The position numbers were made by a program, and so were the translations under genes. A stretch of 64,000 bases of DNA from Haloarcula nitratireducens (GTDB lineage: Archaea; Halobacteriota; Halobacteria; Halobacteriales; Haloarculaceae). The stretch is from positions 1-64,000 of the forward strand of contig NZ_RKLT01000008.1 in assembly GCF_019599505.1 (NCBI RefSeq), read 5' to 3'. Shown here piece after piece: positions 1-64,000 of this stretch. The first letter of the stretch is position 1, and each line of letters starts with the position of its first letter. The notes beneath the pieces are model-generated. The model saw only the letters and a list, made by a program, of their open reading frames with translations, was not told where the DNA came from and ran no database searches.

Positions 1-14
1 TTTAGCTAACTGAA

Positions 15-72
15 CCGCTTTGCTCGTGAAGCGGGAAATCTTCGACATGAACCATCGGCGGTTTCCCGCTTC
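15..72. repeat. Nested inverted repeat with alternative pairings
   Basis: GAAGCGGGAAA at 28-38 is perfectly complementary to TTTCCCGCTTC at 62-72, and its AAGCGG can instead pair with CCGCTT at 15-20. The middle segment therefore has two mutually exclusive partners. No gene is convincing in 1-308. This could be a terminator pair, a remnant of a mobile-element end, or a structured RNA cut by the window edge. Confidence 0.4.
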
Positions 73-244
73 ATTCCACTAGTTCTGACGGTCGGAGCCG
101 ATGCCGTCCAGCGATTCACCAGAGCCAAGTGAATTGAATTGCTACAGCTATGCATTGAGAACACCAGTCTCAACTTCTGCGCGACCGCCGTTCGGACCCG
201 GTTCCGAGAATAATCGCGAGACTGCAAGCAGATGGCTTGCTACA

Positions 245-264
245 CAATCTACATAATGTACAAT
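245..264. repeat. Outlying copy of the partition-type repeat
   Basis: CAATCTACATAATGTACAAT matches the repeats clustered at 1685-2052 on the other side of the parA operon. It lies just past the 3' end of that operon, so the operon is bracketed by the motif. Confidence 0.6.
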
Positions 265-308
265 GCGCACGAAATCTGAATGATGAGAGAAATCACCCAA
301 ATCCAATG

Positions 309-794
309 TTAGTCGTTCGTAGCTTGCTCGCTCAGCATCTCCACAACTTCCTGAACACGTTCCTCATCGGCTTCGATACCACGCTCCCGGAGGATCTGGA
401 GGGCGACCTCATCACCGTGGTCCGCAATTACCCGAAGACACGCATCTTGAAACTCTCTTCCCTCAAATTCGGGAACATCAAACATAGAGCACGCAGCAGT
501 TACCGATGATCGCATCCGGGTGACGCCATCCCACGTGTCCTCCCGGACATAGAAGCCGTGCATATCGGTCTCATCAAAGGAGAAGGCCGGTCCACCGGTG
601 GATTCGTCCACATCCTCCTCATCCTGCTCAGGAATGGACTCAGTCTCCGACTCTGTGTCCTCAGGAATTATCTCTTCATCCGGTTGCGGTTCATCCTGGG
701 TGTCAGTACGTTCGTCGTCATCCGATTCGACTCCTTCCTCCGTTTGTTTGAGCTGTTCAGCGACATCCCCGAAACGGTCGTCCTCATTAGGCAT
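309..794 (-). CDS. Acidic small partner of ParA (putative ParB-like/centromere-binding protein)
   Basis: This 161-residue protein is not recognised by family. Residues 1-70 are extremely acidic and look disordered. Residues 75-161 look folded and helical, with several short amphipathic helices towards the C-terminus. Its ATG lies inside the 3' end of the ParA gene (8-bp overlap), so the two are translationally coupled. By analogy with ParA plus small-adaptor partition operons it probably binds the nearby CAATCTACAT repeats and stimulates the ATPase. That role is inferred from position only; no ParB or ribbon-helix-helix signature is visible. Confidence 0.75.
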   Translation of the reverse strand: MPNEDDRFGDVAEQLKQTEEGVESDDDERTDTQDEPQPDEEIIPEDTESETESIPEQDEEDVDESTGGPAFSFDETDMHGFYVREDTWDGVTRMRSSVTAACSMFDVPEFEGREFQDACLRVIADHGDEVALQILRERGIEADEERVQEVVEMLSEQATND

Positions 795-1659
795 GGCTGT
801 GTTCCTCCACGAGATCCGCTAAGTGGTCGAAATTCGGGATCTGGTCGCAATCTTCGTCGAACTCCGAGACCGGCATTCCTTGCTTGAACGCGCGAGAAAT
901 CGCGGTCCGTTCGCGAATCCCTGGCTTCGGAATACTATCGATGGTGCGTCCCGAATCATCGAGGGCATCGAAGATTTCCGGGTCCACACGAGCGTACTCG
1001 GGGACGAATGAACCGAACTCCCGGTTGAGATTTTCAACGAGAGTCCGATGCTCGTTGCGTTGTCCCATTGTTTCGCGAATCATATTCGGAGTGACTGCGA
1101 GGATATCCAACCCGATATTCTGCCGGATTGGGGAGATCTGGCGTTCAATCATCTTATTGAGGCCGTTGATCGAGCCAGCACGCGGGATTAGCGGGATTAT
1201 TACGCGCTGGACGGCGATGAGGGCGTTGTCGGAGAGTTTCCCACGGCCGCCTGCGGCATCAATTATCACGTAGTCGTATCCGTTTTGAATGAGCGGATCG
1301 ACAACGTTCCGCCGAAGCTTCACGTCTGCGAACCGTTCGTCCTTCAGTCTCGTCTCGACGTTCTCGAGCTCGTTACTCGACGGGAGGAGGTGAACGCCGA
1401 AGTCCGTCTCGATAAGCAGGTCTTCGGGGTCCTCACCATCGATAAGGGCGTCACCGAGGTTCGCATCTCGGTCGTACGCATCGTCGTATCCCAACTGGGT
1501 CGTCATGTGCCCGTCCTTATCCAGATCCAATAGTACCGTCTCATGGCCACGAGCAGCGAGTCGATCAGCGATGTTGAGCGCAATCGTGGATTTCCCTACC
1601 CCTCCCTTGAGCAACGAGACAGCTGCTCCGGGGAGCCCTTCAAACTCGTCAGCACTCAT
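787..1659 (-). CDS. parA: ParA/Soj family partition ATPase
   Basis: A 290-residue P-loop ATPase of the ParA/MinD type. The deviant Walker A motif KGGVGKST is at residues 18-25, with the signature lysine needed for dimer sandwiching. It is followed by a switch-I-like LLDLDKDGH and a Walker B-like strand (YDYVIIDAAGG) around residues 130-140. It should segregate the replicon by binding nucleoid DNA in its ATP form. It is first in a two-gene minus-strand operon. A T/A-rich promoter with the repeat TTTTGTACATTTTGTAG lies just upstream, so autoregulation through these repeats is likely. Confidence 0.93.
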   Translation of the reverse strand: MSADEFEGLPGAAVSLLKGGVGKSTIALNIADRLAARGHETVLLDLDKDGHMTTQLGYDDAYDRDANLGDALIDGEDPEDLLIETDFGVHLLPSSNELENVETRLKDERFADVKLRRNVVDPLIQNGYDYVIIDAAGGRGKLSDNALIAVQRVIIPLIPRAGSINGLNKMIERQISPIRQNIGLDILAVTPNMIRETMGQRNEHRTLVENLNREFGSFVPEYARVDPEIFDALDDSGRTIDSIPKPGIRERTAISRAFKQGMPVSEFDEDCDQIPNFDHLADLVEEHSHA

Positions 1660-1684
1660 AGCTCAGCACCCCCGTGAGAAGTGG

Positions 1685-2052
1685 ATTTTGTACATTTTGT
1701 AGGTAATGTACATTGGGTGGATATTGATGGTTGCGTGAGTTTTGTCGATAATGTAAGTTTCGCACTGGTCATACGCGGTCAATGAAGCTCGTCCACCTTA
1801 ATTCTGTGTCAGACAGATTGCGTACGCCATCTACACAATCTACATTTTGTACATTACGTAGATTGTTGGCACAATCTCAATTGTTATAATCACCGTCGGC
1901 CCTACGCAATCTACATAATTTAGATTATCAGCATTTCATACGTATTCATCGCAATCTTTGCCACCCACACAAACCAATTGAAGAAGCCCAATTTGCATTA
2001 TCTACATTTTCCACATTATGCAGATTGGCTATGAGATCTACATTCTTCAGTC
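1685..2052. repeat. Candidate partition site/operator: AT-rich CAATCTACAT repeat array
   Basis: This AT-rich stretch upstream of parA holds at least five related elements. The clearest is at 1836-1865: CAATCTAC, 14 bases, then GTAGATTG (8-bp perfect arms). A shorter dyad is at 1907-1927 and a degenerate 29-bp copy with the same layout is at 1998-2026. Partial copies are at 1687-1716 and 2034-2045. Another copy lies beyond the operon at 245-264. The arrangement fits a plasmid centromere that doubles as the parA operator. The rest of the 1660-2118 gap shows no gene. Confidence 0.65.
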
Positions 2053-2118
2053 ATTCAATGGGAGAGTCCTGAGTGATAGAACTCAGACAGAGCCGTTCTA
2101 CCCCGTCCTCTAGTAAGA

Positions 2119-2147
2119 CTTTTAACTGTTACCGAATTATTGGTAAC
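2119..2147 (+). promoter_or_regulatory. Promoter with dyad operator for the winged-helix/nucleotidyltransferase pair
   Basis: A TATA-like CTTTTAAC at 2119-2126 lies about 30 bases before the ATG at 2154. The dyad GTTACC (2128-2133), 8 bases, GGTAAC (2142-2147) sits between the TATA and the start. This fits a leaderless transcript repressed by its own winged-helix product. Confidence 0.55.
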
Positions 2148-2153
2148 CACCAG

Positions 2154-2828
2154 ATGTATGAGGTTCTCGACGACACCGCGGCGCAGGTCATCCTCACCAT
2201 CGAGAGTGGTGACTCCATCCGCCGTGTCGCCCAACACCTCCACACGCCCTACGAGACAGTGAGACAGGCCGTCAATCGGCTGGAAGACGCAGGCTACGTT
2301 TCCTATGACGACGGCCTCACTGTCGTCGACGAGCGCGTGAGGGACGCAGCACGAGAGCTCGTCGCTGCCAGCGCCGGCGTCAGTCCACCATCCATCGAGG
2401 AGGCCTACGTCATCCCGCAGTTCGGTGACTGGCCGTTCGCATTCACACGGATCGACGCCGTCTACGTGTGGACCCAGGGCGGCTACCAGGTCGGTCGCGA
2501 GCCCAACGACTATCCACTGTTTCTGGCCGTCCGTGAGGAGGACGTCGACGCTTGGGAGGTGTTTTTCGAGTCGTTCGACCTCCCAACCGCATTCGAACGA
2601 CAGCCCCGTCACGAGCTGGACGGAGCGCTACAGATCGTCCTCGAGCCAGGGCCGTCCCTCGACATCGAGCACGTCGAGGGGTACCCGGTGATACCGAGAG
2701 CAGAGACGATCGAGTATATGCGTGAGAACTACGCCCAGTTCCAGTCGGCGCTCGCGATGCTCGACCGGATGTACGAGGACCTCGACCTCGGCGTCACGTA
2801 TCGAGAGACCGGACGGGCACAGCCATGA
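2154..2828 (+). CDS. Winged-helix DNA-binding protein, putative antitoxin/regulator of the downstream nucleotidyltransferase
   Basis: A 224-residue protein. An N-terminal winged helix-turn-helix (about residues 5-65, with IRRVAQHLHTPYETVRQAVN as the HTH) is followed by a mixed domain of unknown fold. I chose the ATG at 2154 rather than the in-frame GTG at 2073. It stands about 28 bases after a TATA-like box with a dyad between, and residue 1 there leads straight into the HTH. Its stop overlaps the next ATG by 4 bp, so the two are coupled. The layout matches regulator/toxin pairs of the AbiEi/AbiEii or MenA type. A second, diverged pair is at 21026-22752. Confidence 0.8.
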   Translation: MYEVLDDTAAQVILTIESGDSIRRVAQHLHTPYETVRQAVNRLEDAGYVSYDDGLTVVDERVRDAARELVAASAGVSPPSIEEAYVIPQFGDWPFAFTRIDAVYVWTQGGYQVGREPNDYPLFLAVREEDVDAWEVFFESFDLPTAFERQPRHELDGALQIVLEPGPSLDIEHVEGYPVIPRAETIEYMRENYAQFQSALAMLDRMYEDLDLGVTYRETGRAQP

Positions 2829-3520
2829 GCTTCAACAACCGAAGTGACGCGCTCATCGAACTGCTCGAGGAGCTCACCCAAGAGGGCCACGAGTACGTTC
2901 TCGTCGGCGGGTACGCTGTCTCAGCGTTCAATGCTCGCTTCTCCACGGATCTCGATATCGTCGTCGCGCCGGACTCCAAAGCTGACTTCGTCGAATTCCT
3001 CGAACGTCGGAACTTCGAGGAAACGGACAGCCATGCCAAGGAGTGGTTCTACGATACAGAGGTGATCGAGTACGAAAAGCGGCTCACGCCGCAACAGCCG
3101 ATCGGCTTCGACCTCTTGGTGAACGGACTCGGGTGTCGTCAGACCGAGGCACAGTGGTCGTTCGACTACCTGTACGACCACAGCCACCAACAGGAGGTGA
3201 GCGGAGGCACAGTGACGACGACAGCCAGAGTGATCGATGGGGCCGTCCTCGTGGCGGCAAAGCTCCACAGCGGCCGCGAAACGGACCTTCGTGACGTCCT
3301 AGCAGTGGCAGAAGAAATCGATCTCGACGCTGTCACACCCCACCTGCGGCGAGGGGACGACGGTGCGCTACGGGAGCAGCTTGAGCGTGGTCTGGAGATC
3401 TTGGAGAGCGACGAACTCAAGCACGGATTTCGGAGTGACTTCGGGGCCTCAGCTGTCTCAGAAGAAACGGTCACCGCTCTCCAAGAGTATCTGTCTGCAC
3501 AGATTGACCACCTGAGCTGA
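2825..3520 (+). CDS. Nucleotidyltransferase-fold protein, putative AbiEii/MenA-like toxin
   Basis: A 231-residue protein of the DNA polymerase-beta nucleotidyltransferase superfamily. The glycine pair VGGYAVSAF (about residues 26-34) is followed by R-F-S-T-D-L-D-I, which carries the two metal-binding aspartates. A third acidic strand may be GFDLLVNG. Relatives in AbiE-type systems transfer nucleotides to tRNA or other targets and are toxic. Here the function is inferred from fold and from coupling to the upstream winged-helix gene. A role in resistance or metabolism cannot be excluded. Confidence 0.82.
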   Translation: MSFNNRSDALIELLEELTQEGHEYVLVGGYAVSAFNARFSTDLDIVVAPDSKADFVEFLERRNFEETDSHAKEWFYDTEVIEYEKRLTPQQPIGFDLLVNGLGCRQTEAQWSFDYLYDHSHQQEVSGGTVTTTARVIDGAVLVAAKLHSGRETDLRDVLAVAEEIDLDAVTPHLRRGDDGALREQLERGLEILESDELKHGFRSDFGASAVSEETVTALQEYLSAQIDHLS

Positions 3521-3582
3521 ATCGGTCGGGACTCCCTTGACCAGAAGTGAAGATAAGGCCCTTCAGCGGTGCTTGCAGTCAG

Positions 3583-3592
3583 TCAAAAAATT
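3583..3592 (-). terminator. T-tract terminator for the 101-residue gene
   Basis: Reading the minus strand, AATTTTTTGACT begins about 14 bases after the stop at 3606. This is a typical archaeal U-rich termination signal. Confidence 0.45.
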
Positions 3593-3605
3593 GGAGGGGT
3601 GGTTG

Positions 3606-3911
3606 TCAGTCGACCGTCGCTAACACACGGACATCCGTAGCTGAGTGTCGTTCCCGTTCAGTACGAGCACCGTGCTCGCGGAGGAACTCATCAATGCGGT
3701 CGGCAAGAGCCTCCGCATCCTCCCTATCGACGTGGACGATTAGCGTCGGACGCTCCTCGTCGCTGTTCTCAATCACGAGCGAGACATCCTTGAATTCGTC
3801 CGGCTGTCTATACGCCTCGAACTCATCGGCGACCTGGTTGGCCAGGTCGTCGAGTACCTCAATCGGTTCCTTTGTCATAGATTGTATTTCGGCTTTGGAG
3901 GGTTGTGCCAT
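3606..3911 (-). CDS. Small acidic hypothetical protein
   Basis: 101 residues, family not recognised. The middle has an alternating strand pattern (VSLVIENSDEERPTLIVHVD), then a helix (ALADRIDEFLREHG), suggesting a small alpha/beta domain. The start at 3911 is uncertain: an internal ATG at 3878 is equally possible and no clear promoter or ribosome-binding site separates them. It stands alone between the convergent nucleotidyltransferase gene and the TRAM gene. Confidence 0.65.
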   Translation of the reverse strand: MAQPSKAEIQSMTKEPIEVLDDLANQVADEFEAYRQPDEFKDVSLVIENSDEERPTLIVHVDREDAEALADRIDEFLREHGARTERERHSATDVRVLATVD

Positions 3912-4030
3912 CGCGAGCGCGTGAAGAAAACGTGACTTTCAGAACCACCTCCATCAGACAAACGCGAACGGAGCCTTCTCACACCGATGGTTTACCGAGA
4001 AGAAGACCGATCCACAGAAGGGGCAACAGG

Positions 4031-4465
4031 TTAGAGTGCTCGCGGATCGCTATCGACAATGCTCGCAAACGCGACGTTCTCCTGAACTTGTTCGATTTCG
4101 ACTGTTGGCTCGTCGCCGGGCTGAGCGCCGGGAACGATCACGACGTACCCCCGTTCGACTTTCGCAATACCGTCTCCTTGATCACCGACGGTTTCGATTG
4201 TCACGTCGCGCACTTCTCCCTCATCAACAGGAGGACCAGATGAATCATGGCTCGTGCTCCCCTGAGAGGCGGAATGCCGTGGGGCCTGTGGGGATGTTGA
4301 TTCAGCTTCGGAGGAGGAATCAAGGAGAGCGATGCGATACGTTTCATCACCGGTCAGCGCCCCGTGCTTGATCTCACTCGGAGGAATCTCGATGACGAAA
4401 GTGCCATCCTCCTCCTTAATTTTCGCAGTGAAAAGCGAACACAGGGAGTCTGATATTTCTACCAT
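4031..4465 (-). CDS. TRAM-domain RNA-binding protein
   Basis: 144 residues. The N-terminal 45 residues (MVEISDSLCSLFTAKI...) form a small domain common in haloarchaeal TRAM proteins. A Ser/Pro-rich linker follows, then a C-terminal TRAM beta-barrel (about residues 85-144, with the signature GDGIAKVERGYVVIVPGAQPGD split over two strands). TRAM domains bind RNA and, in archaea, are proposed to act as RNA chaperones. I chose the ATG at 4465 over 4489 because an AT-rich TATA-like segment (about 4490-4496) lies 26 bases upstream and family members begin MVEIS. Confidence 0.87.
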   Translation of the reverse strand: MVEISDSLCSLFTAKIKEEDGTFVIEIPPSEIKHGALTGDETYRIALLDSSSEAESTSPQAPRHSASQGSTSHDSSGPPVDEGEVRDVTIETVGDQGDGIAKVERGYVVIVPGAQPGDEPTVEIEQVQENVAFASIVDSDPRAL

Positions 4466-4522
4466 AACTGGGTTTGATACTGGATACAATTAATCGGTCT
4501 CTTTGAGAAGGAGCGAACTGGA

Positions 4523-5113
4523 TCAGCTGTCCTCAGCTGGTTCTTCCCAAGGAATGTCTCGCTTGTGGACTACAGCGAGCTTCGAGTCGTCATCATCTTC
4601 CATTGCACTGAGACCACGCTGGACGAGAGTGTGAACCTGTCCAGCAGACTCCGGGAACGAAAATTGGTCATCCTCCGCGTCAGCACGGAGTTCCAGATAA
4701 TGGAGGTACAACCTGAACCTCGTATCTGCTCCGATAGGCCACCAAATCGTCCCTATCTGCTCATCTACCTGAGTGTCCCAATGCTCTATGAGTTCACTGA
4801 TATCGTCGACGAGCTCCTCCCCAGAGGTGCGAAGGCGGAGGGAGTATTCCCGATCCCGCTCCATATCTTCGATTATATCCTGAAGGAAAGGCTCAGCCTC
4901 CAAGGCGGTAGGTGAGGTCTGATCCGCTTCTAGAAGGTGTTCTAACGCCCGAATTTCTTCACGCCGAGCGGCTACAGCGTATGCGACATTGTACTTGTCC
5001 TCGGGGAAGATTTCGTGCTGACTCGGTTGCTGTGCCTGAGGGTCAGTGTCCCCAGTGGATGAGCTAAATAAGGTCTCAAAGAGTCCCATACGCTTCGTCC
5101 GGAGGGCACCCAT
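4523..5113 (-). CDS. Hypothetical acidic helical protein
   Basis: 196 residues, family not recognised. It is mostly predicted helix with an acidic central part (residues 65-120) and a conserved-looking WWPIGADTRFRLYLHYLELR segment. There is no signal peptide or membrane segment. A TATA-like ATATGAC element about 22 bases before 5113 favours that start. An alternative ATG at 5089 would remove eight residues and begin MGLFETLF. It sits next to, and points away from, the recombinase gene. Confidence 0.65.
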   Translation of the reverse strand: MGALRTKRMGLFETLFSSSTGDTDPQAQQPSQHEIFPEDKYNVAYAVAARREEIRALEHLLEADQTSPTALEAEPFLQDIIEDMERDREYSLRLRTSGEELVDDISELIEHWDTQVDEQIGTIWWPIGADTRFRLYLHYLELRADAEDDQFSFPESAGQVHTLVQRGLSAMEDDDDSKLAVVHKRDIPWEEPAEDS

Positions 5114-5214
5114 AAGTACTTCCTGTCATATCAGACGGCAATTCTGGCGGCTGTGAACCGATTCACCTTGCCACTCGAAGAAGAAGCGGATTATCTTTGT
5201 ATCGACAGACAGCG

Positions 5215-5892
5215 ATGGATATGGTAGCAACACGAGAGAGGGCCCTTAGCGAACGCGAGTTCGAACTACTGTTAGAAGGTGCTGGGCGAATAGATGATAC
5301 ACAACAGAGACTCGAAACACGAGCGGCCATTCTCCTTGGAGGCCGTCTTGGACTTAGACCAGGAGAAACAACGCACTTGTCGAAATCGTGGGTTGACCTA
5401 GAGCGGCAGATGATCCAGATTCCCACACAGGAAAACTGTACGAAGGGACGGGATGGTGGCATCTGTGGATACTGCCGGCAGGCGGTGAAACAACGGCTAG
5501 ATCACAATCCCAATACGGATTTTCAGAGCTTTGCTGAGCGTTATTGGCTCCCGAAAACAGAAGCCGCATCTCGAACAGTTCCGTACCACTTTTCGTATCG
5601 GGTTCGAGTTGCGGTTGAATTGTTACTCGACGAACATAGTGGCTGGCCGTATTCGTTCTCGACCTTACAGCGACGTCTAGAGACGGCCCTGAAATTGTCT
5701 CCAGAATTGTCTAACGACGCAACTTCATTACATGGATTACGTGCCACAGCAGCGTCGTACCATGCAGGAAGAGGCTTGGATCTTCCCGCACTCCGAGCAA
5801 TGTTCGGGTGGGAGGACATCACGACCGCACGTCAATATCTAAATGTCGATGGAGCTATGACCCGACGAGCGCTGGACAGTATTCATCAGTAA
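5215..5892 (+). CDS. Tyrosine recombinase/integrase, catalytic domain only (candidate invertase)
   Basis: 225 residues with the catalytic constellation of the lambda-integrase/Xer family. The first arginine is in LGLRPGE, the HxxR box is in LHGLRATAAS, and the tyrosine nucleophile is in TARQYLN near the C-terminus. The usual second histidine position reads W (FGWED). A cysteine insertion (C-T-K...C-G-Y-C) could bind zinc. The N-terminal core-binding domain of full integrases is missing, so this is a minimal enzyme. It ends 49 bp from the 3' end of the convergent methylase gene, which makes it the obvious candidate for acting on the 54-bp inverted repeats at 8237 and 9758. It could equally be a plasmid dimer resolvase or an orphan integrase. 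Confidence 0.88.
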   Translation: MDMVATRERALSEREFELLLEGAGRIDDTQQRLETRAAILLGGRLGLRPGETTHLSKSWVDLERQMIQIPTQENCTKGRDGGICGYCRQAVKQRLDHNPNTDFQSFAERYWLPKTEAASRTVPYHFSYRVRVAVELLLDEHSGWPYSFSTLQRRLETALKLSPELSNDATSLHGLRATAASYHAGRGLDLPALRAMFGWEDITTARQYLNVDGAMTRRALDSIHQ

Positions 5893-5941
5893 ATCTGAAG
5901 CCACTGATAATCAGGAACCAGGCGTAGCGCTATTTCAGTAA

Positions 5942-8900
5942 TTACTCCATCGGGCCTACATCTCCAAGATAAGTGTATTTCTCAGCGACCTTCTCGAAGT
6001 ACGCTTCCGTCATAATTCGAGGATTCGACACCCGATGGAAGTCATCAAGGACGAACTGCATTTCCTCCTCATCCAGCCCATATGCGTGGAACACGGCCGC
6101 GTCGACTTCGGCTTGTAGTTCACGCCGGGTCTCCATATCCGTCGCCGGATCAATCCCACCGAGTCGCTCACGCATTTTAGCAAACTCCTCACCGTAACAG
6201 TTGAGCTTCGCCGCACGATCAGCGATGTAGTGGAACCAGTTGTCGCCGTCAGTGAGTCGGGGCGCCTGTGACTCCTCAAACTTGTACTTAGAGGCGTGGG
6301 AATCAACCTTTGTCCGCATTAAGAAATCGAAGGGGATGCTGTTGATCAGCCCAAGCGCGACGAAAAGCTCCTTATCGGTGAAAACACGGTCGTAAGCACT
6401 GTGAATCGGGAATTCCGAAAGATCACCCTTGGTAGGGTTCGCCTCAAATGGCCGGACCGTGTACAGCGTATGGACGACCACTCCACCGGGTGGGATTACA
6501 GCCGCAATGAGCGTCCGTTCGTCAGTTGCACGAGCGACCTCACGGAGCACAAGTCGATACTCAGAGCTATGGAGACGGACGTCTTCCAAGGAAAGTTCTA
6601 GACGGTCGAATTCCTCGGTTAGCAATCGATTGACGAAACGCTTCTGGGAACTTGACGGGAGATGGCTGAACTCAGGGTCATCATTGAACTTGTTGTAGAT
6701 AGCCTTCTTGAGGCTGATTGCCTCGTCCCGGGCACGGAAGTTCTTCTCTCGAACGCGACGCTTCGCGCTCAACTCCTCGTTATCCTCATCGACACTCCAC
6801 AAAGAAACTGGTTCAAGGTCGTCGACGTAGGTCGACTCATAACAGAATTGGTGGATATTCTTTCCCTGATAGACCGGATAATCCCCTTTGGATTCGTCGT
6901 CGATGAATCTATCTCGGTCTCGTCCCCGATCCAGTTCCTTGTACAGGACCGTACGCCAAGCACCTTCAATTTCGGTCGCCAATGGAGGTGTTTGGAGAAT
7001 TTTATCCAGCACTGAGACCTCCTGTTGATCCTCGATATTTGGGAATATCCGAGCACCGGGAGAATACTCCTTGAGGATGCGTGCGGGGATCTCCAGAGCT
7101 ACATCATCAATCGACCGAAGGGTATCAACAGAGGTCTGATGGAAGATACCGTTAACAGTGTCAGTATTCCCGGAATTCCGGAATGTTACTATTCCGAAAT
7201 TATACTGACCGTGGATGTCATTGAAGGTCCCATTGTTCTCGAATCCAATTATATGCTGAACCGTCGACTCCTCGAGCATATGGACTCGCAAATCCTTCCC
7301 AGCGGCAGCATTGAAAAACGGACCAGGAAGCAGCTGTGAAACATACCCACCATCTCTGACGATATCATAGACTCGCTCAAAGAACAGTAGCGACAGGTCG
7401 TTCGTCCGTGCAACCTGTTGCCCTTCTACGCTTGGCGTCTGGTACTCGTATTCTCCACTCTGGTTGATATAGGTCGCTTGGCGTTCCTTGTCACGCTGGA
7501 ATTCCTCCCATTCAGAAGCGATTTCAGGGGTCTCTAAAAGCTCCTCTACCTTCTTGTCCTTCTCACTTGGCGGGCGGCTACGAAACTCAGTATCGTACTT
7601 TGGGAAGAAATCCGTCCGATATGGCTTCAGTTCATCCCACGGGGGGTTTCCAATGATGACATCAAAGCCGCCTTCTCGATAGACTGTCGCGAACTCAAGC
7701 ACCCAATGAAACGGTGAGAATTCCTCTAATTCCCCAAGAGAAACATCCTCGTCAGCGAGTTCGTTGAACTGATCGCGGATTTTCTCATTAAGCTCCTCAC
7801 TGTGGGAGTCGATTTTTCGCTCAGCCATTTTACGAGCGTTCTGCGCTTCACGGGCTGAATCCGCCGCCCGATGACGGTCCTGTTCCCGAATGACATCCTC
7901 ATAGAGGTCCTTGACCGCAGTCCCGACACCCCAATTCGAGAGTGACGCGTCGCCGGCATCCTCCCGTGCGACTTCTTGGAGTTCAGTGAATCCAATCAGC
8001 GAGTTGCCCTGACGGATGTTGAAATCAATATTCGGGAGTGGTTCGACCTCGTTCGGTTCGTCCTCGATATCAGCGACCATCGACAGCCACAAGCGTAGTT
8101 TGCAGATCTCGACTGCTCCGTCCTCGATATCGACCCCGTAGAGATTGTTGAGGATGATAGACCGCTTTGCGAAAAGTGATATCCCTCCATGCCCTCCTTC
8201 AATACTCTCTAATTCCTCGCGACTACGACTCTCCAGCTCCCAGCCTTGTCCTTCAGCTTCGAGCCGCTGGAAATACTCAATGCATTGTATGTATAGGTCC
8301 ATCAGAACCTCCTGTGCGGCGAGCAGGAAGGCGCCACTTCCAACGGCGGGGTCGAGAACGTGTGCTTCCTTCAGAATATCGTGGTAGAGATTCTCCACAT
8401 GGCTGGTCTGAACGTTTTCCGTTGGAACTTGCTGAGTTATGGTTCCGCCATCGGCAACAGCTTCTGTGGTAGTATCTGCCTCGGGCACGGGGAAGCCGAA
8501 CACGTTGTCGATCTCGTCGTAGTCCGCGCCCACAGCCTCGTTGAGCTGATCGAGAAGATACGGATGGATTGTCCGCCTGGCCATGAACCCCGTGATCTCT
8601 TCGGGTGTGTAGTACGCTCCCATCTCCTTCTGATTGACCGTTTGCTCGAAGATGTGACCCAGAATCGCTGGGGAGAGGTTCTTGGGATCGACGATATCGA
8701 GTCGTTCGTCGACGTTCCAGTTCCAATCGGAGAGGAAGTCGAGGATATCGTCGAAGAGCTCGTTTGTTTCCTCGGCAGAGCCGCCTAACTTCACGTTCTG
8801 GAACTCCTCTTCGACAGGGTTCCTTGCGAATAAGCCACCGTTCAGGTACGGAAGACTACCGAAGTCAGGATTCTGCTTGTCTTCTGCCAAGTATTTGAAG

Positions 8901-9595
8901 AAAAGCGGTTCGTAGAACTCTTCGTAGTGGTCACCACCCTGGTCAACGACTTCATTCGGCTGTTCGTGAAGGTAATTCGGGTTCCGATCAAGGAGGCGCT
9001 TTTCTTGGATGAAGTATAGGAAGATCATCCGGTCAAGAATGACCTGCACATATCGTTGCTTCGCATCACCACGATCGTCGGGAATGCCCGTGACCTCTTG
9101 AATGAGATCTGTCCGGAGTTCCTCGAACTGTTCATAGAACTCCTTGACGACCTGCTGCGTGTCGTATAGCGTATCATAAATCGCAGCAGCAGAACCGTAC
9201 TCAATCGAGTTCAGTTTCTGGAGAATAGTGTTCTTCTCTCCGCTGTCCCTCGTGAACTGTTCCTTCGAGAACGAAATCTTCTGATGCTTAATTCGACCGT
9301 GCTGCTGCCCCTCCCAGCTCCGAACTCGCGTGATGAAGGTAAAATTCTCGAAATCGTTGGTGGCAACGAGGTTGGTGTGTCGTGAGCGATTTTCCGGTTT
9401 GAAATCTGTGGCTGTCTCGCCGGGGCCCGCATTGACAATAACGATGAATTCGTCATCATCAAGCTGGACTACGAGTTCGTTGTCGTCACCTAGTTTCGGG
9501 CGTGGTTTGAGCCCGCGCTTTTCAAATGAGTTCGCGATATCCCGTAGAGAGTCCCAGCCCGCAATATCGGATGCGGTGATTTGCTGGAGAGTCAT
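5942..9595 (-). CDS. Eco57I-family DNA adenine-N6 methyltransferase (BREX PglX/DISARM-like), expressed version
   Basis: A 1217-residue class I methylase. A helical N-terminal region (1-400) precedes AdoMet motif I at D415-PAVGSGAF. Catalytic motif IV NPPW is at residues 650-653. A variable target-recognition region (about 700-1080) and a conserved C-terminal helical end follow. It should methylate adenine in a specific DNA sequence to mark self. Its promoter and residues 1-435 lie on a segment bounded by perfect 54-bp inverted repeats. From I436 on, it is homologous to the headless gene at 9608-12064, and the divergence rises sharply just outside the repeat. The partner restriction factor is probably the PLD-SNF2 helicase at 12073-15879. 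The start has GGTGGT just before ATG and a TATA-like TCATATGA about 26 bases upstream. Confidence 0.92.
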   Translation of the reverse strand: MTLQQITASDIAGWDSLRDIANSFEKRGLKPRPKLGDDNELVVQLDDDEFIVIVNAGPGETATDFKPENRSRHTNLVATNDFENFTFITRVRSWEGQQHGRIKHQKISFSKEQFTRDSGEKNTILQKLNSIEYGSAAAIYDTLYDTQQVVKEFYEQFEELRTDLIQEVTGIPDDRGDAKQRYVQVILDRMIFLYFIQEKRLLDRNPNYLHEQPNEVVDQGGDHYEEFYEPLFFKYLAEDKQNPDFGSLPYLNGGLFARNPVEEEFQNVKLGGSAEETNELFDDILDFLSDWNWNVDERLDIVDPKNLSPAILGHIFEQTVNQKEMGAYYTPEEITGFMARRTIHPYLLDQLNEAVGADYDEIDNVFGFPVPEADTTTEAVADGGTITQQVPTENVQTSHVENLYHDILKEAHVLDPAVGSGAFLLAAQEVLMDLYIQCIEYFQRLEAEGQGWELESRSREELESIEGGHGGISLFAKRSIILNNLYGVDIEDGAVEICKLRLWLSMVADIEDEPNEVEPLPNIDFNIRQGNSLIGFTELQEVAREDAGDASLSNWGVGTAVKDLYEDVIREQDRHRAADSAREAQNARKMAERKIDSHSEELNEKIRDQFNELADEDVSLGELEEFSPFHWVLEFATVYREGGFDVIIGNPPWDELKPYRTDFFPKYDTEFRSRPPSEKDKKVEELLETPEIASEWEEFQRDKERQATYINQSGEYEYQTPSVEGQQVARTNDLSLLFFERVYDIVRDGGYVSQLLPGPFFNAAAGKDLRVHMLEESTVQHIIGFENNGTFNDIHGQYNFGIVTFRNSGNTDTVNGIFHQTSVDTLRSIDDVALEIPARILKEYSPGARIFPNIEDQQEVSVLDKILQTPPLATEIEGAWRTVLYKELDRGRDRDRFIDDESKGDYPVYQGKNIHQFCYESTYVDDLEPVSLWSVDEDNEELSAKRRVREKNFRARDEAISLKKAIYNKFNDDPEFSHLPSSSQKRFVNRLLTEEFDRLELSLEDVRLHSSEYRLVLREVARATDERTLIAAVIPPGGVVVHTLYTVRPFEANPTKGDLSEFPIHSAYDRVFTDKELFVALGLINSIPFDFLMRTKVDSHASKYKFEESQAPRLTDGDNWFHYIADRAAKLNCYGEEFAKMRERLGGIDPATDMETRRELQAEVDAAVFHAYGLDEEEMQFVLDDFHRVSNPRIMTEAYFEKVAEKYTYLGDVGPME
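8237..8290 (-). repeat. 54-bp perfect inverted repeat, left copy (inside the methylase gene)
   Basis: On the minus strand this reads ATACAATGCATTGAG... to ...AAGGCTGGGAG, encoding I-Q-C-I-E-Y-F-Q-R-L-E-A-E-G-Q-G-W-E from residue 436. It is identical over all 54 bases to 9758-9811 on the plus strand. Matching stops immediately on both sides. It contains an imperfect dyad CAGC-N8-GCTG that could be a recombinase core. Confidence 0.97.
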
Positions 9596-9607
9596 ACCAC
9601 CTGAAAC

Positions 9608-12064
9608 TTGCTTTACTCATATGAAAATGATGGATATGAGGGTGACTTTCGACTGAATTGGCCAATACACTTGTTAGGTACAACACGAGAAGCAACTCGT
9701 ATTTCACCGACATCCGCAGAACAAGTCGAAAACGGCCAACAGCGACACGCTCAGTTGATACAATGCATTGAGTATTTCCAGCGGCTCGAAGCTGAAGGAC
9801 AAGGCTGGGAGTTAGAATCTAGAACGCGAGAAGAGATAGAGGAAATCGAGTCAGGAAAAGGCAGCCCATCACTGTACGCAAAGCGAACGGCCATCATCAA
9901 CAACTTGTACGGAGTCGATATTGACGAAGGGGCTGTTGAGATTTGTAAGCTCAGACTCTGGTTGTCGATGGTCGCTGATATCGAGGATGAGCCGAGCGAG
10001 GTGGAGCCGCTCCCCAACATCGATTTCAACGTACGGCAGGGGAACAGTCTAATCGGCCAACTCGATACGGACATCGAGAGTAACGAAGATGGAGACAGCG
10101 ATCTCGATTCTTGGGAGGTGAAAACCCGTTTTGATGACGTGAAAGAGGCCATCAAGAAACACAAGATAGCTGAGACCAGTGTTGAAGCCCAGGAATGGCG
10201 GAAAGAGGCAGAAGACAGAATAGAGGAACACCGAGACAAATTTGACGAAATCCTTCGGCGAGAATTCCAAGACGCTGGCTTTGACGACATAACGATCGAG
10301 GAAATTCGGGAGTGGGTCCCCTTCCACTGGCCGCTAGAGTTCGCCGACGTCTTCGAGAAAGGTGGATTCGACGTGTTCATCGGGAATCCACCGTGGGACA
10401 TGCTCTACGCGAATCGCGACGACTTCTTCATCCGCTACGATGAGCAGTTCCGTACCTATCCGTCAGAGGAAAAGGACGGTGTGATGGAAGACCTCCTTTC
10501 GAACCCTGAAGTCGCCTGGGATTGGGAGGACTACAAGGACTCGATGGAGACTCAAGCAGATTTCTTCACACAGGGAGATGTCTATAAGCTCCAATCTCCG
10601 GTGGTGGGCGGTCGGACGATGCCGACAAAGAACGAGCTATCCGCTCTATTTCTAGAGCGAGTCTTCAGACTCTCTAGAGACGGCGTGAAGGTGAGTCTGC
10701 TCCTCCCCGGCACGATCTTCGGGGGAGTGATGGGGAAAGACCTGCGGACACATTTACTGGACCACACAGACATAGAGAATCTCATCGGATTCGAAAATAA
10801 GGGAATCTTTGAGCAGATACACCGGCAGTACCGATTTGCAATTCTGACGTTTGAGTATGGTGGAAAAACCAGTCGACTCCGAGGTATTTTCAATCAACGG
10901 AGCATGGACGTAGTCTACAATATCCAAGATGTGGCCGCAGAAATCCCGCGTGAAGTGCTTCTCAATTATTCTCCCGAGGGTAGAATTTTCCCCTCGATCA
11001 CGTCGCAAGTGGAAGCCGACGTTCTCAGCAAGGTAGTCACCCAACCATCTCTTGATGAGAAAATCGAAGACGCATGGTCAGTGGATATGTTGACGAAGGA
11101 GTTCGTTGAGTCCACGGATAAAGACCGATTGCAAAATTCCCCAGATGATGCTGATTATCCAGTATATGGGGGAGCGAACATCCACCAGTTCGAACACGAT
11201 AACACTCACACTGAGAGTTTGGACAACCCTCGGTACTGGAGTCGGGAGATGTACGATCCACCGAATAGTGCTCAGTACCGTGTTCGAGAGAAGAAGTTCA
11301 ACAGGGGTAATCTCAAACGGGCGATCTACGACGCCTTTGGAGGTTCAGAGACGAGCAAGTCTCAAGTTCAATTCGTAGATGAACTACTCGAAGAACACCG
11401 TGGTCACGGACTCGAAGAAGAGGATGTCCTGCTCGATTGTACTGAATACCGAATCGGCATTCGAGACGTGTCTCGTTCCAGGGACGAGCGGACGATCATA
11501 GCGACGGTGCTTCCGAAGGACGTCATCTGTCTCCACACCATTAACACGTTCAAGCCGTTCGCTATTGAGCCTGAAGAGGACCACCTCACAGAGTCCCCAC
11601 TTCGGTCACCCTACGTCCGGCGATTCACGAATCAAAAACTCTTCGTGGCAACGGGGCTCCTGAACAGCATTGCGTTCGATTTCCTGATGCGGACCAAAGT
11701 CGAGACGCACATCGTCAAACGCGAGCTATTGGAATCCCAGCTACCACGCCTCACCGACGGCGATGACTGGTTCCACTACATCGCTGAACGAGCTGCCCGG
11801 TTGAACTGTTACGGGGAGGAATTCAAAGAAATGCGTGAGCGCCTCGGTGGAATCGAGGCAGCGACAGGAGATCAAGAACGAAGAGAATTACAGGCTGAAA
11901 TCGACGCGGCCGCATTCCACGCGTATGGCCTGGAACGTCGTGACGTGAAGTTTGTTCTCGACGACTTCCATCGCGTTGGGAATCCGAAGTTGATGGATGA
12001 GATGTACTTCGATCTGGTCTTGGAGAGATATGATCTGCTGGACCAGAAGGGACCGTTACCGTAG
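9608..12064 (+). CDS. Silent C-terminal methylase cassette (headless Eco57I-type methyltransferase)
   Basis: An 818-residue open frame. Only residues 51-818 are homologous to the methylase on the other strand, starting exactly at the 54-bp repeat. NPPW is at residues 260-263, a diverged target-recognition region follows, and the C-terminal end is well conserved. The first 50 residues are unlike any part of the other methylase. AdoMet motif I is absent, so the protein as it stands cannot be an active methylase. The frame is open throughout, with no decay, which argues for a maintained reserve cassette rather than a pseudogene. It ends 8 bp from the convergent helicase stop. Confidence 0.85.
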   Translation: MLYSYENDGYEGDFRLNWPIHLLGTTREATRISPTSAEQVENGQQRHAQLIQCIEYFQRLEAEGQGWELESRTREEIEEIESGKGSPSLYAKRTAIINNLYGVDIDEGAVEICKLRLWLSMVADIEDEPSEVEPLPNIDFNVRQGNSLIGQLDTDIESNEDGDSDLDSWEVKTRFDDVKEAIKKHKIAETSVEAQEWRKEAEDRIEEHRDKFDEILRREFQDAGFDDITIEEIREWVPFHWPLEFADVFEKGGFDVFIGNPPWDMLYANRDDFFIRYDEQFRTYPSEEKDGVMEDLLSNPEVAWDWEDYKDSMETQADFFTQGDVYKLQSPVVGGRTMPTKNELSALFLERVFRLSRDGVKVSLLLPGTIFGGVMGKDLRTHLLDHTDIENLIGFENKGIFEQIHRQYRFAILTFEYGGKTSRLRGIFNQRSMDVVYNIQDVAAEIPREVLLNYSPEGRIFPSITSQVEADVLSKVVTQPSLDEKIEDAWSVDMLTKEFVESTDKDRLQNSPDDADYPVYGGANIHQFEHDNTHTESLDNPRYWSREMYDPPNSAQYRVREKKFNRGNLKRAIYDAFGGSETSKSQVQFVDELLEEHRGHGLEEEDVLLDCTEYRIGIRDVSRSRDERTIIATVLPKDVICLHTINTFKPFAIEPEEDHLTESPLRSPYVRRFTNQKLFVATGLLNSIAFDFLMRTKVETHIVKRELLESQLPRLTDGDDWFHYIAERAARLNCYGEEFKEMRERLGGIEAATGDQERRELQAEIDAAAFHAYGLERRDVKFVLDDFHRVGNPKLMDEMYFDLVLERYDLLDQKGPLP
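9758..9811 (+). repeat. 54-bp perfect inverted repeat, right copy (inside the silent cassette)
   Basis: This copy is identical to the reverse complement of 8237-8290. It encodes residues 51-68 of the cassette in the same reading frame as residues 436-453 of the expressed methylase, so crossing over here keeps the frame in both directions. Confidence 0.97.
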
Positions 12065-12072
12065 TTCCCGCA

Positions 12073-15000
12073 TCACTGTCCGACAACCCCCCAGCATACG
12101 AGCTTCGCTTGCACATCACTCTCCCCCATCAGTTTTGTCTGGTATTCAGTGGAGGTTTCGACGTTTTCTTCCAAGAACTCCTCAAGTTGACTGAGGAACT
12201 CCACGGTCGGCCACTCTGGGAAGGAGTCGTACTGCTCGTTCTGGCGGAAGATCTCGCGTAGAATTCGGTCTTCATCGGTGTTCGCCAGTTTTACCTCCTG
12301 CAACCGCTCTTCGATGTCGTTAGCCCATTCTCCTAGCGTTTCGAACTCTTCGACAGGAGCCGGCTCATCGCCGTAATTCGGCTGAACGTAGCGACTGATG
12401 AAATCGAGGATCGTCTCCTGTTCCTTCGAGAAAGCCTCTCCCTGTTTGAAAGCTCCCTCAACCTGGCCTTCTCGAATCACCTCAAGACGCTCGTCAAGTA
12501 CTGCTTGAATCTCCTCACGGTTCGACAACACCGTATCTGGGTTTCCGGTGATCGGTTCGCCGTCAACTGAAGGGTCGATGTTGAGCGTGCTCACGGGCCG
12601 CTCTTTGACCTCGTCAGCGAAGGGCTTGTAGTAGAAAGCACGACGGACGCGTCCAAGCGGGGACTCGTGGTCATCATCGTCGAACCAGAGGTGGGCAAGG
12701 GCGAACACGCCCGGCCGTGGACCGGCATCGTGGTCAGTTACATTCGTGTAGAGGAATTCTCGTTCTTCGGGCGGGTCATCGAAGAAGTCCTCAGCGTACT
12801 CGAAGTCTTCCGCAGTCAGGTCATAATCCTCGTTCAGTTCTCGCTTTAGAAGGTACCGCTCGAACGCAGCGTGTTCATTACTCCCAGCATTGCGGAGAAG
12901 TGGATTCTTGCTCGTGTCGTCGAGTTCATTCACGTCGTCAATTTCACGGGACTTCTGGAGAGAGTCCTCAATCTCGTCCACCTGTAATTCCCCGATTGTC
13001 TTCTCCGTGTCTACACCTGTCTTTTCGAGAATCTGGTCTTCGTTCGGATCGAGGATGTTGTTCTCCTTCCCGACGATGAGCGCGATATCGTTGATCTTTG
13101 CCTGCAGGCGTTTCAGGAGCTTGATCGCCGCCTCGATGTCGCCGTCCGGGTAGAAGTTGTGAACGTGTTTCTCGGCGGTACTCCCGATCCGGTCGACCCG
13201 CCCGACACGCTGGACAATCCGCATCGGGTTCCATGGCAGGTCGTAATTGACCACAACATGAACGTCCTGAAGATTAACCCCTTCACTCAGCGTGTCAGTG
13301 GCCACTACGTACTGTAGCTCTGAGTCCTCCGACTCGGCGAGCGTTTGCTGGTAGCCTGACGCCTCGGGAGCAAAGCGTTGAATGATGTCCTGTTTATTTT
13401 CGTCGCCACCCTTGACGACGGCACTGTTCGCCTCTGTGAGTGGGGAATCCTCGTTGTCACAAAGGGTTCTATAGACGTAGTCTGCAGTTGCCCGATACTG
13501 CGTGAAGATGAGCACCTTCTGATCGTGATTAGTGAGGACATCTGCAAGTCGGTCGATCTTCGGGTCGCGGAACTCGCGGAGTGAAAAGACGGCCTCGTAA
13601 AAGTCGCGTGTGGCAGGGTCAACTTCACTCAGGTCACAATTCGGGTAGAGAATCGGATTCATCTCTTCTTCAGGAATATCGGGGAGGACACCAGCGTCGT
13701 GGTCAGCGAGCCATTGACGCGTGGAAACCGCATAATCGCTCACATCACCCGCATCACGGGCGACATCACCGATGAACTGCGAGAGGAAGTACGAGAGAAG
13801 GGTGAGGTCCTCCCTGATGTACGTCTTCACCTCGCCGATGGTGGCGTCTGCCAGTTCATCTCCCTCGGTATCAGCTCCTTCTTCCGATTGAATAGCGGTG
13901 GTATCGAAACCAAATTCTTCGAGTGTTTGTTCGAGATCTTCAGCAGCGTCGGCTCCTTCGACAAAGTCACCGAGTTCAGAGTCATCCCCTTCCCGAACAG
14001 TTCGGAGCATATCGATGTCTTCGTCCTCGGGAAGTTCACCAAGAAGGCCGAGAAGCTGGCGTTCGCTCTGATGTAGCGTCTCGATCGACTGGACGAACGC
14101 GTACGTTGAGGACTCGAGCCGTTTGAGGAGGTTCAGCTTGTAGAGAGCTTTCAGCGTGCTCCCTGCTTTCGGGTTTTTGACTGTGATGTGGGGTAGGTGG
14201 AGGGCGTCCATCACGTCGGGAAGCATCCGATATATTGGTTGGTAGGCCGCCGGCAGGGAGTACTGTTGCTTGTTGAGTTTCGGCGGCTTGAAGCTCATCT
14301 CGAAGTCTTCGCTGTCCTGTATCTGGTCTTTGACGTGCTTGCGCGTTCGGAGAACCATCACTTCGTTAAGGATATTCGATATCTCAGAGGAGTGTCGCTG
14401 GAGCTGCTCGGTGATTTCTTGCTGTTCGTCGTCGCCGACCTCCTCTTTCCCGGATGCGATGCGTTTTCGCGTCTCCGAGAGTTCGATATATTCGTCGAAC
14501 GCATCAAAGTCGAGTGACGCCTTGTTCCGAAGTTCCTCCGGGCTGGTGAACAAGCTGATGAGGTTCTTTAGGTCGGTAGCGCTGTTATTGATCGGGGTCG
14601 CGGTCAGCATAATCATCGTCTTTCCGCGGAGTTGCCTGAGATTCGCGTGTCGTCGCGTCCCCTTGTAGTCATCATCGTGGTCCGGATTCGGTCGCCACTT
14701 CCCGTAGTTCCGGAACCGATGAGCCTCGTCGATAAGCAGGACGTCGAACTCGTCTTTGAGGTCCTGCACCTCGTCGTAGGAGAGATTCTGGAACTTGCTG
14801 ATACTCATCACGTCAAGGTGCGTGCCGTCTACCTCTAACCCGAAGTACGGATTGCCGTCTTCGTCAGTGTCGTTCTGGAGTAGGTCTTCCCACTGATCAG
14901 TCAGGTTGGCCGGGACAATGAGGAGACAGTGGTCGCCACGTTGGCGGTAGTCGTGGAGGAGTTCACCGCCAATAAATGATTTTCCCAGGCCGACCGAGTC

Positions 15001-15879
15001 GGAGACGATGCACCCGTTGAACTGGGAGAGCTTCTCCTTTGCACTCTCGTACCCGAGCTTCTGGAAGTAGTACAGTGGGCTGTCACGGATGTTGACGTTC
15101 CCACTCAGTTCGTCGTAGGCGAGCAGCTTGTAGAGCTCGAACGGTTCGAGATACGTGCCCAGCTCCTCAGATGACGTCTCCTGGTCAGACTCGTCCTCCT
15201 GCTGTTCCTTCCAGTCCTGGTACTCCTCGCTGTTCTCGATGATTCGGATGATCTCCTCACTGAACTCCTCGGCGTTGGCCCACTGGTTGTCGTACCACTC
15301 CTCGAACGCTTCGGCCTTGTGTCGATCCTGACTCGTGAGGTTCAGTTCGATGTTGTTCTGGTGGCCGCTCTTGGTGAAGTTCGAGGAGCCGACAACTGTA
15401 GCGCATGGGCGGGTGTCTTCATCCTCGTCTTGTCCCCAATCTTCGTCGTCTTCGAGTGGTGCTCGAAATGATGCACCCTTTGCGTGGAAGTAACCGTTTT
15501 CAGGATTTCGCACACGGACGCTCACCTCGCCTTCGGCGATAAAGTCTCGTAGCCGGTCTAGTCGCCCGATCTGAGCGTTATTCAGCTCCGAGATGCTTTC
15601 TCTCACCTCTCTTTTGAGCTCCTCTTTGAGATTCTGCCCCTCACCGATTTCGTCAGCAGTTCCCCTATTCGTCTGACGACCCATCAAGATCCGAAGTGGA
15701 GCGTGGCCGAGTTCCTCGGGGTCAGCCAGATTTTCAAGGTCTTCCCGGTAGAGGTCGAATCCTGAGAGATAAAAGTATCCAGTTGCGATACGGCCTTCCT
15801 CGATCTGGGGAATAATCCGCTTGTAAGCGTCTTCTAGTGTTCTATTGGCGTTATCGACAAGCGGAGGAAGCGAGAGCAT
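12073..15879 (-). CDS. PLD-nuclease/SNF2-helicase fusion, probable restriction effector of the methylase system
   Basis: A 1268-residue protein. Residues 1-230 form a phospholipase D-like nuclease domain with the HKD-type motif F-H-A-K-G-A then GSSNFTKSG around residues 150-190. A SNF2/superfamily 2 helicase follows: motif I DSVGLGKS (about 295), DEAH box LLIDEAHRF, and motif III MLTATPINNS. The C-terminal RecA lobe has TLSEGVNLQ and QRVGRVDRIGS (motif VI). It is predicted to translocate on unmodified DNA and cleave it. The parts resemble DISARM DrmC (PLD) and DrmD (SNF2) joined together, or the nuclease-helicase half of a type ISP enzyme. No drmA, drmB, pglZ or brxC is present in the window, so this is not a complete known BREX or DISARM system. 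Confidence 0.9.
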   Translation of the reverse strand: MLSLPPLVDNANRTLEDAYKRIIPQIEEGRIATGYFYLSGFDLYREDLENLADPEELGHAPLRILMGRQTNRGTADEIGEGQNLKEELKREVRESISELNNAQIGRLDRLRDFIAEGEVSVRVRNPENGYFHAKGASFRAPLEDDEDWGQDEDEDTRPCATVVGSSNFTKSGHQNNIELNLTSQDRHKAEAFEEWYDNQWANAEEFSEEIIRIIENSEEYQDWKEQQEDESDQETSSEELGTYLEPFELYKLLAYDELSGNVNIRDSPLYYFQKLGYESAKEKLSQFNGCIVSDSVGLGKSFIGGELLHDYRQRGDHCLLIVPANLTDQWEDLLQNDTDEDGNPYFGLEVDGTHLDVMSISKFQNLSYDEVQDLKDEFDVLLIDEAHRFRNYGKWRPNPDHDDDYKGTRRHANLRQLRGKTMIMLTATPINNSATDLKNLISLFTSPEELRNKASLDFDAFDEYIELSETRKRIASGKEEVGDDEQQEITEQLQRHSSEISNILNEVMVLRTRKHVKDQIQDSEDFEMSFKPPKLNKQQYSLPAAYQPIYRMLPDVMDALHLPHITVKNPKAGSTLKALYKLNLLKRLESSTYAFVQSIETLHQSERQLLGLLGELPEDEDIDMLRTVREGDDSELGDFVEGADAAEDLEQTLEEFGFDTTAIQSEEGADTEGDELADATIGEVKTYIREDLTLLSYFLSQFIGDVARDAGDVSDYAVSTRQWLADHDAGVLPDIPEEEMNPILYPNCDLSEVDPATRDFYEAVFSLREFRDPKIDRLADVLTNHDQKVLIFTQYRATADYVYRTLCDNEDSPLTEANSAVVKGGDENKQDIIQRFAPEASGYQQTLAESEDSELQYVVATDTLSEGVNLQDVHVVVNYDLPWNPMRIVQRVGRVDRIGSTAEKHVHNFYPDGDIEAAIKLLKRLQAKINDIALIVGKENNILDPNEDQILEKTGVDTEKTIGELQVDEIEDSLQKSREIDDVNELDDTSKNPLLRNAGSNEHAAFERYLLKRELNEDYDLTAEDFEYAEDFFDDPPEEREFLYTNVTDHDAGPRPGVFALAHLWFDDDDHESPLGRVRRAFYYKPFADEVKERPVSTLNIDPSVDGEPITGNPDTVLSNREEIQAVLDERLEVIREGQVEGAFKQGEAFSKEQETILDFISRYVQPNYGDEPAPVEEFETLGEWANDIEERLQEVKLANTDEDRILREIFRQNEQYDSFPEWPTVEFLSQLEEFLEENVETSTEYQTKLMGESDVQAKLVCWGVVGQ

Positions 15880-15958
15880 CGTAATGCCGAGATGTATTCA
15901 GTACGCTAACTTAGTGTTTAGTGACCTCCCTACAGAGGTGGCACCAGACAATAGTCAA

Positions 15959-16192
15959 TCAAACTGGCCGAAGATCCCGCCAGCGGACGTCAACGGTGTC
16001 ACCATTGGCGATTTCAACCCGGAAAAGATAGCCTTCTCGTTGATCACCAGTCACAGTTCCTGCATCGTCTGAGAGGATCTCAACGATTGTTCCTCGACGT
16101 CCATGGAGACGCTCGTGATCTGGATCTGTCACGTCCGGGATATCGATTCGGACCGTGTCTCCAATATCGAATCGTTTCATAGTAGGTGTCAT
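15959..16192 (-). CDS. Small SH3/KOW-like beta-barrel protein
   Basis: 77 residues. The pattern F-D-I-G-D-T-V-R-I-D-I-P ... L-H-G-R-R-G-T-I-V-E-I ... VRWRDLRPV is typical of a KOW/SH3-like barrel that binds nucleic acid or protein. Similar small proteins are common in haloarchaea. The ATG at 16192 overlaps the stop of the upstream membrane gene (TGATG). A second ATG at 16180 would remove four residues. The longer in-frame extension upstream lies inside the membrane gene and is not real. It is the last gene of the TIR operon. Confidence 0.75.
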   Translation of the reverse strand: MTPTMKRFDIGDTVRIDIPDVTDPDHERLHGRRGTIVEILSDDAGTVTGDQREGYLFRVEIANGDTVDVRWRDLRPV

Positions 16193-16959
16193 CAGCTCTG
16201 AATCCAGAATAGCCCTATCGAACCAGCCATAACGGTCGCACCGGTTATTAGCCCGACTGCCGTCGGAGACGGCAGAGAATAGCCTGCACCCGTGAGCAAA
16301 GGAGTTAGAATGAACCCGCCAGCGTATCCTCCGACAGTAAGATATCCAGCGGCAAGGAGACGGACAAACCACTGTTCGACAATCGTATGCGAGCGGTGAT
16401 CTGGGTCGTCATCCGGTCGGGGCTCAACGATTTCCGGATCGGGCTTTTCCCGCTTGAGGTATCGCCATTCATCAAGATACACTCGGACAGGAAGGGCAGA
16501 CTCGATTTGGTTGAGAATAGCATATCGGGCCTTGTTCAGCCGGCGATACGACTGTAAACTCTGATACCAAAAGTAACAGATCAGACTTCCAAATCCAGAG
16601 GCGAATAGAACGATTGCTGCACTCGTAGTCGTCAAATTTCCTCTGGCGAGAGCGAAGAGTCCGGCTAGTATCGACGTCAAAATCAAGCCGAAAAATCGGT
16701 TCATCTGAACCCGCTGATTCGCAGTCTCGATTGCCACCTCCCCATAGTGGATGTATTGATCCATCAAGCGATCCGTCTCTTCGTCGTTCAGATTCGTTAA
16801 CGGCCCATTCTCTACGGCATTGGGCTCGGCCGGTTCGGCCGGATCTCCCCCAGTAACCTCTTCGGGGTGTTCCGGCTCTGTTTCAGGCGTGTCTTTGTCC
16901 TCGGTATTTTCGCCAAGATTTGCATTATTCGGCTCGCTCTCGTCAGTTGATTCAGACAT
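16192..16959 (-). CDS. RipA-like family membrane protein (putative effector of the TIR operon)
   Basis: 255 residues. The N-terminal 60 residues are acidic and disordered. A helix with Q-Y-I-H-Y-G-E precedes two membrane segments (about 92-110 and 115-135). The signature YFWYQSLQSYRRLNKARYAI follows, then LPVRVYLDEWRYL, then a second pair of membrane segments near the C-terminus. The WY..L.SYR.LN and E..LP..Y..EW pattern is what I know from RipA-type octameric membrane proteins found beside defence genes. With a TIR-type signalling protein upstream it may act as a membrane-disrupting effector; this is inference. It overlaps both neighbours by a few bases. Confidence 0.72.
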   Translation of the reverse strand: MSESTDESEPNNANLGENTEDKDTPETEPEHPEEVTGGDPAEPAEPNAVENGPLTNLNDEETDRLMDQYIHYGEVAIETANQRVQMNRFFGLILTSILAGLFALARGNLTTTSAAIVLFASGFGSLICYFWYQSLQSYRRLNKARYAILNQIESALPVRVYLDEWRYLKREKPDPEIVEPRPDDDPDHRSHTIVEQWFVRLLAAGYLTVGGYAGGFILTPLLTGAGYSLPSPTAVGLITGATVMAGSIGLFWIQS

Positions 16960-17179
16960 ATTCCGCTAAGGTGTCGGCGAATGATGCTTTGCGCCATTCT
17001 AAGAATAGGAGACCGTCGAAACAGTTCAGATCCAAACGCTGTTCGGTCGCCATTACGCTTTCTGCGTAGTACCCGTACTGATTGATGAGCGCCTTATCAC
17101 GCTCTGGCCGTCTGGGTGAAGATCGTATACAGCCATCCCCCTGCATTGGGCCATACTCGTCCGAGGGTAGATTATGCAT
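16952..17179 (-). CDS. 75-residue linker protein resembling the head of the RipA-like protein
   Basis: A short open frame that fills the gap between the TIR gene and the membrane gene, overlapping each by 8 bp. Its segment K-A-L-I-N-Q-Y-G-Y-Y-A-E...T-E-Q-R-L-D-L-N-C-F-D-G-L aligns by eye with R-L-M-D-Q-Y-I-H-Y-G-E...A-N-Q-R-V-Q-M-N-R-F-F-G-L of the downstream membrane protein. It may be a partial duplication that kept only the cytoplasmic helix, or a remnant of a tandem copy. The tight overlaps favour translation. Confidence 0.5.
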   Translation of the reverse strand: MHNLPSDEYGPMQGDGCIRSSPRRPERDKALINQYGYYAESVMATEQRLDLNCFDGLLFLEWRKASFADTLAEYV

Positions 17180-18005
17180 GCTTCGCGATGGCGTTCACGA
17201 TAGACTTCTGCCGCCAACCGACGATCTCATTGGCTTCCTCCTTTACCACTACTGGAAGCCGCTCGTTCCCGTTCGGTCGCACACCGATAATGGGTTTCTC
17301 GAAATGGTCAGCCATCTCAATCTCCTCCTCAATCCACTCGCTGTGCGAGACGTACATCCCAGCGACGACGACGACCACATTTGCCTGCCCAACCTGCTGA
17401 TAGAGCTGCTGACGAAGATCATTCTTATCTTCAAACTCCATCGGATCGTCCTCTGGGACACTGAAGTTCTGCCAGTCCAGCCGATTTTCATCATCGAGGA
17501 ACTCCTCAATACGTTCACGCTCTTCGGAGTACTTCCACGAGTGACTCACAAACACCCGATACGGCCGATCTTCCAGAGGGAGACGCGGCTGCGTCGACGT
17601 GCCGGTCTCATCTGTTGTTGAACCAGATGAAACTAGGCCACCAAGTCCTTGAGCGCCCTTGTATGTGAAATAGCCTGCCACAGCAGCAGCGATAATGAGT
17701 TCAGGGGCGTCGTGCCAAAGGTAACGAAGTGGATCGTCGTGTGGATCATGATCAACTTGTCCACCTTTCCAGTCGGCATATCCGGCGAGGAGGTCTTTTC
17801 CGAGATCGACGACATCGGTGTTTTGTTGGTTCGTGGTTGGAACGGATGTCGTATCGGAGCCTCCAGTAGTATCCTCGAACAGGCCAGCAAACGGATCGTC
17901 TTCCCCGTTTGATTTGATAAGGGCATTCACGTCAAGGCTTCCGGTGGGGCTTTGCACCTCGACGGTCGGCACGTTGGTGACAGGGTCGTTTTCGTTGGGT
18001 GTCAC
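17172..18005 (-). CDS. ThsB-like TIR-domain protein (MTH538 type) with N-terminal membrane segment
   Basis: 277 residues from the GTG at 18005. A disordered N-terminus and a possible membrane segment (LIIAAAVAGYFTYKG, about residue 105) precede a TIR-like domain (about 147-277). That domain has YRVFVSHSW, the strand VVVVVAGMYVSHS and the helix WIEEEIEMA, whose glutamate is the likely catalytic residue. This fold is the one used by Thoeris ThsB to make NAD-derived signals on phage infection. I chose GTG 18005 because a TATA box (18027-18035) lies 26 bases upstream. The longer ATG at 18083 runs back through the promoter into the PolB remnant. No SIR2/ThsA gene is near; the membrane protein two genes on could replace it. 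Confidence 0.8.
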   Translation of the reverse strand: MTPNENDPVTNVPTVEVQSPTGSLDVNALIKSNGEDDPFAGLFEDTTGGSDTTSVPTTNQQNTDVVDLGKDLLAGYADWKGGQVDHDPHDDPLRYLWHDAPELIIAAAVAGYFTYKGAQGLGGLVSSGSTTDETGTSTQPRLPLEDRPYRVFVSHSWKYSEERERIEEFLDDENRLDWQNFSVPEDDPMEFEDKNDLRQQLYQQVGQANVVVVVAGMYVSHSEWIEEEIEMADHFEKPIIGVRPNGNERLPVVVKEEANEIVGWRQKSIVNAIAKHA

Positions 18006-18026
18006 AGGCGATACATCGCAATTTGG

Positions 18027-18035
18027 ATATTTAAA
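18027..18035 (-). promoter_or_regulatory. TATA box of the TIR operon
   Basis: On the minus strand this reads TTTAAATAT, 26 bases before the GTG at 18005, as expected for a leaderless haloarchaeal transcript. It sets the start of the TIR protein. Confidence 0.6.
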
Positions 18036-18058
18036 CCCAAGGGGATATTTGCTATTCA

Positions 18059-18559
18059 GGCATCGAAGCCCGACAGCGCTCAACCCCGCCGTTCATCGAG
18101 GACGTCCAGCGGGACTGTCTCGACCGGCTCGATACCACGCGGTCACCGGACGCGGTGCTCGGACGGCTCGAACGAGCAATCGACGAACTGCAGGCGGGCA
18201 ACGTAGCAGTAGAGCGGCTCGTCGAGCGGAATCGTGTCTCCAAGCCCTTGGAAGGCTACTCACAGAATACACAGAACGTGGCCGCCTTGAAGCGAGCCCG
18301 CGAGAAGGAACTTGCAGTCCACCCGGGCCAGGATATCGAATACGTGGTCGTCGACGACGAGAAATCCTCGCGAGACCGGGTCGCCCCCGCCCACGAGGAG
18401 ATCAAGACCTACGACGCCTCGTACTACGAGACGCAGCTGGTTCGAGCGATTGAGAGCGTGCTGTTGCCGCTGGGGTGGGATCGTACAGATATTCGACGGA
18501 GACTCGCGGAGACACGGGAGGTGGAGCTGACGGAGTTTACAGCAGCCCGGAACGGATGA
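18059..18559 (+). pseudogene. polB: 3' fragment of a family B DNA polymerase gene
   Basis: From about 18059 the plus strand encodes G-I-E-A-R-Q-R-S-T-P-P-F-I-E-D-V-Q, continuing to a stop at 18559 with YYETQLVRAIESVLLPLGW and a Cys-free tail. This is the thumb/C-terminal end of a haloarchaeal PolB, about 165 of more than 700 residues. All polymerase motifs are missing. The homology starts abruptly just behind the TIR promoter, so the TIR module probably replaced or inserted into the 5' part of a plasmid polymerase gene. Confidence 0.8.
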
Positions 18560-18616
18560 GTAGTCTCAATTCTCTTCTGAGGTGAGCAAAATCACAAGTT
18601 GGCGACGAGGTCGATC

Positions 18617-18636
18617 CCATTCACACTCCGGGGGGT
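18617..18636 (+). repeat. Origin recognition box (ORB) 1
   Basis: CCATTCACACTCCGGGGGGT matches the CCATTCACAC...GGGG pattern repeated around the Orc gene. It faces ORB 2 as an inverted pair 13 bases apart. Confidence 0.8.
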
Positions 18637-18649
18637 CCTGCTCTCTGGA

Positions 18650-18671
18650 ACACCCCCCGGAGTGTGAATGG
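18650..18671 (-). repeat. Origin recognition box (ORB) 2, inverted
   Basis: Reverse complement of the ORB motif (ACACCCCCCGG then AGTGTGAATGG). It forms a near-perfect dyad with ORB 1. Confidence 0.8.
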
Positions 18672-18682
18672 AGGCAAATCAA

Positions 18683-18716
18683 TCACACCGAGGGTGGACA
18701 ACCTATATGTGAATGG
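18683..18716 (+). promoter_or_regulatory. Orc promoter with partial ORB sites
   Basis: A degenerate ORB (TCACACCGAGGGTG, 18683-18696) and a half site (TGTGAATGG, 18708-18716) flank a TATA-like CTATAT at 18703-18708. That TATA lies about 28 bases before the ATG at 18734. The initiator protein probably represses its own gene. Confidence 0.6.
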
Positions 18717-18733
18717 GGCGAATTGGTCCGCTC

Positions 18734-20002
18734 ATGCCAAACAACGATTCCACACAAACCACCGTCGACGAGATATTAAATGTCGACGAAGGGGATAGCG
18801 AAGATGAATCGGATATTTTTGAGAAACCGTGGTTGCTCGAGATCGATAACGTTCCTGACGCCAATCGAATTGTCGGGCGAGACGACCATATCACGTTCTT
18901 GGCCAAGAATCTCCGAAAGATACGGACAAACAGCGTCCCGGATAACGTCCTGGAGTGGGGAGAAACCGGGACGGGGAAGACACTAGTTGCAAGACACGTC
19001 TGCGAGCGGCTTGAAGCAGCAACTGCAGGAACGGACTCCCCCATCGTTACTGCCTACATTAACCCAGACCCCATCTCTACGTATACCTCCACCTTCCGAA
19101 AGATCGCAGAGCAGGTGAACGCGAAAGCAGAGAACCCACTTGATGTCCCTTATCAGGGCCTCTCAGCCGAGCATTATCGGGATCAGAAATTGTGGCCCGT
19201 TGTTCAGCGGGAGTTTTCTGGCGGTCTTGTCGTCATTATCGATGAAATCGACAAGCACGGAGAAGTGAACGAAGTCCTCTACACGCTATCACGGTCACAA
19301 TCAAAAGACGACGTTGACTTCCCAGTCCTTACAATCGGGATTTCGAACGACATCGAATTCAAAGGCGAAATTGAGTCACGGGTTCAATCGACTCTCCAGC
19401 CAGAACACCGAACGTTCACACCGTACGAAGAAGACCAGCTCATTGCAATCCTCGAAAATCGACGGGACGCATTTTACGACGGTGTCCTCGATGACGAGGT
19501 AATTCCAACCACAGCTGAACTCGCAGCTGAAGAACACGGTGACGCTCGACGGGCAGTCCGATTGTTCCGAAATGCGGGCGAGATCGCCGACGAAGAAGGC
19601 GACGATATCGTGACAGCGAATCACGTTCTCGAAGCTGACGAACTCGTCGAAGTTGAGCTCTTCATGGAGATGGTGAAAGGGACTCCGTTGTCCGGGAAAT
19701 TACTCCTGTTTGCTCTCACGCGTCTTGACCGGAATAACCCGGAGAAAGAATGGTTCCGGACGTCAGAGATTCACGAGGTTTACCAAACAGTAGCACGGGA
19801 CGTCGAAGTAGAGCCCAAGGGATACAATCGTGCGCTTGAGCTTCTGAACAAGCACGTGACGACAGGAGTTCTCGAATCGAAAAAGAAGGAAGGCGGAGAT
19901 CAGGGGAAGTTCAGGTCGTATTCCCTCCAAGGAGACGTTGAGAGTACGCGAACTGGACTGATCAACTCAACGCCGGAACTCCAGACGTTGATGGGATGGT
20001 GA
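18734..20002 (+). CDS. orc: Orc1/Cdc6 family replication initiator
   Basis: 422 residues. AAA+ domain with Walker A GETGTGKT (about residues 77-84), Walker B VVIIDEIDK (about 167-175), sensor 1 in LTIGISND and an arginine-rich sensor 2 region (ARRAVRLFRNAG). A C-terminal winged helix that binds origin DNA follows (about 310-410). The ATG at 18734 is favoured over 18713 because the TATA box is 28 bases upstream. ORB repeats lie on both sides of the gene, the usual layout of a haloarchaeal Orc-dependent origin, so this gene very likely controls replication of this replicon. Confidence 0.95.
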   Translation: MPNNDSTQTTVDEILNVDEGDSEDESDIFEKPWLLEIDNVPDANRIVGRDDHITFLAKNLRKIRTNSVPDNVLEWGETGTGKTLVARHVCERLEAATAGTDSPIVTAYINPDPISTYTSTFRKIAEQVNAKAENPLDVPYQGLSAEHYRDQKLWPVVQREFSGGLVVIIDEIDKHGEVNEVLYTLSRSQSKDDVDFPVLTIGISNDIEFKGEIESRVQSTLQPEHRTFTPYEEDQLIAILENRRDAFYDGVLDDEVIPTTAELAAEEHGDARRAVRLFRNAGEIADEEGDDIVTANHVLEADELVEVELFMEMVKGTPLSGKLLLFALTRLDRNNPEKEWFRTSEIHEVYQTVARDVEVEPKGYNRALELLNKHVTTGVLESKKKEGGDQGKFRSYSLQGDVESTRTGLINSTPELQTLMGW

Positions 20003-20562
20003 CACCCCCACCCCTCGGTGTGAATGGTCCCCCATAGGATACGACGGTTGTAGAGATAGTGCGGGAGTCGAGGAAGCAGGCTCGTTCCTCTGAACAACCT
20101 GGTACGGCACGAAGAGCGGCTTACACGTTCTGCCACGGTAACTGCCCCGATCCGCTACTGCACCGCACCGCAGCTGTAGTTATCTTTATTATACTACAGT
20201 CTAAACAGCTCTCCGACTAGAAGTATTCTAAAAGGCGAGGCCTTGTGCCGAAGCCGAAGGTTCGCCACTGAGGCGAGAACCCTCCCTACGGCGTGAGGAC
20301 TTCTGCTGTTAAGGGCTTCTTAATCGCGTTACCCTGGGTGGTGGACCATTCACACTGAGGGGTGTGGGGGTAAACGAGGCGTAATCTATCCGCGTGTTGC
20401 TCTATCTTCTCTCGGCGTGAAGTCTCGTTAGAGAGTGGCGGTTAGTAGCCCATTCACACCGAGGGGTGTCGGGTAAACCGATCCCATTCACACTCTGGGG
20501 GGTGTCATCTGCTACGCTACGAATCACGTTGAGACGAACATCAGGCTACAGTTCCATCTCGT
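20003..20562. other. Replication origin region downstream of orc
   Basis: A gene-free stretch with ORB motifs at 20010-20027 (inverted), 20346-20365, 20450-20469 and 20484-20505. An AT-rich patch at about 20171-20230 (TTATCTTTATTATACTAC and beyond) could be the unwinding element. Between the patch and the ORBs, 20231-20340 holds a GC-rich segment with short inverted repeats (GGTTCGCC/GGCGAGAACC and TTAAG/CTTAA) of unknown origin. The arrangement of opposed ORBs around an AT-rich patch is typical of haloarchaeal origins. Confidence 0.8.
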
Positions 20563-20886
20563 CTACTCGTCGGGATTCACCGGCCCTTTGTACTTCGACG
20601 TCACCGAATCGCCTTCTCGCCACTGCCAGTAGTAGTAGCGGTTGTCGTTGATCTCCTTGATCGTGATCGTCGCCTTCGCCGGCACGTCGTCTGGGAGGTC
20701 ATTGGGGCGCTCCTCGACGTCGGCGTCGTCAGCTTCCTCCTCGAGACGAGCTTCCCGCTCTTTGTGTTCGGCCAACGCCTCGGCGTAGCTGGCAACATCC
20801 CGAAGATGCTCCGGTGTGGCTTCATTGAGCGTGTTGACGATCTCCGTTGGGAGGTTCGCCGGTGGGGTCGGGGGTTCGTAGGACAT
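20563..20886 (-). CDS. DUF6788-like small haloarchaeal protein
   Basis: 107 residues. A helical, charged N-terminal half (LRDVASYAEALAEHKEREA) precedes a basic-aromatic end with NRYYYWQWREGDSVTSKYKGP. I associate that end with the DUF6788 family of small haloarchaeal proteins often found on plasmids. Function unknown. Its ATG lies 15 bases past the TTAACCAACA inverted repeat (20901-20941), so it is a single-gene unit of that regulon. Confidence 0.8.
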   Translation of the reverse strand: MSYEPPTPPANLPTEIVNTLNEATPEHLRDVASYAEALAEHKEREARLEEEADDADVEERPNDLPDDVPAKATITIKEINDNRYYYWQWREGDSVTSKYKGPVNPDE

Positions 20887-20900
20887 CGGCTACTCTCGTG

Positions 20901-20941
20901 TTAACCAACACGGACTCTCTACCCATAGTTTTGTTGGTTAA
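20901..20941. promoter_or_regulatory. TTAACCAACA inverted repeat, copy 1
   Basis: TTAACCAACA (20901-20910), 21 bases, TGTTGGTTAA (20932-20941): perfect 10-bp arms. It lies directly upstream of the minus-strand gene starting at 20886. Confidence 0.9.
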
Positions 20942-20985
20942 GACGATGGGGCAAGCTCTTGTTCCTCTCTGTCTGTAACACTACT

Positions 20986-21011
20986 CGAAACTTCTTTATA
21001 TACAAGTTTCG
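20986..21011 (+). promoter_or_regulatory. Promoter with dyad around the TATA box for the second nucleotidyltransferase pair
   Basis: CGAAACTT (20986-20993) and AAGTTTCG (21004-21011) are perfect 8-bp arms around TTTATATA (20995-21002). The TATA is 27 bases before the GTG at 21026, so the transcript is probably leaderless. The dyad is a good operator for the encoded winged-helix protein. Confidence 0.7.
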
Positions 21012-21025
21012 TACTATGTTACACC

Positions 21026-21952
21026 GTGCTCCGGCGCATCGAACTCGAGGTCCTCGCCACGGTCGACCGCGGCGACACGATCTCCAAACTCGCGACGAAA
21101 CTCGACCACAGCGAGAGCTACCTCTCTCGTGCCGTCGGCGACCTCGTTGAGAAAGGGCTCGTCTACACGGAACGCGATGGCCGGCGAAAACGAGTCGTCC
21201 CGTCGGATGCTCGCGCCGTCGAACTCTATCGGGACCTCGTCCGCCAGCACTCCCACATCGAGTTCACCGAGCTGCTGACCGGCAAGGCACTCGAGGTGCT
21301 GTACTACCTCGACCAGCCGCGAACCGTCTCCGAGATCGCCGACCGGAGCGACAACTACCGCAACACGGTCAACCGTGTCCTCAAACAGTTTCGTGACCGT
21401 GGGCTTGTCGGGACCGTCGACGGGCACTACGAGTTCAACGCCGACTTCGACCGCCTCCACGAGTTCGCCCGTGAACTCGCACACCATCTACATCGTCAAC
21501 GCCTCGAAGCCGTCGCCCCGACGGGCACGATTCTCTGGGAGGACTACGACGAATTCCTCGCCCAGGCCGAGACGGAGATCGACGCGGAGGCGTTCCACGA
21601 AACCGGCCTCGCTCGATTCGCAGCCTTCGACCTCCAGTTCCTGCTCACCAGCCACCGCTACTACGTCTACTCCGAGGATCTCGACGCAGTCTCGCCGGCG
21701 GAGCTCTGCTGTCACACGCTGCTGATCGACGACGGCAGCCGTCACCGCTCGTATTGTCTCCTCCTGCTCAGCTACGTCGATGTCGACGAGGAGGACCTCC
21801 GAGAGCAGGCGGCGAAGTATGACCTTGAAGACGAAATCGACGCCTTGCTGCACTACCTCGAGGCGCACGGCGAGGTCGACGACGACCGGCTCCCGGAGTG
21901 GGACGAGTTTCAGGAACTGGCGGCTGACTACGAGGTGGAACTCCCACAATGA
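21026..21952 (+). CDS. Winged-helix protein, putative antitoxin/regulator (second pair)
   Basis: 308 residues starting at GTG. Two HTH units are visible near the N-terminus: ISKLATKLDHSESYLSRAV (about 17-35) and TVSEIADRSDNYRNTVNRVL (about 95-115). A large alpha/beta domain follows. The GTG is chosen because it stands 27 bases after a TATA box. The stop overlaps the next ATG by 4 bp (ATGA), the same coupling as in the pair at 2154-3520, but the sequences have diverged. Likely the antitoxin or transcriptional repressor of a two-gene AbiE-like module. Confidence 0.82.
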   Translation: MLRRIELEVLATVDRGDTISKLATKLDHSESYLSRAVGDLVEKGLVYTERDGRRKRVVPSDARAVELYRDLVRQHSHIEFTELLTGKALEVLYYLDQPRTVSEIADRSDNYRNTVNRVLKQFRDRGLVGTVDGHYEFNADFDRLHEFARELAHHLHRQRLEAVAPTGTILWEDYDEFLAQAETEIDAEAFHETGLARFAAFDLQFLLTSHRYYVYSEDLDAVSPAELCCHTLLIDDGSRHRSYCLLLLSYVDVDEEDLREQAAKYDLEDEIDALLHYLEAHGEVDDDRLPEWDEFQELAADYEVELPQ

Positions 21953-22752
21953 GACCAACATTCGGACGCGAGTACATCGAGAACGAATTCCAGCGAATCG
22001 GGGACGGGCTATCTGAACCGCTCACGGTCTACCTGATCGGTGGTGGCGCGATGTCGCTGCGCGACCTCAAGGGGGCGACGAAAGACATCGACCTGGTCGT
22101 CCCAGATGGCGACGCGTACGGCCAGCTGTGGGCCGTCCTGATGGACCTCGGGTATGCGGAGGTTCAATCGCTGGATCCAGATTACCGGGCGCTGGGGGCG
22201 ACGAGCTGCGTCGAGAACGACGAGGGGTGTCGCCTCGACATCTTCAACCAGCAGGTCGCGAACAAGCTCGTGCTCACCGACGGGATGCAAGAGCGTAGCG
22301 AGCCGTTCCTCGACACGGATCGACTGACGGTTCGGCTGGTCAGCAACGAGGATATCTTCCTGTTCAAGGCGATCGCAGGCCGCGATGACGACATCGAGGA
22401 CATGAATATGCTCGTGCAGGCCAGCCTCGAATACGACGTCGTCCGGGCTGAACTCGAAGCCCAGATCGAACGCCTGGGGGACGATCAGTTCGCCACGTTC
22501 GCGAACGAGGCCCTGGTCGAACTCGAGGAGCGGTACGGGGTGACCACGCCGATCGAGGCCCGCGTCCAGGAACTCACGAACAGGTACTACCGGGGGCTCG
22601 AAGTCCTCCAAGCACTCGACGAGCCGATGACCGTCGACGGACTGGCCGCCGAACTGGAGCTGGATACCGACGAAGTTCACGACCGGATTGCGTATCTCTC
22701 AACGTTCGACCGGGTCCGTCGGGCTGGCGACACAGTTCGTCCCGCGGAGTAG
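21949..22752 (+). CDS. DUF6036-like nucleotidyltransferase, putative toxin
   Basis: 267 residues. A nucleotidyltransferase-fold core is at the N-terminus: LIGGGAMSLRDLKGATKDID gives the GG motif and the first catalytic D-x-D, and CRLDIFNQQV gives the third acidic strand. The C-terminal 60 residues form a small winged-helix-like end (TVDGLAAELELDTDEVHDRIAYL). Proteins of this type are usually called DUF6036 and pair with an upstream winged-helix gene as here. The chemistry (probably NMP transfer to RNA) is inferred from the fold. Confidence 0.83.
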   Translation: MRPTFGREYIENEFQRIGDGLSEPLTVYLIGGGAMSLRDLKGATKDIDLVVPDGDAYGQLWAVLMDLGYAEVQSLDPDYRALGATSCVENDEGCRLDIFNQQVANKLVLTDGMQERSEPFLDTDRLTVRLVSNEDIFLFKAIAGRDDDIEDMNMLVQASLEYDVVRAELEAQIERLGDDQFATFANEALVELEERYGVTTPIEARVQELTNRYYRGLEVLQALDEPMTVDGLAAELELDTDEVHDRIAYLSTFDRVRRAGDTVRPAE

Positions 22753-22763
22753 TCCGGTCACGA

Positions 22764-23579
22764 CTACGGGGAGGGAAGGCAGCCGTCTGGTCGGGGTACA
22801 CGGCCCCGTTTGATCTCGTGATCGACGCGACGCAGGTGCTTGCAGCCGCCCTCGGGTGAGCGCTGCTGCCAGTCGGGACAGGTACACGATTCGTCGATGA
22901 CGTCGACTTCGTACCGGTTCCCGGACGCGGACTGCACCTCGTAGCGGCCACCTTTCGAGAGGAGCGAGACGTCCATCGCTTCGGCGACAGCACGCTTCGT
23001 GCGGGGCTCGAGATCGTCCTGTGACTCTGCGTTCTCGTCGACGACCAGTCGGTCGCGAACGTCGCCCGTTCGACCCCCGTCCGGAGCGACGGCTTCCGCA
23101 GGGCCACTGAGCCGCTCGTGGAGCAGTTCCTCCACCGGATGGCCTTCCGGCCACAGGTAGTGGACCTCGCGGCGCTCGCGATGGTCGTAGGAGCCGCACG
23201 CGGCTGCGCACCCAGTCCAGACGCGCCAGGCACCGAGCGCGGCCATCACGTCGACGATGTCGCGGGGAACCGTCTGGTGGTCGTCCGGGAAGAACACCCG
23301 GAAGCGGGTACACGCCACCTGCGGCGGGACGATCCCCCACCAGTCTTCGCTGGAGCCCCAGCTGTCGTACATCGCGTCGTCGCTCCCGTAGCCGACGGTC
23401 ACGCCGTCGATCGGCGTCCAGTCTGCTGGGAGGTGTTCCGACTCGCCTTCGAGCACCCGGAGGACAGCGTATCGGAGGTACTCGTGGGCTTGGTTGTCTG
23501 TCGTTCGAGCGACCTGGTCATGCTGCTCGGCAACGTGCTCGGCTTCCTCTAGAACCGTCGTGAGATCGGGTTCAGTCAT
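22764..23579 (-). CDS. SWIM zinc-finger protein
   Basis: 271 residues. The C-terminal SWIM motif is C-T-C-P-D-W...C-K-H (about residues 230-250), a zinc-binding module for DNA or protein contacts. The N-terminal 170 residues are an unrecognised domain with VPPQVACTRFRVFFPDD. I start it at 23579 (23582 is also ATG) because a GC hairpin with T-tract of the type preceding many genes here ends just upstream. The reading frame back to 23747 runs through that hairpin. Divergent from the gene at 23751. Confidence 0.78.
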   Translation of the reverse strand: MTEPDLTTVLEEAEHVAEQHDQVARTTDNQAHEYLRYAVLRVLEGESEHLPADWTPIDGVTVGYGSDDAMYDSWGSSEDWWGIVPPQVACTRFRVFFPDDHQTVPRDIVDVMAALGAWRVWTGCAAACGSYDHRERREVHYLWPEGHPVEELLHERLSGPAEAVAPDGGRTGDVRDRLVVDENAESQDDLEPRTKRAVAEAMDVSLLSKGGRYEVQSASGNRYEVDVIDESCTCPDWQQRSPEGGCKHLRRVDHEIKRGRVPRPDGCLPSP

Positions 23580-23599
23580 CATTCGACGGAGGTCAGAAC

Positions 23600-23630
23600 G
23601 CGCCTCCGGCCCTCGGCGGGCGCAGAAAAA
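23600..23630 (-). promoter_or_regulatory. T-tract plus GC hairpin upstream of the SWIM gene
   Basis: Minus strand: TTTTT, then GCGCC...GGCGC with an internal GAGGGCCGGAGG. It ends about 20 bases before the start codon, as in the copies listed further on. Confidence 0.55.
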
Positions 23631-23750
23631 CTTCCAGAAACTGGAAGCCAATGTTGACATAGAGAATTGATCTGGCTCACTTAGCCGTCTGGCTTGGTGC
23701 CTTTTGAGAACGAAATTTAATGTGCCACTAGTTACTACATAACACACAAG

Positions 23751-24128
23751 ATGATTCGGGGACTTATCGCGTTTGTGGCATCGCTGTTTACTGAGGCTGT
23801 GAAGTTCGCAAAATGGCCATTTAACCCGACCAACGGCAGGGGACAGTACGTCACACCTTCAAACCGCCATTTCCTGACGGGGAAGGCGAATTTCTTGGTG
23901 ACGGTTGCGTACCGACTGGGTCAAGCAGGGGTGAATTTTGGAAAGGCGCTGGTATTTGATGTGTTGGCTCCACTAGTTGATGCGATAATTAGGATGGCGA
24001 GCGACCTCTACCATTCAAATCCAAATTATACTCGAATGGCACTTCGCGGGGGTTTCTCTGCAGTTCAAACGACTTTCGCGATAGGAGCTGCTGGTTTGAT
24101 GCTACTCGTAGGACTGTTCCGCAAGTGA
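23751..24128 (+). CDS. Small membrane-associated hypothetical protein
   Basis: 125 residues, not recognised. It is less acidic than its neighbours, with an amphipathic N-terminus (MIRGLIAFVASLFTEAVKF), a middle hydrophobic stretch and a probable C-terminal membrane segment (TTFAIGAAGLMLLVGLF). It lies alone on the plus strand between two minus-strand plasmid genes. Lower GC than the flanks suggests a recent arrival. Confidence 0.6.
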   Translation: MIRGLIAFVASLFTEAVKFAKWPFNPTNGRGQYVTPSNRHFLTGKANFLVTVAYRLGQAGVNFGKALVFDVLAPLVDAIIRMASDLYHSNPNYTRMALRGGFSAVQTTFAIGAAGLMLLVGLFRK

Positions 24129-24138
24129 AGCGCGAGGG

Positions 24139-25065
24139 TTACTCTTCGAGGACGTCGATGAGTTCCTCTGCCGTCCGACTGATCCGTCCGAGCCGCTCGC
24201 GAATGACCTCGGGATCGTCCGACTCCCACGCAGCGAGGTAGAACGCCGATCCGCTCGTGTCGAGCCCGCAGTACCGCCCGACGACGTACGCGACGGCTTC
24301 GGCCTCGACTTCGCGTTTCGACCGTTCGGTGTCGTCGTCGACGTCGAAGTGGAGCAGGGCGTGGGCGTACTCGTGAATCAGCGTCCGCGCGAGGTCGGCC
24401 TCATTCTCCCGATCGCGCACCTCGACGAGCGGCTGGACGTCGACGAGGCTCAGCTGTTCGCAGATGCCCTTCGCCTCGCCGTGGGTCCACTCCTCGGCTG
24501 GAACGATCCGCACCGTCACGCCGAGGTCGTCAGCGGCGACAGTCAACTGTTCGACGAGGTCGCCGGCGTCCCCGGTCGCTTCAGTGTCTAGGTCGGGAAG
24601 CGGCTCGCCCTCGGTCTGGGAGACGTCGAACACCGGCGCAGGCTTGAATCCGATCAGGCCTTCGGACCACTCCTCGGGCGGCGTCTCATCGTAGTCACAG
24701 TCGCTGTCCTCATGGTAGCTCGGTGAATTCTCGCACTCCGGGCACTGCTTGGAGATGATAGGTGCCCAGATCCAGATGGCCGACTCACCCTCCGTGACGT
24801 GGCGGTCGAACTCCTCCTGCCACGTCCGGTAGCCCGCCACCCGGCTCGCCTCGGGACACTGCCGCTTGATAAGGAGCGTGTTCCGGTAGGAGTAGTCGTG
24901 GAAACGACTCTGGACATCGAGCCACTCTTGGAACTCTTCGCTGGCCTGCGCGTCGTCGACGCCGGCGACGAGGTCGTCGATCCACTGTTCGATGGTACTG
25001 TTCATCTCGTCTGATCGCGTGTCGGTCTGGTCGAAGGAGACCGACGAGTCACTAGTCGTAGCCAT
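24139..25065 (-). CDS. ArdC-like antirestriction protein (ssDNA-binding domain plus zincin peptidase)
   Basis: 308 residues. An ArdC/LtrC-type N-terminal domain (about 25-125; FHDYSYRNTLLIKRQ ... VAGYRTWQEEF ... IWIWAPI) precedes a metallopeptidase-like domain with HEYAHALLHF (about 225), a zinc HExxH site. ArdC proteins bind single-stranded DNA and protect incoming plasmids from restriction, which fits a conjugation-like replicon. Between the domains a C-x2-C...C insertion (KQCPECENSP) may bind zinc. The ATG at 25065 has GGTGA nine bases upstream; the longer frame to 25119 crosses the leader hairpin. Confidence 0.86.
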   Translation of the reverse strand: MATTSDSSVSFDQTDTRSDEMNSTIEQWIDDLVAGVDDAQASEEFQEWLDVQSRFHDYSYRNTLLIKRQCPEASRVAGYRTWQEEFDRHVTEGESAIWIWAPIISKQCPECENSPSYHEDSDCDYDETPPEEWSEGLIGFKPAPVFDVSQTEGEPLPDLDTEATGDAGDLVEQLTVAADDLGVTVRIVPAEEWTHGEAKGICEQLSLVDVQPLVEVRDRENEADLARTLIHEYAHALLHFDVDDDTERSKREVEAEAVAYVVGRYCGLDTSGSAFYLAAWESDDPEVIRERLGRISRTAEELIDVLEE

Positions 25066-25110
25066 TGTGTTCACCGAATCAAGTTCACGGCGACTGCGTC
25101 TGTTCAGACC

Positions 25111-25140
25111 GCCCCGCACCCCTCAGGGGCGTTCAAAAAA
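25111..25140 (-). promoter_or_regulatory. T-tract plus GC hairpin upstream of the ArdC-like gene
   Basis: Minus strand: TTTTTTGAAC then GCCCCTGAGGGGTGCGGGGC. The C-run can pair with either of two G-runs. 46 bases before the start at 25065. Confidence 0.65.
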
Positions 25141-25152
25141 CCGCTCTGTCGG

Positions 25153-25500
25153 TCAGCGGAGCTCGTGACGTTCGTCCGCAAAGCCAACCGAGACGAGGTA
25201 CTCGAGGAACTCGTCGAACCGCTCGACGTCACTGGGGGTGTCGGTCGCAAGATGACGTGCCCACTCGATGGCCCACTGGAAGGCGGGATCCGTGCCGCCC
25301 TTGCCGTGAATGTACCACCACCGGGCCGCTTTCAGCACGACCAGCGGATTCGTCGGCGGCTGCTCACCGGCGAGCCCACGGGTGATGGATTCGATTTCGT
25401 CAGGGACGTCGGCGGAATCGACCTCCGCTGATTGCGTGTTTGCGATATCAACCGGAATCTCGTCGATCGAGACGTTGTCGGGACGCTGTTGTTGACTCAC
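25153..25500 (-). CDS. Small haloarchaeal hypothetical protein
   Basis: 115 residues beginning with GTG. The sequence N-P-L-V-V-L-K-A-A-R-W-W-Y-I-H-G-K-G-G...F-Q-W-A-I-E-W-A-R-H-L is tryptophan-rich and helical; the family is not recognised. A strong ribosome-binding site (GAGGTGA) lies six bases before the GTG and supports this start. It sits between the DUF6610-like and ArdC-like genes in one operon, with leader hairpins on each side. Confidence 0.7.
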   Translation of the reverse strand: MSQQQRPDNVSIDEIPVDIANTQSAEVDSADVPDEIESITRGLAGEQPPTNPLVVLKAARWWYIHGKGGTDPAFQWAIEWARHLATDTPSDVERFDEFLEYLVSVGFADERHELR

Positions 25501-25514
25501 TGGAAGTCACCTCT

Positions 25515-25559
25515 GAGGGCTCTCGAAGGAGCCCTCGCCCTCTCGGGGGCACGAAAAAC
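25515..25559 (-). promoter_or_regulatory. Double hairpin with T-tract upstream of the 115-residue gene
   Basis: Minus strand: TTTTT, a GCCCCC/GGGC hairpin, then GAGGGCTC-TCGAAG... pairing as 8-bp arms at 25515-25522 and 25529-25536. The two hairpins overlap and exclude each other. The ribosome-binding site follows at once. Confidence 0.6.
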
Positions 25560-25570
25560 AGGTCACGAAA

Positions 25571-26572
25571 TCACGCCGGCGGGAGGTAGACGCTCTGCTC
25601 GCCGGCGATCTCCTCCAGGTTATTCCGATGACGGTGGCTGAAGTAGCACTCGTAGCTGCAGTATCCACAGATTGCGCCGGAATCGTATTCGGCCACGTAC
25701 GGGCCGCGGCGAGTTCGCCAAACGTTCGTCCCGCATTCGGTACAGGCGGCGTCCTCGAGATCGGCAGGACTCGGTCCCTCGTACTCGACGTCGAGCCCCT
25801 CGTCTTGCGGTGTCGTTTCGGGCCAGATTCCGTGGGTCCTCCAAAACTCACGGACGCGAGCGAGGCTGTGGCGCACCGTCTTTCGCACGGTGACGTGGTC
25901 GGCGTCGCGACCGCTGTCGTCCCAGCCGTCGGCCGTCCAGAACTCACCGAATTGTGCACCGCGATGCAGCCCGTTCCAGTCGACGCCGACGATGTCGGCT
26001 GGTGGCTCGTCCGTGAGTGTCGGTCTGGTCAGCTGTCGAATGGCGTCGAGCTGCTTGGGCGGACTCCCTCCAAGGATGTGGACGCGCCGCCCTCTCCAAT
26101 CGGCTGGATCGGAGAAATCGTGGGCCAGTCGGTCGGCGTATCCCCGTGAATACCCGAGGACGAGGGTCTCGGGTATCGCGTCGATCACCGCTCGCGACTT
26201 CGGAACGACGATGAGCTCGGCCTCGGGATAGCTCGCTTGGATCTCACGGGCAGCAGCGACGTGGGCGTCGACGTCGTCGATCTCGTCGACGTCCCCGATG
26301 ACCCCGACCTCTGGTTCGTACTCGAAGAAACGGTCGACGAACCGCTCCAGATCGGGATTCCGGAAATCGTTGTCGAGCATCCCAACGGGAATCTCGAGAT
26401 TCAGGTACTGATCCGTCTGATACCCACAGTCTTCCCGAAACCCGGGGAGAAATCCGAGGGCGAGAGCATCGCCGGCAAAGGGAGCTCGGTGGAGGAACGC
26501 CACGAAGTCTGTTTGTCTGGCGGCGGCGATTTCGCGGGCGGTGCTGGCGCTGGAGCTCAGCTCGAGGGACAT
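25571..26572 (-). CDS. DUF6610-like protein, possible TGT/DpdA-type TIM barrel with zinc ribbon
   Basis: 333 residues. Haloarchaeal proteins of this kind are labelled DUF6610. The central part (ELIVVPKSRAVIDAIPE, LVLGYSRGYADR, RRVHILGGSPPKQ, DIVGVDWNG) has the spacing of successive strands of a tRNA-guanine-transglycosylase-like TIM barrel, as in DpdA enzymes that put 7-deazaguanine into DNA. The C-terminal 60 residues carry a zinc ribbon (C-T-E-C ... C-G-Y-C-S-Y-E-C). The DpdA link is my reading of motif spacing and is not secure. It is the first gene after TTAACCAACA repeat copy 2. Confidence 0.75.
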   Translation of the reverse strand: MSLELSSSASTAREIAAARQTDFVAFLHRAPFAGDALALGFLPGFREDCGYQTDQYLNLEIPVGMLDNDFRNPDLERFVDRFFEYEPEVGVIGDVDEIDDVDAHVAAAREIQASYPEAELIVVPKSRAVIDAIPETLVLGYSRGYADRLAHDFSDPADWRGRRVHILGGSPPKQLDAIRQLTRPTLTDEPPADIVGVDWNGLHRGAQFGEFWTADGWDDSGRDADHVTVRKTVRHSLARVREFWRTHGIWPETTPQDEGLDVEYEGPSPADLEDAACTECGTNVWRTRRGPYVAEYDSGAICGYCSYECYFSHRHRNNLEEIAGEQSVYLPPA

Positions 26573-26600
26573 GATTAGGCTCGCGAGGCCGCTGCTGGCT

Positions 26601-26629
26601 GCCCCGCACCCTTTCAGGGGCCGGAAAAA
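26601..26629 (-). promoter_or_regulatory. T-tract plus GC hairpin upstream of the DUF6610-like gene
   Basis: Minus strand: TTTTTCCG, then GCCCCTGAAAGGGTGCGGGG, 29 bases before the ATG at 26572. It lies between inverted-repeat copy 2 and the gene. Confidence 0.65.
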
Positions 26630-26644
26630 CCGAGGCACAGCAGA

Positions 26645-26687
26645 TTAACCAACAATAGGGGGAACTCACGCAGAGTGTGTTGGTTAA
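26645..26687. promoter_or_regulatory. TTAACCAACA inverted repeat, copy 2
   Basis: TTAACCAACA (26645-26654), 23 bases, TGTTGGTTAA (26678-26687). Heads the minus-strand operon 26572-24139. Confidence 0.9.
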
Positions 26688-26696
26688 GAATAGGGC

Positions 26697-26912
26697 TTAC
26701 TTTTCGTCCTCACGCAGCTCTTCAGCCTTCCACTTGAGCCGGCGCAGAATCTGCGTCCGGTTCTGATGGGCGTTCTCGTAGGCAACACACTCCTGAAGAG
26801 TCTCCATATCGGGAATCGTCGCGATACCGGCCTTAATCAGGCGCGTGTTCGATGCTTCAAGCCGCTTCTCTGGCGGGAATTCGTCGCTCTCTTCGTCGTT
26901 AGTGGTTCCCAT
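26697..26912 (-). CDS. Small hypothetical protein
   Basis: 71 residues from the ATG at 26912 (MGTTNDEE...). Helical, with LEASNTRLIKAGIATIPDMETLQECVAYENAHQNR and a basic end RRLKWKAEELRE. The leader hairpin at 26921-26950 sits nine bases upstream, which rules out the longer start at 26945. Family not recognised. It ends nine bases before inverted-repeat copy 2. Confidence 0.65.
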   Translation of the reverse strand: MGTTNDEESDEFPPEKRLEASNTRLIKAGIATIPDMETLQECVAYENAHQNRTQILRRLKWKAEELREDEK

Positions 26913-26920
26913 CTCGAAGA

Positions 26921-26950
26921 GCCTCCACCCCTTTGGGGCCGACACAAACA
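26921..26950 (-). promoter_or_regulatory. GC hairpin upstream of the 71-residue gene
   Basis: Minus strand: TTTGTGTC, then GGCCCCAAAGGGGTGGAGGC, nine bases before the ATG. Confidence 0.5.
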
Positions 26951-27044
26951 GCTCTCCGGACGATGACGCCCCATCTCTAATAGAGATAAAACCGATACAA
27001 CAGTTACCGTAATGGTCATCCCCCGCGAGTGTTTACAGCCCCGT

Positions 27045-27251
27045 ATGGAGCGAAAGACGATCTCCGTCACCGGGATGTCGTGCAACGGGTGCGAACAGAA
27101 CGTGGAGACCGCCCTGCGAAACCTCGACGGTGTGAGTCGGGTCGAGGCCAATCACGACGCTGACGCGGTCGACGTGGTCCTCGAGGATGGAGTCGCAGAC
27201 GACGACGTGAACGCGGCAATCGAACAGGCTGGCTACGACGTCGTGGCTTAG
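27045..27251 (+). CDS. copZ: CopZ-like copper chaperone (HMA domain)
   Basis: 68 residues, a single heavy-metal-associated domain with the metal site GMSCNGC (about residues 9-15) and the ferredoxin-like pattern ending AIEQAGYDVV. It delivers Cu(I) to a P1B ATPase. The start at MERKTISV (27045) fits the domain edge; the upstream 11 codons look non-coding. The stop overlaps the stop of the convergent ATPase gene at 27248. Confidence 0.9.
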   Translation: MERKTISVTGMSCNGCEQNVETALRNLDGVSRVEANHDADAVDVVLEDGVADDDVNAAIEQAGYDVVA

Positions 27252-29524
27252 TCGGCCGTCACTTGGCTGTCTCCACGTTCGCCGTCGGTCCGTTCTTCTA
27301 GGGCGAACTTGGTGTTGACACCCTCGCCGGAGAGGAGCTGACCAGCGAAGCTGTTGGCGAGGACGGCCGAGACAGACAACACCATCGCAAGCATCGCGAA
27401 CACTGGGTGAACGAGCCCTGTGGTCGCGGCGGCGACGCCGATGCCGTTGAACGCGAAGGCCGTCGCGAGGTTCTGACGGGTCTTCCGGTAGCTCTCTTTC
27501 CCGATCTCGTAGGCGTCCATCACGCCACCAAGCCGGTCGCCCATCAGGACGATATCCGCTGACTCGATGGCGATATCGGTCCCTGCGCCGATGGCGATAC
27601 CAATGTCCGCCTGCGTGAGTGCGGGAGCGTCGTTGATGCCGTCGCCGACCATCGCGACGCGGTAACCCTCGTCCTGCAGGCGACCGATCTCTTCGCGTTT
27701 CTCGTCGGGCAGCACGTCTGCCATAACGCGGTCGATGCTGACCTCCTCGGCGACCGCGTTCGCGGTGCGCTCGTTGTCCCCGGTGATCATCACGGGCGTA
27801 ATGCCGACCTCTGTCATCCGCTGGACGGTCGCAGCGGCGTCGCTCTTGACCTCGTCACCGATACCGATCAGGCCGATGAGGTCACCGCCACGAACAACTC
27901 CAGCAACGGTGAGGCCGCGGCCTTGGAGTCGCTCAATATCGGCGTCTCCCTTCGACAGGTCGATCCCCTCGTCGCTGAGCCATCCCGGTTTCCCGACCAG
28001 CACGTCGTCGCTGGCCACGGTTACCCGGACGCCCTTGCCGGTCACGGAATCGAAGGCGTCGGGGTCTCCGTACTCGAAGCCTTGCTCGTCGGCGGCCTCG
28101 AGGATCGCATCGGCAAGTGGATGTTCGGAGAACGCCTCCGCGCTGGCCGCAGTCGTGAGTACATCCACCTCGTCGGCACCGAAGGCGACGACCTCACTGA
28201 CGGCGGGTTCGCCGTCAGTGATCGTGCCAGTCTTGTCCAGCACGATGTGGTCGACGTCGGGGAAAATCTGGAAGGCGTCACCGGAGCGCATCAGGATGCC
28301 TCGGTCAGCGGCCTTCCCGCCGCCCCGAATTAGCGCGAGCGGTGTCGCCATCCCGAGGGCACATGGATAGCCGAGCACGAGGACCGCCAGCGCTGCGAAC
28401 GCCCCGCGCTGGACGTTGGGGGCTGCACCCCACGCAAGCGGTGCGACCACCCAGAAGAGGAACGAGAGCGCGGCAATCGTCAAGACGCCTGGGACGAAGT
28501 ACTTGAGGACGCGGTCGGCGAGCTGAATGATGCCGGGCTTCATAGCGCGTGCTTCCTCGATTTCGCGGGCCACCTGGTTCAGGAACGCGTCCTCGCCCGT
28601 TGCAGTTACCTTGATGAGCAGCGTCCCGGTCTCGTTGACGCTGCCGCCGATCACTCCGTCGCCCTTCGCCTTCTCCTCGGGGATGGACTCACCGGTGGCA
28701 ACCGACTCGTCGACTGTGGATTTACCCTCGACGACCTCACCGTCGACGGGGATGTTCTCGCCGGGCTTGACCCGGACGTAGTCGCCGACGTCGAGGTCGT
28801 CGAGGGGGACTTCCTCGACGTCACCGTCATCACTGACGCGGCGTGCTGTGTCGGGCTGGAGGTCGAGCAGGTTCTGCACGGCCTGTGAGGCTCGTGTGCG
28901 GACGATGAGGCTCGTATATTCGGAGAGGATGTGGTAGGTGGTGATGAACACGGAGACGGCGAAGAAGTGGACGGTCGGGAAGCTTGGGAAGACAAACAGG
29001 CCGAGTAACCCACCGAGGAGCCCTGCGAAGGCGCCCGCCTCTAGGAGGACGTGCTGGTTGAAGATCCCCCGGCGAAGGCTCTGGAACGCCTTCTGTTTGA
29101 TGTAGCGACCGGGACCGAACATCGTCCCGAGGGCCAGCCCAAAGGCCACCAGATCCATCGCCGGTGACGCTGACTCGAAGCGTCCCATTACGAGAATCAT
29201 CCACCCCATCAGGGCAGCGACAACGATAGATGCGCCGCCGGCGATGAGGAGACGGCGCTTCCCGTCGGCGAGTTCGGCCTGCTGCTGCTCGTATCGTTTC
29301 GCCTTGTCCGGATCTCGGATGGTGTAGCCGAGATCCCGAAGCGTGTCCTTCACCTCGACCTCGCTCAGGCGGTCATCGTCGTACTGGACGAGGACCTCCT
29401 CGTGGGCGAGACTTACGTCGACGTCCTCGACGCCGTCGGTCCGGCTGTAGGCCTTCTTGATACTCTCGGCACAGAAGGAGCAGGACATTCCCCCGACGTT
29501 GAATTGTTCGTGTGTCGTTCCCAT
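27248..29524 (-). CDS. copA: Copper-type P1B ATPase with N-terminal HMA domain and a YPC membrane motif
   Basis: 758 residues. An HMA domain with GMSCSFC (C15, C18) is followed by eight membrane segments, an actuator loop with ATGES, the phosphorylation motif DKTGTITDGE, and the hinge MVGDGINDAPAL. The membrane metal-site motif is G-Y386-P-C388-A-L rather than the usual CPC, so one of the two cysteine ligands is missing. This may shift metal choice or affinity. It should export Cu(I) or a related metal. Divergent from the ArsR-like gene at 29656. Confidence 0.9.
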   Translation of the reverse strand: MGTTHEQFNVGGMSCSFCAESIKKAYSRTDGVEDVDVSLAHEEVLVQYDDDRLSEVEVKDTLRDLGYTIRDPDKAKRYEQQQAELADGKRRLLIAGGASIVVAALMGWMILVMGRFESASPAMDLVAFGLALGTMFGPGRYIKQKAFQSLRRGIFNQHVLLEAGAFAGLLGGLLGLFVFPSFPTVHFFAVSVFITTYHILSEYTSLIVRTRASQAVQNLLDLQPDTARRVSDDGDVEEVPLDDLDVGDYVRVKPGENIPVDGEVVEGKSTVDESVATGESIPEEKAKGDGVIGGSVNETGTLLIKVTATGEDAFLNQVAREIEEARAMKPGIIQLADRVLKYFVPGVLTIAALSFLFWVVAPLAWGAAPNVQRGAFAALAVLVLGYPCALGMATPLALIRGGGKAADRGILMRSGDAFQIFPDVDHIVLDKTGTITDGEPAVSEVVAFGADEVDVLTTAASAEAFSEHPLADAILEAADEQGFEYGDPDAFDSVTGKGVRVTVASDDVLVGKPGWLSDEGIDLSKGDADIERLQGRGLTVAGVVRGGDLIGLIGIGDEVKSDAAATVQRMTEVGITPVMITGDNERTANAVAEEVSIDRVMADVLPDEKREEIGRLQDEGYRVAMVGDGINDAPALTQADIGIAIGAGTDIAIESADIVLMGDRLGGVMDAYEIGKESYRKTRQNLATAFAFNGIGVAAATTGLVHPVFAMLAMVLSVSAVLANSFAGQLLSGEGVNTKFALEERTDGERGDSQVTAD

Positions 29525-29655
29525 CGTGGTCGCTAGTTACCCAGCGAAGTGGATAACCATTACGACTAGTATTATAGCGGTATCGAACAACTAAGACTGC
29601 TATCGAATGTGTAGCGTTACTCTTACTATCGTCGTTCCCCTACGTCCTCACAAGA

Positions 29656-30255
29656 ATGGCGCTCCTCGAATCCGACGTGCCGATCCGTGAAGTCGTGACG
29701 ACGGCCCCGGAGAAAGCGAAAGCGTTGGAGAACGACGTCCGGGCGAAGATTCTCGATATGCTCGCAACCGAGGAAATGACGATCGAGGAGATCCACGACG
29801 AACTGCATCGTCGCGGTGAGGAGAAGGCCGAGACGACGGTGCGCCACCACGTGAACGTCCTGAAGGACGCAGGGATGGTTGAGATCGCCCGTCTTGAGGA
29901 AGCTGGCGGCGGGACGCGGAAGTTCTACAAGTCGAACACGCGGATTTTCTCGTATGACCTTCCAGAGGACGCCGAGCAGACGCTCGCTGGGGCGCAGGAA
30001 ACCGCGACAGCCGAATTAGCAGGACTCGTCGAGACGCTCTATGGGGAGCACGGCGACGAGATCGAGGCGGTGGCACGAGAAATGAAGCCGTGCGAGTACT
30101 GTGCAACACAGCATTACGAGGAGTTCGTCCTCCGGGAACTGCTAAATCGCACGCTTATTGACCTCACTGAGAATGGGACGGTGGAGAGCGTTCGGCGTGA
30201 TTCAGAAGACGCCGGCGATGAAGCCGAGTCCCATGACGACGAGGACGATCGCTGA
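29656..30255 (+). CDS. ArsR-like winged-helix metalloregulator
   Basis: 199 residues. A winged helix with ALENDVRAKILDMLATEEMT and ETTVRHHVNVLKDAGMVE (about residues 20-80) matches ArsR-type regulators. A helical domain follows, with a C-E-Y-C pair (about 150) that is a likely metal site, and an acidic tail. Divergent from the copper ATPase, whose promoter region is shared (29525-29655), so it probably controls that gene. Its last 54 bp overlap the 3' end of the convergent NicO-like gene. Confidence 0.83.
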   Translation: MALLESDVPIREVVTTAPEKAKALENDVRAKILDMLATEEMTIEEIHDELHRRGEEKAETTVRHHVNVLKDAGMVEIARLEEAGGGTRKFYKSNTRIFSYDLPEDAEQTLAGAQETATAELAGLVETLYGEHGDEIEAVAREMKPCEYCATQHYEEFVLRELLNRTLIDLTENGTVESVRRDSEDAGDEAESHDDEDDR

Positions 30256-31011
30256 GAACAGCGGCAGGTACGGTGTGTACTTCTCCACCGTTTCTTCGTA
30301 CTCCTGAAAGCCGGCGATGAGGAGCATCGTTAACCCGACGATGCCGACGATGACCGTCAGCGCATACGCAGTCATCAGCTCCAGACAGTACGTCGAACCG
30401 GCACAGAGGCCGATAATCTCGAATTCTTCTTCGTGAGCGAACCCGAGGACGAATGCGAACCAGGCGATTCCGAGTAGCCCGCGGTCGGCGTCAGTAGCCG
30501 GATCGGTCCTGTGCTCGTGGGAGTGCCCTCTGATTTCTCCAAGCCGAGTTTTCACCCAGGTAAGAAGCCCATCCGGGGAGTGTTCGTGCGTGGGTGACGT
30601 GCCGTGACTGTGGTGGGTCGACTGCTCCTCCGTATGCTCATCGTGGTCGTCCTCGTGCTGGTGAGAATGGCCGTGTGTGTACTCTCGAATCCCGAGTCCG
30701 ATGAGTAAGATGCCTGCGACGATGCTGACCGGACCGCCGATGGATACGCCGCCAAGAATCGAGATCGGCTCGTTCACCTGCGTCAACCGAAAATAGGATT
30801 TCGCGTAAAAGAACACGCCGACCATCGCCAGACTGCTAATGAGGTGGCCGATGCCGATTAGCAAGCTGCTGGCGAGTCCGTAGAGCCACTTGTTGGATTG
30901 ATCGAGCGCATAGCTCGCAGCGACCGGCCATCCGTGTCCGGGCTCGATTCCGTGTACAAATCCGAGCGCAATCGCGCCGACCAATACTGGTAACGCCTCG
31001 CCGTGGAGCAT
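30202..31011 (-). CDS. NicO/RcnA-like nickel-cobalt transporter
   Basis: 269 residues, about six membrane segments. The first carries G-F-V-H-G-I-E-P-G-H-G-W, close to the H-x-x-x-P-G-H-G motif of NicO/RcnA transporters. A cytoplasmic loop (about residues 115-165) is very rich in histidine (H-G-H-S-H-Q-H-E-D-D-H and more) and should bind Ni/Co. Divergent from nikR at 31115, which points to nickel. Whether it imports or exports cannot be told from sequence. Confidence 0.82.
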   Translation of the reverse strand: MLHGEALPVLVGAIALGFVHGIEPGHGWPVAASYALDQSNKWLYGLASSLLIGIGHLISSLAMVGVFFYAKSYFRLTQVNEPISILGGVSIGGPVSIVAGILLIGLGIREYTHGHSHQHEDDHDEHTEEQSTHHSHGTSPTHEHSPDGLLTWVKTRLGEIRGHSHEHRTDPATDADRGLLGIAWFAFVLGFAHEEEFEIIGLCAGSTYCLELMTAYALTVIVGIVGLTMLLIAGFQEYEETVEKYTPYLPLFSAIVLVVMGLGFIAGVF

Positions 31012-31114
31012 TCATCTATATCTCTATCCCTGCGCTGTATAGCGGTTGTTAAGACTGAAACGGGGATCCTGTAATAATCGAGGGGTCAAGACAGTAGGGG
31101 ATCAATTGGGGAGT

Positions 31115-31522
31115 ATGCGCACGAGCTTGAACGTGTCTGAGGACATTCTCGAGGAGTTCGACGAGACGTGGCAGGCTGAGGGGTTGGATTCCCGCTCGCG
31201 GGCGATTCGTGAAGCGATGCAGGAATACATCGAGGGGCACTCACAACTCGAAGAGGTTTCGGGTGAGGTCGTCGCTGTACTGGCGTTCGATTACCAGCAC
31301 CACGAGGTGATTCACGATCTCCATACTGCCCAGCACCAGTTTCAGGACATCATCGAGACGATGAGCCACACCCACCAGGGCGAGTGGTGTTTAGAGACCG
31401 TCTTCTGTCATGGCGATGCGGCGCGGGTGCGGGAACTCGTGTATCGGCTCCGTGATTTCGATGGGGTCGGTCGCGTGAAGACGATGCTCCTCCGCAGTAC
31501 TGCGCCGGCCGACCCGGAGTGA
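31115..31522 (+). CDS. nikR: NikR nickel-responsive regulator
   Basis: 135 residues. A ribbon-helix-helix domain (MRTSLNVSEDILEEFDETW ... SRAIREAMQEYI) precedes an ACT-like nickel domain whose ligands H-Q-H, S-H-T-H and E-W-C (about residues 74-93) match the His-His-His-Cys set of NikR. The ATG at 31115 begins the RHH strand directly; the longer frame from 31046 adds 23 unrelated residues. It is divergent from the NicO-like gene and probably controls it. Confidence 0.92.
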   Translation: MRTSLNVSEDILEEFDETWQAEGLDSRSRAIREAMQEYIEGHSQLEEVSGEVVAVLAFDYQHHEVIHDLHTAQHQFQDIIETMSHTHQGEWCLETVFCHGDAARVRELVYRLRDFDGVGRVKTMLLRSTAPADPE

Positions 31523-31525
31523 GAT

Positions 31526-32980
31526 TCATTCGATACAGCAGCTCATTGTCGACGTGTCCCGTCGGAATGCCTGACAGGCGTGTTTGAACGCCTCGCTGAA
31601 CGTCGGGAACGGGTGGACGGTGTCGATGATGTCGTCGACGGTGAGGCCGAACGTCACCGCCAGCGTGGCTTCCATGATCATGTCGGCGGCACGAGGTCCG
31701 ACCATGTGGACGCCGACGATCTCGTCGGTCTCGTGGTGTTTGACGACCTGGACGAGGCCATCCGTGTTCTTGACTGCCTTCGCCCGCGGGACATCCGCCA
31801 TCTGGATGGTCTGGCACGAACAGGTGCCGTGCTCGTCCATATACTCGCGTTCTGTCGTCCCGACGGCTGCGACTTCCGGGTTGGTGAACACGACTGCGGG
31901 GACTGCATCGTAGTCGATGCTGACGCCCTCGTTGCCGAAGGCGTTCTTGACGGCGTGATTGCCCTCCTTGGCGGCGACCGTCTCCAGTTCGGGCTCGCCG
32001 ATCACGTCGCCCGCTGCGTAGACGTCGGGATTCGTCGTCTGGAAATGCTCGTCGACGTGGATCGCGCCATCGGATTCGGTCTCGACGCTGACTGCTTCCA
32101 AGCCGATGTCCTCGCTGTTGGGCTGGACGCCTGTCGCGACGAACAACGCCTCGGCGGTGAACGCTCGTTTCTCGCCCTCAATGACAGTCTCCACAGCGAC
32201 GCCCTGCTGACCAGAGTCAGCACTACTGTCGGTAGCCACACCCTGAACCTGCTGGAAGTCGTTACCGGTCATGATGTCGATCCCTTCCTCGCGGAAGGCT
32301 CGTTCCATCTCCCGGCCGAGCTGGCCTTCCATACCTGAGAGCACGTGACCGGAGCGCTGGAGAACCCTCACGTCGACGCCGACACGGTGGAGGATCTGGC
32401 CCCACTCCAGCGCGATGTACCCGCCGCCGACTATCAGAATACTCTCGGGAAGGTCGCGCTCCTCGAGGATTGTCTCGCTCGTGTAGTAGTCGATGTCGTC
32501 GAGGCCGTCGATGGGTGGCGCCCACGGTGAGCTTCCAGTCGCGACGAGCGCTTTCTTCCCAGTAATGTGCGCGCCCTCGTCGGCGCCGTCGACGACCTCA
32601 ATGGTCGTGTCGTCCACCAGCTGGCCGTAGCCCTCGTAGATGTCGGTCTCGAAGTGCTCGGCGACGTCGACGTAGTTCTCCTGCCGGAACCGCTCGACGA
32701 GTTCGTTGGTGCCGTCGAGGGCGTCGGCCCAGTCGACAGTCGGCTCTTCGGGATATGTGACGGCGTCGAAGGGATTCTCCGACGCTGCAGCGCCACTCTC
32801 GGCGACGGCGAGCAAATGCTTACTCGGGACACAGCCGACGTTCACGCACGTCCCGCCGATGGGCAAGCCCGTATTCACCATCGCCGTCGAGAGGTCCCGC
32901 CGGCTTGCTTCAGTGATCGCGGCGAAGGCTGCGGCGCCCCCACCGAGAATCACGAGATCATAGTCGGAGGTGTGAGTCAT
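31526..32980 (-). CDS. merA: Mercuric reductase
   Basis: 484 residues, pyridine nucleotide-disulfide oxidoreductase fold. FAD-binding ILGGGAAAFAA is at residues 11-21 and the redox pair C45/C50 is in GGTCVNVGCVPSK. NAD(P)-binding IVGGGYIALEWG and a dimerisation domain follow. The C-terminal vicinal cysteines C481-C482 (MSCCIE) mark mercuric reductase, since they bind Hg(II). The N-terminal HMA domain of many MerA proteins is absent. It reduces Hg(II) to volatile Hg(0) with NAD(P)H. Divergent from the HxlR-like gene at 33059. Confidence 0.94.
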   Translation of the reverse strand: MTHTSDYDLVILGGGAAAFAAITEASRRDLSTAMVNTGLPIGGTCVNVGCVPSKHLLAVAESGAAASENPFDAVTYPEEPTVDWADALDGTNELVERFRQENYVDVAEHFETDIYEGYGQLVDDTTIEVVDGADEGAHITGKKALVATGSSPWAPPIDGLDDIDYYTSETILEERDLPESILIVGGGYIALEWGQILHRVGVDVRVLQRSGHVLSGMEGQLGREMERAFREEGIDIMTGNDFQQVQGVATDSSADSGQQGVAVETVIEGEKRAFTAEALFVATGVQPNSEDIGLEAVSVETESDGAIHVDEHFQTTNPDVYAAGDVIGEPELETVAAKEGNHAVKNAFGNEGVSIDYDAVPAVVFTNPEVAAVGTTEREYMDEHGTCSCQTIQMADVPRAKAVKNTDGLVQVVKHHETDEIVGVHMVGPRAADMIMEATLAVTFGLTVDDIIDTVHPFPTFSEAFKHACQAFRRDTSTMSCCIE

Positions 32981-33058
32981 CTATACCGATACTTTACGAC
33001 AGGAAGTTCTTATACTCCAGAGTCCGAAGCGATGGAGTAGGTTGGAGGCCACGAAGCT

Positions 33059-33403
33059 ATGGCAGATACTACTTCATCGGCGCCCGCGTGCGATATCGAC
33101 GGGACGTGCTACTGCCCGCTCACAGGAGTTATCGACACGTTGAGCCGGAAATACGCGATGCAGCTCGTCAGCATCATCGGCGCACACGACTCACTGCGAT
33201 TCGCGGAAATCGAAGATCATCTTCCGACTGCGAGCACGTCGACGATCTCGAAACGCCTCACTGAGTTCGAAGAGGCAGGACTCGTCTCACGGACGCAGTA
33301 CAACGAAATTCCGCCACGCGTCGAATACACGCTAACTGACGAGGGGGATGAGATTCGTTCGAGATTAGAACCGCTTCTTGAGTGGGCGACGGCGAACTCC
33401 TGA
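33059..33403 (+). CDS. HxlR-like winged-helix regulator with N-terminal cysteines
   Basis: 114 residues. A winged helix of the HxlR type (GVIDTLSRKYAMQLVSIIG, TSTISKRLTEFEEAGLVSR, PPRVEYTLTDEG). The N-terminus carries C11, C17 and C19 (CDIDGTCYCPL), well placed to bind mercury or to sense redox state. It shares a 78-bp divergent promoter region with merA, so it is a good candidate mercury sensor, although it is neither MerR nor ArsR. Confidence 0.85.
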   Translation: MADTTSSAPACDIDGTCYCPLTGVIDTLSRKYAMQLVSIIGAHDSLRFAEIEDHLPTASTSTISKRLTEFEEAGLVSRTQYNEIPPRVEYTLTDEGDEIRSRLEPLLEWATANS

Positions 33404-33504
33404 CGTACGGACTCCAGTGAATTACATCCCACATCTGAAGCTCCTCCATTCAGGTGGGGGTGTTAACCCAAAGACTATCCTTTCTTCGTGTGCTACTGTG
33501 GCGT

Positions 33505-34059
33505 ATGATAAACGAGGGAGCGTCTGCACCGTCATTTACTCTTCCAGGTCTCCGTGACGGAGAACAAACCGAGTACAGCTTGGATGAGACAACAGCCAAT
33601 GATCGGGCTGCGTTGCTGGTATTTTACCCGTTTGATTTCAGTCCTGTTTGTACAAACGAACTGTGTGCGATTCGCGATGCAGAGTGGTTTCAGCTGACGC
33701 CGGCGCTCGATGTCTGGGCAATTTCAGGTGACAGCGTCTACGCCCACCGAGCATTCGCCGAGGAATACGGCCTCAATTTCCCGTTACTTAGTGATAGTTC
33801 CGGGCGGGTTGCCGAGTCGTATGATGTCTATTATGACGAATGGGAGAACCACGAGCGCGTCCCGCAGCGTGCCGTGTTCCTTATCGACTCCGAGCAAACG
33901 ATTCGATACGCCTGGGCGACAGAAGATGCACTCGAGAAGCCGGATTTCTTCCCTGTTAAAGACGCTCTTGAGACGCTGGAAGCGGAACGCGATGAACTCG
34001 GTCCTGAGGATGTCGAATTAGCAGTCGAATATAATGAGGAACCGGAACCGCTCACGTAA
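33505..34059 (+). CDS. Peroxiredoxin (AhpC/TSA family)
   Basis: 184 residues, thioredoxin fold. The peroxidatic site is F-D-F-S-P-V-C-T-N-E-L-C (about residues 46-57). The second cysteine four residues on could be resolving, as in some atypical 2-Cys or BCP-like enzymes. Later motifs are ISGDSVYAHRAFAEEYGLNFPLLSD and the C-terminal AWATED. It reduces hydrogen and organic peroxides in the cytoplasm. The ATG at 33505 (MINEGASAPSF) is the normal family start; 17 extra codons upstream look non-coding. Confidence 0.92.
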   Translation: MINEGASAPSFTLPGLRDGEQTEYSLDETTANDRAALLVFYPFDFSPVCTNELCAIRDAEWFQLTPALDVWAISGDSVYAHRAFAEEYGLNFPLLSDSSGRVAESYDVYYDEWENHERVPQRAVFLIDSEQTIRYAWATEDALEKPDFFPVKDALETLEAERDELGPEDVELAVEYNEEPEPLT

Positions 34060-34101
34060 ACTGCTATTTGAGGATCGTTTCAGTGAACGCCGCTCCGACA
34101 A

Positions 34102-35262
34102 TCAGCTCATCGCATCTTGGAACCGCTCACGGAGCGCATCCTCACGCTCCTCGAACTGGTCGACCTTCTCCTGTAGATCATCGTTGACGCGCTCGATGCA
34201 CGCGAGCGCCCGCTCGCCGGCAAGCGACGCCTGCGACCCATCATCGCCATCCGCTTCCAACTGCTCCTCGTAGGCTCGCTCGACGCGCTCGATGGTGCCC
34301 TCCGGGTTGAACAGGATGTCGTTGGCCGTGCGAACGTAGCCGTCCAGCGACGCACCCTCCTTGCCTTGGAAGAAGTGGGTGAGCGCGTATGTCGCGCCGG
34401 AGTGCAGTGTCCACATATCGATCTCGAACGGCGACGCTGCGTTCGCCTCGGCATCTTCGGCAGCACGCTCTGCGAGATAGTCCGGGAATCCTAGCAGGCT
34501 GTAAAACTCGGTGACGGTGAACGGGAGCTCCGAGAAGTCGAGGTCGATGTCCTGGGCGTCCCGGATGAACTCGAAGAGGTCGTCGGCGACGAGTTCGACC
34601 TGTGCGAGGATCTCCTCCCACCAGGTCCGGAAGTTCCGCACGTCGCCGACATGCTTGATGACCTCCTTGTCGGTGAGCGAGCGCATCGTGTTCGAACAGT
34701 AGCCGTCCTGAGCGAAGCCCTCCACGTAGACGGCGTGCTCGCCGAAGAAGTCGTAGCCCGACGTGACGCCCATTGTGATCGGATCCGACCGGCCGGGGAG
34801 GCGCACCTCGAGGCCATCGAACATGATGTCCATATGGACTTCGCCGCCGCCCCGGTAGCGCCGAATCTCGCCGAACATCACCTCGCCCAGCGGCGTCTCG
34901 TCGATGGTCTCCTCGCGGAGGACCTCCTCCAACGGCCCGTAGACGTCGACTGGATTGATAATCGCGTAACTGTCCGTAGGGACGTGAAATAGTGGGTCTG
35001 TGTCGGGCTCATCGTCTGTCGCGTGGTCGCGCGCTCTCGTCGGCTCGACCAAGGCGTTGAAGCGCTCCGTTTCGACCCACTCGTCGGAGTAGGGATTCCA
35101 GTATGCGACTGTTGTCTCGACGGCCTGCGGGAGGTCACGAATCGCCTCGGCGAAGGTTCTCGGTTCGTCGACCGTTTTCTTCCTGCGGTACCAGTCAGGT
35201 AGTTCTGTATCGGTTCGTCCATCGACGCCAGCGAATACGGTTTTGGATTCTGGGTCTTTCAT
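34102..35262 (-). CDS. DUF932-like plasmid protein
   Basis: 386 residues. The layout (DSYAIINPVDVYGPLEEVL, YRGGGEVHMDIMFDG, GVTSGYDFFGEHAVYVEGFAQDG split over strands, C-S-N-T-M-R) is that of DUF932 proteins, which are common on phages and plasmids and resemble phage-encoded LGT-type proteins of unknown role. The ATG at 35262 has GAGGTGAT six bases upstream, so this start is preferred to 35271. Preceded by a leader hairpin and by TTAACCAACA repeat copy 3. Confidence 0.83.
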   Translation of the reverse strand: MKDPESKTVFAGVDGRTDTELPDWYRRKKTVDEPRTFAEAIRDLPQAVETTVAYWNPYSDEWVETERFNALVEPTRARDHATDDEPDTDPLFHVPTDSYAIINPVDVYGPLEEVLREETIDETPLGEVMFGEIRRYRGGGEVHMDIMFDGLEVRLPGRSDPITMGVTSGYDFFGEHAVYVEGFAQDGYCSNTMRSLTDKEVIKHVGDVRNFRTWWEEILAQVELVADDLFEFIRDAQDIDLDFSELPFTVTEFYSLLGFPDYLAERAAEDAEANAASPFEIDMWTLHSGATYALTHFFQGKEGASLDGYVRTANDILFNPEGTIERVERAYEEQLEADGDDGSQASLAGERALACIERVNDDLQEKVDQFEEREDALRERFQDAMS

Positions 35263-35313
35263 TGCAATCACCTCGAAATCGAATTCGTCACCAGCGACGG
35301 CGCTCTCATCACG

Positions 35314-35344
35314 CGCCCTGCGCCCCTCTCACGGGCGCAAAAAC
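35314..35344 (-). promoter_or_regulatory. T-tract plus GC hairpin upstream of the DUF932-like gene
   Basis: Minus strand: TTTTTGC, then GCCCGTGAGAGGGGCGCAGG, 52 bases before the ATG at 35262. Confidence 0.6.
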
Positions 35345-35350
35345 AACCTC

Positions 35351-35391
35351 TTAACCAACATTCTACCCAGAAATTCAGCCTTGTTGGTTAA
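35351..35391. promoter_or_regulatory. TTAACCAACA inverted repeat, copy 3
   Basis: TTAACCAACA (35351-35360), 21 bases, TGTTGGTTAA (35382-35391). Upstream of the DUF932-like gene. A TATA-like CTGAATTT lies in the spacer on the minus strand. Confidence 0.9.
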
Positions 35392-35431
35392 CCGTCTGAA
35401 CGGTCCCGATACCTGGCTTCGACTCTCAGGT

Positions 35432-35968
35432 TCACTCGTCGGCTTGGCGTCGACGGCGCACCTGTTCAGGATTCGGTACCCACGGATGTGTGTCCCAGCA
35501 ATGGAGGGCGTGCTCTCGTGCCGTGTCGAACAGCGCCTCACACGACCTACATTCGTAGGCGGTTTCGGGCCAGCGTTCTGTGACGAACATTGCCGTCACC
35601 GTCGACCTGACTGGATCTGGTGCGGCCGACCGCTGAACGTAGTCATAGCCGATCACTGTCCGTCGACGAAGCGCCGATTGCGCCAGCCGGTCGGGCTTGT
35701 CCGCCGGGAGATACACCCACCGGACGAACGCCTCTTCTGAGTCCTTCGCCGAGGGTTGAAGGATGAACCACCGGTCATGATCGTCGCGGAAGAGATACCG
35801 TTCTGTTCCCCGATTTTGGAGATAGAGCGGATCGCCGCGCCCGGCAATCACCCGCAGACCGATGGACGGGGAAATTGGGGTGAGGAGTCGCTCTTCCAGC
35901 GTGAGCGAGCGGGACTCACCGGCCGAATTCTCGGTCTCGAAGTCGTCAAGCGTCGCTTCGTCAGTCAT
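35432..35968 (-). CDS. Hypothetical protein with C-terminal C2H2-like zinc finger
   Basis: 178 residues, not recognised. The middle has an alternating strand pattern (GTERYLFRDDHDRWFILQPS). The C-terminus has Y-E-C-R-S-C-E-A-L-F...H-A-L-H-C-W-D-T-H, a C2H2-type finger. Its ATG overlaps the stop of the upstream gene by 8 bp, so it is coupled to it. Part of the minus-strand run 38.6-35.4 kb of small plasmid genes. Confidence 0.7.
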   Translation of the reverse strand: MTDEATLDDFETENSAGESRSLTLEERLLTPISPSIGLRVIAGRGDPLYLQNRGTERYLFRDDHDRWFILQPSAKDSEEAFVRWVYLPADKPDRLAQSALRRRTVIGYDYVQRSAAPDPVRSTVTAMFVTERWPETAYECRSCEALFDTAREHALHCWDTHPWVPNPEQVRRRRQADE

Positions 35969-36347
35969 GATTCGCCGGGATTCGTCTCGCCGGTGTCTTC
36001 CCCGCCTGTTCGCTCATGCCGGTCGTTGTATCGCTTGAGTTCTCGACCGGAAGTGTTCGATGGTCGAGTGGGGCGGGATACGCCCGGTCCCCCTGCGCAC
36101 AAAGTATGATCAACCACTTTTCGCTCCCTTCGGCGAGGACGACGTAGTGGTCGATATCCCGACGTTGGAAGACTGTCCGATCTGTCCGGCTCACCGCACT
36201 CCAGTTCGCCGGCAGTGACGCCGACGGGCCGCCACCGTCCGGCGTGAGGGCGTGGTGGTCCTGGAACTCACCGAGTGCAGCTTTGATGTCGTCACCGGTA
36301 AGATGCCAGCAATCAGCCGGGCCATCGCACGCCAATTGACTGATCAC
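35961..36347 (-). CDS. Downstream part of a DUF6166-like gene split by an in-frame TAG
   Basis: 128 residues if started at the GTG at 36347. The frame is the same as that of the gene ending at 36360; the two are separated only by TAG at 36360-36362 and four codons. The first 20 residues (VISQLACDGPADCWHLTGDDI) look like the normal end of a DUF6166 protein. The rest (DHYVVLAEGSEKWLIILCAQG) is a separate domain. Either the amber codon is a recent nonsense mutation with reinitiation at GTG, or a sequencing error, or it is read through. Confidence 0.6.
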   Translation of the reverse strand: MISQLACDGPADCWHLTGDDIKAALGEFQDHHALTPDGGGPSASLPANWSAVSRTDRTVFQRRDIDHYVVLAEGSEKWLIILCAQGDRAYPAPLDHRTLPVENSSDTTTGMSEQAGKTPARRIPANHD

Positions 36348-36359
36348 CTCGTTTCGGAA

Positions 36360-36635
36360 CTAGATGTAGTGTTGGTGAGCGAACGCTTCGTCATCCGTGT
36401 AATCGAGGAGGAGTGCGAGCGCGAGTTGTGCCGGACCACTACCACCGTATCCCCATTCGAATCCCGAGGGACTGTGGTTCACCAGCGCGAGACTCCGCTC
36501 TGGCGTGAGCCGTTCTTGCCCGGGACGTTTCTCGACGATAGCCTGCCCGCTCTGCCGATACCCGACGTAGGCGATGTCGCAGTCGCTCGCTGGGCGTGTC
36601 TGTTCAATCGAGTGTGTGTCGCTAGGTCTACTCAT
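36360..36635 (-). CDS. DUF6166-like protein, N-terminal part, ended by in-frame TAG
   Basis: 91 residues ending ...FAHQHYI before TAG. The segment R-L-T-P-E-R-S-L-A-L-V-N-H-S-P-S-G-F-E-W and GGSGPAQLALALLLDYTDDEA is the conserved core of what I know as DUF6166. In relatives the chain continues with ...F..EV...LP...W.LT..DI, which is exactly what follows the stop codon in frame. So the gene is a disrupted 225-codon frame. Leader hairpin at 36664-36694. Confidence 0.72.
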   Translation of the reverse strand: MSRPSDTHSIEQTRPASDCDIAYVGYRQSGQAIVEKRPGQERLTPERSLALVNHSPSGFEWGYGGSGPAQLALALLLDYTDDEAFAHQHYI

Positions 36636-36663
36636 CGGTCTGTTCGGGAGCTACTCGTTCGAG

Positions 36664-36694
36664 CACCCCCGCACCCCTCAGGGGGCCAAAAACA
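36664..36694 (-). promoter_or_regulatory. T-tract plus GC hairpin upstream of the DUF6166-like gene
   Basis: Minus strand: TTTTTG, then GCCCCCTGAGGGGTGCGGGG, 29 bases before the ATG at 36635. Confidence 0.65.
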
Positions 36695-36714
36695 GCCACA
36701 GGAACTGCTTTCTC

Positions 36715-37110
36715 CTACGCGAGATGGGAGACATCGGCTGGTTCGTCGACATCGTCGAACTGGCCTCGTTCGACCGGCTGCCAGTCATCACCGGGTGCTG
36801 GACTCCACCAGTCGACCTTGTAGGCACCTGGTGCGCCGAGGATCTTCACCCGTGCCGACCCATCGGGTAGGTCGCGACGGAGCTTCTCGTCGACGTGGAG
36901 GTTCCACGTTGAGTGGGTGTCGAAGCAGGCGAGGACGGCCTCCTCGTAGCCGCGTGTCTCTCGGGATTCCTGAAATTCGACCTGCGTGTTGCAGTTCTTG
37001 CAGAACACACCTTCGAACGGAATGTGACTGAATACCTCGTGTCCGCAGACGGGACACCAGAGGAACTCGAACAGTGCTTCGCTGTGGCGGTCGATGACTT
37101 CCAGACTCAT
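36715..37110 (-). CDS. Zinc-ribbon haloarchaeal plasmid protein (DUF7567-like)
   Basis: 131 residues from MSLEVIDRHSE. A zinc ribbon C-P-V-C-G...V-F-C-K-N-C (about residues 17-41) is followed by an alpha/beta part ending KILGAPGAYKVDWWSP. I connect it with haloarchaeal family DUF7567; function unknown. The start at 37110 is set by the leader hairpin just upstream (37135-37162), which the longer frame to 37155 would cross. Confidence 0.78.
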   Translation of the reverse strand: MSLEVIDRHSEALFEFLWCPVCGHEVFSHIPFEGVFCKNCNTQVEFQESRETRGYEEAVLACFDTHSTWNLHVDEKLRRDLPDGSARVKILGAPGAYKVDWWSPAPGDDWQPVERGQFDDVDEPADVSHLA

Positions 37111-37134
37111 CTGTGGATCTGGCCCGATTGAGAC

Positions 37135-37162
37135 GGGCCACCCCTCTCGGCCCAAAAATAAA
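37135..37162 (-). promoter_or_regulatory. T-tract plus hairpin upstream of the DUF7567-like gene
   Basis: Minus strand: TATTTTTGGGCC then GAGAGGGGTGGCCC; GGGCC pairs with GGCCC. 25 bases before the ATG. Confidence 0.55.
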
Positions 37163-37188
37163 CGTCACCGCAGATACGTTCCAATCAA

Positions 37189-37554
37189 TCAGCGCTCGGC
37201 GCCGTACACGATTCTCGAGGATGTTTCGTACCCACAGTTCCGACATTCGAACCAGCGCTGAACCTTCGCGCCGTCAGCCGTTTTCCCACCGATTGCTACA
37301 TCGCTGTTCGAACACTCGGGACAACTCAGTTCGGGCGCTGGCTGGTCACGGAGCTCGTCACGGAACGATTTCGCGTCCTTCGTCTCGTACCCCCGCGACC
37401 ACACTGGGTAGCCGTCGACAAGGATTGCGCCACGCCATTTGTACCGGTAGGAGTCCGGCGCTCGGTGTAAGACAGCCCGAGCTCCGGTCTCGGTATTCCG
37501 GTATGCGAGTGTGGGCGTGCGGCTCTCGCGCTTCCAATTTGTGATCCGGGACAT
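37189..37554 (-). CDS. Zinc-ribbon haloarchaeal plasmid protein (DUF7568-like)
   Basis: 121 residues. The N-terminal part is basic (MSRITNWKRESRTPTLAYRN). The C-terminal zinc ribbon is S-C-P-E-C...F-E-C-R-N-C-G-Y-E (about residues 78-108). I believe this is the usual neighbour of the DUF7567-like gene in haloarchaeal plasmids. Function unknown; DNA or RNA binding is plausible. Three bases separate it from the next upstream stop. Confidence 0.77.
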   Translation of the reverse strand: MSRITNWKRESRTPTLAYRNTETGARAVLHRAPDSYRYKWRGAILVDGYPVWSRGYETKDAKSFRDELRDQPAPELSCPECSNSDVAIGGKTADGAKVQRWFECRNCGYETSSRIVYGAER

Positions 37555-37557
37555 CTG

Positions 37558-38049
37558 TTAGAAGTGGACGTCGGCGGGCACGATCCAGAGCTCCTCGCTC
37601 TCCTCCAGCACTCGATCCAGTTGCTCGCGATGGCGGATACCGTTCGCGTACTCGTTGTACAGAAACACCGTCGGCCCGTCGTAGGCGCCGACCTGGTGGA
37701 AGGCGTGCCGAGCGAGATCTTCGTCGCGCATGATCTCCTCGTCGGAGAGTTCGTCGAGTGCCTCCTTCACCCGTTCGAGATTCCGCTCGAATTCCTCTTT
37801 CGTCGCCTCCCAGCCACGCTCAAGCAGGTCTTGGCCGTCATCGGAGTCGACGGGGGCTGCAGTCGGCAACTCACCCCATCGCGCCTTCCCCGCAACGGAC
37901 GTGTCCTCCTCATCGAACGTCACGTGGTAGTCGAAGACGGCGCCGACGTGTGGGTCCGCGCCGACCAGGCGGTCGAACACCGTCTTTCCGGTGGATAGTG
38001 CTTCGTCTTCTGTCGATGCTTCTACCAGACTGTAAATGACCATGTGCAT
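37558..38049 (-). CDS. Haloarchaeal hypothetical protein
   Basis: 163 residues from MHMVIYSLVEASTEDEAL. It starts like a small ferredoxin-like strand-helix unit, with a long helical middle (LERGWEATKEEFERNLERVKEALDEL) and a strand-rich end (GPTVFLYNEYANG). Not recognised beyond being haloarchaeal. The start at 38049 is chosen because the leader hairpin (38101-38131) is upstream and the extra frame is unlike protein. Confidence 0.7.
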   Translation of the reverse strand: MHMVIYSLVEASTEDEALSTGKTVFDRLVGADPHVGAVFDYHVTFDEEDTSVAGKARWGELPTAAPVDSDDGQDLLERGWEATKEEFERNLERVKEALDELSDEEIMRDEDLARHAFHQVGAYDGPTVFLYNEYANGIRHREQLDRVLEESEELWIVPADVHF

Positions 38050-38100
38050 CTCGAACACCTCGAAGCGCCGACGCACCGGGAGTCGTTGCTCGCTCCTGCT

Positions 38101-38131
38101 GCGCCGGCACCCATCGCCGGCGCTCGAAAAA
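38101..38131 (-). promoter_or_regulatory. T-tract plus strong GC hairpin upstream of the 163-residue gene
   Basis: Minus strand: TTTTTCGA, then GCGCCGGC-GATGGGT-GCCGGCGC, perfect 8-bp arms. 52 bases before the ATG at 38049. Confidence 0.7.
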
Positions 38132-38151
38132 CCTGATCTAGCGGTCGATTC

Positions 38152-38574
38152 TTAGGACTCGTTCGCTCGGTCGACTGTGATGGTTAGATCGCCCGATTCG
38201 TAGTCGGCCTCGAAGTCGACGGTGAACGCATCCGAGTCGTACGCGGCGTGGTAGGCACGGTGTCGTTCGAGTGTCCCCGTCGCCTTGAAATGGAAGAACG
38301 CAGCTGAGGTGTAGGGCTTGCTCTGAGTCTCGACCTGCGTCTCGACAGAGGCCGGGAGCGCGATTTGTGGTGTGTCCGTGTCGATACTCGCAGCGAACGC
38401 CTTCGCTTCCTCGACGGTCGCTTGCGAATGTGCCGGTGTCTCGCCGGTGAGCAGGTTTACCGGCGTCTCGGTATCGTCGGTGAACAGGACATCGTGGAAG
38501 ATGCGCGTCCCGAGGACTGCGTCAGGACCCAACTCGCAATCGTGGAATGGATCGTCGTCTGGATTCTCGGGCAT
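38152..38574 (-). CDS. Haloarchaeal hypothetical protein
   Basis: 140 residues from MPENPDDDPF. Acidic, strand-rich (SAAFFHFKATGTLERH, DAFTVDFEADYESGDLTITVD). Not recognised. It is the first gene of the minus-strand run down to 35432, so the promoter of that run should lie in 38590-38690, where no TTAACCAACA repeat is present. Confidence 0.68.
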   Translation of the reverse strand: MPENPDDDPFHDCELGPDAVLGTRIFHDVLFTDDTETPVNLLTGETPAHSQATVEEAKAFAASIDTDTPQIALPASVETQVETQSKPYTSAAFFHFKATGTLERHRAYHAAYDSDAFTVDFEADYESGDLTITVDRANES

Positions 38575-38695
38575 CAAATCACGAGCCAACGGTGGGGCTC
38601 AGTCCTTTCTGCCCCAGACAAACCACAACTTGTCTCGATGTAGCGGAGGTAAGTCCCGAAAGAAGAGCGTCCTGCCCGCACTTCCCGCCGCAGAA

Positions 38696-41068
38696 TCAGG
38701 CGTCGATGATTCGATCGGGCTCGATTCGTGACAACCGCATCGCGTTCCCGGTGACGCCGAGGCTCATCCCCATATCTCCGACAACGACTGCCAGCGCAAC
38801 GCTGACCAGGCCCAGCGGCACGCCTAACGCGAGCAGAAGCTTCACGCCGAGGCTCGCCCAGATGTTCTGCCGGATCACGCCGTTGGCCGTATGCGACAGG
38901 TCGTACAGGTACGGGAGTTTCCCGATGTCGTCGCCCATCAACGCAATATCAGCCGTTTCGAGGGCGGTGTCGGTGCCCGCCGCGCCCATCGCGATGCCGA
39001 CCTCCGCAGTGGCGAGCGCGGGGGCGTCATTGATGCCGTCGCCGACCATCGCGACCTCCCCGTACTCCGCCTGTAACTCCTCGACTGCGTCGACCTTCTC
39101 GTCGGGCAGGAGTTCGGCGCGATACTCATCGACACCGACCTGCTCGGCGATGGCGCGGGCGGTGCCCTCGTTGTCGCCGGTCAGCATCACCACGCGCTCG
39201 ACGCCCAGCTCGTGCAGGCGTTCGACAGCCCGCTTCGAGGCCGGGCGCACCTCGTCGGCGATGGCGATTGCACCCAGCAGTTCCGACTCCGTCCCGACGA
39301 TAACGACCGTCTTGCCCTCCCGCTCCAGTGAGGTGAGCGCGTCCTCGGCGAATGCCCCGTCGTCGTACTCGGCCGCCTCTTCCGCCGCGACGCCGCCGTC
39401 CGTCTCGCGGCGTGCCCGAGCGAGGTCGAAGCCCAGCTCCTCGAAGAGCGCGGGCTTGCCCGCATAGTACGTCTTGCCGTCGATCTCCCCGCGGATGCCC
39501 TTTCCGGTGAGGCTCTCGAAGCCACTCGGGTCGGGCAGGTCGCCCACGCCCGCCTCCTCAGCACGGGCGAGAATCGCCGCAGCGATGGGGTGCTCACTGC
39601 GCCGCTCCAGCCCGGCGGCGCGACGGAGCAGATCATCCTCAGTGGTGTCGCCGACCGGGACGACATCGGTGACGGCGAGTTCGCCCTTCGTGAGCGTCCC
39701 CGTCTTGTCGAGCGCGACGGCATCGACTTCGCCCATCGCTTCGAGGTAGTTGCCGCCCTTGATCAGGACGCCGTTCTTCGCGGCGCTGGTGATGCCCGAC
39801 ACCACCGAGACGGGTGTGGAGATGACGAACGCACAGGGGCAGGCGATTACCAGCAGGGTGAGCCCGCGGATGAACCAGGTCTGCCAGTCGCCGGCGAAAG
39901 TGAACCCGTACCCGGCCACGTCCACCGAGATGGGGTCGGCGATAACCAGCGGCGGGATAGCGGCGGTCAGGATTGCCAGCACGACGACGAGGGGTGTGTA
40001 GTAGCCGGAGAAGCGGTCGACGAACTGCTCAGACTCGGTCTTCTTCGCCTGTGCGCCCTGTACCATCTCGATGATGCGCGAGAGCGTCGAATCGCCAGCG
40101 GTCGAGGTGACCTCTACCTCGAGGTACCCCCCTTCGTTGATCGCGCCGGCGTAGACCTCGTCGCCGGCAGTCTTGTCGACGGGGACGCTCTCGCCCGTGA
40201 TCGGCGACTGGTCGACTGCACTCTCGCCGTCGATGACCGTTCCGTCGAGCGGAATCTTGTCGCCGGGGCGGACGACGACGGTCTCGCCAACGTCGACCTC
40301 CTCGGCGGGAACGGTCACTTCCTCACCATCGCGAAGGACGGTCGCCTCGTCGGGCGAGAGTTCCATCAGCTCGCGCAGGGAGTCCCGTGCCCTGTCCATC
40401 GCGTAGTCCTCGAGCAGCTCGGCGATGCTGAATAGGACGGCCAGCGTGGCGGCCTCGACGAAGTAGCCGATACCGGTCGCCGCGATGATCGCCGTCCCCA
40501 TCAGCAGGTCGATGTCGAGGCTTCGGTTCTTCGCGGAGTAGTACCCGCTACGGACGACGGGGATGCCGCTGGCGGCGACGGCGCCGAGGAACAGGACATC
40601 TGCGATGTGGAGCGGGTACTCGAGGACGCTCGCCACCGTGACGTTCTGTCCGGTGAGGAGGAATTCGAAGAGGAGGCCGAGCGTGACGAACGCCGCGCCG
40701 AGCCACGTCTTCTTCGCGCGAGGACTCGTCCAGACCTCCGATGGTGGCGCGATGTCGACGCCGTCGGTCGCCTGGTTGTCCTCATCATCGCCCTCAGCGA
40801 CCGAGCCCCCGACGACCTCGTAGCCGGCGCCTTCAATCGCCTTGATTACGTCGGCTTCGCTAGTCCGATCAGGGTCGTACGTGACGTTGGCCGTGCCGGT
40901 GGTCGGCTGGAGCGTGGCGTCAGTAATGCCGTCGACACGCTGGAGGCTCTTGTCCACCTTTTGGGCGCAAGAGGGACAGTCCATCTCGGGAACGGCGAGG
41001 CGGGCGGTCAGCTCACGTCGCTGTCCGCCGCCGCTCGTTTCTCCTGCTGCGTCCGGATTCTCTGTCAT
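38696..41068 (-). CDS. Zinc/cadmium-type P1B ATPase
   Basis: 790 residues. The N-terminal HMA domain has EMDCPSCAQKVD, membrane segments follow, then the actuator TGES, the membrane motif A-C-P-C-A-F, DKTGTLTKGE and VGDGINDAPAL. The MDCPSC start and the CPC with a later lysine-type transmembrane end resemble ZntA/CadA exporters of Zn(II), Cd(II) and Pb(II). I start it at 41068, where GAGGT precedes ATG. A perfect 16-bp palindrome lies 37 bases upstream and the HTH-10 gene is next, so metal control is likely. Confidence 0.9.
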   Translation of the reverse strand: MTENPDAAGETSGGGQRRELTARLAVPEMDCPSCAQKVDKSLQRVDGITDATLQPTTGTANVTYDPDRTSEADVIKAIEGAGYEVVGGSVAEGDDEDNQATDGVDIAPPSEVWTSPRAKKTWLGAAFVTLGLLFEFLLTGQNVTVASVLEYPLHIADVLFLGAVAASGIPVVRSGYYSAKNRSLDIDLLMGTAIIAATGIGYFVEAATLAVLFSIAELLEDYAMDRARDSLRELMELSPDEATVLRDGEEVTVPAEEVDVGETVVVRPGDKIPLDGTVIDGESAVDQSPITGESVPVDKTAGDEVYAGAINEGGYLEVEVTSTAGDSTLSRIIEMVQGAQAKKTESEQFVDRFSGYYTPLVVVLAILTAAIPPLVIADPISVDVAGYGFTFAGDWQTWFIRGLTLLVIACPCAFVISTPVSVVSGITSAAKNGVLIKGGNYLEAMGEVDAVALDKTGTLTKGELAVTDVVPVGDTTEDDLLRRAAGLERRSEHPIAAAILARAEEAGVGDLPDPSGFESLTGKGIRGEIDGKTYYAGKPALFEELGFDLARARRETDGGVAAEEAAEYDDGAFAEDALTSLEREGKTVVIVGTESELLGAIAIADEVRPASKRAVERLHELGVERVVMLTGDNEGTARAIAEQVGVDEYRAELLPDEKVDAVEELQAEYGEVAMVGDGINDAPALATAEVGIAMGAAGTDTALETADIALMGDDIGKLPYLYDLSHTANGVIRQNIWASLGVKLLLALGVPLGLVSVALAVVVGDMGMSLGVTGNAMRLSRIEPDRIIDA

Positions 41069-41104
41069 TACCTCACGGTAGGAGTGGGAGTTCGATATGT
41101 CTTT

Positions 41105-41120
41105 GTTGGAATATTCCAAC
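41105..41120. promoter_or_regulatory. Perfect palindrome upstream of the Zn/Cd ATPase
   Basis: GTTGGAATATTCCAAC is perfectly self-complementary. It sits between the HTH-10 regulator stop (41129) and the ATPase start (41068), a likely operator. Confidence 0.65.
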
Positions 41121-41128
41121 TGCGGCCC

Positions 41129-41878
41129 TCAGTGCGATGCCAGCCGTTCTTCAGCTACCCGCTCGCCGGCGACATATTGCTTCGCTAAATGTTCTTCCGC
41201 CCGCCGGAGTCGGTAGGTGAGTGTTGACCGTGGCACGTCGAGATGCACGGCGAGCTCGCCGACGTCGACCTCGCGGGGCGACTCGTAATAGCCGTGTTCG
41301 ACCGCGGCCTGAAGCGCGGCCTCCTGGGCTGGCGGGAGGCCGCTCGGTGTCCCGTCGCGTCCCCCCGCTGCTGTCGTCGTGTCCGCTGTGCGGAGCATCT
41401 CCATCTGGGCGCACTCCCCGACGGCGGCCTCCAGCGCGTCGAAGAACGCCGCCACGTCGCCATCGCCGGAGTGGATGAGTCGCCACGTGTAGTGGCGGCC
41501 CTCGTGACGGGTCTCGAACAAGACGCCGTCGCCGAGGTGGTCGCGAGCGATGTGGGGGACTGAGGCGCAGGTAGGGGTGCGCTCCCAATCTGAGTAGAGG
41601 ATGAGCGCGTCGTCCGTGCGGTCGAGGACGCGGGTGGTCTGTGTGGCGCCGCAATCCTCAGTCGCCAGACAGTCGGCGTAGTAGTCGCCGGTGAGAAAGG
41701 CGTCCTCGATAGCGTCGAGCGCCTCAGGAGTTCCGGTAGCATGGTCGACCCGCCAGAGACGTTCGGCAGTGGCGTACAGCGAGAGCGAGCGGACGCGGGC
41801 GTCGGAGTGGTCGGCGAGAGCGTCAGCCACCCGGTTACAGCCCGGCTCGTATTCGAGTGCGAAGATGAGTTCGCGCAT
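41129..41878 (-). CDS. Bacterio-opsin-activator-type (HTH-10) regulator
   Basis: 249 residues. The C-terminal HTH-10 domain (about 195-245) has LQAAVEHGYYESPREVDVGELAVHLDVPRSTLTYRLRRAEEHL in pieces, which is the mark of haloarchaeal Bat-like regulators. The N-terminal sensor domain has MRELIFALEYEPGC and a CLATEDCGAT cysteine pair, suggesting a metal or redox ligand. Similar regulators stand beside metal ATPases in haloarchaea. The start at 41878 fits the conserved M-R-E-L beginning. Confidence 0.85.
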   Translation of the reverse strand: MRELIFALEYEPGCNRVADALADHSDARVRSLSLYATAERLWRVDHATGTPEALDAIEDAFLTGDYYADCLATEDCGATQTTRVLDRTDDALILYSDWERTPTCASVPHIARDHLGDGVLFETRHEGRHYTWRLIHSGDGDVAAFFDALEAAVGECAQMEMLRTADTTTAAGGRDGTPSGLPPAQEAALQAAVEHGYYESPREVDVGELAVHLDVPRSTLTYRLRRAEEHLAKQYVAGERVAEERLASH

Positions 41879-41939
41879 ATCCTGTGTACGGCCTCCTACG
41901 ACATAACCCATGGTCCGGGGTGATGTCTACTGGCGGGTA

Positions 41940-42224
41940 TCAGATCACGTCGTCCGGGTCGTGGACCTCCTGCATTCGCTGCGCTTCGGCCGCGTATTGT
42001 TCCTGGAGGTCTAGCTCATCGACCATGCCAAGATTGTCGAGTTCAGCATCGACTGCTGCCGTCGTATCTCGGACATCGGTAAATGAGGTTAGCGCCCGCT
42101 CCTTCCGATAGTACTGTTCGCCATCGGGCGTTGCGTAGGTGAGGATGATCAGGTTCTGTTCGTCATCGGAGTACGTCCGTTCGACAAGCCAAACACGAAC
42201 GTCATCTTCAGACTGATTTGACAT
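41940..42224 (-). CDS. Small haloarchaeal hypothetical protein
   Basis: 94 residues from MSNQSEDDVRVW. Strand-rich first half (VRVWLVERTYSDDEQNLIILTYATPDG) and helical second half (ELDLQEQYAAEAQRMQEV). Not recognised. It lies between the metal module and the small plasmid genes. Confidence 0.7.
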   Translation of the reverse strand: MSNQSEDDVRVWLVERTYSDDEQNLIILTYATPDGEQYYRKERALTSFTDVRDTTAAVDAELDNLGMVDELDLQEQYAAEAQRMQEVHDPDDVI

Positions 42225-42261
42225 ACTTAGACATCCCCCGATATCCACTAAGGGATTGGTG

Positions 42262-42924
42262 TTACGACTTGCCGAGATTCGCCTTCTCGAAGGGTGATTC
42301 TCCTGTCGGAATAAGCAGCTCCTGTCGGTCTCCGACCCGCTCAGCGAGCTTCCGTTTCAGATACTGTCTCGCCGTTGACGGTGTGAAGACGCCCTTGTCG
42401 ATCATATCGCCGACGACGTCTTTGAGGGCCGCGAACTGGCCCTGCAGGTGGCCGTCGCCGATCGGCTCGCCGTCGTACCAGCGCACCGTCGCGAGCGCGC
42501 CGTTCCCGACTGTCTCTCCCTGTTCGACCGTCTCCGAGTCGTACTGGAGCCCGAACCACAGCGTCCGATAGGCGGTCACCTCGAACGTCGTCGACACCAC
42601 GAAGAACGCCTCGTGGTGGAGGTAGTCGAGATGGTCCGCGACGATCTCGTCGAGGGTGAGCCCGGTGGCACGGGGCTTCGGTTCGACGACCGTCGACGGT
42701 CGGTCTTCGCCGGCGAGGTAGCCGTCGACGGCATCTGCCTCGAGGCCATCGGCTAACTCCGCCAGCAGCTGTTTCGCCCACTTGGAGTCGGTGTCTTCGC
42801 CACCGAACGGCGACTCAGCCGAGATTCGGTGCTTGAGCTTCAGATTTGATGCACCCCAATGAGAGTAATGGAGCGTGTACTGTCCGTCGGTTCGTTCGTA
42901 CGCAACAAGTGCGCGGTGGCCCAT
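42262..42924 (-). CDS. DUF6735-like haloarchaeal protein
   Basis: 220 residues from MGHRALVAYERTDGQYTLHYSHWGA, the conserved start of what I know as DUF6735. Function unknown. A perfect ribosome-binding site GAGGTGAT precedes the ATG by six bases, as for the DUF932-like gene, and fixes this start against the longer frame to 42990. Third gene of the operon headed by TTAACCAACA repeat copy 4. Confidence 0.8.
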   Translation of the reverse strand: MGHRALVAYERTDGQYTLHYSHWGASNLKLKHRISAESPFGGEDTDSKWAKQLLAELADGLEADAVDGYLAGEDRPSTVVEPKPRATGLTLDEIVADHLDYLHHEAFFVVSTTFEVTAYRTLWFGLQYDSETVEQGETVGNGALATVRWYDGEPIGDGHLQGQFAALKDVVGDMIDKGVFTPSTARQYLKRKLAERVGDRQELLIPTGESPFEKANLGKS

Positions 42925-42960
42925 TGAACAATCACCTCGCAGAACGATCCACGACTGGAT

Positions 42961-42990
42961 CGCCCCGCACCCCTCCCGGGGGACGAACAA
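42961..42990 (-). promoter_or_regulatory. GC hairpin upstream of the DUF6735-like gene
   Basis: Minus strand: GTTGTTCGTC, then CCCCCGGGAGGGGTGCGGGG. 37 bases before the ATG; the T-tract is broken (TTGTT). Confidence 0.6.
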
Positions 42991-42992
42991 CG

Positions 42993-43373
42993 CTACTCGT
43001 CGATCGGGTCGGGGGAACTGAGGTCCGCGTACAGCACCTCACCGTCGCGGACGACGTACCGTTTCGCCAGCACGGGAAATCGGCATTTGGTAAATCCGGC
43101 TGTCTGGATGTCGAATTCTTCGTCCGGTTCGAGATACTCCGCGAGCGACCGGAGGAACTCGTGGGTGACGATGCCACCGTCGTAGTCAGGAAGCCCGTTC
43201 TCACGGGCCTCGTACACTTCGAAGCTATCGTAGCCCCAGATGATCAGTTCGCCGTCGTCGTCCACCTCCCAGTTGAGCGTCCCGAAGCAGTGGTTCTCAC
43301 AGAGCTGGCGGACGGCCTGTGGGTCTGTTACGAGCGCGCCGGTCGATGTCGTTGCGGCTTGGAGAGTTGCCAT
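42993..43373 (-). CDS. Haloarchaeal hypothetical protein
   Basis: 126 residues. A small alpha/beta protein with LCENHCFGTLNWEVDDDGELIIWGYDS and a strand-rich end (VLAKRYVVRDGEVLYADL). No family recognised. Second gene of the operon after inverted-repeat copy 4, with a leader hairpin at 43399-43427. Confidence 0.72.
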   Translation of the reverse strand: MATLQAATTSTGALVTDPQAVRQLCENHCFGTLNWEVDDDGELIIWGYDSFEVYEARENGLPDYDGGIVTHEFLRSLAEYLEPDEEFDIQTAGFTKCRFPVLAKRYVVRDGEVLYADLSSPDPIDE

Positions 43374-43398
43374 CGGTTGTTCTCGGGAGCTGTCTCGC

Positions 43399-43427
43399 GC
43401 CCCCGCACCCCTTCAGGGGGCGAGCAA
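43399..43427 (-). promoter_or_regulatory. GC hairpin upstream of the 126-residue gene
   Basis: Minus strand: TTGCTCGCC, then CCCTGAAGGGGTGCGGGGGC, 26 bases before the ATG. Confidence 0.65.
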
Positions 43428-43479
43428 CTGCTCACGCTGTGACGGCCACATGACGTTGCGCTGCCGATGCATCGAGCTG

Positions 43480-43668
43480 TCAGGATTCTCTGTTGACGTC
43501 ACCGTCCCTCGTCGTATTCGGTTGGGTGAGAACATCCACCTGCTCGAGGAGCGTCGTCGCGGTGCTAATTCGCTCTTGATCAGCGGGCTCCAATTGGTCG
43601 CTGTCGATACTGGTGAGGCTACTGAGCGCGCGGTGGAGTCGATAGCCGGGGGTGTCTCGTGGGTCCAT
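43480..43668 (-). CDS. Very small hypothetical protein
   Basis: 62 residues: MDPRDTPGYRLHRALSSL..., acidic and helical. It is supported by the leader hairpin five bases upstream (43673-43702) and inverted-repeat copy 4 beyond it. The longer overlapping frame 43413-44252 in another phase is Arg/Ser-rich and is a shadow. Confidence 0.6.
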   Translation of the reverse strand: MDPRDTPGYRLHRALSSLTSIDSDQLEPADQERISTATTLLEQVDVLTQPNTTRDGDVNRES

Positions 43669-43672
43669 GTGT

Positions 43673-43702
43673 GCGCCTCCGCCAATTTCCGGCGCGAAAA
43701 AA
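43673..43702 (-). promoter_or_regulatory. T-tract plus GC hairpin upstream of the 62-residue gene
   Basis: Minus strand: TTTTTTC, then GCGCCGGAAATTGGCGGAGG with GCGCC pairing with a later GGCGC. Immediately before the ATG. Confidence 0.6.
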
Positions 43703-43744
43703 CACCGGCGGGCAGTCTGGGAGTGATCACGAACTGACCTCTAG

Positions 43745-43784
43745 TTAACCAACAGAACGAGTCGATATCAGGTCCGTTGGTTAA
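43745..43784. promoter_or_regulatory. TTAACCAACA inverted repeat, copy 4
   Basis: TTAACCAACA (43745-43754), 20 bases, CGTTGGTTAA (43775-43784), one mismatch at the inner base. Heads the operon 43668-42262. The spacer has a TATA-like TGATATC on the minus strand. Confidence 0.88.
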
Positions 43785-43797
43785 ACTGACTCCGTCT

Positions 43798-44685
43798 CTA
43801 TTGATCGGCTTCTGGTTCGGGTCCATAGCGAGGTGTCCCGCACCGCTGACACTCCCACATGGGCTGCCCGGTCCACTCATCATCGGGGACAGCCTCGAAT
43901 TCGCGGAATCGATGCTTAGTCTCCTGATCACATTCCCGACACTCGAGGTGAGTCCTGTTTGGGCGCTCGCGTCGTGGCTGTTCGGTATCGGTCTTGTCAA
44001 CGGATTCCTGGAGCGCAATCGCTGGCACCAGCCAGAAGTCGTCGTCTGCGTCCTCACGAAGGCTTGCAAGCCCCTCTTCGGTGCGAACCGCGCTCCCGGT
44101 TTCGTCGTAGAGAAACGTCGCGTGTTCGCCGTCATGACACGACGTCGTCGTCTCTGGCGGCGATGTCTGGTTGCGAGCGGACGTGAGCAGCTGAGTACCA
44201 CATTCAGACGTGACTCGTGTCGCCGAGGGGAGCGAGGGCCACTGATCGACAAGCTGTGGGGCCGGTTCCTCGTCGAGGTCGTAGATTAGCTTGCAGTCAT
44301 CGACGACTGGGTCATCATCTGCCTTCGCGAGGAGGGTCGCCGCAGCAGATCCCTTCCCGACGGCGCCGTAGAACGTCGACGCCTCAACGAGCAGCTGGAC
44401 GACGTGGAGGAGAGTGCATTCGGCAGTCGATGTGTCCTGGTCGTCGGCTCCTTCGAGATGGTTCGTGAGACAGAACCGGCACTTCGACTGGCCAGCGGGG
44501 ATTGACGCTCCACAGGAAGCGCACTCGGTCTCATCTGCTGTCGGGCCGTCTGGATAGCCCGCGTCGACGCCACCGGAGCGCTGCCGCCGGGGCTCACCAC
44601 TACTACTGGCGAGTTGATCGTCGGGAACGTGGGTCGCTTCGCCGAGCGGTCGGAGGGCTTCGTAGTCGGCGTACTGGTCGGTCAT
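43798..44685 (-). CDS. Haloarchaeal protein with zinc ribbons at both ends
   Basis: 295 residues from MTDQYADYEAL. The first zinc ribbon is E-C-A-S-C-G...C-R-F-C (about 55-75). A helical middle contains LLHVVQLLVEASTFYGAVGKG, and the second ribbon C-R-E-C...C-Q-R-C is at the C-terminus. Close relatives in haloarchaeal databases are, as I recall, labelled biosurfactant protein 1, with no firm evidence for that name. A TATA box TTTAAA at 44721-44726 predicts a transcript starting near 44697, which excludes the ATG at 44706 and favours 44685. Confidence 0.75.
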   Translation of the reverse strand: MTDQYADYEALRPLGEATHVPDDQLASSSGEPRRQRSGGVDAGYPDGPTADETECASCGASIPAGQSKCRFCLTNHLEGADDQDTSTAECTLLHVVQLLVEASTFYGAVGKGSAAATLLAKADDDPVVDDCKLIYDLDEEPAPQLVDQWPSLPSATRVTSECGTQLLTSARNQTSPPETTTSCHDGEHATFLYDETGSAVRTEEGLASLREDADDDFWLVPAIALQESVDKTDTEQPRRERPNRTHLECRECDQETKHRFREFEAVPDDEWTGQPMWECQRCGTPRYGPEPEADQ

Positions 44686-44720
44686 AGAGTGATCTGGCCG
44701 TATCATGCTTCGTCTTCGGA

Positions 44721-44726
44721 TTTAAA
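44721..44726 (-). promoter_or_regulatory. TATA box of the double zinc-ribbon gene
   Basis: TTTAAA, predicting transcription from about 44697, just before the ATG at 44685. Confidence 0.5.
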
Positions 44727-44784
44727 CAATGGCTCTCACATCAATCAGACAACAAAATACAACCGAAAATCAGCAGTGTGGGCG

Positions 44785-45711
44785 TTAGACAGCCAGTTCG
44801 TCCAGTGTGTCGCGGTGGGTCCGCACGGTGACCACTGAGACGTTCGCTACTTCAGCGATGTCCGACTGGGTGAGCCACCGCCCGTCTTCGCGTCCAGCTT
44901 TGTACAGACAGGCTGCGGCGAACCCGGATGGTCGAACCCCCGTGGTTGCTCCGGTCGATTCGGATGCTTCCGCCAGCTGCCGAGCCCGCTGCCGGATCTG
45001 ATCGGAGACGTCGAGCTCCGAGGCCAACCGCGGAACGAACGCACTCGGCGACACGGGCTGGGCCGGCAGGCCAAGTTCCGTATTCAGCGTCGTGTATGCG
45101 TTCGTCACCCGCGATTGCTCGACGCGCGCTGACTCGGTGATGTCGTCGAGCGTTCGCGGCCGCCCGTTGCACCGACACGCTCCGTAGACACTCGCGGCGG
45201 CCATCGCCTCGATTGAGCGGCCCTGCAGAAGATCCTCGTTCTGCGCACTCCGAAAGAGCTGACACGCCTGGTCACGGATCGTCTCGGACAGTTCGAGTGC
45301 GCTCGCGATCCGGTGGACTTCACCGAGGCCGTGGGCGAGATTGCGCTCGGCTTTCGATTGAAACCGACCCCGGGACTGTTCTCGTCGCATCCGGGATAGC
45401 TGCCGGCGCTTCCGCCCGGAGAGTTCGTTCCCGTTCGCGTCGGTTCCGCGGCCGATTTCCGTCGACAACCCTCGATCGTGTCGTGCCGCCGTCAACGGAG
45501 CGCCTGTGCGCTCGCGCTCATCTTCGTCGAACGCTCGCCACTCTGGCCCGTGGTCGATTCGCTGCTCGTCGATGACAAGGCCACAGTCCTCGCAGACGGT
45601 TTCGACCGCGTTGGTGGTGACCCGGCCGTCGCACTCGGGACACTGATTCGATTTCGTGTCGGATTGGACGTCTTCGTCGAAGCCAGTTTCGTAGATGTCT
45701 CTGATTGCCAT
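44785..45711 (-). CDS. tfb: Transcription initiation factor TFB
   Basis: 308 residues. An N-terminal zinc ribbon (C-P-E-C...C-E-D-C-G) is followed by the B-finger region (GPEWRAFDEDERERTGAPLT), then two cyclin-fold repeats, the second containing the HTH that reads the BRE. It recruits RNA polymerase with TBP. Haloarchaea carry many TFBs, and plasmid copies can direct subsets of promoters. This one could serve the plasmid's own genes. Preceded by a leader hairpin of the common type (45755-45779). Confidence 0.94.
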   Translation of the reverse strand: MAIRDIYETGFDEDVQSDTKSNQCPECDGRVTTNAVETVCEDCGLVIDEQRIDHGPEWRAFDEDERERTGAPLTAARHDRGLSTEIGRGTDANGNELSGRKRRQLSRMRREQSRGRFQSKAERNLAHGLGEVHRIASALELSETIRDQACQLFRSAQNEDLLQGRSIEAMAAASVYGACRCNGRPRTLDDITESARVEQSRVTNAYTTLNTELGLPAQPVSPSAFVPRLASELDVSDQIRQRARQLAEASESTGATTGVRPSGFAAACLYKAGREDGRWLTQSDIAEVANVSVVTVRTHRDTLDELAV

Positions 45712-45754
45712 GAATACACACGAGGGGACGCACGCGAATCGCGTCTCTCGGAAT

Positions 45755-45779
45755 GCCCCTCACCCATCACGGGGCAAAT
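45755..45779 (-). promoter_or_regulatory. GC hairpin upstream of tfb
   Basis: Minus strand: TATTTGCCCC then GTGATGGGTGAGGGGC; GCCCC pairs with GGGGC. 44 bases before the tfb ATG. Beyond it, 45780-45950 is GC-rich and holds no gene that I can see. Confidence 0.55.
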
Positions 45780-45974
45780 ACACACCACACAGGACGTCGC
45801 TGACACCGATGGACTGCGGTGGCGAAAGCCCGGCCGCGCAACGGCGCTGTGCGCCGTGAGCAGCCCGGACCGTGGAGGTGGTGGGAGGTGGCGGTGACCG
45901 CGTACACACCAGCAAAAAGGGGCGCGTCGCTCCGGCTCCTCATCGACTGGGATGTCTGAATCCCAACCAGACTA

Positions 45975-45982
45975 CATTTATT
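45975..45982 (+). promoter_or_regulatory. TATA box of the small membrane-protein operon
   Basis: CATTTATT about 29 bases before the ATG at 46009 fits a leaderless transcript and sets that start. Confidence 0.55.
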
Positions 45983-46008
45983 GGTGCCCAAGTCGTAGTT
46001 TTCCCGTT

Positions 46009-46404
46009 ATGAAACCCGATACGCGCGAAATCATCAACGAGGAGCTCTGGCGGAGCGTCGTCTGGCTGGCCATCGGCCTGTTTGGCTGGTCGCTTATCCT
46101 CACGTCGACAGATGTGCTTGCGGCAACAGCGCTCACTGCGCTGGGATTACCACTCCTCACAGCAGCGGTGCTGGCAGCGGTAATGGTCGGGATCCGTCTA
46201 GTGACTGGCTTCGAACTGAAAGCGAAGACCGAAGGCAGCCAGCTTCTCTGGTTGATCGTCGGGAGTGTGCTTGGAGGGTTCGTCGTGCTCTACGACGTGC
46301 TCGTGAACGGACGTGACCCGCTCATCGTCCTCGGCTACGCTGTCGCTGTCGGGCTCGGGGTCCTGATCTGGCGTGTCGCTCGGCGACAACAGTCGACGGC
46401 GTGA
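46009..46404 (+). CDS. Four-helix membrane protein, unknown
   Basis: 131 residues with four hydrophobic segments (VVWLAIGLFGWSLIL, LTALGLPLLTAAVLAAVMVG, LLWLIVGSVLGGFVVLY, LIVLGYAVAVGLGVLIW). No family recognised. The ATG at 46009 is set by the TATA box; the longer frame from 45952 is not needed. Coupled to the next gene by 2-bp spacing. Confidence 0.72.
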   Translation: MKPDTREIINEELWRSVVWLAIGLFGWSLILTSTDVLAATALTALGLPLLTAAVLAAVMVGIRLVTGFELKAKTEGSQLLWLIVGSVLGGFVVLYDVLVNGRDPLIVLGYAVAVGLGVLIWRVARRQQSTA

Positions 46405-46406
46405 GT

Positions 46407-46622
46407 ATGGATTGGCTCACTGCATACAACGGCCTCCTCGTTCGTATGGGGCTGTATCTTTTGATTTTCTGGCCGACGGTCGGGTACTATGTGTACCGGG
46501 ATTCGGTGAAACGAGGATTGTCCTCGCCGCAACTTCGCGGGGTCACGTATGGGTTCCTGGGAGTACCAGGGCTGCTCGTCTATTTGTACCGGAAAACTCG
46601 TGCAGAGACGCAGTCAGCGTAG
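46407..46622 (+). CDS. Small two-helix membrane protein
   Basis: 71 residues from the ATG at 46407 (an in-frame GTG at 46401 overlaps the previous stop). Two membrane segments (LVRMGLYLLIFWPTVGYYVY and TYGFLGVPGLLVYLY) and a basic loop. Probably a partner of the preceding membrane protein. Confidence 0.62.
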   Translation: MDWLTAYNGLLVRMGLYLLIFWPTVGYYVYRDSVKRGLSSPQLRGVTYGFLGVPGLLVYLYRKTRAETQSA

Positions 46623-46798
46623 CCGTCGAGGTATAGCCACAGAGAACGGTTCGAACGGGCAGTATCTGAGAACAGTTGGATTCTATCAAACGAGCGCTAT
46701 GTACGATAAGCCTCCCTCAACTCACCATCGCCTGTTTTCATCCCATAACATCGACCGACCACTCTAATTGGTAGTTACAGGGTATTGAGTGAGCTATC

Positions 46799-47182
46799 TC
46801 AATTGACAATTGACGGCCCATACTGAAGAACCAGCCCAGGAATAATTACGCCGACGAGAATGAGGACGCCGACAAGCATGGTATACGGAAGAGCAGTGAA
46901 GGTACTCAATCCGAGGAAGAGCGCCACCGCTACGAATACACAGACTGAAATCACAACGTTCTCTCGGGAAACAAATGGTTCGTTCCGTACGATGATGCCC
47001 ATTGAAACAGCCAGCAGTACTAAAATCGCGATTACTGCAGCGGTGAACACCTGCATTGAGTCGATTGCAAGTCCGTAGAACAACCCCAGACCGGCGAACA
47101 CGTACGCGAGCCCCAAGGCTGCGAGCCCGGCCAACTCTGTGCGTGAACGGTCGGCTTCCTCGTTATCCACAGTTGTTGGCAT
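46799..47182 (-). CDS. Four-helix membrane protein, unknown
   Basis: 127 residues. An acidic N-terminus, then four membrane segments (AALGLAYVFAGLGLFYGLAI, VFTAAVIAILVLLAVSMGII, VVISVCVFVAVALFLGL, YTMLVGVLILVGVIIPGLVL). Not recognised. Its promoter overlaps the palindrome at 47206-47224. Confidence 0.72.
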   Translation of the reverse strand: MPTTVDNEEADRSRTELAGLAALGLAYVFAGLGLFYGLAIDSMQVFTAAVIAILVLLAVSMGIIVRNEPFVSRENVVISVCVFVAVALFLGLSTFTALPYTMLVGVLILVGVIIPGLVLQYGPSIVN

Positions 47183-47205
47183 ATGGTTATTTTGATAGCC
47201 ACGAC

Positions 47206-47224
47206 ATATAACACCCTGTTATAT
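47206..47224. promoter_or_regulatory. Palindromic promoter element
   Basis: ATATAACA, CCC, TGTTATAT: perfect 8-bp arms. It contains the TATA box 27 bases before the minus-strand ATG at 47182, so a bound protein would block transcription. Confidence 0.6.
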
Positions 47225-47323
47225 CGGGGAATTGACCGCTGAGACCAGCCTACAGTACTCGATAGAATTTCCGTGTTGCATACAGAGGGAAGATATATCA
47301 TGCCAGCAGGAATTTCGAAAGGT

Positions 47324-47521
47324 ATGTCTGGTTCAGAATTTCCGTCCTCGTGGGGTGATCCTCGATACATCACCGCTATTGTCGGTGTGCTTGCTGTCGC
47401 CGTACTGTATGTCTATAGCGCCCTCACGCAGTCTGGCCCAACAATAGGCGAAATCACGTTCGTCTTACTGGTTGTCCTCCTCCCAACCACAGTAGCCTAT
47501 GAAGCCGCTCGTCGCTGGTGA
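47324..47521 (+). CDS. Small two-helix membrane protein
   Basis: 65 residues from MSGSEFPSSWGD, with two membrane segments (YITAIVGVLAVAVLYVYSAL, ITFVLLVVLLPTTVAYEA). A TATA-like AGATATAT at 47291-47298 lies 29 bases before 47324, so I prefer this ATG to those at 47300 and 47273, which would be inside or before the promoter. Confidence 0.6.
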   Translation: MSGSEFPSSWGDPRYITAIVGVLAVAVLYVYSALTQSGPTIGEITFVLLVVLLPTTVAYEAARRW

Positions 47522-47712
47522 ACCACCTCGTTCAGTCCACACGCTCTACGTACTAGTCACGTCAGGAAGCATAGATTGATCTCGACCTCTGGAGGGACTG
47601 TCTATGATCTCCTCTATTAGTCCGCAAGGTCGTGGCTGCGCGCGCAGCGACCGTAGGGAGCGAGCACGGAGCGGAGGGTGGGGTGGCGGGGTCTGGGTCG
47701 GTCCGGCACACA

Positions 47713-47724
47713 GCAAAAAAAAGA
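47713..47724 (-). terminator. T-tract terminator of the RPA-like gene
   Basis: An eight-T run on the minus strand about 19 bases after the stop at 47741. The flanking 47525-47712 is GC-rich with no gene seen. Confidence 0.55.
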
Positions 47725-47740
47725 AGAGTGCTCCGACTGG

Positions 47741-48607
47741 CTATGCTTCCCACCACCGACCGCGCTCTGGGAAGTGGATATCCGACCACCCAGTCAGCGC
47801 GATTGAGCACCGACCTTCGTACCAGTTTTTCGCTGCTGCCCGGAACCGCACTGTCTGGCCTTCCCGCACCACGGTTTGATTCGACCGTTCCCAGCAGGTG
47901 AACTTGATTTTCCCGCTGTCATCCGCTATCAGCCCGACTTGCTGAATCGCGCTACTGCTCGGTTCCCAAAGGGTCTGCACAGTTCCTTGAACTGTCACCT
48001 CACCGACCGGGACGTCCGGCACGTCCGCGATGGGCACGATCGCCCCCGGCGCCGCCTTCAACTCCTCAAGGGTCTCCAGCACCGCCTTCGTCACGTCCTC
48101 TCCGCGCTGCACCTTCTCGGCCAGTTGCTTCGCGACGACCGCTCTCGACCAGCCGCCCTGCACTTCATCGCTGATCCGCATCGCCTGCTTGTTCACCGCC
48201 GCGAGTTCCTCCTGCGTCAGCTTCTCTCGGGGATCCGTGCACTCCACCGGTTCGGGCTCGTCCCGGCCACACTGCTCGACGACGACCTCCCGCGTCCGCT
48301 TCGCGCGTCCCTCCTGCTGACTGAGTTCCGCCTGGGCACTGATGTGCTCCAGCTCGGCTTCCCGGGCCTCGATGCGCTCTTCCTGTTCGAGGGTCTTCCC
48401 GTACAGGTGATCCGGGCCTTCCTCGACCCGCGCGTCCGGATGGTTGGAATCGACCTTCGCCTGCACTTCCATGTCGACCGTCGCCCGGAACTCCGGGGTC
48501 TCGTCGACGACCTCGAATCCGTCCTCGTCGACCTCGACGTCATCGTGTTTCTCGAAAGCCTGTTCATCGACCGAAACTACTTCACTGGAGACGTTCTTAC
48601 TTGACAT
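47741..48607 (-). CDS. RPA-like single-stranded DNA-binding (OB-fold) protein
   Basis: 288 residues. A long acidic, helical N-terminal half (about 1-170, partly coiled coil: KTLEQEERIEAREAELEHISAQ) precedes a C-terminal OB fold (about 195-285; VTVQGTVQTLWEP, GLIADDSGKIKFTCW, QTVRFRAAAKNWYEGR). That OB fold is typical of archaeal RPA/SSB-type proteins. It probably binds single-stranded DNA during plasmid replication or transfer. Monocistronic, with a T-tract terminator after it. Confidence 0.83.
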   Translation of the reverse strand: MSSKNVSSEVVSVDEQAFEKHDDVEVDEDGFEVVDETPEFRATVDMEVQAKVDSNHPDARVEEGPDHLYGKTLEQEERIEAREAELEHISAQAELSQQEGRAKRTREVVVEQCGRDEPEPVECTDPREKLTQEELAAVNKQAMRISDEVQGGWSRAVVAKQLAEKVQRGEDVTKAVLETLEELKAAPGAIVPIADVPDVPVGEVTVQGTVQTLWEPSSSAIQQVGLIADDSGKIKFTCWERSNQTVVREGQTVRFRAAAKNWYEGRCSIALTGWSDIHFPERGRWWEA

Positions 48608-49274
48608 TGGAACTCACCGGTTCCTGAAGGCGCTCACGCGCCCGACACCGCGATGCTACAACATCGCGGATTTCCTCGACGACAACAACCGACAGACTCG
48701 TCTGCGCGCTCTCGCTCGCGCCTTCGCGAGCGCCCTCCTGGGCGCGAGCGAGAGCGCGCCCGAGGCGGACGACCATCCAGCACCGCGCGCCGACCCGCCC
48801 GGAGCGAGCGGCCAGCGGGATATGCCCGCTCGTGTCCGGCCCGATGTGCGGGTCCGTGTCCAGGGCGACTGTCGCCGAGAACGCGCGCCGCGGTGTGGCG
48901 CGCGACAGCGCAGGCGGCACAAAGCGCTGGAACGCGAAAGCCCGCAAGGGGCGCAACCGACGGGGATACCCGCTGGCGCCGAGGGCACATCCATTTTAGC
49001 CCGGAACGGGCGCGGGCGGTGCGGAGAGCGCCCGCATGCCCGGAATGGTCGGTCGCGAGCGACGCGGAGGGCGGAACGCGGCGAGCGGGGCGGGCCATAA
49101 CGGACACACCTGTCTAGCCGGCCGCGACACTCGGCGATCCAGCTACCGTCCTGGTGGACTCAGAAAGGGCGAGGCCGCCTCGGCCGTCCCCCGACCCCGC
49201 AAGCACCGCAGGCACGAGGCGCGCAGCAGTGGTCGCGGGATGCCGAGCGGCCGAGGGCTTTCAGAAACTGTATT
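48608..49274. other. Long GC-rich gene-free region
   Basis: About 670 bases of very GC-rich DNA. All open frames on both strands are rich in Arg, Gly and Pro, overlap each other and lack haloarchaeal acidic composition, so I call none. A GCGC-type hairpin at about 48629-48650 (before the RPA-like start) resembles the leader hairpins. The part at 49120-49270 has several GC stem candidates (GGCCGCCTCGGCC). A structured RNA is possible. Confidence 0.4.
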
Positions 49275-49604
49275 TCAATCGTCGTGCTGCGCGTTCAATT
49301 CTGTCAGGAACTGGCCGGCTGCTGTCCCGATACGAACACCGTCGACGTTACGCATCTCGAGGTCATGCGTGGCAGTCCGAAAGGGGTGGTGGTCGACGAG
49401 GACGCGGTGAACGACGGTGCGGATGGGATCGGTCCCGTACCTGTCGACGACAGTCGCTATCATCTCGTCGAGATGTGCATCCCGGTGCTCCGTCCGGGGA
49501 TGCTGTGCGCGCTCGAGGATGAGTTTGACCACGTCGTCAACTGATGCGTGCTCGGGATTCTTCGTTCGTTCACGAACGTCGTAGAGAGCGTCGTTATCGG
49601 GCAT
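49275..49604 (-). CDS. Hypothetical protein
   Basis: 109 residues, acidic, helical, histidine-rich in the middle (ERAQHPRTEHRDAHLDEM). Not recognised. It follows the PIN-toxin locus on the same strand 31 bp downstream of it and may share its transcript. Confidence 0.65.
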   Translation of the reverse strand: MPDNDALYDVRERTKNPEHASVDDVVKLILERAQHPRTEHRDAHLDEMIATVVDRYGTDPIRTVVHRVLVDHHPFRTATHDLEMRNVDGVRIGTAAGQFLTELNAQHDD

Positions 49605-49635
49605 TTCTGTTCACTTCGAAGGATCCTCCACGGTG

Positions 49636-50148
49636 TTAGGTCCCCTCGAGCAACGAGCGAGCTCGCTGCACGTAACTGTTCGCGCCCCAGCTACGGGCGT
49701 CACTGATCGCATCGAGGAGCAGCCGCGCATCGGCAGCTGATAGGTGTTCAGTTCGAACGAGAACTGAGAGTAGCGTCGGTGTCGTGACGAGCCTGGTATC
49801 AGCGAGGGAGGCGTGGATCAAGCCAAGTTGGTTGAACTCGTCACAGAGGAAGAGCGCAGCGTCGAGATCGTTCGCGAGGGTGACAGCCGCGTTTTCACCG
49901 TCATCGAGCGGAAACTCGGCATCGAGGTCGACCGACTGTGTCGTGAATGACTCCGTTTGATCGAGGACGGCGGACGCGGCGTGTCCATGGACGTCCTCGT
50001 AGGATGCAATCTCTCGAAGTTCATCGATGACCGCCGTTGGGACGACGACCTCGTACCGGGAGAGACAGAGTGCGAGTGGATCGGGATCGTCGTCAGTAAC
50101 GATCCCGAGACTCACGAGGGCGGAGGCGTCTGCGATAAGCCGCGACAT
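49636..50148 (-). CDS. PIN-domain protein, putative VapC/DUF3368-like toxin
   Basis: 170 residues. PIN-fold acidic residues are visible in LIADASALVSLG (first Asp, residue 7), in VIDELREIA, and in D-D-G-E-N-A-A-V-T-L-A and ALFLCDEFNQ (late acidic strand). Such proteins cleave RNA, and toxin forms are held by a small antitoxin. The ATG follows directly after the stop of the antitoxin frame at 50149, which carries an internal TGA. Confidence 0.83.
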   Translation of the reverse strand: MSRLIADASALVSLGIVTDDDPDPLALCLSRYEVVVPTAVIDELREIASYEDVHGHAASAVLDQTESFTTQSVDLDAEFPLDDGENAAVTLANDLDAALFLCDEFNQLGLIHASLADTRLVTTPTLLSVLVRTEHLSAADARLLLDAISDARSWGANSYVQRARSLLEGT

Positions 50149-50451
50149 CTAAGCGTCGGCGACCTCGTCGATGAAGTCCTCGTCCAACTGCTGTTTCAAC
50201 ACTCGGAGGTTTGCCGCCTCCTCGGCGCCGACGAGCGCTTTGAGTTGATCGAAGGCAATCTCATCGTCGTAATAGGCGGCAGCGATCTCCTGGGTGAGTG
50301 CGTCGTCATGAGCGGCGTCTTGGAGGTACTCCCGAAGCGCGGTCACGAGGATATCTGTTCAGTCTTCCCCGAGGACTGCGGCCAGTGCGTCGGCCCGGTC
50401 GATGAGCCGATCGGGGGCCCGAAACTGCACGCGCTTCTTATCGGTGCTCAT
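50149..50451 (-). pseudogene. Ribbon-helix-helix antitoxin gene with an in-frame TGA
   Basis: From the ATG at 50451 the frame encodes M-S-T-D-K-K-R-V-Q-F-R-A-P-D-R-L-I-D-R-A-D-A, an RHH strand and helix, then TGA at 50359-50361. After the stop it continues in frame as T-D-I-L-V-T-A-L-R-E-Y-L and on to a TAG at 50149. The stop sits where RHH antitoxins usually have Arg (CGA to TGA is a single change). A 65-residue product could restart at GTG 50346 but would lack the DNA-binding strand. Without readthrough the antitoxin is broken next to an intact PIN gene. Confidence 0.75.
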
Positions 50452-50522
50452 GATGTGTGCATTGTGAGCCAACGCACTTAGCCGTTTTCGTGTGTACGAT
50501 GTGAGCCTCACTCGGCTAAGCG

Positions 50523-50849
50523 TCACTCGGCAACGAGGTGCTCCGTGAGGTCACGCGTCCAGTACGTCGCGAGCCCACCAGGGCTACAGCGAGCACACAG
50601 TTGGAGCGGCCCCTCGAGATGGCCGAGTTCGACGCGGAACCGGGTAAGTGCCGCGAGGGCGTCGACGACCAGTCCGCACCCGTCGCAGGCGTGGTGGTCG
50701 CGCTCGTCGGGATCCGACCGCGTCTGGGTGGCGCAGTCGACACAGATTGGGTGCGTCACCCGTTCGTCTTTCCCCCACGTATGCGCCTCGCCCATCTCTG
50801 CACCGGGCGGTGAATCGCAGAACGCACACCCAGAAAGCGTCTGTTGCAT
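50523..50849 (-). CDS. Multi-zinc-ribbon haloarchaeal protein (DUF7558-like)
   Basis: 108 residues with four Cys pairs: C-A-F-C, C-V-D-C, C-D-G-C and C-A-R-C. This indicates two zinc sites. I associate it with haloarchaeal DUF7558; function unknown. The ATG overlaps the upstream stop by one base (TGATG-type coupling). Confidence 0.75.
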   Translation of the reverse strand: MQQTLSGCAFCDSPPGAEMGEAHTWGKDERVTHPICVDCATQTRSDPDERDHHACDGCGLVVDALAALTRFRVELGHLEGPLQLCARCSPGGLATYWTRDLTEHLVAE

Positions 50850-51139
50850 CAGTTGTCCTCCACGTCGACGTCGGTGGCGGCTTGCCAGCCACGATGGAAC
50901 ACGGCGAGCTGGGTGATCGACTCGAAGGGCTTGCTACTGGGCTCGTGGACGAGAATGCGTTGGTCAGGGATCGGCGTCACCACATCGTCCTCGACGAGGT
51001 CACCAACGAGACGGCGGGCAGTCGCCTCGTCGATGTCCGCCGTCGCGACCCGGGACGCATCCCGGTCCTGTGCAACGAGTTCGGTTTCGAGCCGGTCGTA
51101 GTCGCTTGTCGTGTCGTCGATGGTATCTTGACCAGACAT
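50849..51139 (-). CDS. Small acidic hypothetical protein
   Basis: 96 residues from MSGQDTIDD. It has a winged-helix-like segment (ATADIDEATARRLVGDLVEDDVV) and a strand-rich end. Not recognised. The start at 51139 is preferred since the frame upstream runs through a leader hairpin at 51170-51197. Coupled to the zinc-ribbon gene downstream. Confidence 0.65.
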   Translation of the reverse strand: MSGQDTIDDTTSDYDRLETELVAQDRDASRVATADIDEATARRLVGDLVEDDVVTPIPDQRILVHEPSSKPFESITQLAVFHRGWQAATDVDVEDN

Positions 51140-51169
51140 AGGAATCACGCTTCTGCACGCGCTTCGAGC

Positions 51170-51197
51170 GCGCCTCACGCCTCCTGGCGCCGATAGA
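51170..51197 (-). promoter_or_regulatory. GC hairpin upstream of the 96-residue gene
   Basis: Minus strand: TCTATCG, then GCGCCAGGAGGCGTGAGGCGC split as GCGCC/GGCGC. 31 bases before the ATG at 51139. Confidence 0.5.
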
Positions 51198-51323
51198 CAC
51201 ACCTGCGGTGCGGGCACGATGTCCTACGTCAGCGATCTGCCTTCAGCTAGCCTCGTTCCTGGTTGGAAGGGAGCAAGACGCTACTCCAACACCTACTGTG
51301 AGCCACCCCTTGCTGTCGGTCTG

Positions 51324-51803
51324 TTAGAGTGCGATCACGAGCCCGGTCACGAGTCCAAGTGCCAGCCACGTCGTCCGCGCTGCAAGGCGCTGCCAAACCC
51401 GCCTCCCCAGCTGGCGGAGTTGATCACGGAGGGCTGCCCGCCGTTCTGTTTCGAGGACCGCGACTTCATCGTAGTAGTCGCGGCGATCTGCGGGAAGCGT
51501 CCGGAGTGTCGTCTGGCACTCACTGCAGGTGTATTCGAACTCTGCACGGACATGCTGGCGGCGGAATTCTTGCTCGCCGCCCTCGTCGTAGCCTGTGATC
51601 TCGTACACGAGGAGTTTTGAGACGAAGCGACGGGCCCCGCACTCCGGACAGTGGTTCATTCTGAGCGTTGGTGTTCCATCCTCGCTGCTCGTATCGTCTG
51701 GCCAGGCTGTCTGTGGCTCTGTGTCCTCGGTCTCTCGGGGTGGGCTCGTGTGGTTTTCTGACGGCGATGCACTCGCTGTCTCGGAGTTATTGAACGTAGA
51801 CAT
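51324..51803 (-). CDS. Zinc-ribbon protein with C-terminal membrane anchor
   Basis: 159 residues. An acidic disordered N-terminus (1-48), a zinc ribbon C-P-E-C...C-S-E-C (about 51-96), a helical segment and a C-terminal hydrophobic tail (WLALGLVTGLVIAL) that should anchor it in the membrane. GGTGA lies shortly before the ATG. Function unknown. Confidence 0.7.
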   Translation of the reverse strand: MSTFNNSETASASPSENHTSPPRETEDTEPQTAWPDDTSSEDGTPTLRMNHCPECGARRFVSKLLVYEITGYDEGGEQEFRRQHVRAEFEYTCSECQTTLRTLPADRRDYYDEVAVLETERRAALRDQLRQLGRRVWQRLAARTTWLALGLVTGLVIAL

Positions 51804-51930
51804 GGATTCACCTGTGACCGCGCTCAGCTGACACCAGGCTGGACACCACGACGGCTCTCGTGGTGATGCCCATCGGGCTGAGCGCCGTCACCCTTGGTCG
51901 GCGCGATAAACGCCACTGCGGGGGAGTCGC

Positions 51931-52365
51931 CTATTCGTCCCACAGTGCTGCAATCCGGTCTTCGACCTCGTCGAGGATCAGTTGCAGGACATCACGATGG
52001 TCGGTCGGCCACGAATCATCGTCACCGGGTGTCGGGGCGGTGGGTGGGGGATGGAAGTGGTCGCGCGTATTGTGGGGGTTCGGATGCTGATCCCATCGGC
52101 ATTTCCAGGTGTGCTCCGAATGGACCTCTTGATAGTGGATTGTGAAGTCGTCGTTCGTGTACCAGTGGACAGTCAGGGTTGCGTCGTCGACGGACGCTGG
52201 GTAGTATGACGATGCAAAGACGACCTGAAGCTCGAGATGGCCCCTTGTATCCGTGATGGCCGCGTGGGAGACTTGTCCGGTGGCTTGGATCCGTGTCTGG
52301 TGGAATTCGAGGATGGGACGATCGATGGGGGCAGGGATCCCGTCATCGCCTGTCGGTGGCACCAT
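51931..52365 (-). CDS. Haloarchaeal plasmid protein, unknown
   Basis: 144 residues, strand-rich with many aromatic and histidine residues (LTVHWYTNDDFTIHYQEVHSE, W-D-Q-H-P-N-P-H-N-T-R-D-H-F-H). It looks like a family that pairs with the winged-helix gene upstream, which ends 8 bp away. Function not known. Confidence 0.72.
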   Translation of the reverse strand: MVPPTGDDGIPAPIDRPILEFHQTRIQATGQVSHAAITDTRGHLELQVVFASSYYPASVDDATLTVHWYTNDDFTIHYQEVHSEHTWKCRWDQHPNPHNTRDHFHPPPTAPTPGDDDSWPTDHRDVLQLILDEVEDRIAALWDE

Positions 52366-52373
52366 CGAGCGGG

Positions 52374-52907
52374 CTACCCGGATGCCTGTTCGCGTTCGCT
52401 ACCCGTGCGTTGCTGGCGCGCCCGTTCGTAGCGGTCACGCTCTTCGCGGGCGGTCGTCCAGTCGGCGAGGTCGCCGTACACGTCGTCGATGGTTCGCTCG
52501 TCGCTGCCCTCCGCGGCGGTGACAGCGTCGACGGCAGCCGGTGACGCAGCGTCGTACGCCTCCTCATACTCGGTGATGCGCGTCGTGAGTTCACGAACGC
52601 GATCCTGCAGGTCCTCGACGGAGTGGTCGGCTGCGAGCTGGTTGATGCGTCGCCACTCGAAGTACGCGTCATTGCGTTCGTACGTGGCTGGATGGCCATC
52701 GTGTCGGGTGACGATGCCGAGGTCGTCGAACCACCCCAGATACTTCCGGGCGGTCTTGGGGTCACAGTCGGCGCTGTCGGCGATCGCGCTCGCCGTCGTC
52801 GGCTCGCGGGTCTGTAGGATGGTGCCGTAGATGCGTTGTTCGACGTCGTCGCTGGCGAACGCATCCTCGAAGGGGGGCGGCCCATCGGCGGCGTCTGACT
52901 CGGACAT
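52374..52907 (-). CDS. Winged-helix regulator (DUF7342-like)
   Basis: 177 residues. A winged helix (about 25-80; IYGTILQTREPTTASAIADSADCDPKTARKYLGWFDDLGIVT in pieces) precedes a helical domain with a possible coiled coil (VEDLQDRVRELTTRITEYEEAYD). I recall these as haloarchaeal DUF7342. It lies about 105 bp downstream of TTAACCAACA copy 5 and is therefore a candidate for, or a target of, the protein that binds those repeats. Confidence 0.78.
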   Translation of the reverse strand: MSESDAADGPPPFEDAFASDDVEQRIYGTILQTREPTTASAIADSADCDPKTARKYLGWFDDLGIVTRHDGHPATYERNDAYFEWRRINQLAADHSVEDLQDRVRELTTRITEYEEAYDAASPAAVDAVTAAEGSDERTIDDVYGDLADWTTAREERDRYERARQQRTGSEREQASG

Positions 52908-53011
52908 ATGTGGGCTTGTAGACTAGAGGATATAGTTCTTATTTCGAGGAATAGTTTCCTGAACCACAATATCCTGCGGTAGCCCCCATTTCACGGCGAG
53001 ACTCAGCGTAG

Positions 53012-53052
53012 TTAACCAACAAGCAGCGTGATATAGCGAGCCTGTTGGTTAA
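53012..53052. promoter_or_regulatory. TTAACCAACA inverted repeat, copy 5
   Basis: TTAACCAACA (53012-53021), 21 bases, TGTTGGTTAA (53043-53052). The spacer reads GCTATATC on the minus strand, a TATA-like core. Upstream of the winged-helix operon starting at 52907. Confidence 0.9.
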
Positions 53053-53117
53053 TCTTCTCAGCTCACGGAATCAGAGGCTCGAGGGAGGACTTCTCGGATA
53101 AAGGTGACGCGGCGCTA

Positions 53118-54380
53118 CTACTCGGACTGGCCACCGAAGAATCGACTCAACATAGAGGGTGATTCTGAATCGTCATCGGTCTCTCTCGCAGTACCGGAGT
53201 CTTCCTCGTGAGACTGCGCAGTCTCCCGGTCACGGGTTGCGAGTTCGTCGGTGAGCCGCTCGACCTTTGCTTCAAGAGTCTCGATCCGCTCCGTCTTCTG
53301 TTCGAGTGTTGCCTCGAGTTCGTCGACGCGCTCGCTCAACAGTCGGTTTTTCTCCGCCAGATACGCACGACTCCGGTCTGCGTCGTCAGGAGTACCGCCA
53401 GCAGTGACCCCGCCAGGTGCGTCGTGGGAATCTGCGGCGTCGTCGCCGGCGTCCGGGTCGTAGAACTCCGAAGTAGTCGCAATCGCTCGCTCGATGGTTT
53501 TCTCCCCGTACGTCGACCCATCAGCGTAGTGGACCTCGTCCCACTTCTCCCGAAGCAATCCTGACTGGCGGAACAGGTGATCCATCTGCGTCTGGTCGCC
53601 GCCAGTCCAGAACGCCAGCAAACAACACAGCGCCATGTCGGCCTCGGACTGACTGTCGTAGCCGACCGTATTCCCGTTCCAGAGCCGCTCGAACTTCTCG
53701 CCGTTCGATGCGTTTCGCGCTTTCTCGAGGAGGTCCCCGTCTTCGAGGTCGACGTCAACGGCGGCTGCACCGGTCGTCGGTGACTCGTCGTCAGCGCCCT
53801 CATACTGCTTGGACTCGGGGGCCGTGTCACGCTCGGTGTCCTGAACGTACTCACGGTGAATCGCTGTGAGCGCGTCCTGCCGGCGTGCAACGCGAGTGGG
53901 TGTCCGGCCGACGTGGTCGCCAGTAACGGTGAAAAAACGTGCCGTGTCGTACAGTTCGACGCTCCCGCGCCGATTCCGCCCGTCGGGAAGTTCGCCGGTG
54001 ATCAGGACGTGATAGCCGGTACCGGACGGTGACACCTCCGTATAGGAGTCGAGTCGTGCGATGATGTCCAGCGCCACGTCGTCGACGTCGCCGGCTTCAG
54101 GATCGCGGCAGTCGTCCAGATCCACGCCGACGATGGGATCGTCGTCAGTAAACACGAACCCGATGCCATCGGCGTGCTCTGTCTCGGTGTAGTCAAGTGC
54201 TGCTTCGAAACTCGCCCAGGTCTCCGACTCTGTTGATGACGCGAACCCCCCAGCCCCTGGCGTCACTGGGATCTTCGTCGGCTTGCCGTCCCGGTCCTCT
54301 TCCCGCCAGCACACCCACTGGTCGCGTTCGCGTAACGTCTCCGGAATCGCCTCCGGCTCGTTGACGATAGGGTCATTCAT
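53118..54380 (-). CDS. NrS-1-like primase-polymerase
   Basis: 420 residues. The N-terminal primase-polymerase-like domain has W-V-C-W...K-I-P, GIGFVFTDDDPIVGVDLDDC (acidic catalytic pair about residues 83-91), S-P-S-G-T-G-Y-H-V and LYDTARFFTVTGDH. It is followed by a helix bundle of the type found in phage NrS-1 polymerase (D-M-A-L-C-C-L-L-A-F-W-T-G-G and YGEKTIERAIATT), and a coiled-coil tail (LSERVDELEATLEQKTERIETL). It could prime replication or transfer of the element. The ATG at 54380 is preferred; an upstream GTG at 54386 is also in frame. Confidence 0.82.
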   Translation of the reverse strand: MNDPIVNEPEAIPETLRERDQWVCWREEDRDGKPTKIPVTPGAGGFASSTESETWASFEAALDYTETEHADGIGFVFTDDDPIVGVDLDDCRDPEAGDVDDVALDIIARLDSYTEVSPSGTGYHVLITGELPDGRNRRGSVELYDTARFFTVTGDHVGRTPTRVARRQDALTAIHREYVQDTERDTAPESKQYEGADDESPTTGAAAVDVDLEDGDLLEKARNASNGEKFERLWNGNTVGYDSQSEADMALCCLLAFWTGGDQTQMDHLFRQSGLLREKWDEVHYADGSTYGEKTIERAIATTSEFYDPDAGDDAADSHDAPGGVTAGGTPDDADRSRAYLAEKNRLLSERVDELEATLEQKTERIETLEAKVERLTDELATRDRETAQSHEEDSGTARETDDDSESPSMLSRFFGGQSE

Positions 54381-54382
54381 CC

Positions 54383-54751
54383 TCACGTAGCACCTCGCAT
54401 GGCTCTCACTGGCTCTGAGCCAGAACAGAACTCTCCCTGCTCTATGTCTCGATCCAATCCCTTGGTCCCAACGGGGACCCCCCGTTCTATACTAGTTGGT
54501 TTTTGCCGTAACAGATCATCCAACTCCCCGAAATTCTGGGCTTGAGACACCAGAGACGTGCATACGGCAAAATCTCTCCAGAATGCTTGTGTTACGGCAT
54601 TTCGGTTGATTGCCGTAACACCTCGCCGTCTGTTGATTTCGGTTCTGTAGAGACGATATGCCTCGATATTCTCGTAACGCGAGAAGCATTCCCCGTTATG
54701 CAAACTTGAATTTCTATTTACGATATATTTGGCGCTGAGTATGGATTGCAT
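54383..54751 (-). CDS. Doubtful 122-residue gene between coupling ATPase and primase
   Basis: This frame begins MQSILSAKYIVN and is not acidic, unlike nearly all genes here, so composition argues against it. In its favour, a perfect ribosome-binding site GGAGGTGA stands five bases before the ATG, and its stop overlaps the start of the primase. The region also carries the TGTTACGGCA repeats. It may be a leader peptide or a translated non-conserved frame. Confidence 0.35.
   Translation of the reverse strand: MQSILSAKYIVNRNSSLHNGECFSRYENIEAYRLYRTEINRRRGVTAINRNAVTQAFWRDFAVCTSLVSQAQNFGELDDLLRQKPTSIERGVPVGTKGLDRDIEQGEFCSGSEPVRAMRGAT
54503..54620. repeat. TGTTACGGCA repeats upstream of the primase gene
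   Basis: TTGCCGTAACA at 54503-54513 and again at 54610-54620, TGTTACGGCA at 54590-54599, and a partial TACGGCAA at 54563-54570. The 54590 and 54611 copies form an inverted pair 11 bases apart with perfect 10-bp arms. A likely binding site for replication or control of the primase. Confidence 0.7.
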
Positions 54752-54768
54752 TGTATTCACCTCCAACT

Positions 54769-57700
54769 CTATTCTGATTTGAGTGCAAGCCCCTCGTAGT
54801 ATCGAACAGAGTCGCCGTTCTCACTGTCTGTGTCCCGCTCGAACGTGACATAGTTCCCGAGGCGACGACCGAACCAGGGTTTGCTATCTGTATCAATCCC
54901 GTGAGCTTCAGCCCACTGTTCGTAGATTTCGTAGACCTCTCCGGCGGATACTCTGCTTTGCGGGTCTTCGACGAGGTGTGTCTCTGCGAATCGCTCAACA
55001 ACCGCCTCTGGATCATCAGCAATATCGTCAATCAATGGCTGAGGCGCCTGTTGGATATGGTCAGCCTGTTGTCCCGCCGTTTCTTCGCCCTCACTTGTGG
55101 TGACGGTATCGAGTATGGTGTCCATTGAGTACGTACCGTCAGTATCGTACACGACCGGATTGCCTTCCTCAGGGAGAATGACGATAGCGTACGACGTGGG
55201 GCTATAATCGGGTGTCTGGAGTTCGGCTTCGGGGATGAATGGCTTCTTGACACGTACCCAGTCGTCCTCGAACGCCGATTTCGTCTCGTAGATGTGTTGC
55301 TCACCGTGCTCGTATACGATGTACTCGTCGGCAGCGTGATCGTAGCTGTAGATGGCCGGAACACGATCTTTCGAGAGTTTTCCAAGCGATGGGAGGCGGA
55401 TGTGTTCCGTCCCGCTGGTATCATGAAGGACGATCTCGTCGCCATCACGCTGCCAGATGTTCTGGGTCCCGTTCTCGTCGTCGGTCGCCGGTCGCACGGC
55501 CGTCACTCCACCTTCTTCGGTCGCTCCGCCGTTGAACGTGAGATTCGAGTCAGTCGTGTAGAACCGTGTCTCACCATTCTGGAGGGTACGGACGGGTGGC
55601 GTGAGAATGCCGTCGACACGCTCGGCCCACTCAGTTTCGTCGTTTCCTGGGCGAACGACAAACAGCGGGATATCCCCTGCTTCTTGGGCCTTCCGGAGGT
55701 TCGTGAGCACCTTTGCGGGATTCTCGGGCGTCGTCGTCTCGACCTCGATGGCGAAGCGGTCGTCAACGTCGGGGTGACTCGCCCTCGCGTCAGGTTTCTC
55801 GCTGCCATCCTGTGCGAGGATCGAGACGGTGAAGCCGAGTGCGGTGAGCTCTTCTTCGATCTGGAGAAGTGCTGCGTCGTGGGCACTCCCACCAGCGGCC
55901 TGCACGCTACCAGTCTCGGGTGTCGAGACATCCTCTCCGGCTTCAGTGAGCCGGATGCGGAGCTCGTCAGCGTCGATATCGACGGTCGTATCGAGGTATC
56001 GTGATCGTTCTCGGATGTCCGCGAGTGCATCATACGATGGCGGCTCGACGTCGTCAAAGAGTCGTCTGAGTTCGTCGTCAACTGCTTCAACGGCCACCCA
56101 GCCGTTCTCCTCGCGGCAGCCCTCTCGAAGCTGCAGACTCCGAACCACCTTCGCAATCGCGACGTCCAGGTCGTCACTCCCGATATCGAGGACCTCGTGT
56201 ACGTCGGTCGGTGTTCTCGTTGTTGAGGCGTCTGTTGCAGCCGGCACGCCGTGTTCGTCGCTGATGTCCTCGTGCATCGAGGAGAGCGTCTCAGTGAACT
56301 GCTCCTCTTCACGCTCAGTGAGCGGGGATTCACTCTCGGGGTGGCCCGGTGGAATCGGGAGTGGTTCGAGACTGAACGGGTACGGCCCCGTTTCACCGAA
56401 CGTCGGGCTTGGCAGGCTGGCGATCCACTCTCCGCGCGGCAACGAACGAATTCGATTGGCGAAATCTGCAGGGTCCATCTCTTCGTGGGCCATCGCTCGC
56501 GCCAGTTCTCGGTCGACGTTGATTTTCCCGATGAGCGAACTGCCGATGTTGTTCAGGGCGTTCAGGTAGATTTTCCGCCCGCCTTCGGTCTCCATCTGTT
56601 CGGGGAACTGCATCGACAGGCCAACAGAGAGCCGGAATCCCCGGCCTTTCTCGAGGAGATCGTTCATGATGTCGGAGACCACGACCGACGCTGCCTCGTC
56701 GACGAGCAAGTTCACGACGTAGTCGTCCGGGTGCTGGGAGAGCGCCTGTTTGCGATCTTTGAGGGCTGCATCGAGATTGGTCAGGATCACACCGGTCATT
56801 ATCCGGGCAGCGTCGTCGCGGAGGTCGCCGAGGTCGAAGAGGATGACCGTATCCTCGTCGAGAACATCCCGAAAGTCGAACTGGTTCTCGGTATTATTGA
56901 AAATCTGCCGCAGGTGCGTATCCTGTGAAATGTACGCAAGCCGGTTTCCGACACCGCCCATCACGTTCGCGAAGGTGTTCGGATCTAACTGGAGCTGCCG
57001 TCGAATCGTCCGCGTGACTTCCTCGTCGCTCGACCGTGGAGCGTCGCCGATGTTTTCGTTCGGTGGCCCGGCCTCCCAGAGCTGGTCGACGACGTGTTCG
57101 AGCTGTCGGTGGGCGAAGTAGTCCGTCGACGCTCGGTATAGCCCGTTCTCACGGCCGTATTCTTCGTCGAACAGTGCCTTGATGAGTGTCTTGATGAGAG
57201 TAGGGGCCACAGTCGCCCGCTCGTAGCGGTCGGTTCCTATCACGAGCTTCAAAATCTCTTCGTAGTGGTCGGCCTTCCGTTGGACGGCGTCTTCGCGGCG
57301 CCGTCCGCTCTCCATCGACGGTTCGAGATCGAAAAACGAGAACCCTGGGAGGACGTCCGGGATCGGGAAGTGGACGACGTTCTCTTCGAGGTCGGTCATT
57401 CCGAACCGACGCGCGTGAGCCCGCATGTAATTCTGGGCCATATCGTCGTTCTTCGGGATGATGAGGATCGTCGGCCCCTCGGTGTTGTCGTACAACGACA
57501 GCATATCGTTGATCAGGGCTTTCGACTTCCCAGAGCCGGTTGTTCCGAACCGGCCGTAATGTGTGGGCAGCAGTCGGGGCGGAATCTGTGTCGGCTCGTC
57601 TTCGGCCTCGCCGGTGTCGTCGAGGGCATACCCGATTGCCATCCCGTCGCGGAATTCACTCATGAGGTCCTGGTGGGGGCGTGGCAATGGATTCCGACTC

Positions 57701-59061
57701 TGCTGTTCCGCACGCGTCCCACGTGCCCCCTCGACAGTCAGCTGTTCCGAGGAGGGCACGAGTACGAAATTCGCGAGCTCTCGGCCACTCAGCACGAACT
57801 CCGGTCGGGTCTTCCCACGTCCGGTTGTGATCTCACGATCTAAGAGCCGCTGCAGCGCCGCTCGTGCATTCCGTTCTTTCGTGGCTGCCCGGAAGCCGCT
57901 GTCGCGTATCCGTTCGGCCTCCACCTCGTAATACGGCCCGTCGAGTGGATCGAAAACTGGCGCGAGTGACTGCAGGTGCTTGTCGAGCGCTTCACGCTCG
58001 CCGTCACTGGATGGAACGCTGAGTGCTCGAATATTCGCGGTGAACGAGCGCTTTGGGTTTTTGGCCTCGATGGCCCCGACGCGTTTTGCTTGTGGGCCAC
58101 TCAACTCCTCCCGGCTTCGGTGGTCAGATTCGTCGTCAAACTGGAAGAGTGACCCGAAAACTCGCTGAGCCCAGGTATCCCGGCCATCGATGATGTCTTC
58201 CTTGCGAAGTTCGGCATCGCCCTGCCAGCTATCTCGCTGCTGGAAGACGACCTGGAACGCGATTGGCGCACTCGCCTCCGTCAAGTCATCGACGAGTGAT
58301 GCGAGCGCACCGCCAGGCTGGTCGACAGCGTCGGGGCTATCGTCGACGTCGTCGGCAGTGAATGGCGAGAGTGAGGTCATCCAGTCCTGCTTTCGGGTCG
58401 CCGAGCCCTGCCACCGCACGCCGAGTGGGGAGACGGTATCGGTCGCTGGCCGGGCGAGTATCGTTCCCTCTGACGTCATCGTTGGTTTCGCTAGCGCCGT
58501 GAGTGGCTCATCCTCGAGAATCGCATCTGGTGGAGCGAGTTCGAGGGCAGTATCCCCAGCTTCGATGACGTGGTCGGCAGACAGGTCGGTGACCGTCCCT
58601 CCATCTGCAGCTGATTCAGCTTCCGTTAGTTCCGCTTGACTGTCGTCATCAGTCTCGAGCTCGTAGTGCTCGTCAGGGCCGAACTCGTACGTGAGCTCGC
58701 CCGACTCATAGTGCTCGACGAATGTCTCGCGGTCGAATTCGACAGGCTGTACGAGTCGGGATGCGACGTCGACCTCGGTACGCTCGATGTCGAACGTCTC
58801 GGGATAGATCGACCGGAGCCGTTTCTCCAGGGTATCCAGATGGTCGTCGGCACCGTAGTAGAATTCGACGGGGTCATCTTTCCCCTCGCTCAGCGCGAGG
58901 AATTCGAAGCGTAGCGGTGTGTCGCTATGTAGCGGATTGAGTTTGTCAGCTAGCCCTGTCGAGTCCGTTGAGGTCAGTTTGTGGAGGCTCTCCAGTGCCT
59001 GCGGCAGACGCTCCGGATTGAGTCGTTCGGAGGTTGGCGTCACGCGAAGGTACTCACGCAT
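54769..59061 (-). CDS. Large VirD4/TraG-like coupling ATPase of a conjugation-type system
   Basis: 1430 residues from the ATG at 59061, which has GGTGACGACG just before it and overlaps the upstream stop by 8 bp. An N-terminal region of about 500 residues is followed by Walker A GRFGTTGSGKSK (about 525-536), ILIIPKNDDM, and a second catalytic half with VVNLLVDEAASVVV (Walker B, about 810). The C-terminal 450 residues include a restriction-nuclease-like part (FAIEVETTTPENPAKVL). Such HerA/FtsK-type pumps feed DNA into a transfer channel. The nuclease-like C-terminus could be a relaxase substitute or a DNA-binding domain. Confidence 0.85.
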   Translation of the reverse strand: MREYLRVTPTSERLNPERLPQALESLHKLTSTDSTGLADKLNPLHSDTPLRFEFLALSEGKDDPVEFYYGADDHLDTLEKRLRSIYPETFDIERTEVDVASRLVQPVEFDRETFVEHYESGELTYEFGPDEHYELETDDDSQAELTEAESAADGGTVTDLSADHVIEAGDTALELAPPDAILEDEPLTALAKPTMTSEGTILARPATDTVSPLGVRWQGSATRKQDWMTSLSPFTADDVDDSPDAVDQPGGALASLVDDLTEASAPIAFQVVFQQRDSWQGDAELRKEDIIDGRDTWAQRVFGSLFQFDDESDHRSREELSGPQAKRVGAIEAKNPKRSFTANIRALSVPSSDGEREALDKHLQSLAPVFDPLDGPYYEVEAERIRDSGFRAATKERNARAALQRLLDREITTGRGKTRPEFVLSGRELANFVLVPSSEQLTVEGARGTRAEQQSRNPLPRPHQDLMSEFRDGMAIGYALDDTGEAEDEPTQIPPRLLPTHYGRFGTTGSGKSKALINDMLSLYDNTEGPTILIIPKNDDMAQNYMRAHARRFGMTDLEENVVHFPIPDVLPGFSFFDLEPSMESGRRREDAVQRKADHYEEILKLVIGTDRYERATVAPTLIKTLIKALFDEEYGRENGLYRASTDYFAHRQLEHVVDQLWEAGPPNENIGDAPRSSDEEVTRTIRRQLQLDPNTFANVMGGVGNRLAYISQDTHLRQIFNNTENQFDFRDVLDEDTVILFDLGDLRDDAARIMTGVILTNLDAALKDRKQALSQHPDDYVVNLLVDEAASVVVSDIMNDLLEKGRGFRLSVGLSMQFPEQMETEGGRKIYLNALNNIGSSLIGKINVDRELARAMAHEEMDPADFANRIRSLPRGEWIASLPSPTFGETGPYPFSLEPLPIPPGHPESESPLTEREEEQFTETLSSMHEDISDEHGVPAATDASTTRTPTDVHEVLDIGSDDLDVAIAKVVRSLQLREGCREENGWVAVEAVDDELRRLFDDVEPPSYDALADIRERSRYLDTTVDIDADELRIRLTEAGEDVSTPETGSVQAAGGSAHDAALLQIEEELTALGFTVSILAQDGSEKPDARASHPDVDDRFAIEVETTTPENPAKVLTNLRKAQEAGDIPLFVVRPGNDETEWAERVDGILTPPVRTLQNGETRFYTTDSNLTFNGGATEEGGVTAVRPATDDENGTQNIWQRDGDEIVLHDTSGTEHIRLPSLGKLSKDRVPAIYSYDHAADEYIVYEHGEQHIYETKSAFEDDWVRVKKPFIPEAELQTPDYSPTSYAIVILPEEGNPVVYDTDGTYSMDTILDTVTTSEGEETAGQQADHIQQAPQPLIDDIADDPEAVVERFAETHLVEDPQSRVSAGEVYEIYEQWAEAHGIDTDSKPWFGRRLGNYVTFERDTDSENGDSVRYYEGLALKSE

Positions 59062-61261
59062 CGTCGTCACCTCCCGTTTCACCGCCATCAGTCTCTGTTG
59101 GCGTCCGCTCAGGTGTGTGGTGTCCGTTGTCGGTCGCTCGGCTTTCAATATCGTCTTGGAACGCCTGTACGTCCGCGTCTACAGCATTCTCGCCAGTTCC
59201 GGGGAGTGAGTCTCGCCGTTGCTCGGTTGGCTCGAAGTCGATGACCTGCTTCTCCTTGGGCATCGCTTTGACCTGGATGCCGCGCCACTCGCCGTCGACG
59301 CCCACGAGTGCCTCGGAGAAGCCGGCGTCCTCGTTGCCGGGTACGGCGTCTTGGACGAACCGCATCTGTGCGTAGTTCAGGCCGAACTCGTCGGCCCACT
59401 CCTTGTCCATCCCGTCGAGGCGGTGGAACTGCTTGACCGCACACTGGTCGAGAATTGCCTCGCTCTCGGCGTGCTCGAAGAACTCGTCGACGGTCTGGGT
59501 GACCAGCCGGATCGAGAGGTCGTGGTGGCGGTGATGCCGGAACACCGTTTCGAGGAACGCCAGGCTCGCGGCGTCCTGCATGATGTAGCGCGCCTCGTCG
59601 ATGTAGAACACGACTTCTTTGTCCGAGACCTTCGCCCGCTCGTACACCAGCGAGATCAGCAACTGCATCGTCAGTGCTGTGCTGCTGTCAACGCTACCCT
59701 CCTGCTGAGCGAGGTCGAGGTAGATGACCTTCTCGTCCCGAATGTCGAAGTCGGACTCCTGGCCGAGATTCGCGTGGCGACCGTCGTCTTCGAAGGGGCG
59801 GAGCTGATCGAGCAGCCACGTCGCGTCCTCTTTGATCTTCCCTGCCTCTTCGTCGGATCGAACGACGAACTCCTCAGGGTCGTCGACCATGTCCTCGAAG
59901 ACGTCCATCATATCGCGGATGGTCGGACTCGGATTGCTGTGCGTAGAGATGTCGTCGGTGATACCCTTCCGCTGGTAGGCACGTTTGAGGGCGAGTTCGA
60001 GCGTGGTGCGCCGATCTCCCAGTGAGATGCCCCGGAGGGCGAAGAAGTTCGTGAGGAAGCTCATCGCGTCGTCGAGCTTCTCGTTGAACGGGCTCGCGTC
60101 CTCGCCCATCGCCCGCTGGACGTGCTCGGGCGTCTCTCGAATTTCCAGCGGATTCAGCCCGAGCGTCCCACCGACGGTGATTCGCTTGGCGTCGAGCGCC
60201 TCTGAGACCCCCGCCCAGTTGTTCAACGGCTCGAGGATGATGCCGATACGGTCCTTGCTCTGCTCGATGGAGCGGATGAAGTTCTGCTTGGAGCTGAACG
60301 ACTTCCCCGAACCCGTGTCGCCGACGGTGAACATCGCGTACCCGTTATCTCGGGCGAACGGGTCGATGACCACGGGGCTCTGGTTGTCCTTGTGAATCCC
60401 GAACTCGACGCCGCCCTCCTCGAGGATCGTCGCGTTGTGCGGCGAGGAGAGTAACGCACCGACGGCGCCACCGAGCGCAATCGATGTCCGGCCGAACTCG
60501 TTGTCGCCGATGGGCGCGGCGGACTGAAGGGCGAGGTCCTGCCGACAGATTGCGGTCTTCGGCGTGAGGTTCGCCGGGTCGTCGCGAAGCGCACTCTTGA
60601 CCTTCTGGACAGCGTCTCTGAGGTCGTCTTTCTCGTCGGCCCGGACCGTGATGAACATCCCCTGGTCGAAGACGTTCGCGCCGTTCTCGACGGCCTTGTA
60701 CGTCGCTGCGGCCTCGTTGGCGCGCTCTTGGAGATAGGCGCTCCGGATACTCTGTTCGAGGTCAGCATCGACCTGGAGGTCGTCCGCGATGTCTTGCAGT
60801 TCGTTCCGGGCCCGCTCCTGATTTTTCGGCGTGATGTGGGCCGTCAGATCGAACTGGACGTCGGTCATCTCGAAGAGGTCGCTCAGATACCCGTCGTTGG
60901 GATAGTCGGCATAGTTAGCGATATACAGCGTCGTCGTCCACTGCTCGCCGACCCGTGCGGCGCGCGTTTCCCACTCGACAGCTCCGGGCGCGGTGACGGT
61001 CTTGTGCGACTCGGAGATGTCGTCGAGGAGCTTGCGTTCGGCCTCGCCTTCTTCGAGTGTCTCCTCGTCGAGGACATCGGTAAAGTCCACGTCTGGTTCA
61101 TCATCCGCAGTGAAGCGGTCCCAGAGGTACTTACTGCCGACGCCAAGGCCGAGACCCACCACAAGGGCAAGTACTGCACCCTCTGCTGGTGTCAGGTTCT
61201 GGAACCACTCGGCGACGGGGCCAAGCGCGTCACCACTTGCCTGGAGGATCACGTTACGCAT
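59054..61261 (-). CDS. VirB4/TraC-like conjugation ATPase (ATPase half)
   Basis: 735 residues. One N-terminal membrane segment (GAVLALVVGLGLGVGSKYLW), then Walker A VGDTGSGKSFSSKQ (about 330), GLNPLEIRET, and Walker B EVVFYIDEARYIM (about 560), then LSIRLVTQTVDEFF, which is typical of VirB4. It powers assembly of a type IV secretion-like channel. The ATG at 61261 overlaps the stop of the gene before it by 8 bp. The usual VirB4 N-terminal domain appears to be carried by the upstream gene. Confidence 0.88.
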   Translation of the reverse strand: MRNVILQASGDALGPVAEWFQNLTPAEGAVLALVVGLGLGVGSKYLWDRFTADDEPDVDFTDVLDEETLEEGEAERKLLDDISESHKTVTAPGAVEWETRAARVGEQWTTTLYIANYADYPNDGYLSDLFEMTDVQFDLTAHITPKNQERARNELQDIADDLQVDADLEQSIRSAYLQERANEAAATYKAVENGANVFDQGMFITVRADEKDDLRDAVQKVKSALRDDPANLTPKTAICRQDLALQSAAPIGDNEFGRTSIALGGAVGALLSSPHNATILEEGGVEFGIHKDNQSPVVIDPFARDNGYAMFTVGDTGSGKSFSSKQNFIRSIEQSKDRIGIILEPLNNWAGVSEALDAKRITVGGTLGLNPLEIRETPEHVQRAMGEDASPFNEKLDDAMSFLTNFFALRGISLGDRRTTLELALKRAYQRKGITDDISTHSNPSPTIRDMMDVFEDMVDDPEEFVVRSDEEAGKIKEDATWLLDQLRPFEDDGRHANLGQESDFDIRDEKVIYLDLAQQEGSVDSSTALTMQLLISLVYERAKVSDKEVVFYIDEARYIMQDAASLAFLETVFRHHRHHDLSIRLVTQTVDEFFEHAESEAILDQCAVKQFHRLDGMDKEWADEFGLNYAQMRFVQDAVPGNEDAGFSEALVGVDGEWRGIQVKAMPKEKQVIDFEPTEQRRDSLPGTGENAVDADVQAFQDDIESRATDNGHHTPERTPTETDGGETGGDDDA

Positions 61262-62375
61262 CGTGTGGGTCCTCCCGGCGTGAGTGGCCGATGATCGATT
61301 GGTCGCGAACGGCACGTTCTGCCTCGTCGTAGTCGTGTTCGCGGCCGTTCCAAAAGTCCATATTCAGAACGAACAGCTCGACCGTGCTGAGTCGACGTGC
61401 GGACCACCCCGACGCCTGCTGGATGAACTCGGATCGCACGTCGTTGACGCGACTGTCGAGCTTCTCGAACATCTGCGCACGACGTTCGACGTCGGTAAGG
61501 TCCTCGCGGCGGGTGACGAACGGGTTGAACAGGAAGCCGATGACCGGGAACTGGGTCAGCTTCTCGGCGGGGGTGCCCTCGTCGCGGAAGCGGTCGTAGA
61601 CCTCTATCGGGCTAACTTCAACGCCGATGTAGTACCGGACCTGCTGGATGCCCCGGTCACGCATCTCCTTCGGCCGTGTCTCCCGGTACTCTTCGAGGAG
61701 TTCCCGGAAAATCGGGTTCTCCGTGACGTCTTCGTCAGTGAGTCGATCCTCGATGGTCTCGGTGATCTGCTCGACCGGGAAGGAACGGGTTGTGGCGTGG
61801 AGTTTGAGCTTCGAGTCCAGCTCTTTGTTGGCGAACTCTTCGCCAGCGTCCTGGAGCTGCGCCCAGTCGTCGGACATCGCGAAGTCCATGTTGGCCGGAT
61901 CGATCTCGATGAACGCCTCCATCGCGCCGTCTTCACGCTGGATGGCACCAGCGCCCGGCCACGCCCGCTTGATGTTCGTGAGGTCCTGTGTCCGCTCGTC
62001 CGGCTTGAACGGCGTGTAGTTCGCGAGTCCGCCTTCGTTCCGCTCTGTCTCGTTGGTACTCGTGTCGGCGTCGGCGGGCGCACTGAACGTGATCTGAGGT
62101 CGCTTGAGGTACCGATAGACGTCTTTGGTCCACGTCCAGGCGTTCAGGTGGGTTGGTGAGACGTAGATGACGGCGACGCCAAAGCTAAGCCCGCCAGCGA
62201 CGAACGGGAGGGCAAGCGACTCGATCCCGGTGAGCCCCGCGATAAACAGCCCAATAATGGGGAAGGCGATGAGCATGCCAACGTCTCCTTCCTCGATATT
62301 GAGATACGGGATGCGACTCTCCTCGCCGAACTGATCCATGATGCGCCGTGCGGCCGCGTCTTGATCTGCTGACAT
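61254..62375 (-). CDS. Membrane protein with VirB3/VirB4-N-like features
   Basis: 373 residues. Two membrane segments near the N-terminus (VGMLIAFPIIGLFIAGLTGI, ALPFVAGGLSFGVAVIYV), then a soluble domain of about 280 residues (AFIEIDPANMDFAMSDDWAQ, RSFPVEQITETIEDRL, RYYIGVEVSPIEVYDRF). That layout resembles the PrgI/VirB3 segment plus the N-terminal domain of VirB4. It overlaps the ATPase gene, so VirB4 looks split into two coupled proteins here. Confidence 0.75.
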   Translation of the reverse strand: MSADQDAAARRIMDQFGEESRIPYLNIEEGDVGMLIAFPIIGLFIAGLTGIESLALPFVAGGLSFGVAVIYVSPTHLNAWTWTKDVYRYLKRPQITFSAPADADTSTNETERNEGGLANYTPFKPDERTQDLTNIKRAWPGAGAIQREDGAMEAFIEIDPANMDFAMSDDWAQLQDAGEEFANKELDSKLKLHATTRSFPVEQITETIEDRLTDEDVTENPIFRELLEEYRETRPKEMRDRGIQQVRYYIGVEVSPIEVYDRFRDEGTPAEKLTQFPVIGFLFNPFVTRREDLTDVERRAQMFEKLDSRVNDVRSEFIQQASGWSARRLSTVELFVLNMDFWNGREHDYDEAERAVRDQSIIGHSRREDPHDA

Positions 62376-62377
62376 TG

Positions 62378-63493
62378 TTAGTGGATTCCTCGATCAAACT
62401 CCATCCCATGGTCGTCACTCGCCGATTCCGCTGTCGCTCCACCAGGGTCATTCTCTGTTCGACGGTACGATGGCGTCCCGCCATCGTCTCCTCCATGCCC
62501 ACCGCGGGCAGCCGCTTTTTGGGCGACAGCGTGGCCAGCGGCGGCTTTCGGCCCCCACCGAGCGGCGGTCGTCGCGACGCCGGCGCCACCGACGTAGGCT
62601 CCAGCGGCGACACCGCCGACGAGTGCTGCGCCTTTCGTCGCACCGCCGACGACTTTGGCCGTCAGCGGAGTCGCGTATTTGAACGTCTTCCACGTGATGT
62701 AAAGGGCGACCAGCGGGAGGGACGCAGCAACGAGATATTTGAGGAACGCTGTTCCTGGTGTGAGCGTCCCACCGCTGTAGATCAAGTCGTATCCCTTGAG
62801 GACCATCGCTGCGGGAAGCGGGAGGACAGCCAACGGGACAAACCGTTTGCAGAATCCCATTGCGATATCGGATACGACCGGAATATTTCCGTAGGCTAGT
62901 GCAAATGCAATCGGCATTCCGTACAGGTAGACATACAGCAGGATCATCCGGATGTAGAACAGCGCCTCCAACGCCCACATTGAGATTCCACCAATCACGG
63001 CGAACAATAGCCCCAGCCCTGGGTTTGTGATGGCTGCACCCAAGAACTGAAGCATTGCCGAGGCTACGGAGGAAAGCTCCGGCATCAGTGCAATGGTGAA
63101 CCCGTCGACGAGGTAGAGCGTAAGAGTTCCAACCCAATACCACGTAATGATTAGAAAGGCCCCGACCCAGGCCGTCTTCTTCGTTTTTCGGGCTTCGTAG
63201 GTACTTCCAATATTGAAGATCCGAACCGTGTGACGGCCCTGAACACTCATTACAAGGAGCAAAAGGGCAATCAGCATGATTTCGCCGCCGATGAGAGCAT
63301 CGTGAATCGCTGGCCAGGGTGCGTTGGTTGGTTCACCGAAGACAAATGCTCCGTTCGTCTCTGGGGTCGGGGTTCCGAACATCCCCTCAGTCAGAGTCTC
63401 ATACCCCGACCTGAGACCGTCCATGAACAGCCCGATGAACCAATCAACGACGCCTTTGATACCCTCAAGGACGACGTCAATGAGATCAACCAT
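62378..63493 (-). CDS. Polytopic membrane protein, VirB6/TrbL-like
   Basis: 371 residues with about seven membrane segments (MLIALLLLVMSVQG, TAWVGAFLIITWYWVGTLTLYLVDG, LGLLFAVIGGISMWALEALFYI, RMILLYVYLYGMPIAFALAYG and others) and a soluble, glycine-rich C-terminus. This is the usual form of the VirB6/TrbL channel component. Two to three bases separate it from both neighbours. Confidence 0.78.
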   Translation of the reverse strand: MVDLIDVVLEGIKGVVDWFIGLFMDGLRSGYETLTEGMFGTPTPETNGAFVFGEPTNAPWPAIHDALIGGEIMLIALLLLVMSVQGRHTVRIFNIGSTYEARKTKKTAWVGAFLIITWYWVGTLTLYLVDGFTIALMPELSSVASAMLQFLGAAITNPGLGLLFAVIGGISMWALEALFYIRMILLYVYLYGMPIAFALAYGNIPVVSDIAMGFCKRFVPLAVLPLPAAMVLKGYDLIYSGGTLTPGTAFLKYLVAASLPLVALYITWKTFKYATPLTAKVVGGATKGAALVGGVAAGAYVGGAGVATTAARWGPKAAAGHAVAQKAAARGGHGGDDGGTPSYRRTENDPGGATAESASDDHGMEFDRGIH

Positions 63494-63495
63494 CG

Positions 63496-64000
63496 TCAGG
63501 CCTCCGTGATCGTGACCTCACAGTCAGTCATCTCGTCAGACCCGGAATACTGGACATCGTAGGTACTCGTGACCCGATTGCCACTGACTTGAGTCTCGAC
63601 GATAACCGTGAACTGCCCGCTGTTACCATCTGGGGAACACCCCATTCCGTCCTCACTCTCAGAACCGAACGGGAACGAATTACTGAACAGGTCGGCCGTC
63701 TCGCCAGGGGAGACTACTACCCGGTCGGTTTCGTGCATTCCACTGCCTCTGGGGTTCTCAATTGGATTGGGAACGTCCCCGGAGAAGATTAGTTCAGTTA
63801 TCGCTTCCGGACCGCTTCCTGTGTTCTCTACCGTGACGAATGCCTCGCCATTCTTGATCCGGTCTGTCTCGCTCTCACCATAGACTTCGTCCCACGGCTT
63901 ATCTGGGTTATTCCGATAGAGTCCGACATCCTGTATCTGCATCTCTGGACGGAGTTCAGTCGTGGTCTCAACTACTGTCTCCTCGCCTTTCAACGCGAGT
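63496..64000 (-). CDS. Secreted/pilin-like protein, 5' end outside the window
   Basis: The frame is open to the window edge, so the start is missing. At least 166 residues are present. It is strand-rich with polar residues (AFVTVENTGSGPEAITELIFSG, SGQFTVIVETQVSGN, STYDVQYSGS) and the visible upstream codons are hydrophobic (L-A-L). This looks like the ectodomain of an archaeal pilin/archaellin-type or other exported protein. Together with the genes that follow it may be part of the transfer apparatus. Confidence 0.65.
   Translation of the reverse strand, partial: LALKGEETVVETTTELRPEMQIQDVGLYRNNPDKPWDEVYGESETDRIKNGEAFVTVENTGSGPEAITELIFSGDVPNPIENPRGSGMHETDRVVVSPGETADLFSNSFPFGSESEDGMGCSPDGNSGQFTVIVETQVSGNRVTSTYDVQYSGSDEMTDCEVTITEA

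Follow-up and report, generated by a model that had tools for sequence, protein, structure and literature searches.

The window, meaning the whole 64,000-nucleotide stretch of Haloarcula nitratireducens DNA that was analysed, carries a gene for an Eco57I-type adenine methyltransferase, flanked on one side by a tyrosine recombinase gene, INT, and on the other by a second, headless methyltransferase body, beyond which lies a gene for a PLD-nuclease and SNF2/helicase protein (Table 1). The assignment to the Eco57I-type (gamma) class follows from a PF07669 match of 92.2 bits, above the gathering cut-off of 25.3, together with a DPxxGSG motif I and an NPPW motif IV. PADLOC IIG models also match the methyltransferase; no nuclease motif could be established in its head, for which the structural model is poor (pLDDT 49). 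The arrangement in which the head is joined to the INT-side body is called state I, and that in which it is joined to the helicase-side body state H; the window is in state I. INT adjoins the INT-side body and was absent from an earlier, sequence-only reading of this DNA.

Table 1. Features of the methyltransferase locus, in window coordinates
Feature	Coordinates	Strand	Remarks
Tyrosine recombinase INT, probable invertase (231 aa)	5197-5892	+	PF00589; convergent with INT-side body
Eco57I-type adenine methyltransferase, full-length form I (1217 aa), the window's state	5942-9595	-	PF07669, ORF
INT-side body (764 aa), currently joined to head	5942-8236	-	NPPW and probable recognition region
Inverted repeat arm, INT side	8237-8290	-	54 bp, in frame
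Candidate crossover core CATTGA, INT-side arm	8277-8282	-	8 nt inside sharp edge; putative
Invertible segment	8291-9757		1467 bp: leader, start codon, residues 1-435, motif I DPAVGSG
Head's leader within invertible segment	9596-9757	-	162 nt; putative promoter
Inverted repeat arm, helicase side	9758-9811	+	54 bp, in frame
Candidate crossover core CATTGA, helicase-side arm	9766-9771	+	putative
Helicase-side body (750 aa), currently headless	9812-12064	+	NPPW and probable recognition region; inversion would give 1203 aa
PLD-nuclease and SNF2/helicase protein (1268 aa)	12073-15879	-	PF13091, PF00176, PF00271; PADLOC C3a139 HKD+Snf2; convergent partner

The sequence-only reading had proposed that a perfect 54-bp inverted repeat, in the same reading frame in both genes, encloses the start of the methyltransferase. 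Sequence comparison bears this out: the two arms form a perfect inverted pair 1467 bp apart, and both translate in frame to IQCIEYFQRLEAEGQGWE (I436 of the 1217-aa ORF, I51 of an 818-aa ORF at 9608-12064 on the plus strand). The first 50 codons of the 818-aa ORF fall within the invertible segment and are non-homologous. As had been claimed, the start codon, the N-terminus, and motif I (DPAVGSG at residue 415) all lie inside the segment, and the final 70 nt of the leader are conserved among the 10 loci listed that have their repeat at the window's position, here called site A. The further claim that identity stops abruptly on both sides survives in one half. At the inner edge of the arms similarity indeed ends at once, whereas on the outer side the flanks remain 76% complementary over 299 nt, the perfect 54 included, a paralogue-level divergence. 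Within the 60 positions just downstream of the repeat, 28 differ between the window's two arms, and at a background of 0.76 per site the chance of 54 consecutive matches is about 4e-7.

Relatives of the locus were drawn from genome contigs (27 loci), from 10 of the 31 matched plasmid records, and from Halobacteria-class genomes; the loci lie on plasmids and contigs from a number of genera of haloarchaea. Compared with the window, Halobaculum sp. CBA1158 (L031) and Halorubrum salinarum (L032) have the segment inverted, and L028, L029, L030, L033, L034, and L035 have it in the window's orientation. State H is also found in L014, L003, L069, and the truncated L074; Halorubrum salipaludis is in state I. 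Among 21 site-A loci or contig pieces checked for a full ORF from the conserved start, eight I-state loci (the window, L002, L019, L028, L029, L030, L033, and L034) contain one of 1217 or 1207 aa, and four H-state loci (L014, L031, L032, and L069) contain one of 1203 aa, which is the intact alternative enzyme that the sequence-only reading had predicted. L030 and L069 are two copies within one record. The head ORF is interrupted in L035, L021, and L036, and the remaining six are contig pieces without the whole gene. Opposite states occur in closely similar DNA: L019 (I) and L032 (H) share 99.1-99.8% identity in INT, both bodies, the segment, and the helicase. The near-identical L034, L035, and L021 are all in state I, the latter two in a single record (NZ_CP100403.1).

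An exact inversion is preserved within one plasmid record of Halorussus vallis XZYJT10 (NZ_CP100003.1, 167,465 bp), in which positions 121286-167465, the last base, repeat bases 1-46183 at 99.95-99.99% identity. Outside the segment and its repeats, an alignment of the two copies over 44.6 kb shows 4 mismatches and 11 gap positions. The sole rearrangement between these 46-kb copies is the inversion of the 1467-bp segment, which reads in one copy as the exact reverse complement of its counterpart, with identical 54-bp repeats on either side. Both copies stem from one assembly record, and its terminal redundancy is probably an untrimmed circular overlap of a plasmid of 121,285 bp. If the overlap is indeed untrimmed, the reads of one culture contained both states, and the record makes it most likely that both were present in one H. 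vallis culture. If the repeat is a true duplication, inversion would still have occurred in that lineage.

The outcome that the sequence-only reading had named as pointing to a fixed duplication, a single orientation throughout, did not occur: both orientations are found among relatives and in one plasmid record. Inverted repeats bounding a segment seen in both orientations place the locus among the site-specific inversion switches, or invertons, and on these comparisons inversion of the segment can be regarded as good as shown. A fixed duplication in head-to-head arrangement, its halves kept alike by gene conversion and with no ongoing switching, would suit the window taken by itself, which gives one state only, but it conflicts with the opposite orientations in near-identical DNA and, barring an artefact of assembly, is contradicted by the exact inversion in the H. 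vallis record. The breaks that several assemblies show at the repeat also speak against such a duplication, which we consider highly improbable. A 153,008-bp contig of Natrialba sp. SSL1 has its two ends at or within the repeat. Two contigs of genome G160 end there, sharing 79 bp from it, and one contig of genome G124 has both its ends there, in two different bodies. L013 (Halosimplex salinum) and L015 (H. carlsbadense) likewise have contig ends in this position, and the contigs of L009 and L012 begin 54 and 94 nt before the repeat; the contigs of G285 have no ends in it. These breaks fit mixed states and count as support only, since assemblies may also break at a short repeat when a single state is present.

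INT is the probable recombinase. Its residues R54, K120, H179, R182, W205, and Y214, which we take to be catalytic, are invariant in all 57 aligned homologues. A comparison with solved structures gave no match. Its relatives in phage records include several halovirus proteins, with identities of 45% to phiH1 Int1, 44% to the HCTV-5 integrase, 43% to ChaoS9 Int1, and 40% to phiCh1 Int1. The phiH1 record places Int1 within a tail-fibre segment annotated as invertible, and passages of the ChaoS9 paper state that inversion by an Int1-type recombinase has been demonstrated in phiH1 and phiCh1 (PMC6471424). INT is thus a homologous tyrosine recombinase with the complete catalytic set, although it falls in a clade apart from phage Int1, and its gene lies outside the invertible segment rather than within it.

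A survey of 391 Halobacteria-class genomes found 122 with an INT match at E <=1e-3. At an identity of at least 72%, all 18 matches stand beside a methyltransferase body. At 57-66% a matching body is present for four of the 10 matches and absent for six, and below 50% none of the 22 examined, from a larger set, has one. Three of the relatives at 57-66% that do stand beside a methyltransferase (L076, L078, and L079) have no such inverted repeat; the short contig of L081 does not allow a judgement. Since some INT relatives have a methyltransferase neighbour that lacks the repeat, and others have no matching body, the presence of INT is not in itself sufficient for a switch. Direct repeats seen near INT in L077 and L080 were also considered; they are not this switch.

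Relatives at places without a visible inverted repeat, together with the longer paralogous similarity that surrounds the 54 bp in the window, lend some colour to a different account, in which the inversion is real but is the work of the general homologous-recombination machinery (RadA) acting on the repeats, with INT as an unrelated mobile-element gene. The distribution of INT argues otherwise. Among 37 loci, INT is present in 16 of 16 with two bodies (15 of them distinct, L018 being the same as L035) and, within the flanks examined, in none of the 12 with a single body (L001, L004-L008, L010, L011, L016, L017, L020, and L037); nine partial loci (L009, L012, L013, L015, and L022-L026) were set aside in this count. 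The repeat is distributed likewise. Of 20 two-body rows, 19, L021 among them, have the head bounded by an exact inverted repeat of at least 25 bp, and no such repeat is found at the methyltransferase in the 12 single-body loci. The one two-body row missed by the exact-repeat scan, L036, is degenerate, and its arms were detected otherwise; the single-body L005 has an unrelated inverted repeat away from the methyltransferase gene. INT, the second body, and the repeat occur together, and single-body relatives are without all three.

The position of the repeat in the gene provides a second line of evidence. INT proteins of the window's type form clade A (18 rows, support 100/99), and those of L003, L027, L072, L073, and L074 form clade B (99/98). 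As sisters (23 rows, 99/95), the two belong to a larger clade (34 rows, 100/100) that stands apart from phage Int1, in a tree that is midpoint-rooted and whose long branches limit the deeper forks. In four clade-B loci the repeat lies at a different place, site B, 153 nt further downstream in the gene (residue 487 vs 436 in window numbering), at GVDI..EICKLRLW. These four repeats have exact lengths of 80, 46, 38, and 27 bp, enclose loops of 1620-1640 bp, and start within one base of the same point. At both sites the sharp edge of the repeat lies 8 nt before (C/T)ATTGA (offset 9-14), a candidate for the exchange core; no classical dyad was seen by eye in the 54-bp repeat. As the repeat position follows the INT clade, albeit in two lineages only, INT rather than general recombination appears to decide the site. 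The sharp inner edges of the repeat and the kinship of INT with a halovirus invertase also count against RadA as the agent, which we rate as quite unlikely. The sequences thus make it likely that the neighbouring INT catalyses the flip.

Traces of exchange are visible in the repeat itself. It recurs in relatives with other bases, and yet its arms are identical within the genome in nine of 13 loci; imperfect arms are found in L029, L031, L034, and L036, with 1, 1, 2, and 4 mismatches, respectively. Arm differences per 54 bases average 0.62 within genomes vs 2.68 between them, and none of 100000 permutations was as low (13 loci, a count that leaves out the near-copies L035, L021, and L069, partial loci, and site-B loci). 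The 60 bases after the repeat, by contrast, differ at 28-32 positions between arms in all 13 loci. With arms alike within genomes and the adjoining 60 bases diverged, the two copies of the repeat evolve in concert, each renewed by exchange with the other.

Together, these observations make it very probable that the locus is a two-state inverton, in which INT most likely joins the head to either of two bodies and the resulting forms most likely methylate different sequences. The movable 1467-bp piece carries the leader, with its putative promoter, the start codon, and the N-terminal 435 residues with the AdoMet-binding motif I. The two fixed bodies face each other across the segment, each with an NPPW motif and a probable target-recognition region. 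Recombination of the 54-bp repeats, most likely by INT, would then fuse the head in frame to either body, giving 1217 aa in state I, as in the window, or 1203 aa in state H. Most likely the forms differ in the sequences that they methylate, which would alter the self-mark for the adjacent PLD/SNF2 helicase system. What we infer here is the causal role of INT, the location of the promoter, the change of methylation motif, and the restriction role.

Of the two elements that the sequence-only reading had placed in each outside arm, the NPPW motif is found in both bodies outside the segment (residue 650 of the 1217-aa ORF and residue 260 of the 818-aa ORF), and the recognition region is likely. 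The two kinds of body share 32-50% identity across most of residues 556-1072 and 62-85% at the ends; among close alleles of one side, variation peaks at residues 777-826 for I and at about 779-930 for H. A predicted body model of moderate confidence matches structures of M.BseCI, CamA, and BrxX over 344-413 residues (Foldseek), at a mean pLDDT of 66, an rmsd to the matches of 5-9 Å, and TM-scores by query length of 0.25-0.31; residues 1-165 of the model (401-565 of the protein), with pLDDT <50, were left unused. The alignments and the model make it likely that the target-recognition region is located in the bodies. A change of specificity between the states is likely. Conceivably, the flip could instead act as an ON/OFF or activity switch, one fused form being inactive or both forms recognising the same site. 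Disruption of the silent body in L028 and L033 indicates that one form can be lost. Nevertheless, both bodies of the window are open and keep NPPW, their divergence is concentrated between well-conserved ends, and the H-state fused ORF is intact in the four loci noted above, all of which render a mere activity switch unlikely. A switch between specificities is the reading retained below.

In some lineages the switch looks locked in one state. The silent helicase-side body of L028 is broken by IS1595 (12562-15878) and that of L033 has a broken reading frame (12531-14836), the active body being intact in each. The locus of Natrinema sp. DC36 (L036, NZ_CP084475.1, 4060-9667) is degenerate, with a second, inverted copy of parts of the segment and with the INT-side body interrupted by an IS6 transposase. 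In L074 the switch is truncated.

The design had been likened to the hsdS and pglX shufflons of bacteria. The likeness to phase-variable PglX holds, but "shufflon" is a loose term for a single two-state inverton, and the locus belongs to neither BREX nor the hsdS type. Goldfarb et al. are said to have described, in 2015, a phase-variable PglX (BrxX) in Lactobacillus BREX type 1. In the nearest bacterial case found, that of Lactobacillus rhamnosus, an integrase stands between full-length and partial PglX (PMC7513527). The haloarchaeal locus shares with that arrangement a full-length and a partial adenine methyltransferase accompanied by a site-specific integrase, as far as those passages describe it (PMC7513527). 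Its body model also resembles BrxX structures, and public annotation names the bodies of several relatives BREX-1 PglX. Unlike in Lactobacillus, the integrase lies outside the pair, the partner is a PLD/SNF2 helicase, and the host is an archaeon. Membership in BREX was rejected, with a score of 65.2 against the 500-bit cut-off of the NF033452 PglX model. PglZ gave no Pfam match among the 30 window ORFs scanned, which include every listed ORF of at least 400 aa and part of the smaller ones, in a window that holds <6 kb on the INT side of the methyltransferase.

In type I systems hsdS is a separate specificity subunit. In the hsdS inversions of Streptococcus pneumoniae, as outlined in parts of the source, DNA inversion alters the specificity part, a feature shared with the present locus (PMC4948785). 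Here, unlike in hsdS, recognition region and catalytic motif IV would reside in one polypeptide, and an hsdS shufflon was rejected: the exchanged part belongs to the methyltransferase ORF, and there is no separate hsdS gene. With the Int1 modules of phiCh1, phiH1, and ChaoS9 the locus shares a related recombinase (40-45%), inverted repeats, the exchange of gene ends, and the haloarchaeal setting, going by passages of the ChaoS9 paper (PMC6471424). Those modules, however, act on a viral tail fibre from a recombinase gene inside the segment, whereas here a methyltransferase is altered, INT is outside, and the constant N-terminus moves.

DISARM class 1 (DrmMI with DrmD) and the PLD-like anti-phage protein NF042964 are similar in combining elements of the same kind, namely an adenine methyltransferase, an SNF2-type helicase, and a PLD domain. 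PADLOC models of DrmMI (9e-35) and DrmD (1e-33) match, with no cut-off given for either. DISARM class 1 was rejected at 145.5 against the 610-bit cut-off of the NCBIfam DrmD model, as was NF042964 at 142.7 against 1100 bits, and no further large DISARM-type gene was recognised among the 30 scanned ORFs of the window. The PLD/SNF2 helicase protein is nonetheless a probable restriction or defence arm. As its homologue is present in all 12 single-body loci too, the ancestral unit was probably a methyltransferase with a helicase-nuclease.

In bacteria, methyltransferases that switch specificity affect defence against phages, the uptake of genes, and gene expression. The open-access literature searched contained no account of an archaeal cell with a switch of this kind. 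A read-based survey reported no inversions in its six archaeal datasets (PMC5903667), and the term "invert" does not occur in the main text of a survey of archaeal restriction-modification (PMC10609329). The type of switch is known from bacteria; the archaeal-cell case is new so far as this literature goes. On balance, we lean towards a broader proposal: that haloarchaea carry an invertase family dedicated to methyltransferases and kin to the tail-fibre invertases of haloviruses; that at least two lineages of it exchange at different points of the gene; and that plasmids thereby bet-hedge the methylation mark of self and non-self, and perhaps host expression, in what would be the first archaeal phasevarion-type specificity switch. 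The switch links a plasmid defence system to the recombinase family behind halovirus tail-fibre variation. If the proposal is true, plasmids vary their methylation mark by means of a recombinase of the kind that serves their viruses for varying adhesion. Epigenetic bet-hedging in archaea also becomes directly testable in cultivable strains, given complete genomes, a candidate recombinase, and a culture in which both states probably coexist.

Several smaller observations accompany these results. In L077 (6804-13273), an INT relative of about 65% identity lies between two tandem DUF1156/N6_N4 methylase paralogues that share 72-74% nucleotide identity in two blocks, possibly another methyltransferase-diversifying arrangement. 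A C5-cytosine methylase gene stands about 1.8 kb from an INT relative (60%) in L082 (12073-13971). The contig of L006 (PUKE01000032.1), labelled as part of a Nitriliruptoria MAG, carries a haloarchaeal-type methyltransferase/helicase locus and is possibly mis-binned. In the window, genes for an 8xMP membrane protein (16192-16959) and a TIR-domain protein (ThsB_TIR, 17172-18083) make the region beside the switch a probable defence island, and TIR genes lie at a similar place on several related plasmids. Farther along, at 59054-63493, a TrbL/VirB6-like gene (PF19590, 452 bits) and a weak, sub-threshold match to a TraG-like ATPase represent conjugation-type functions on the replicon.
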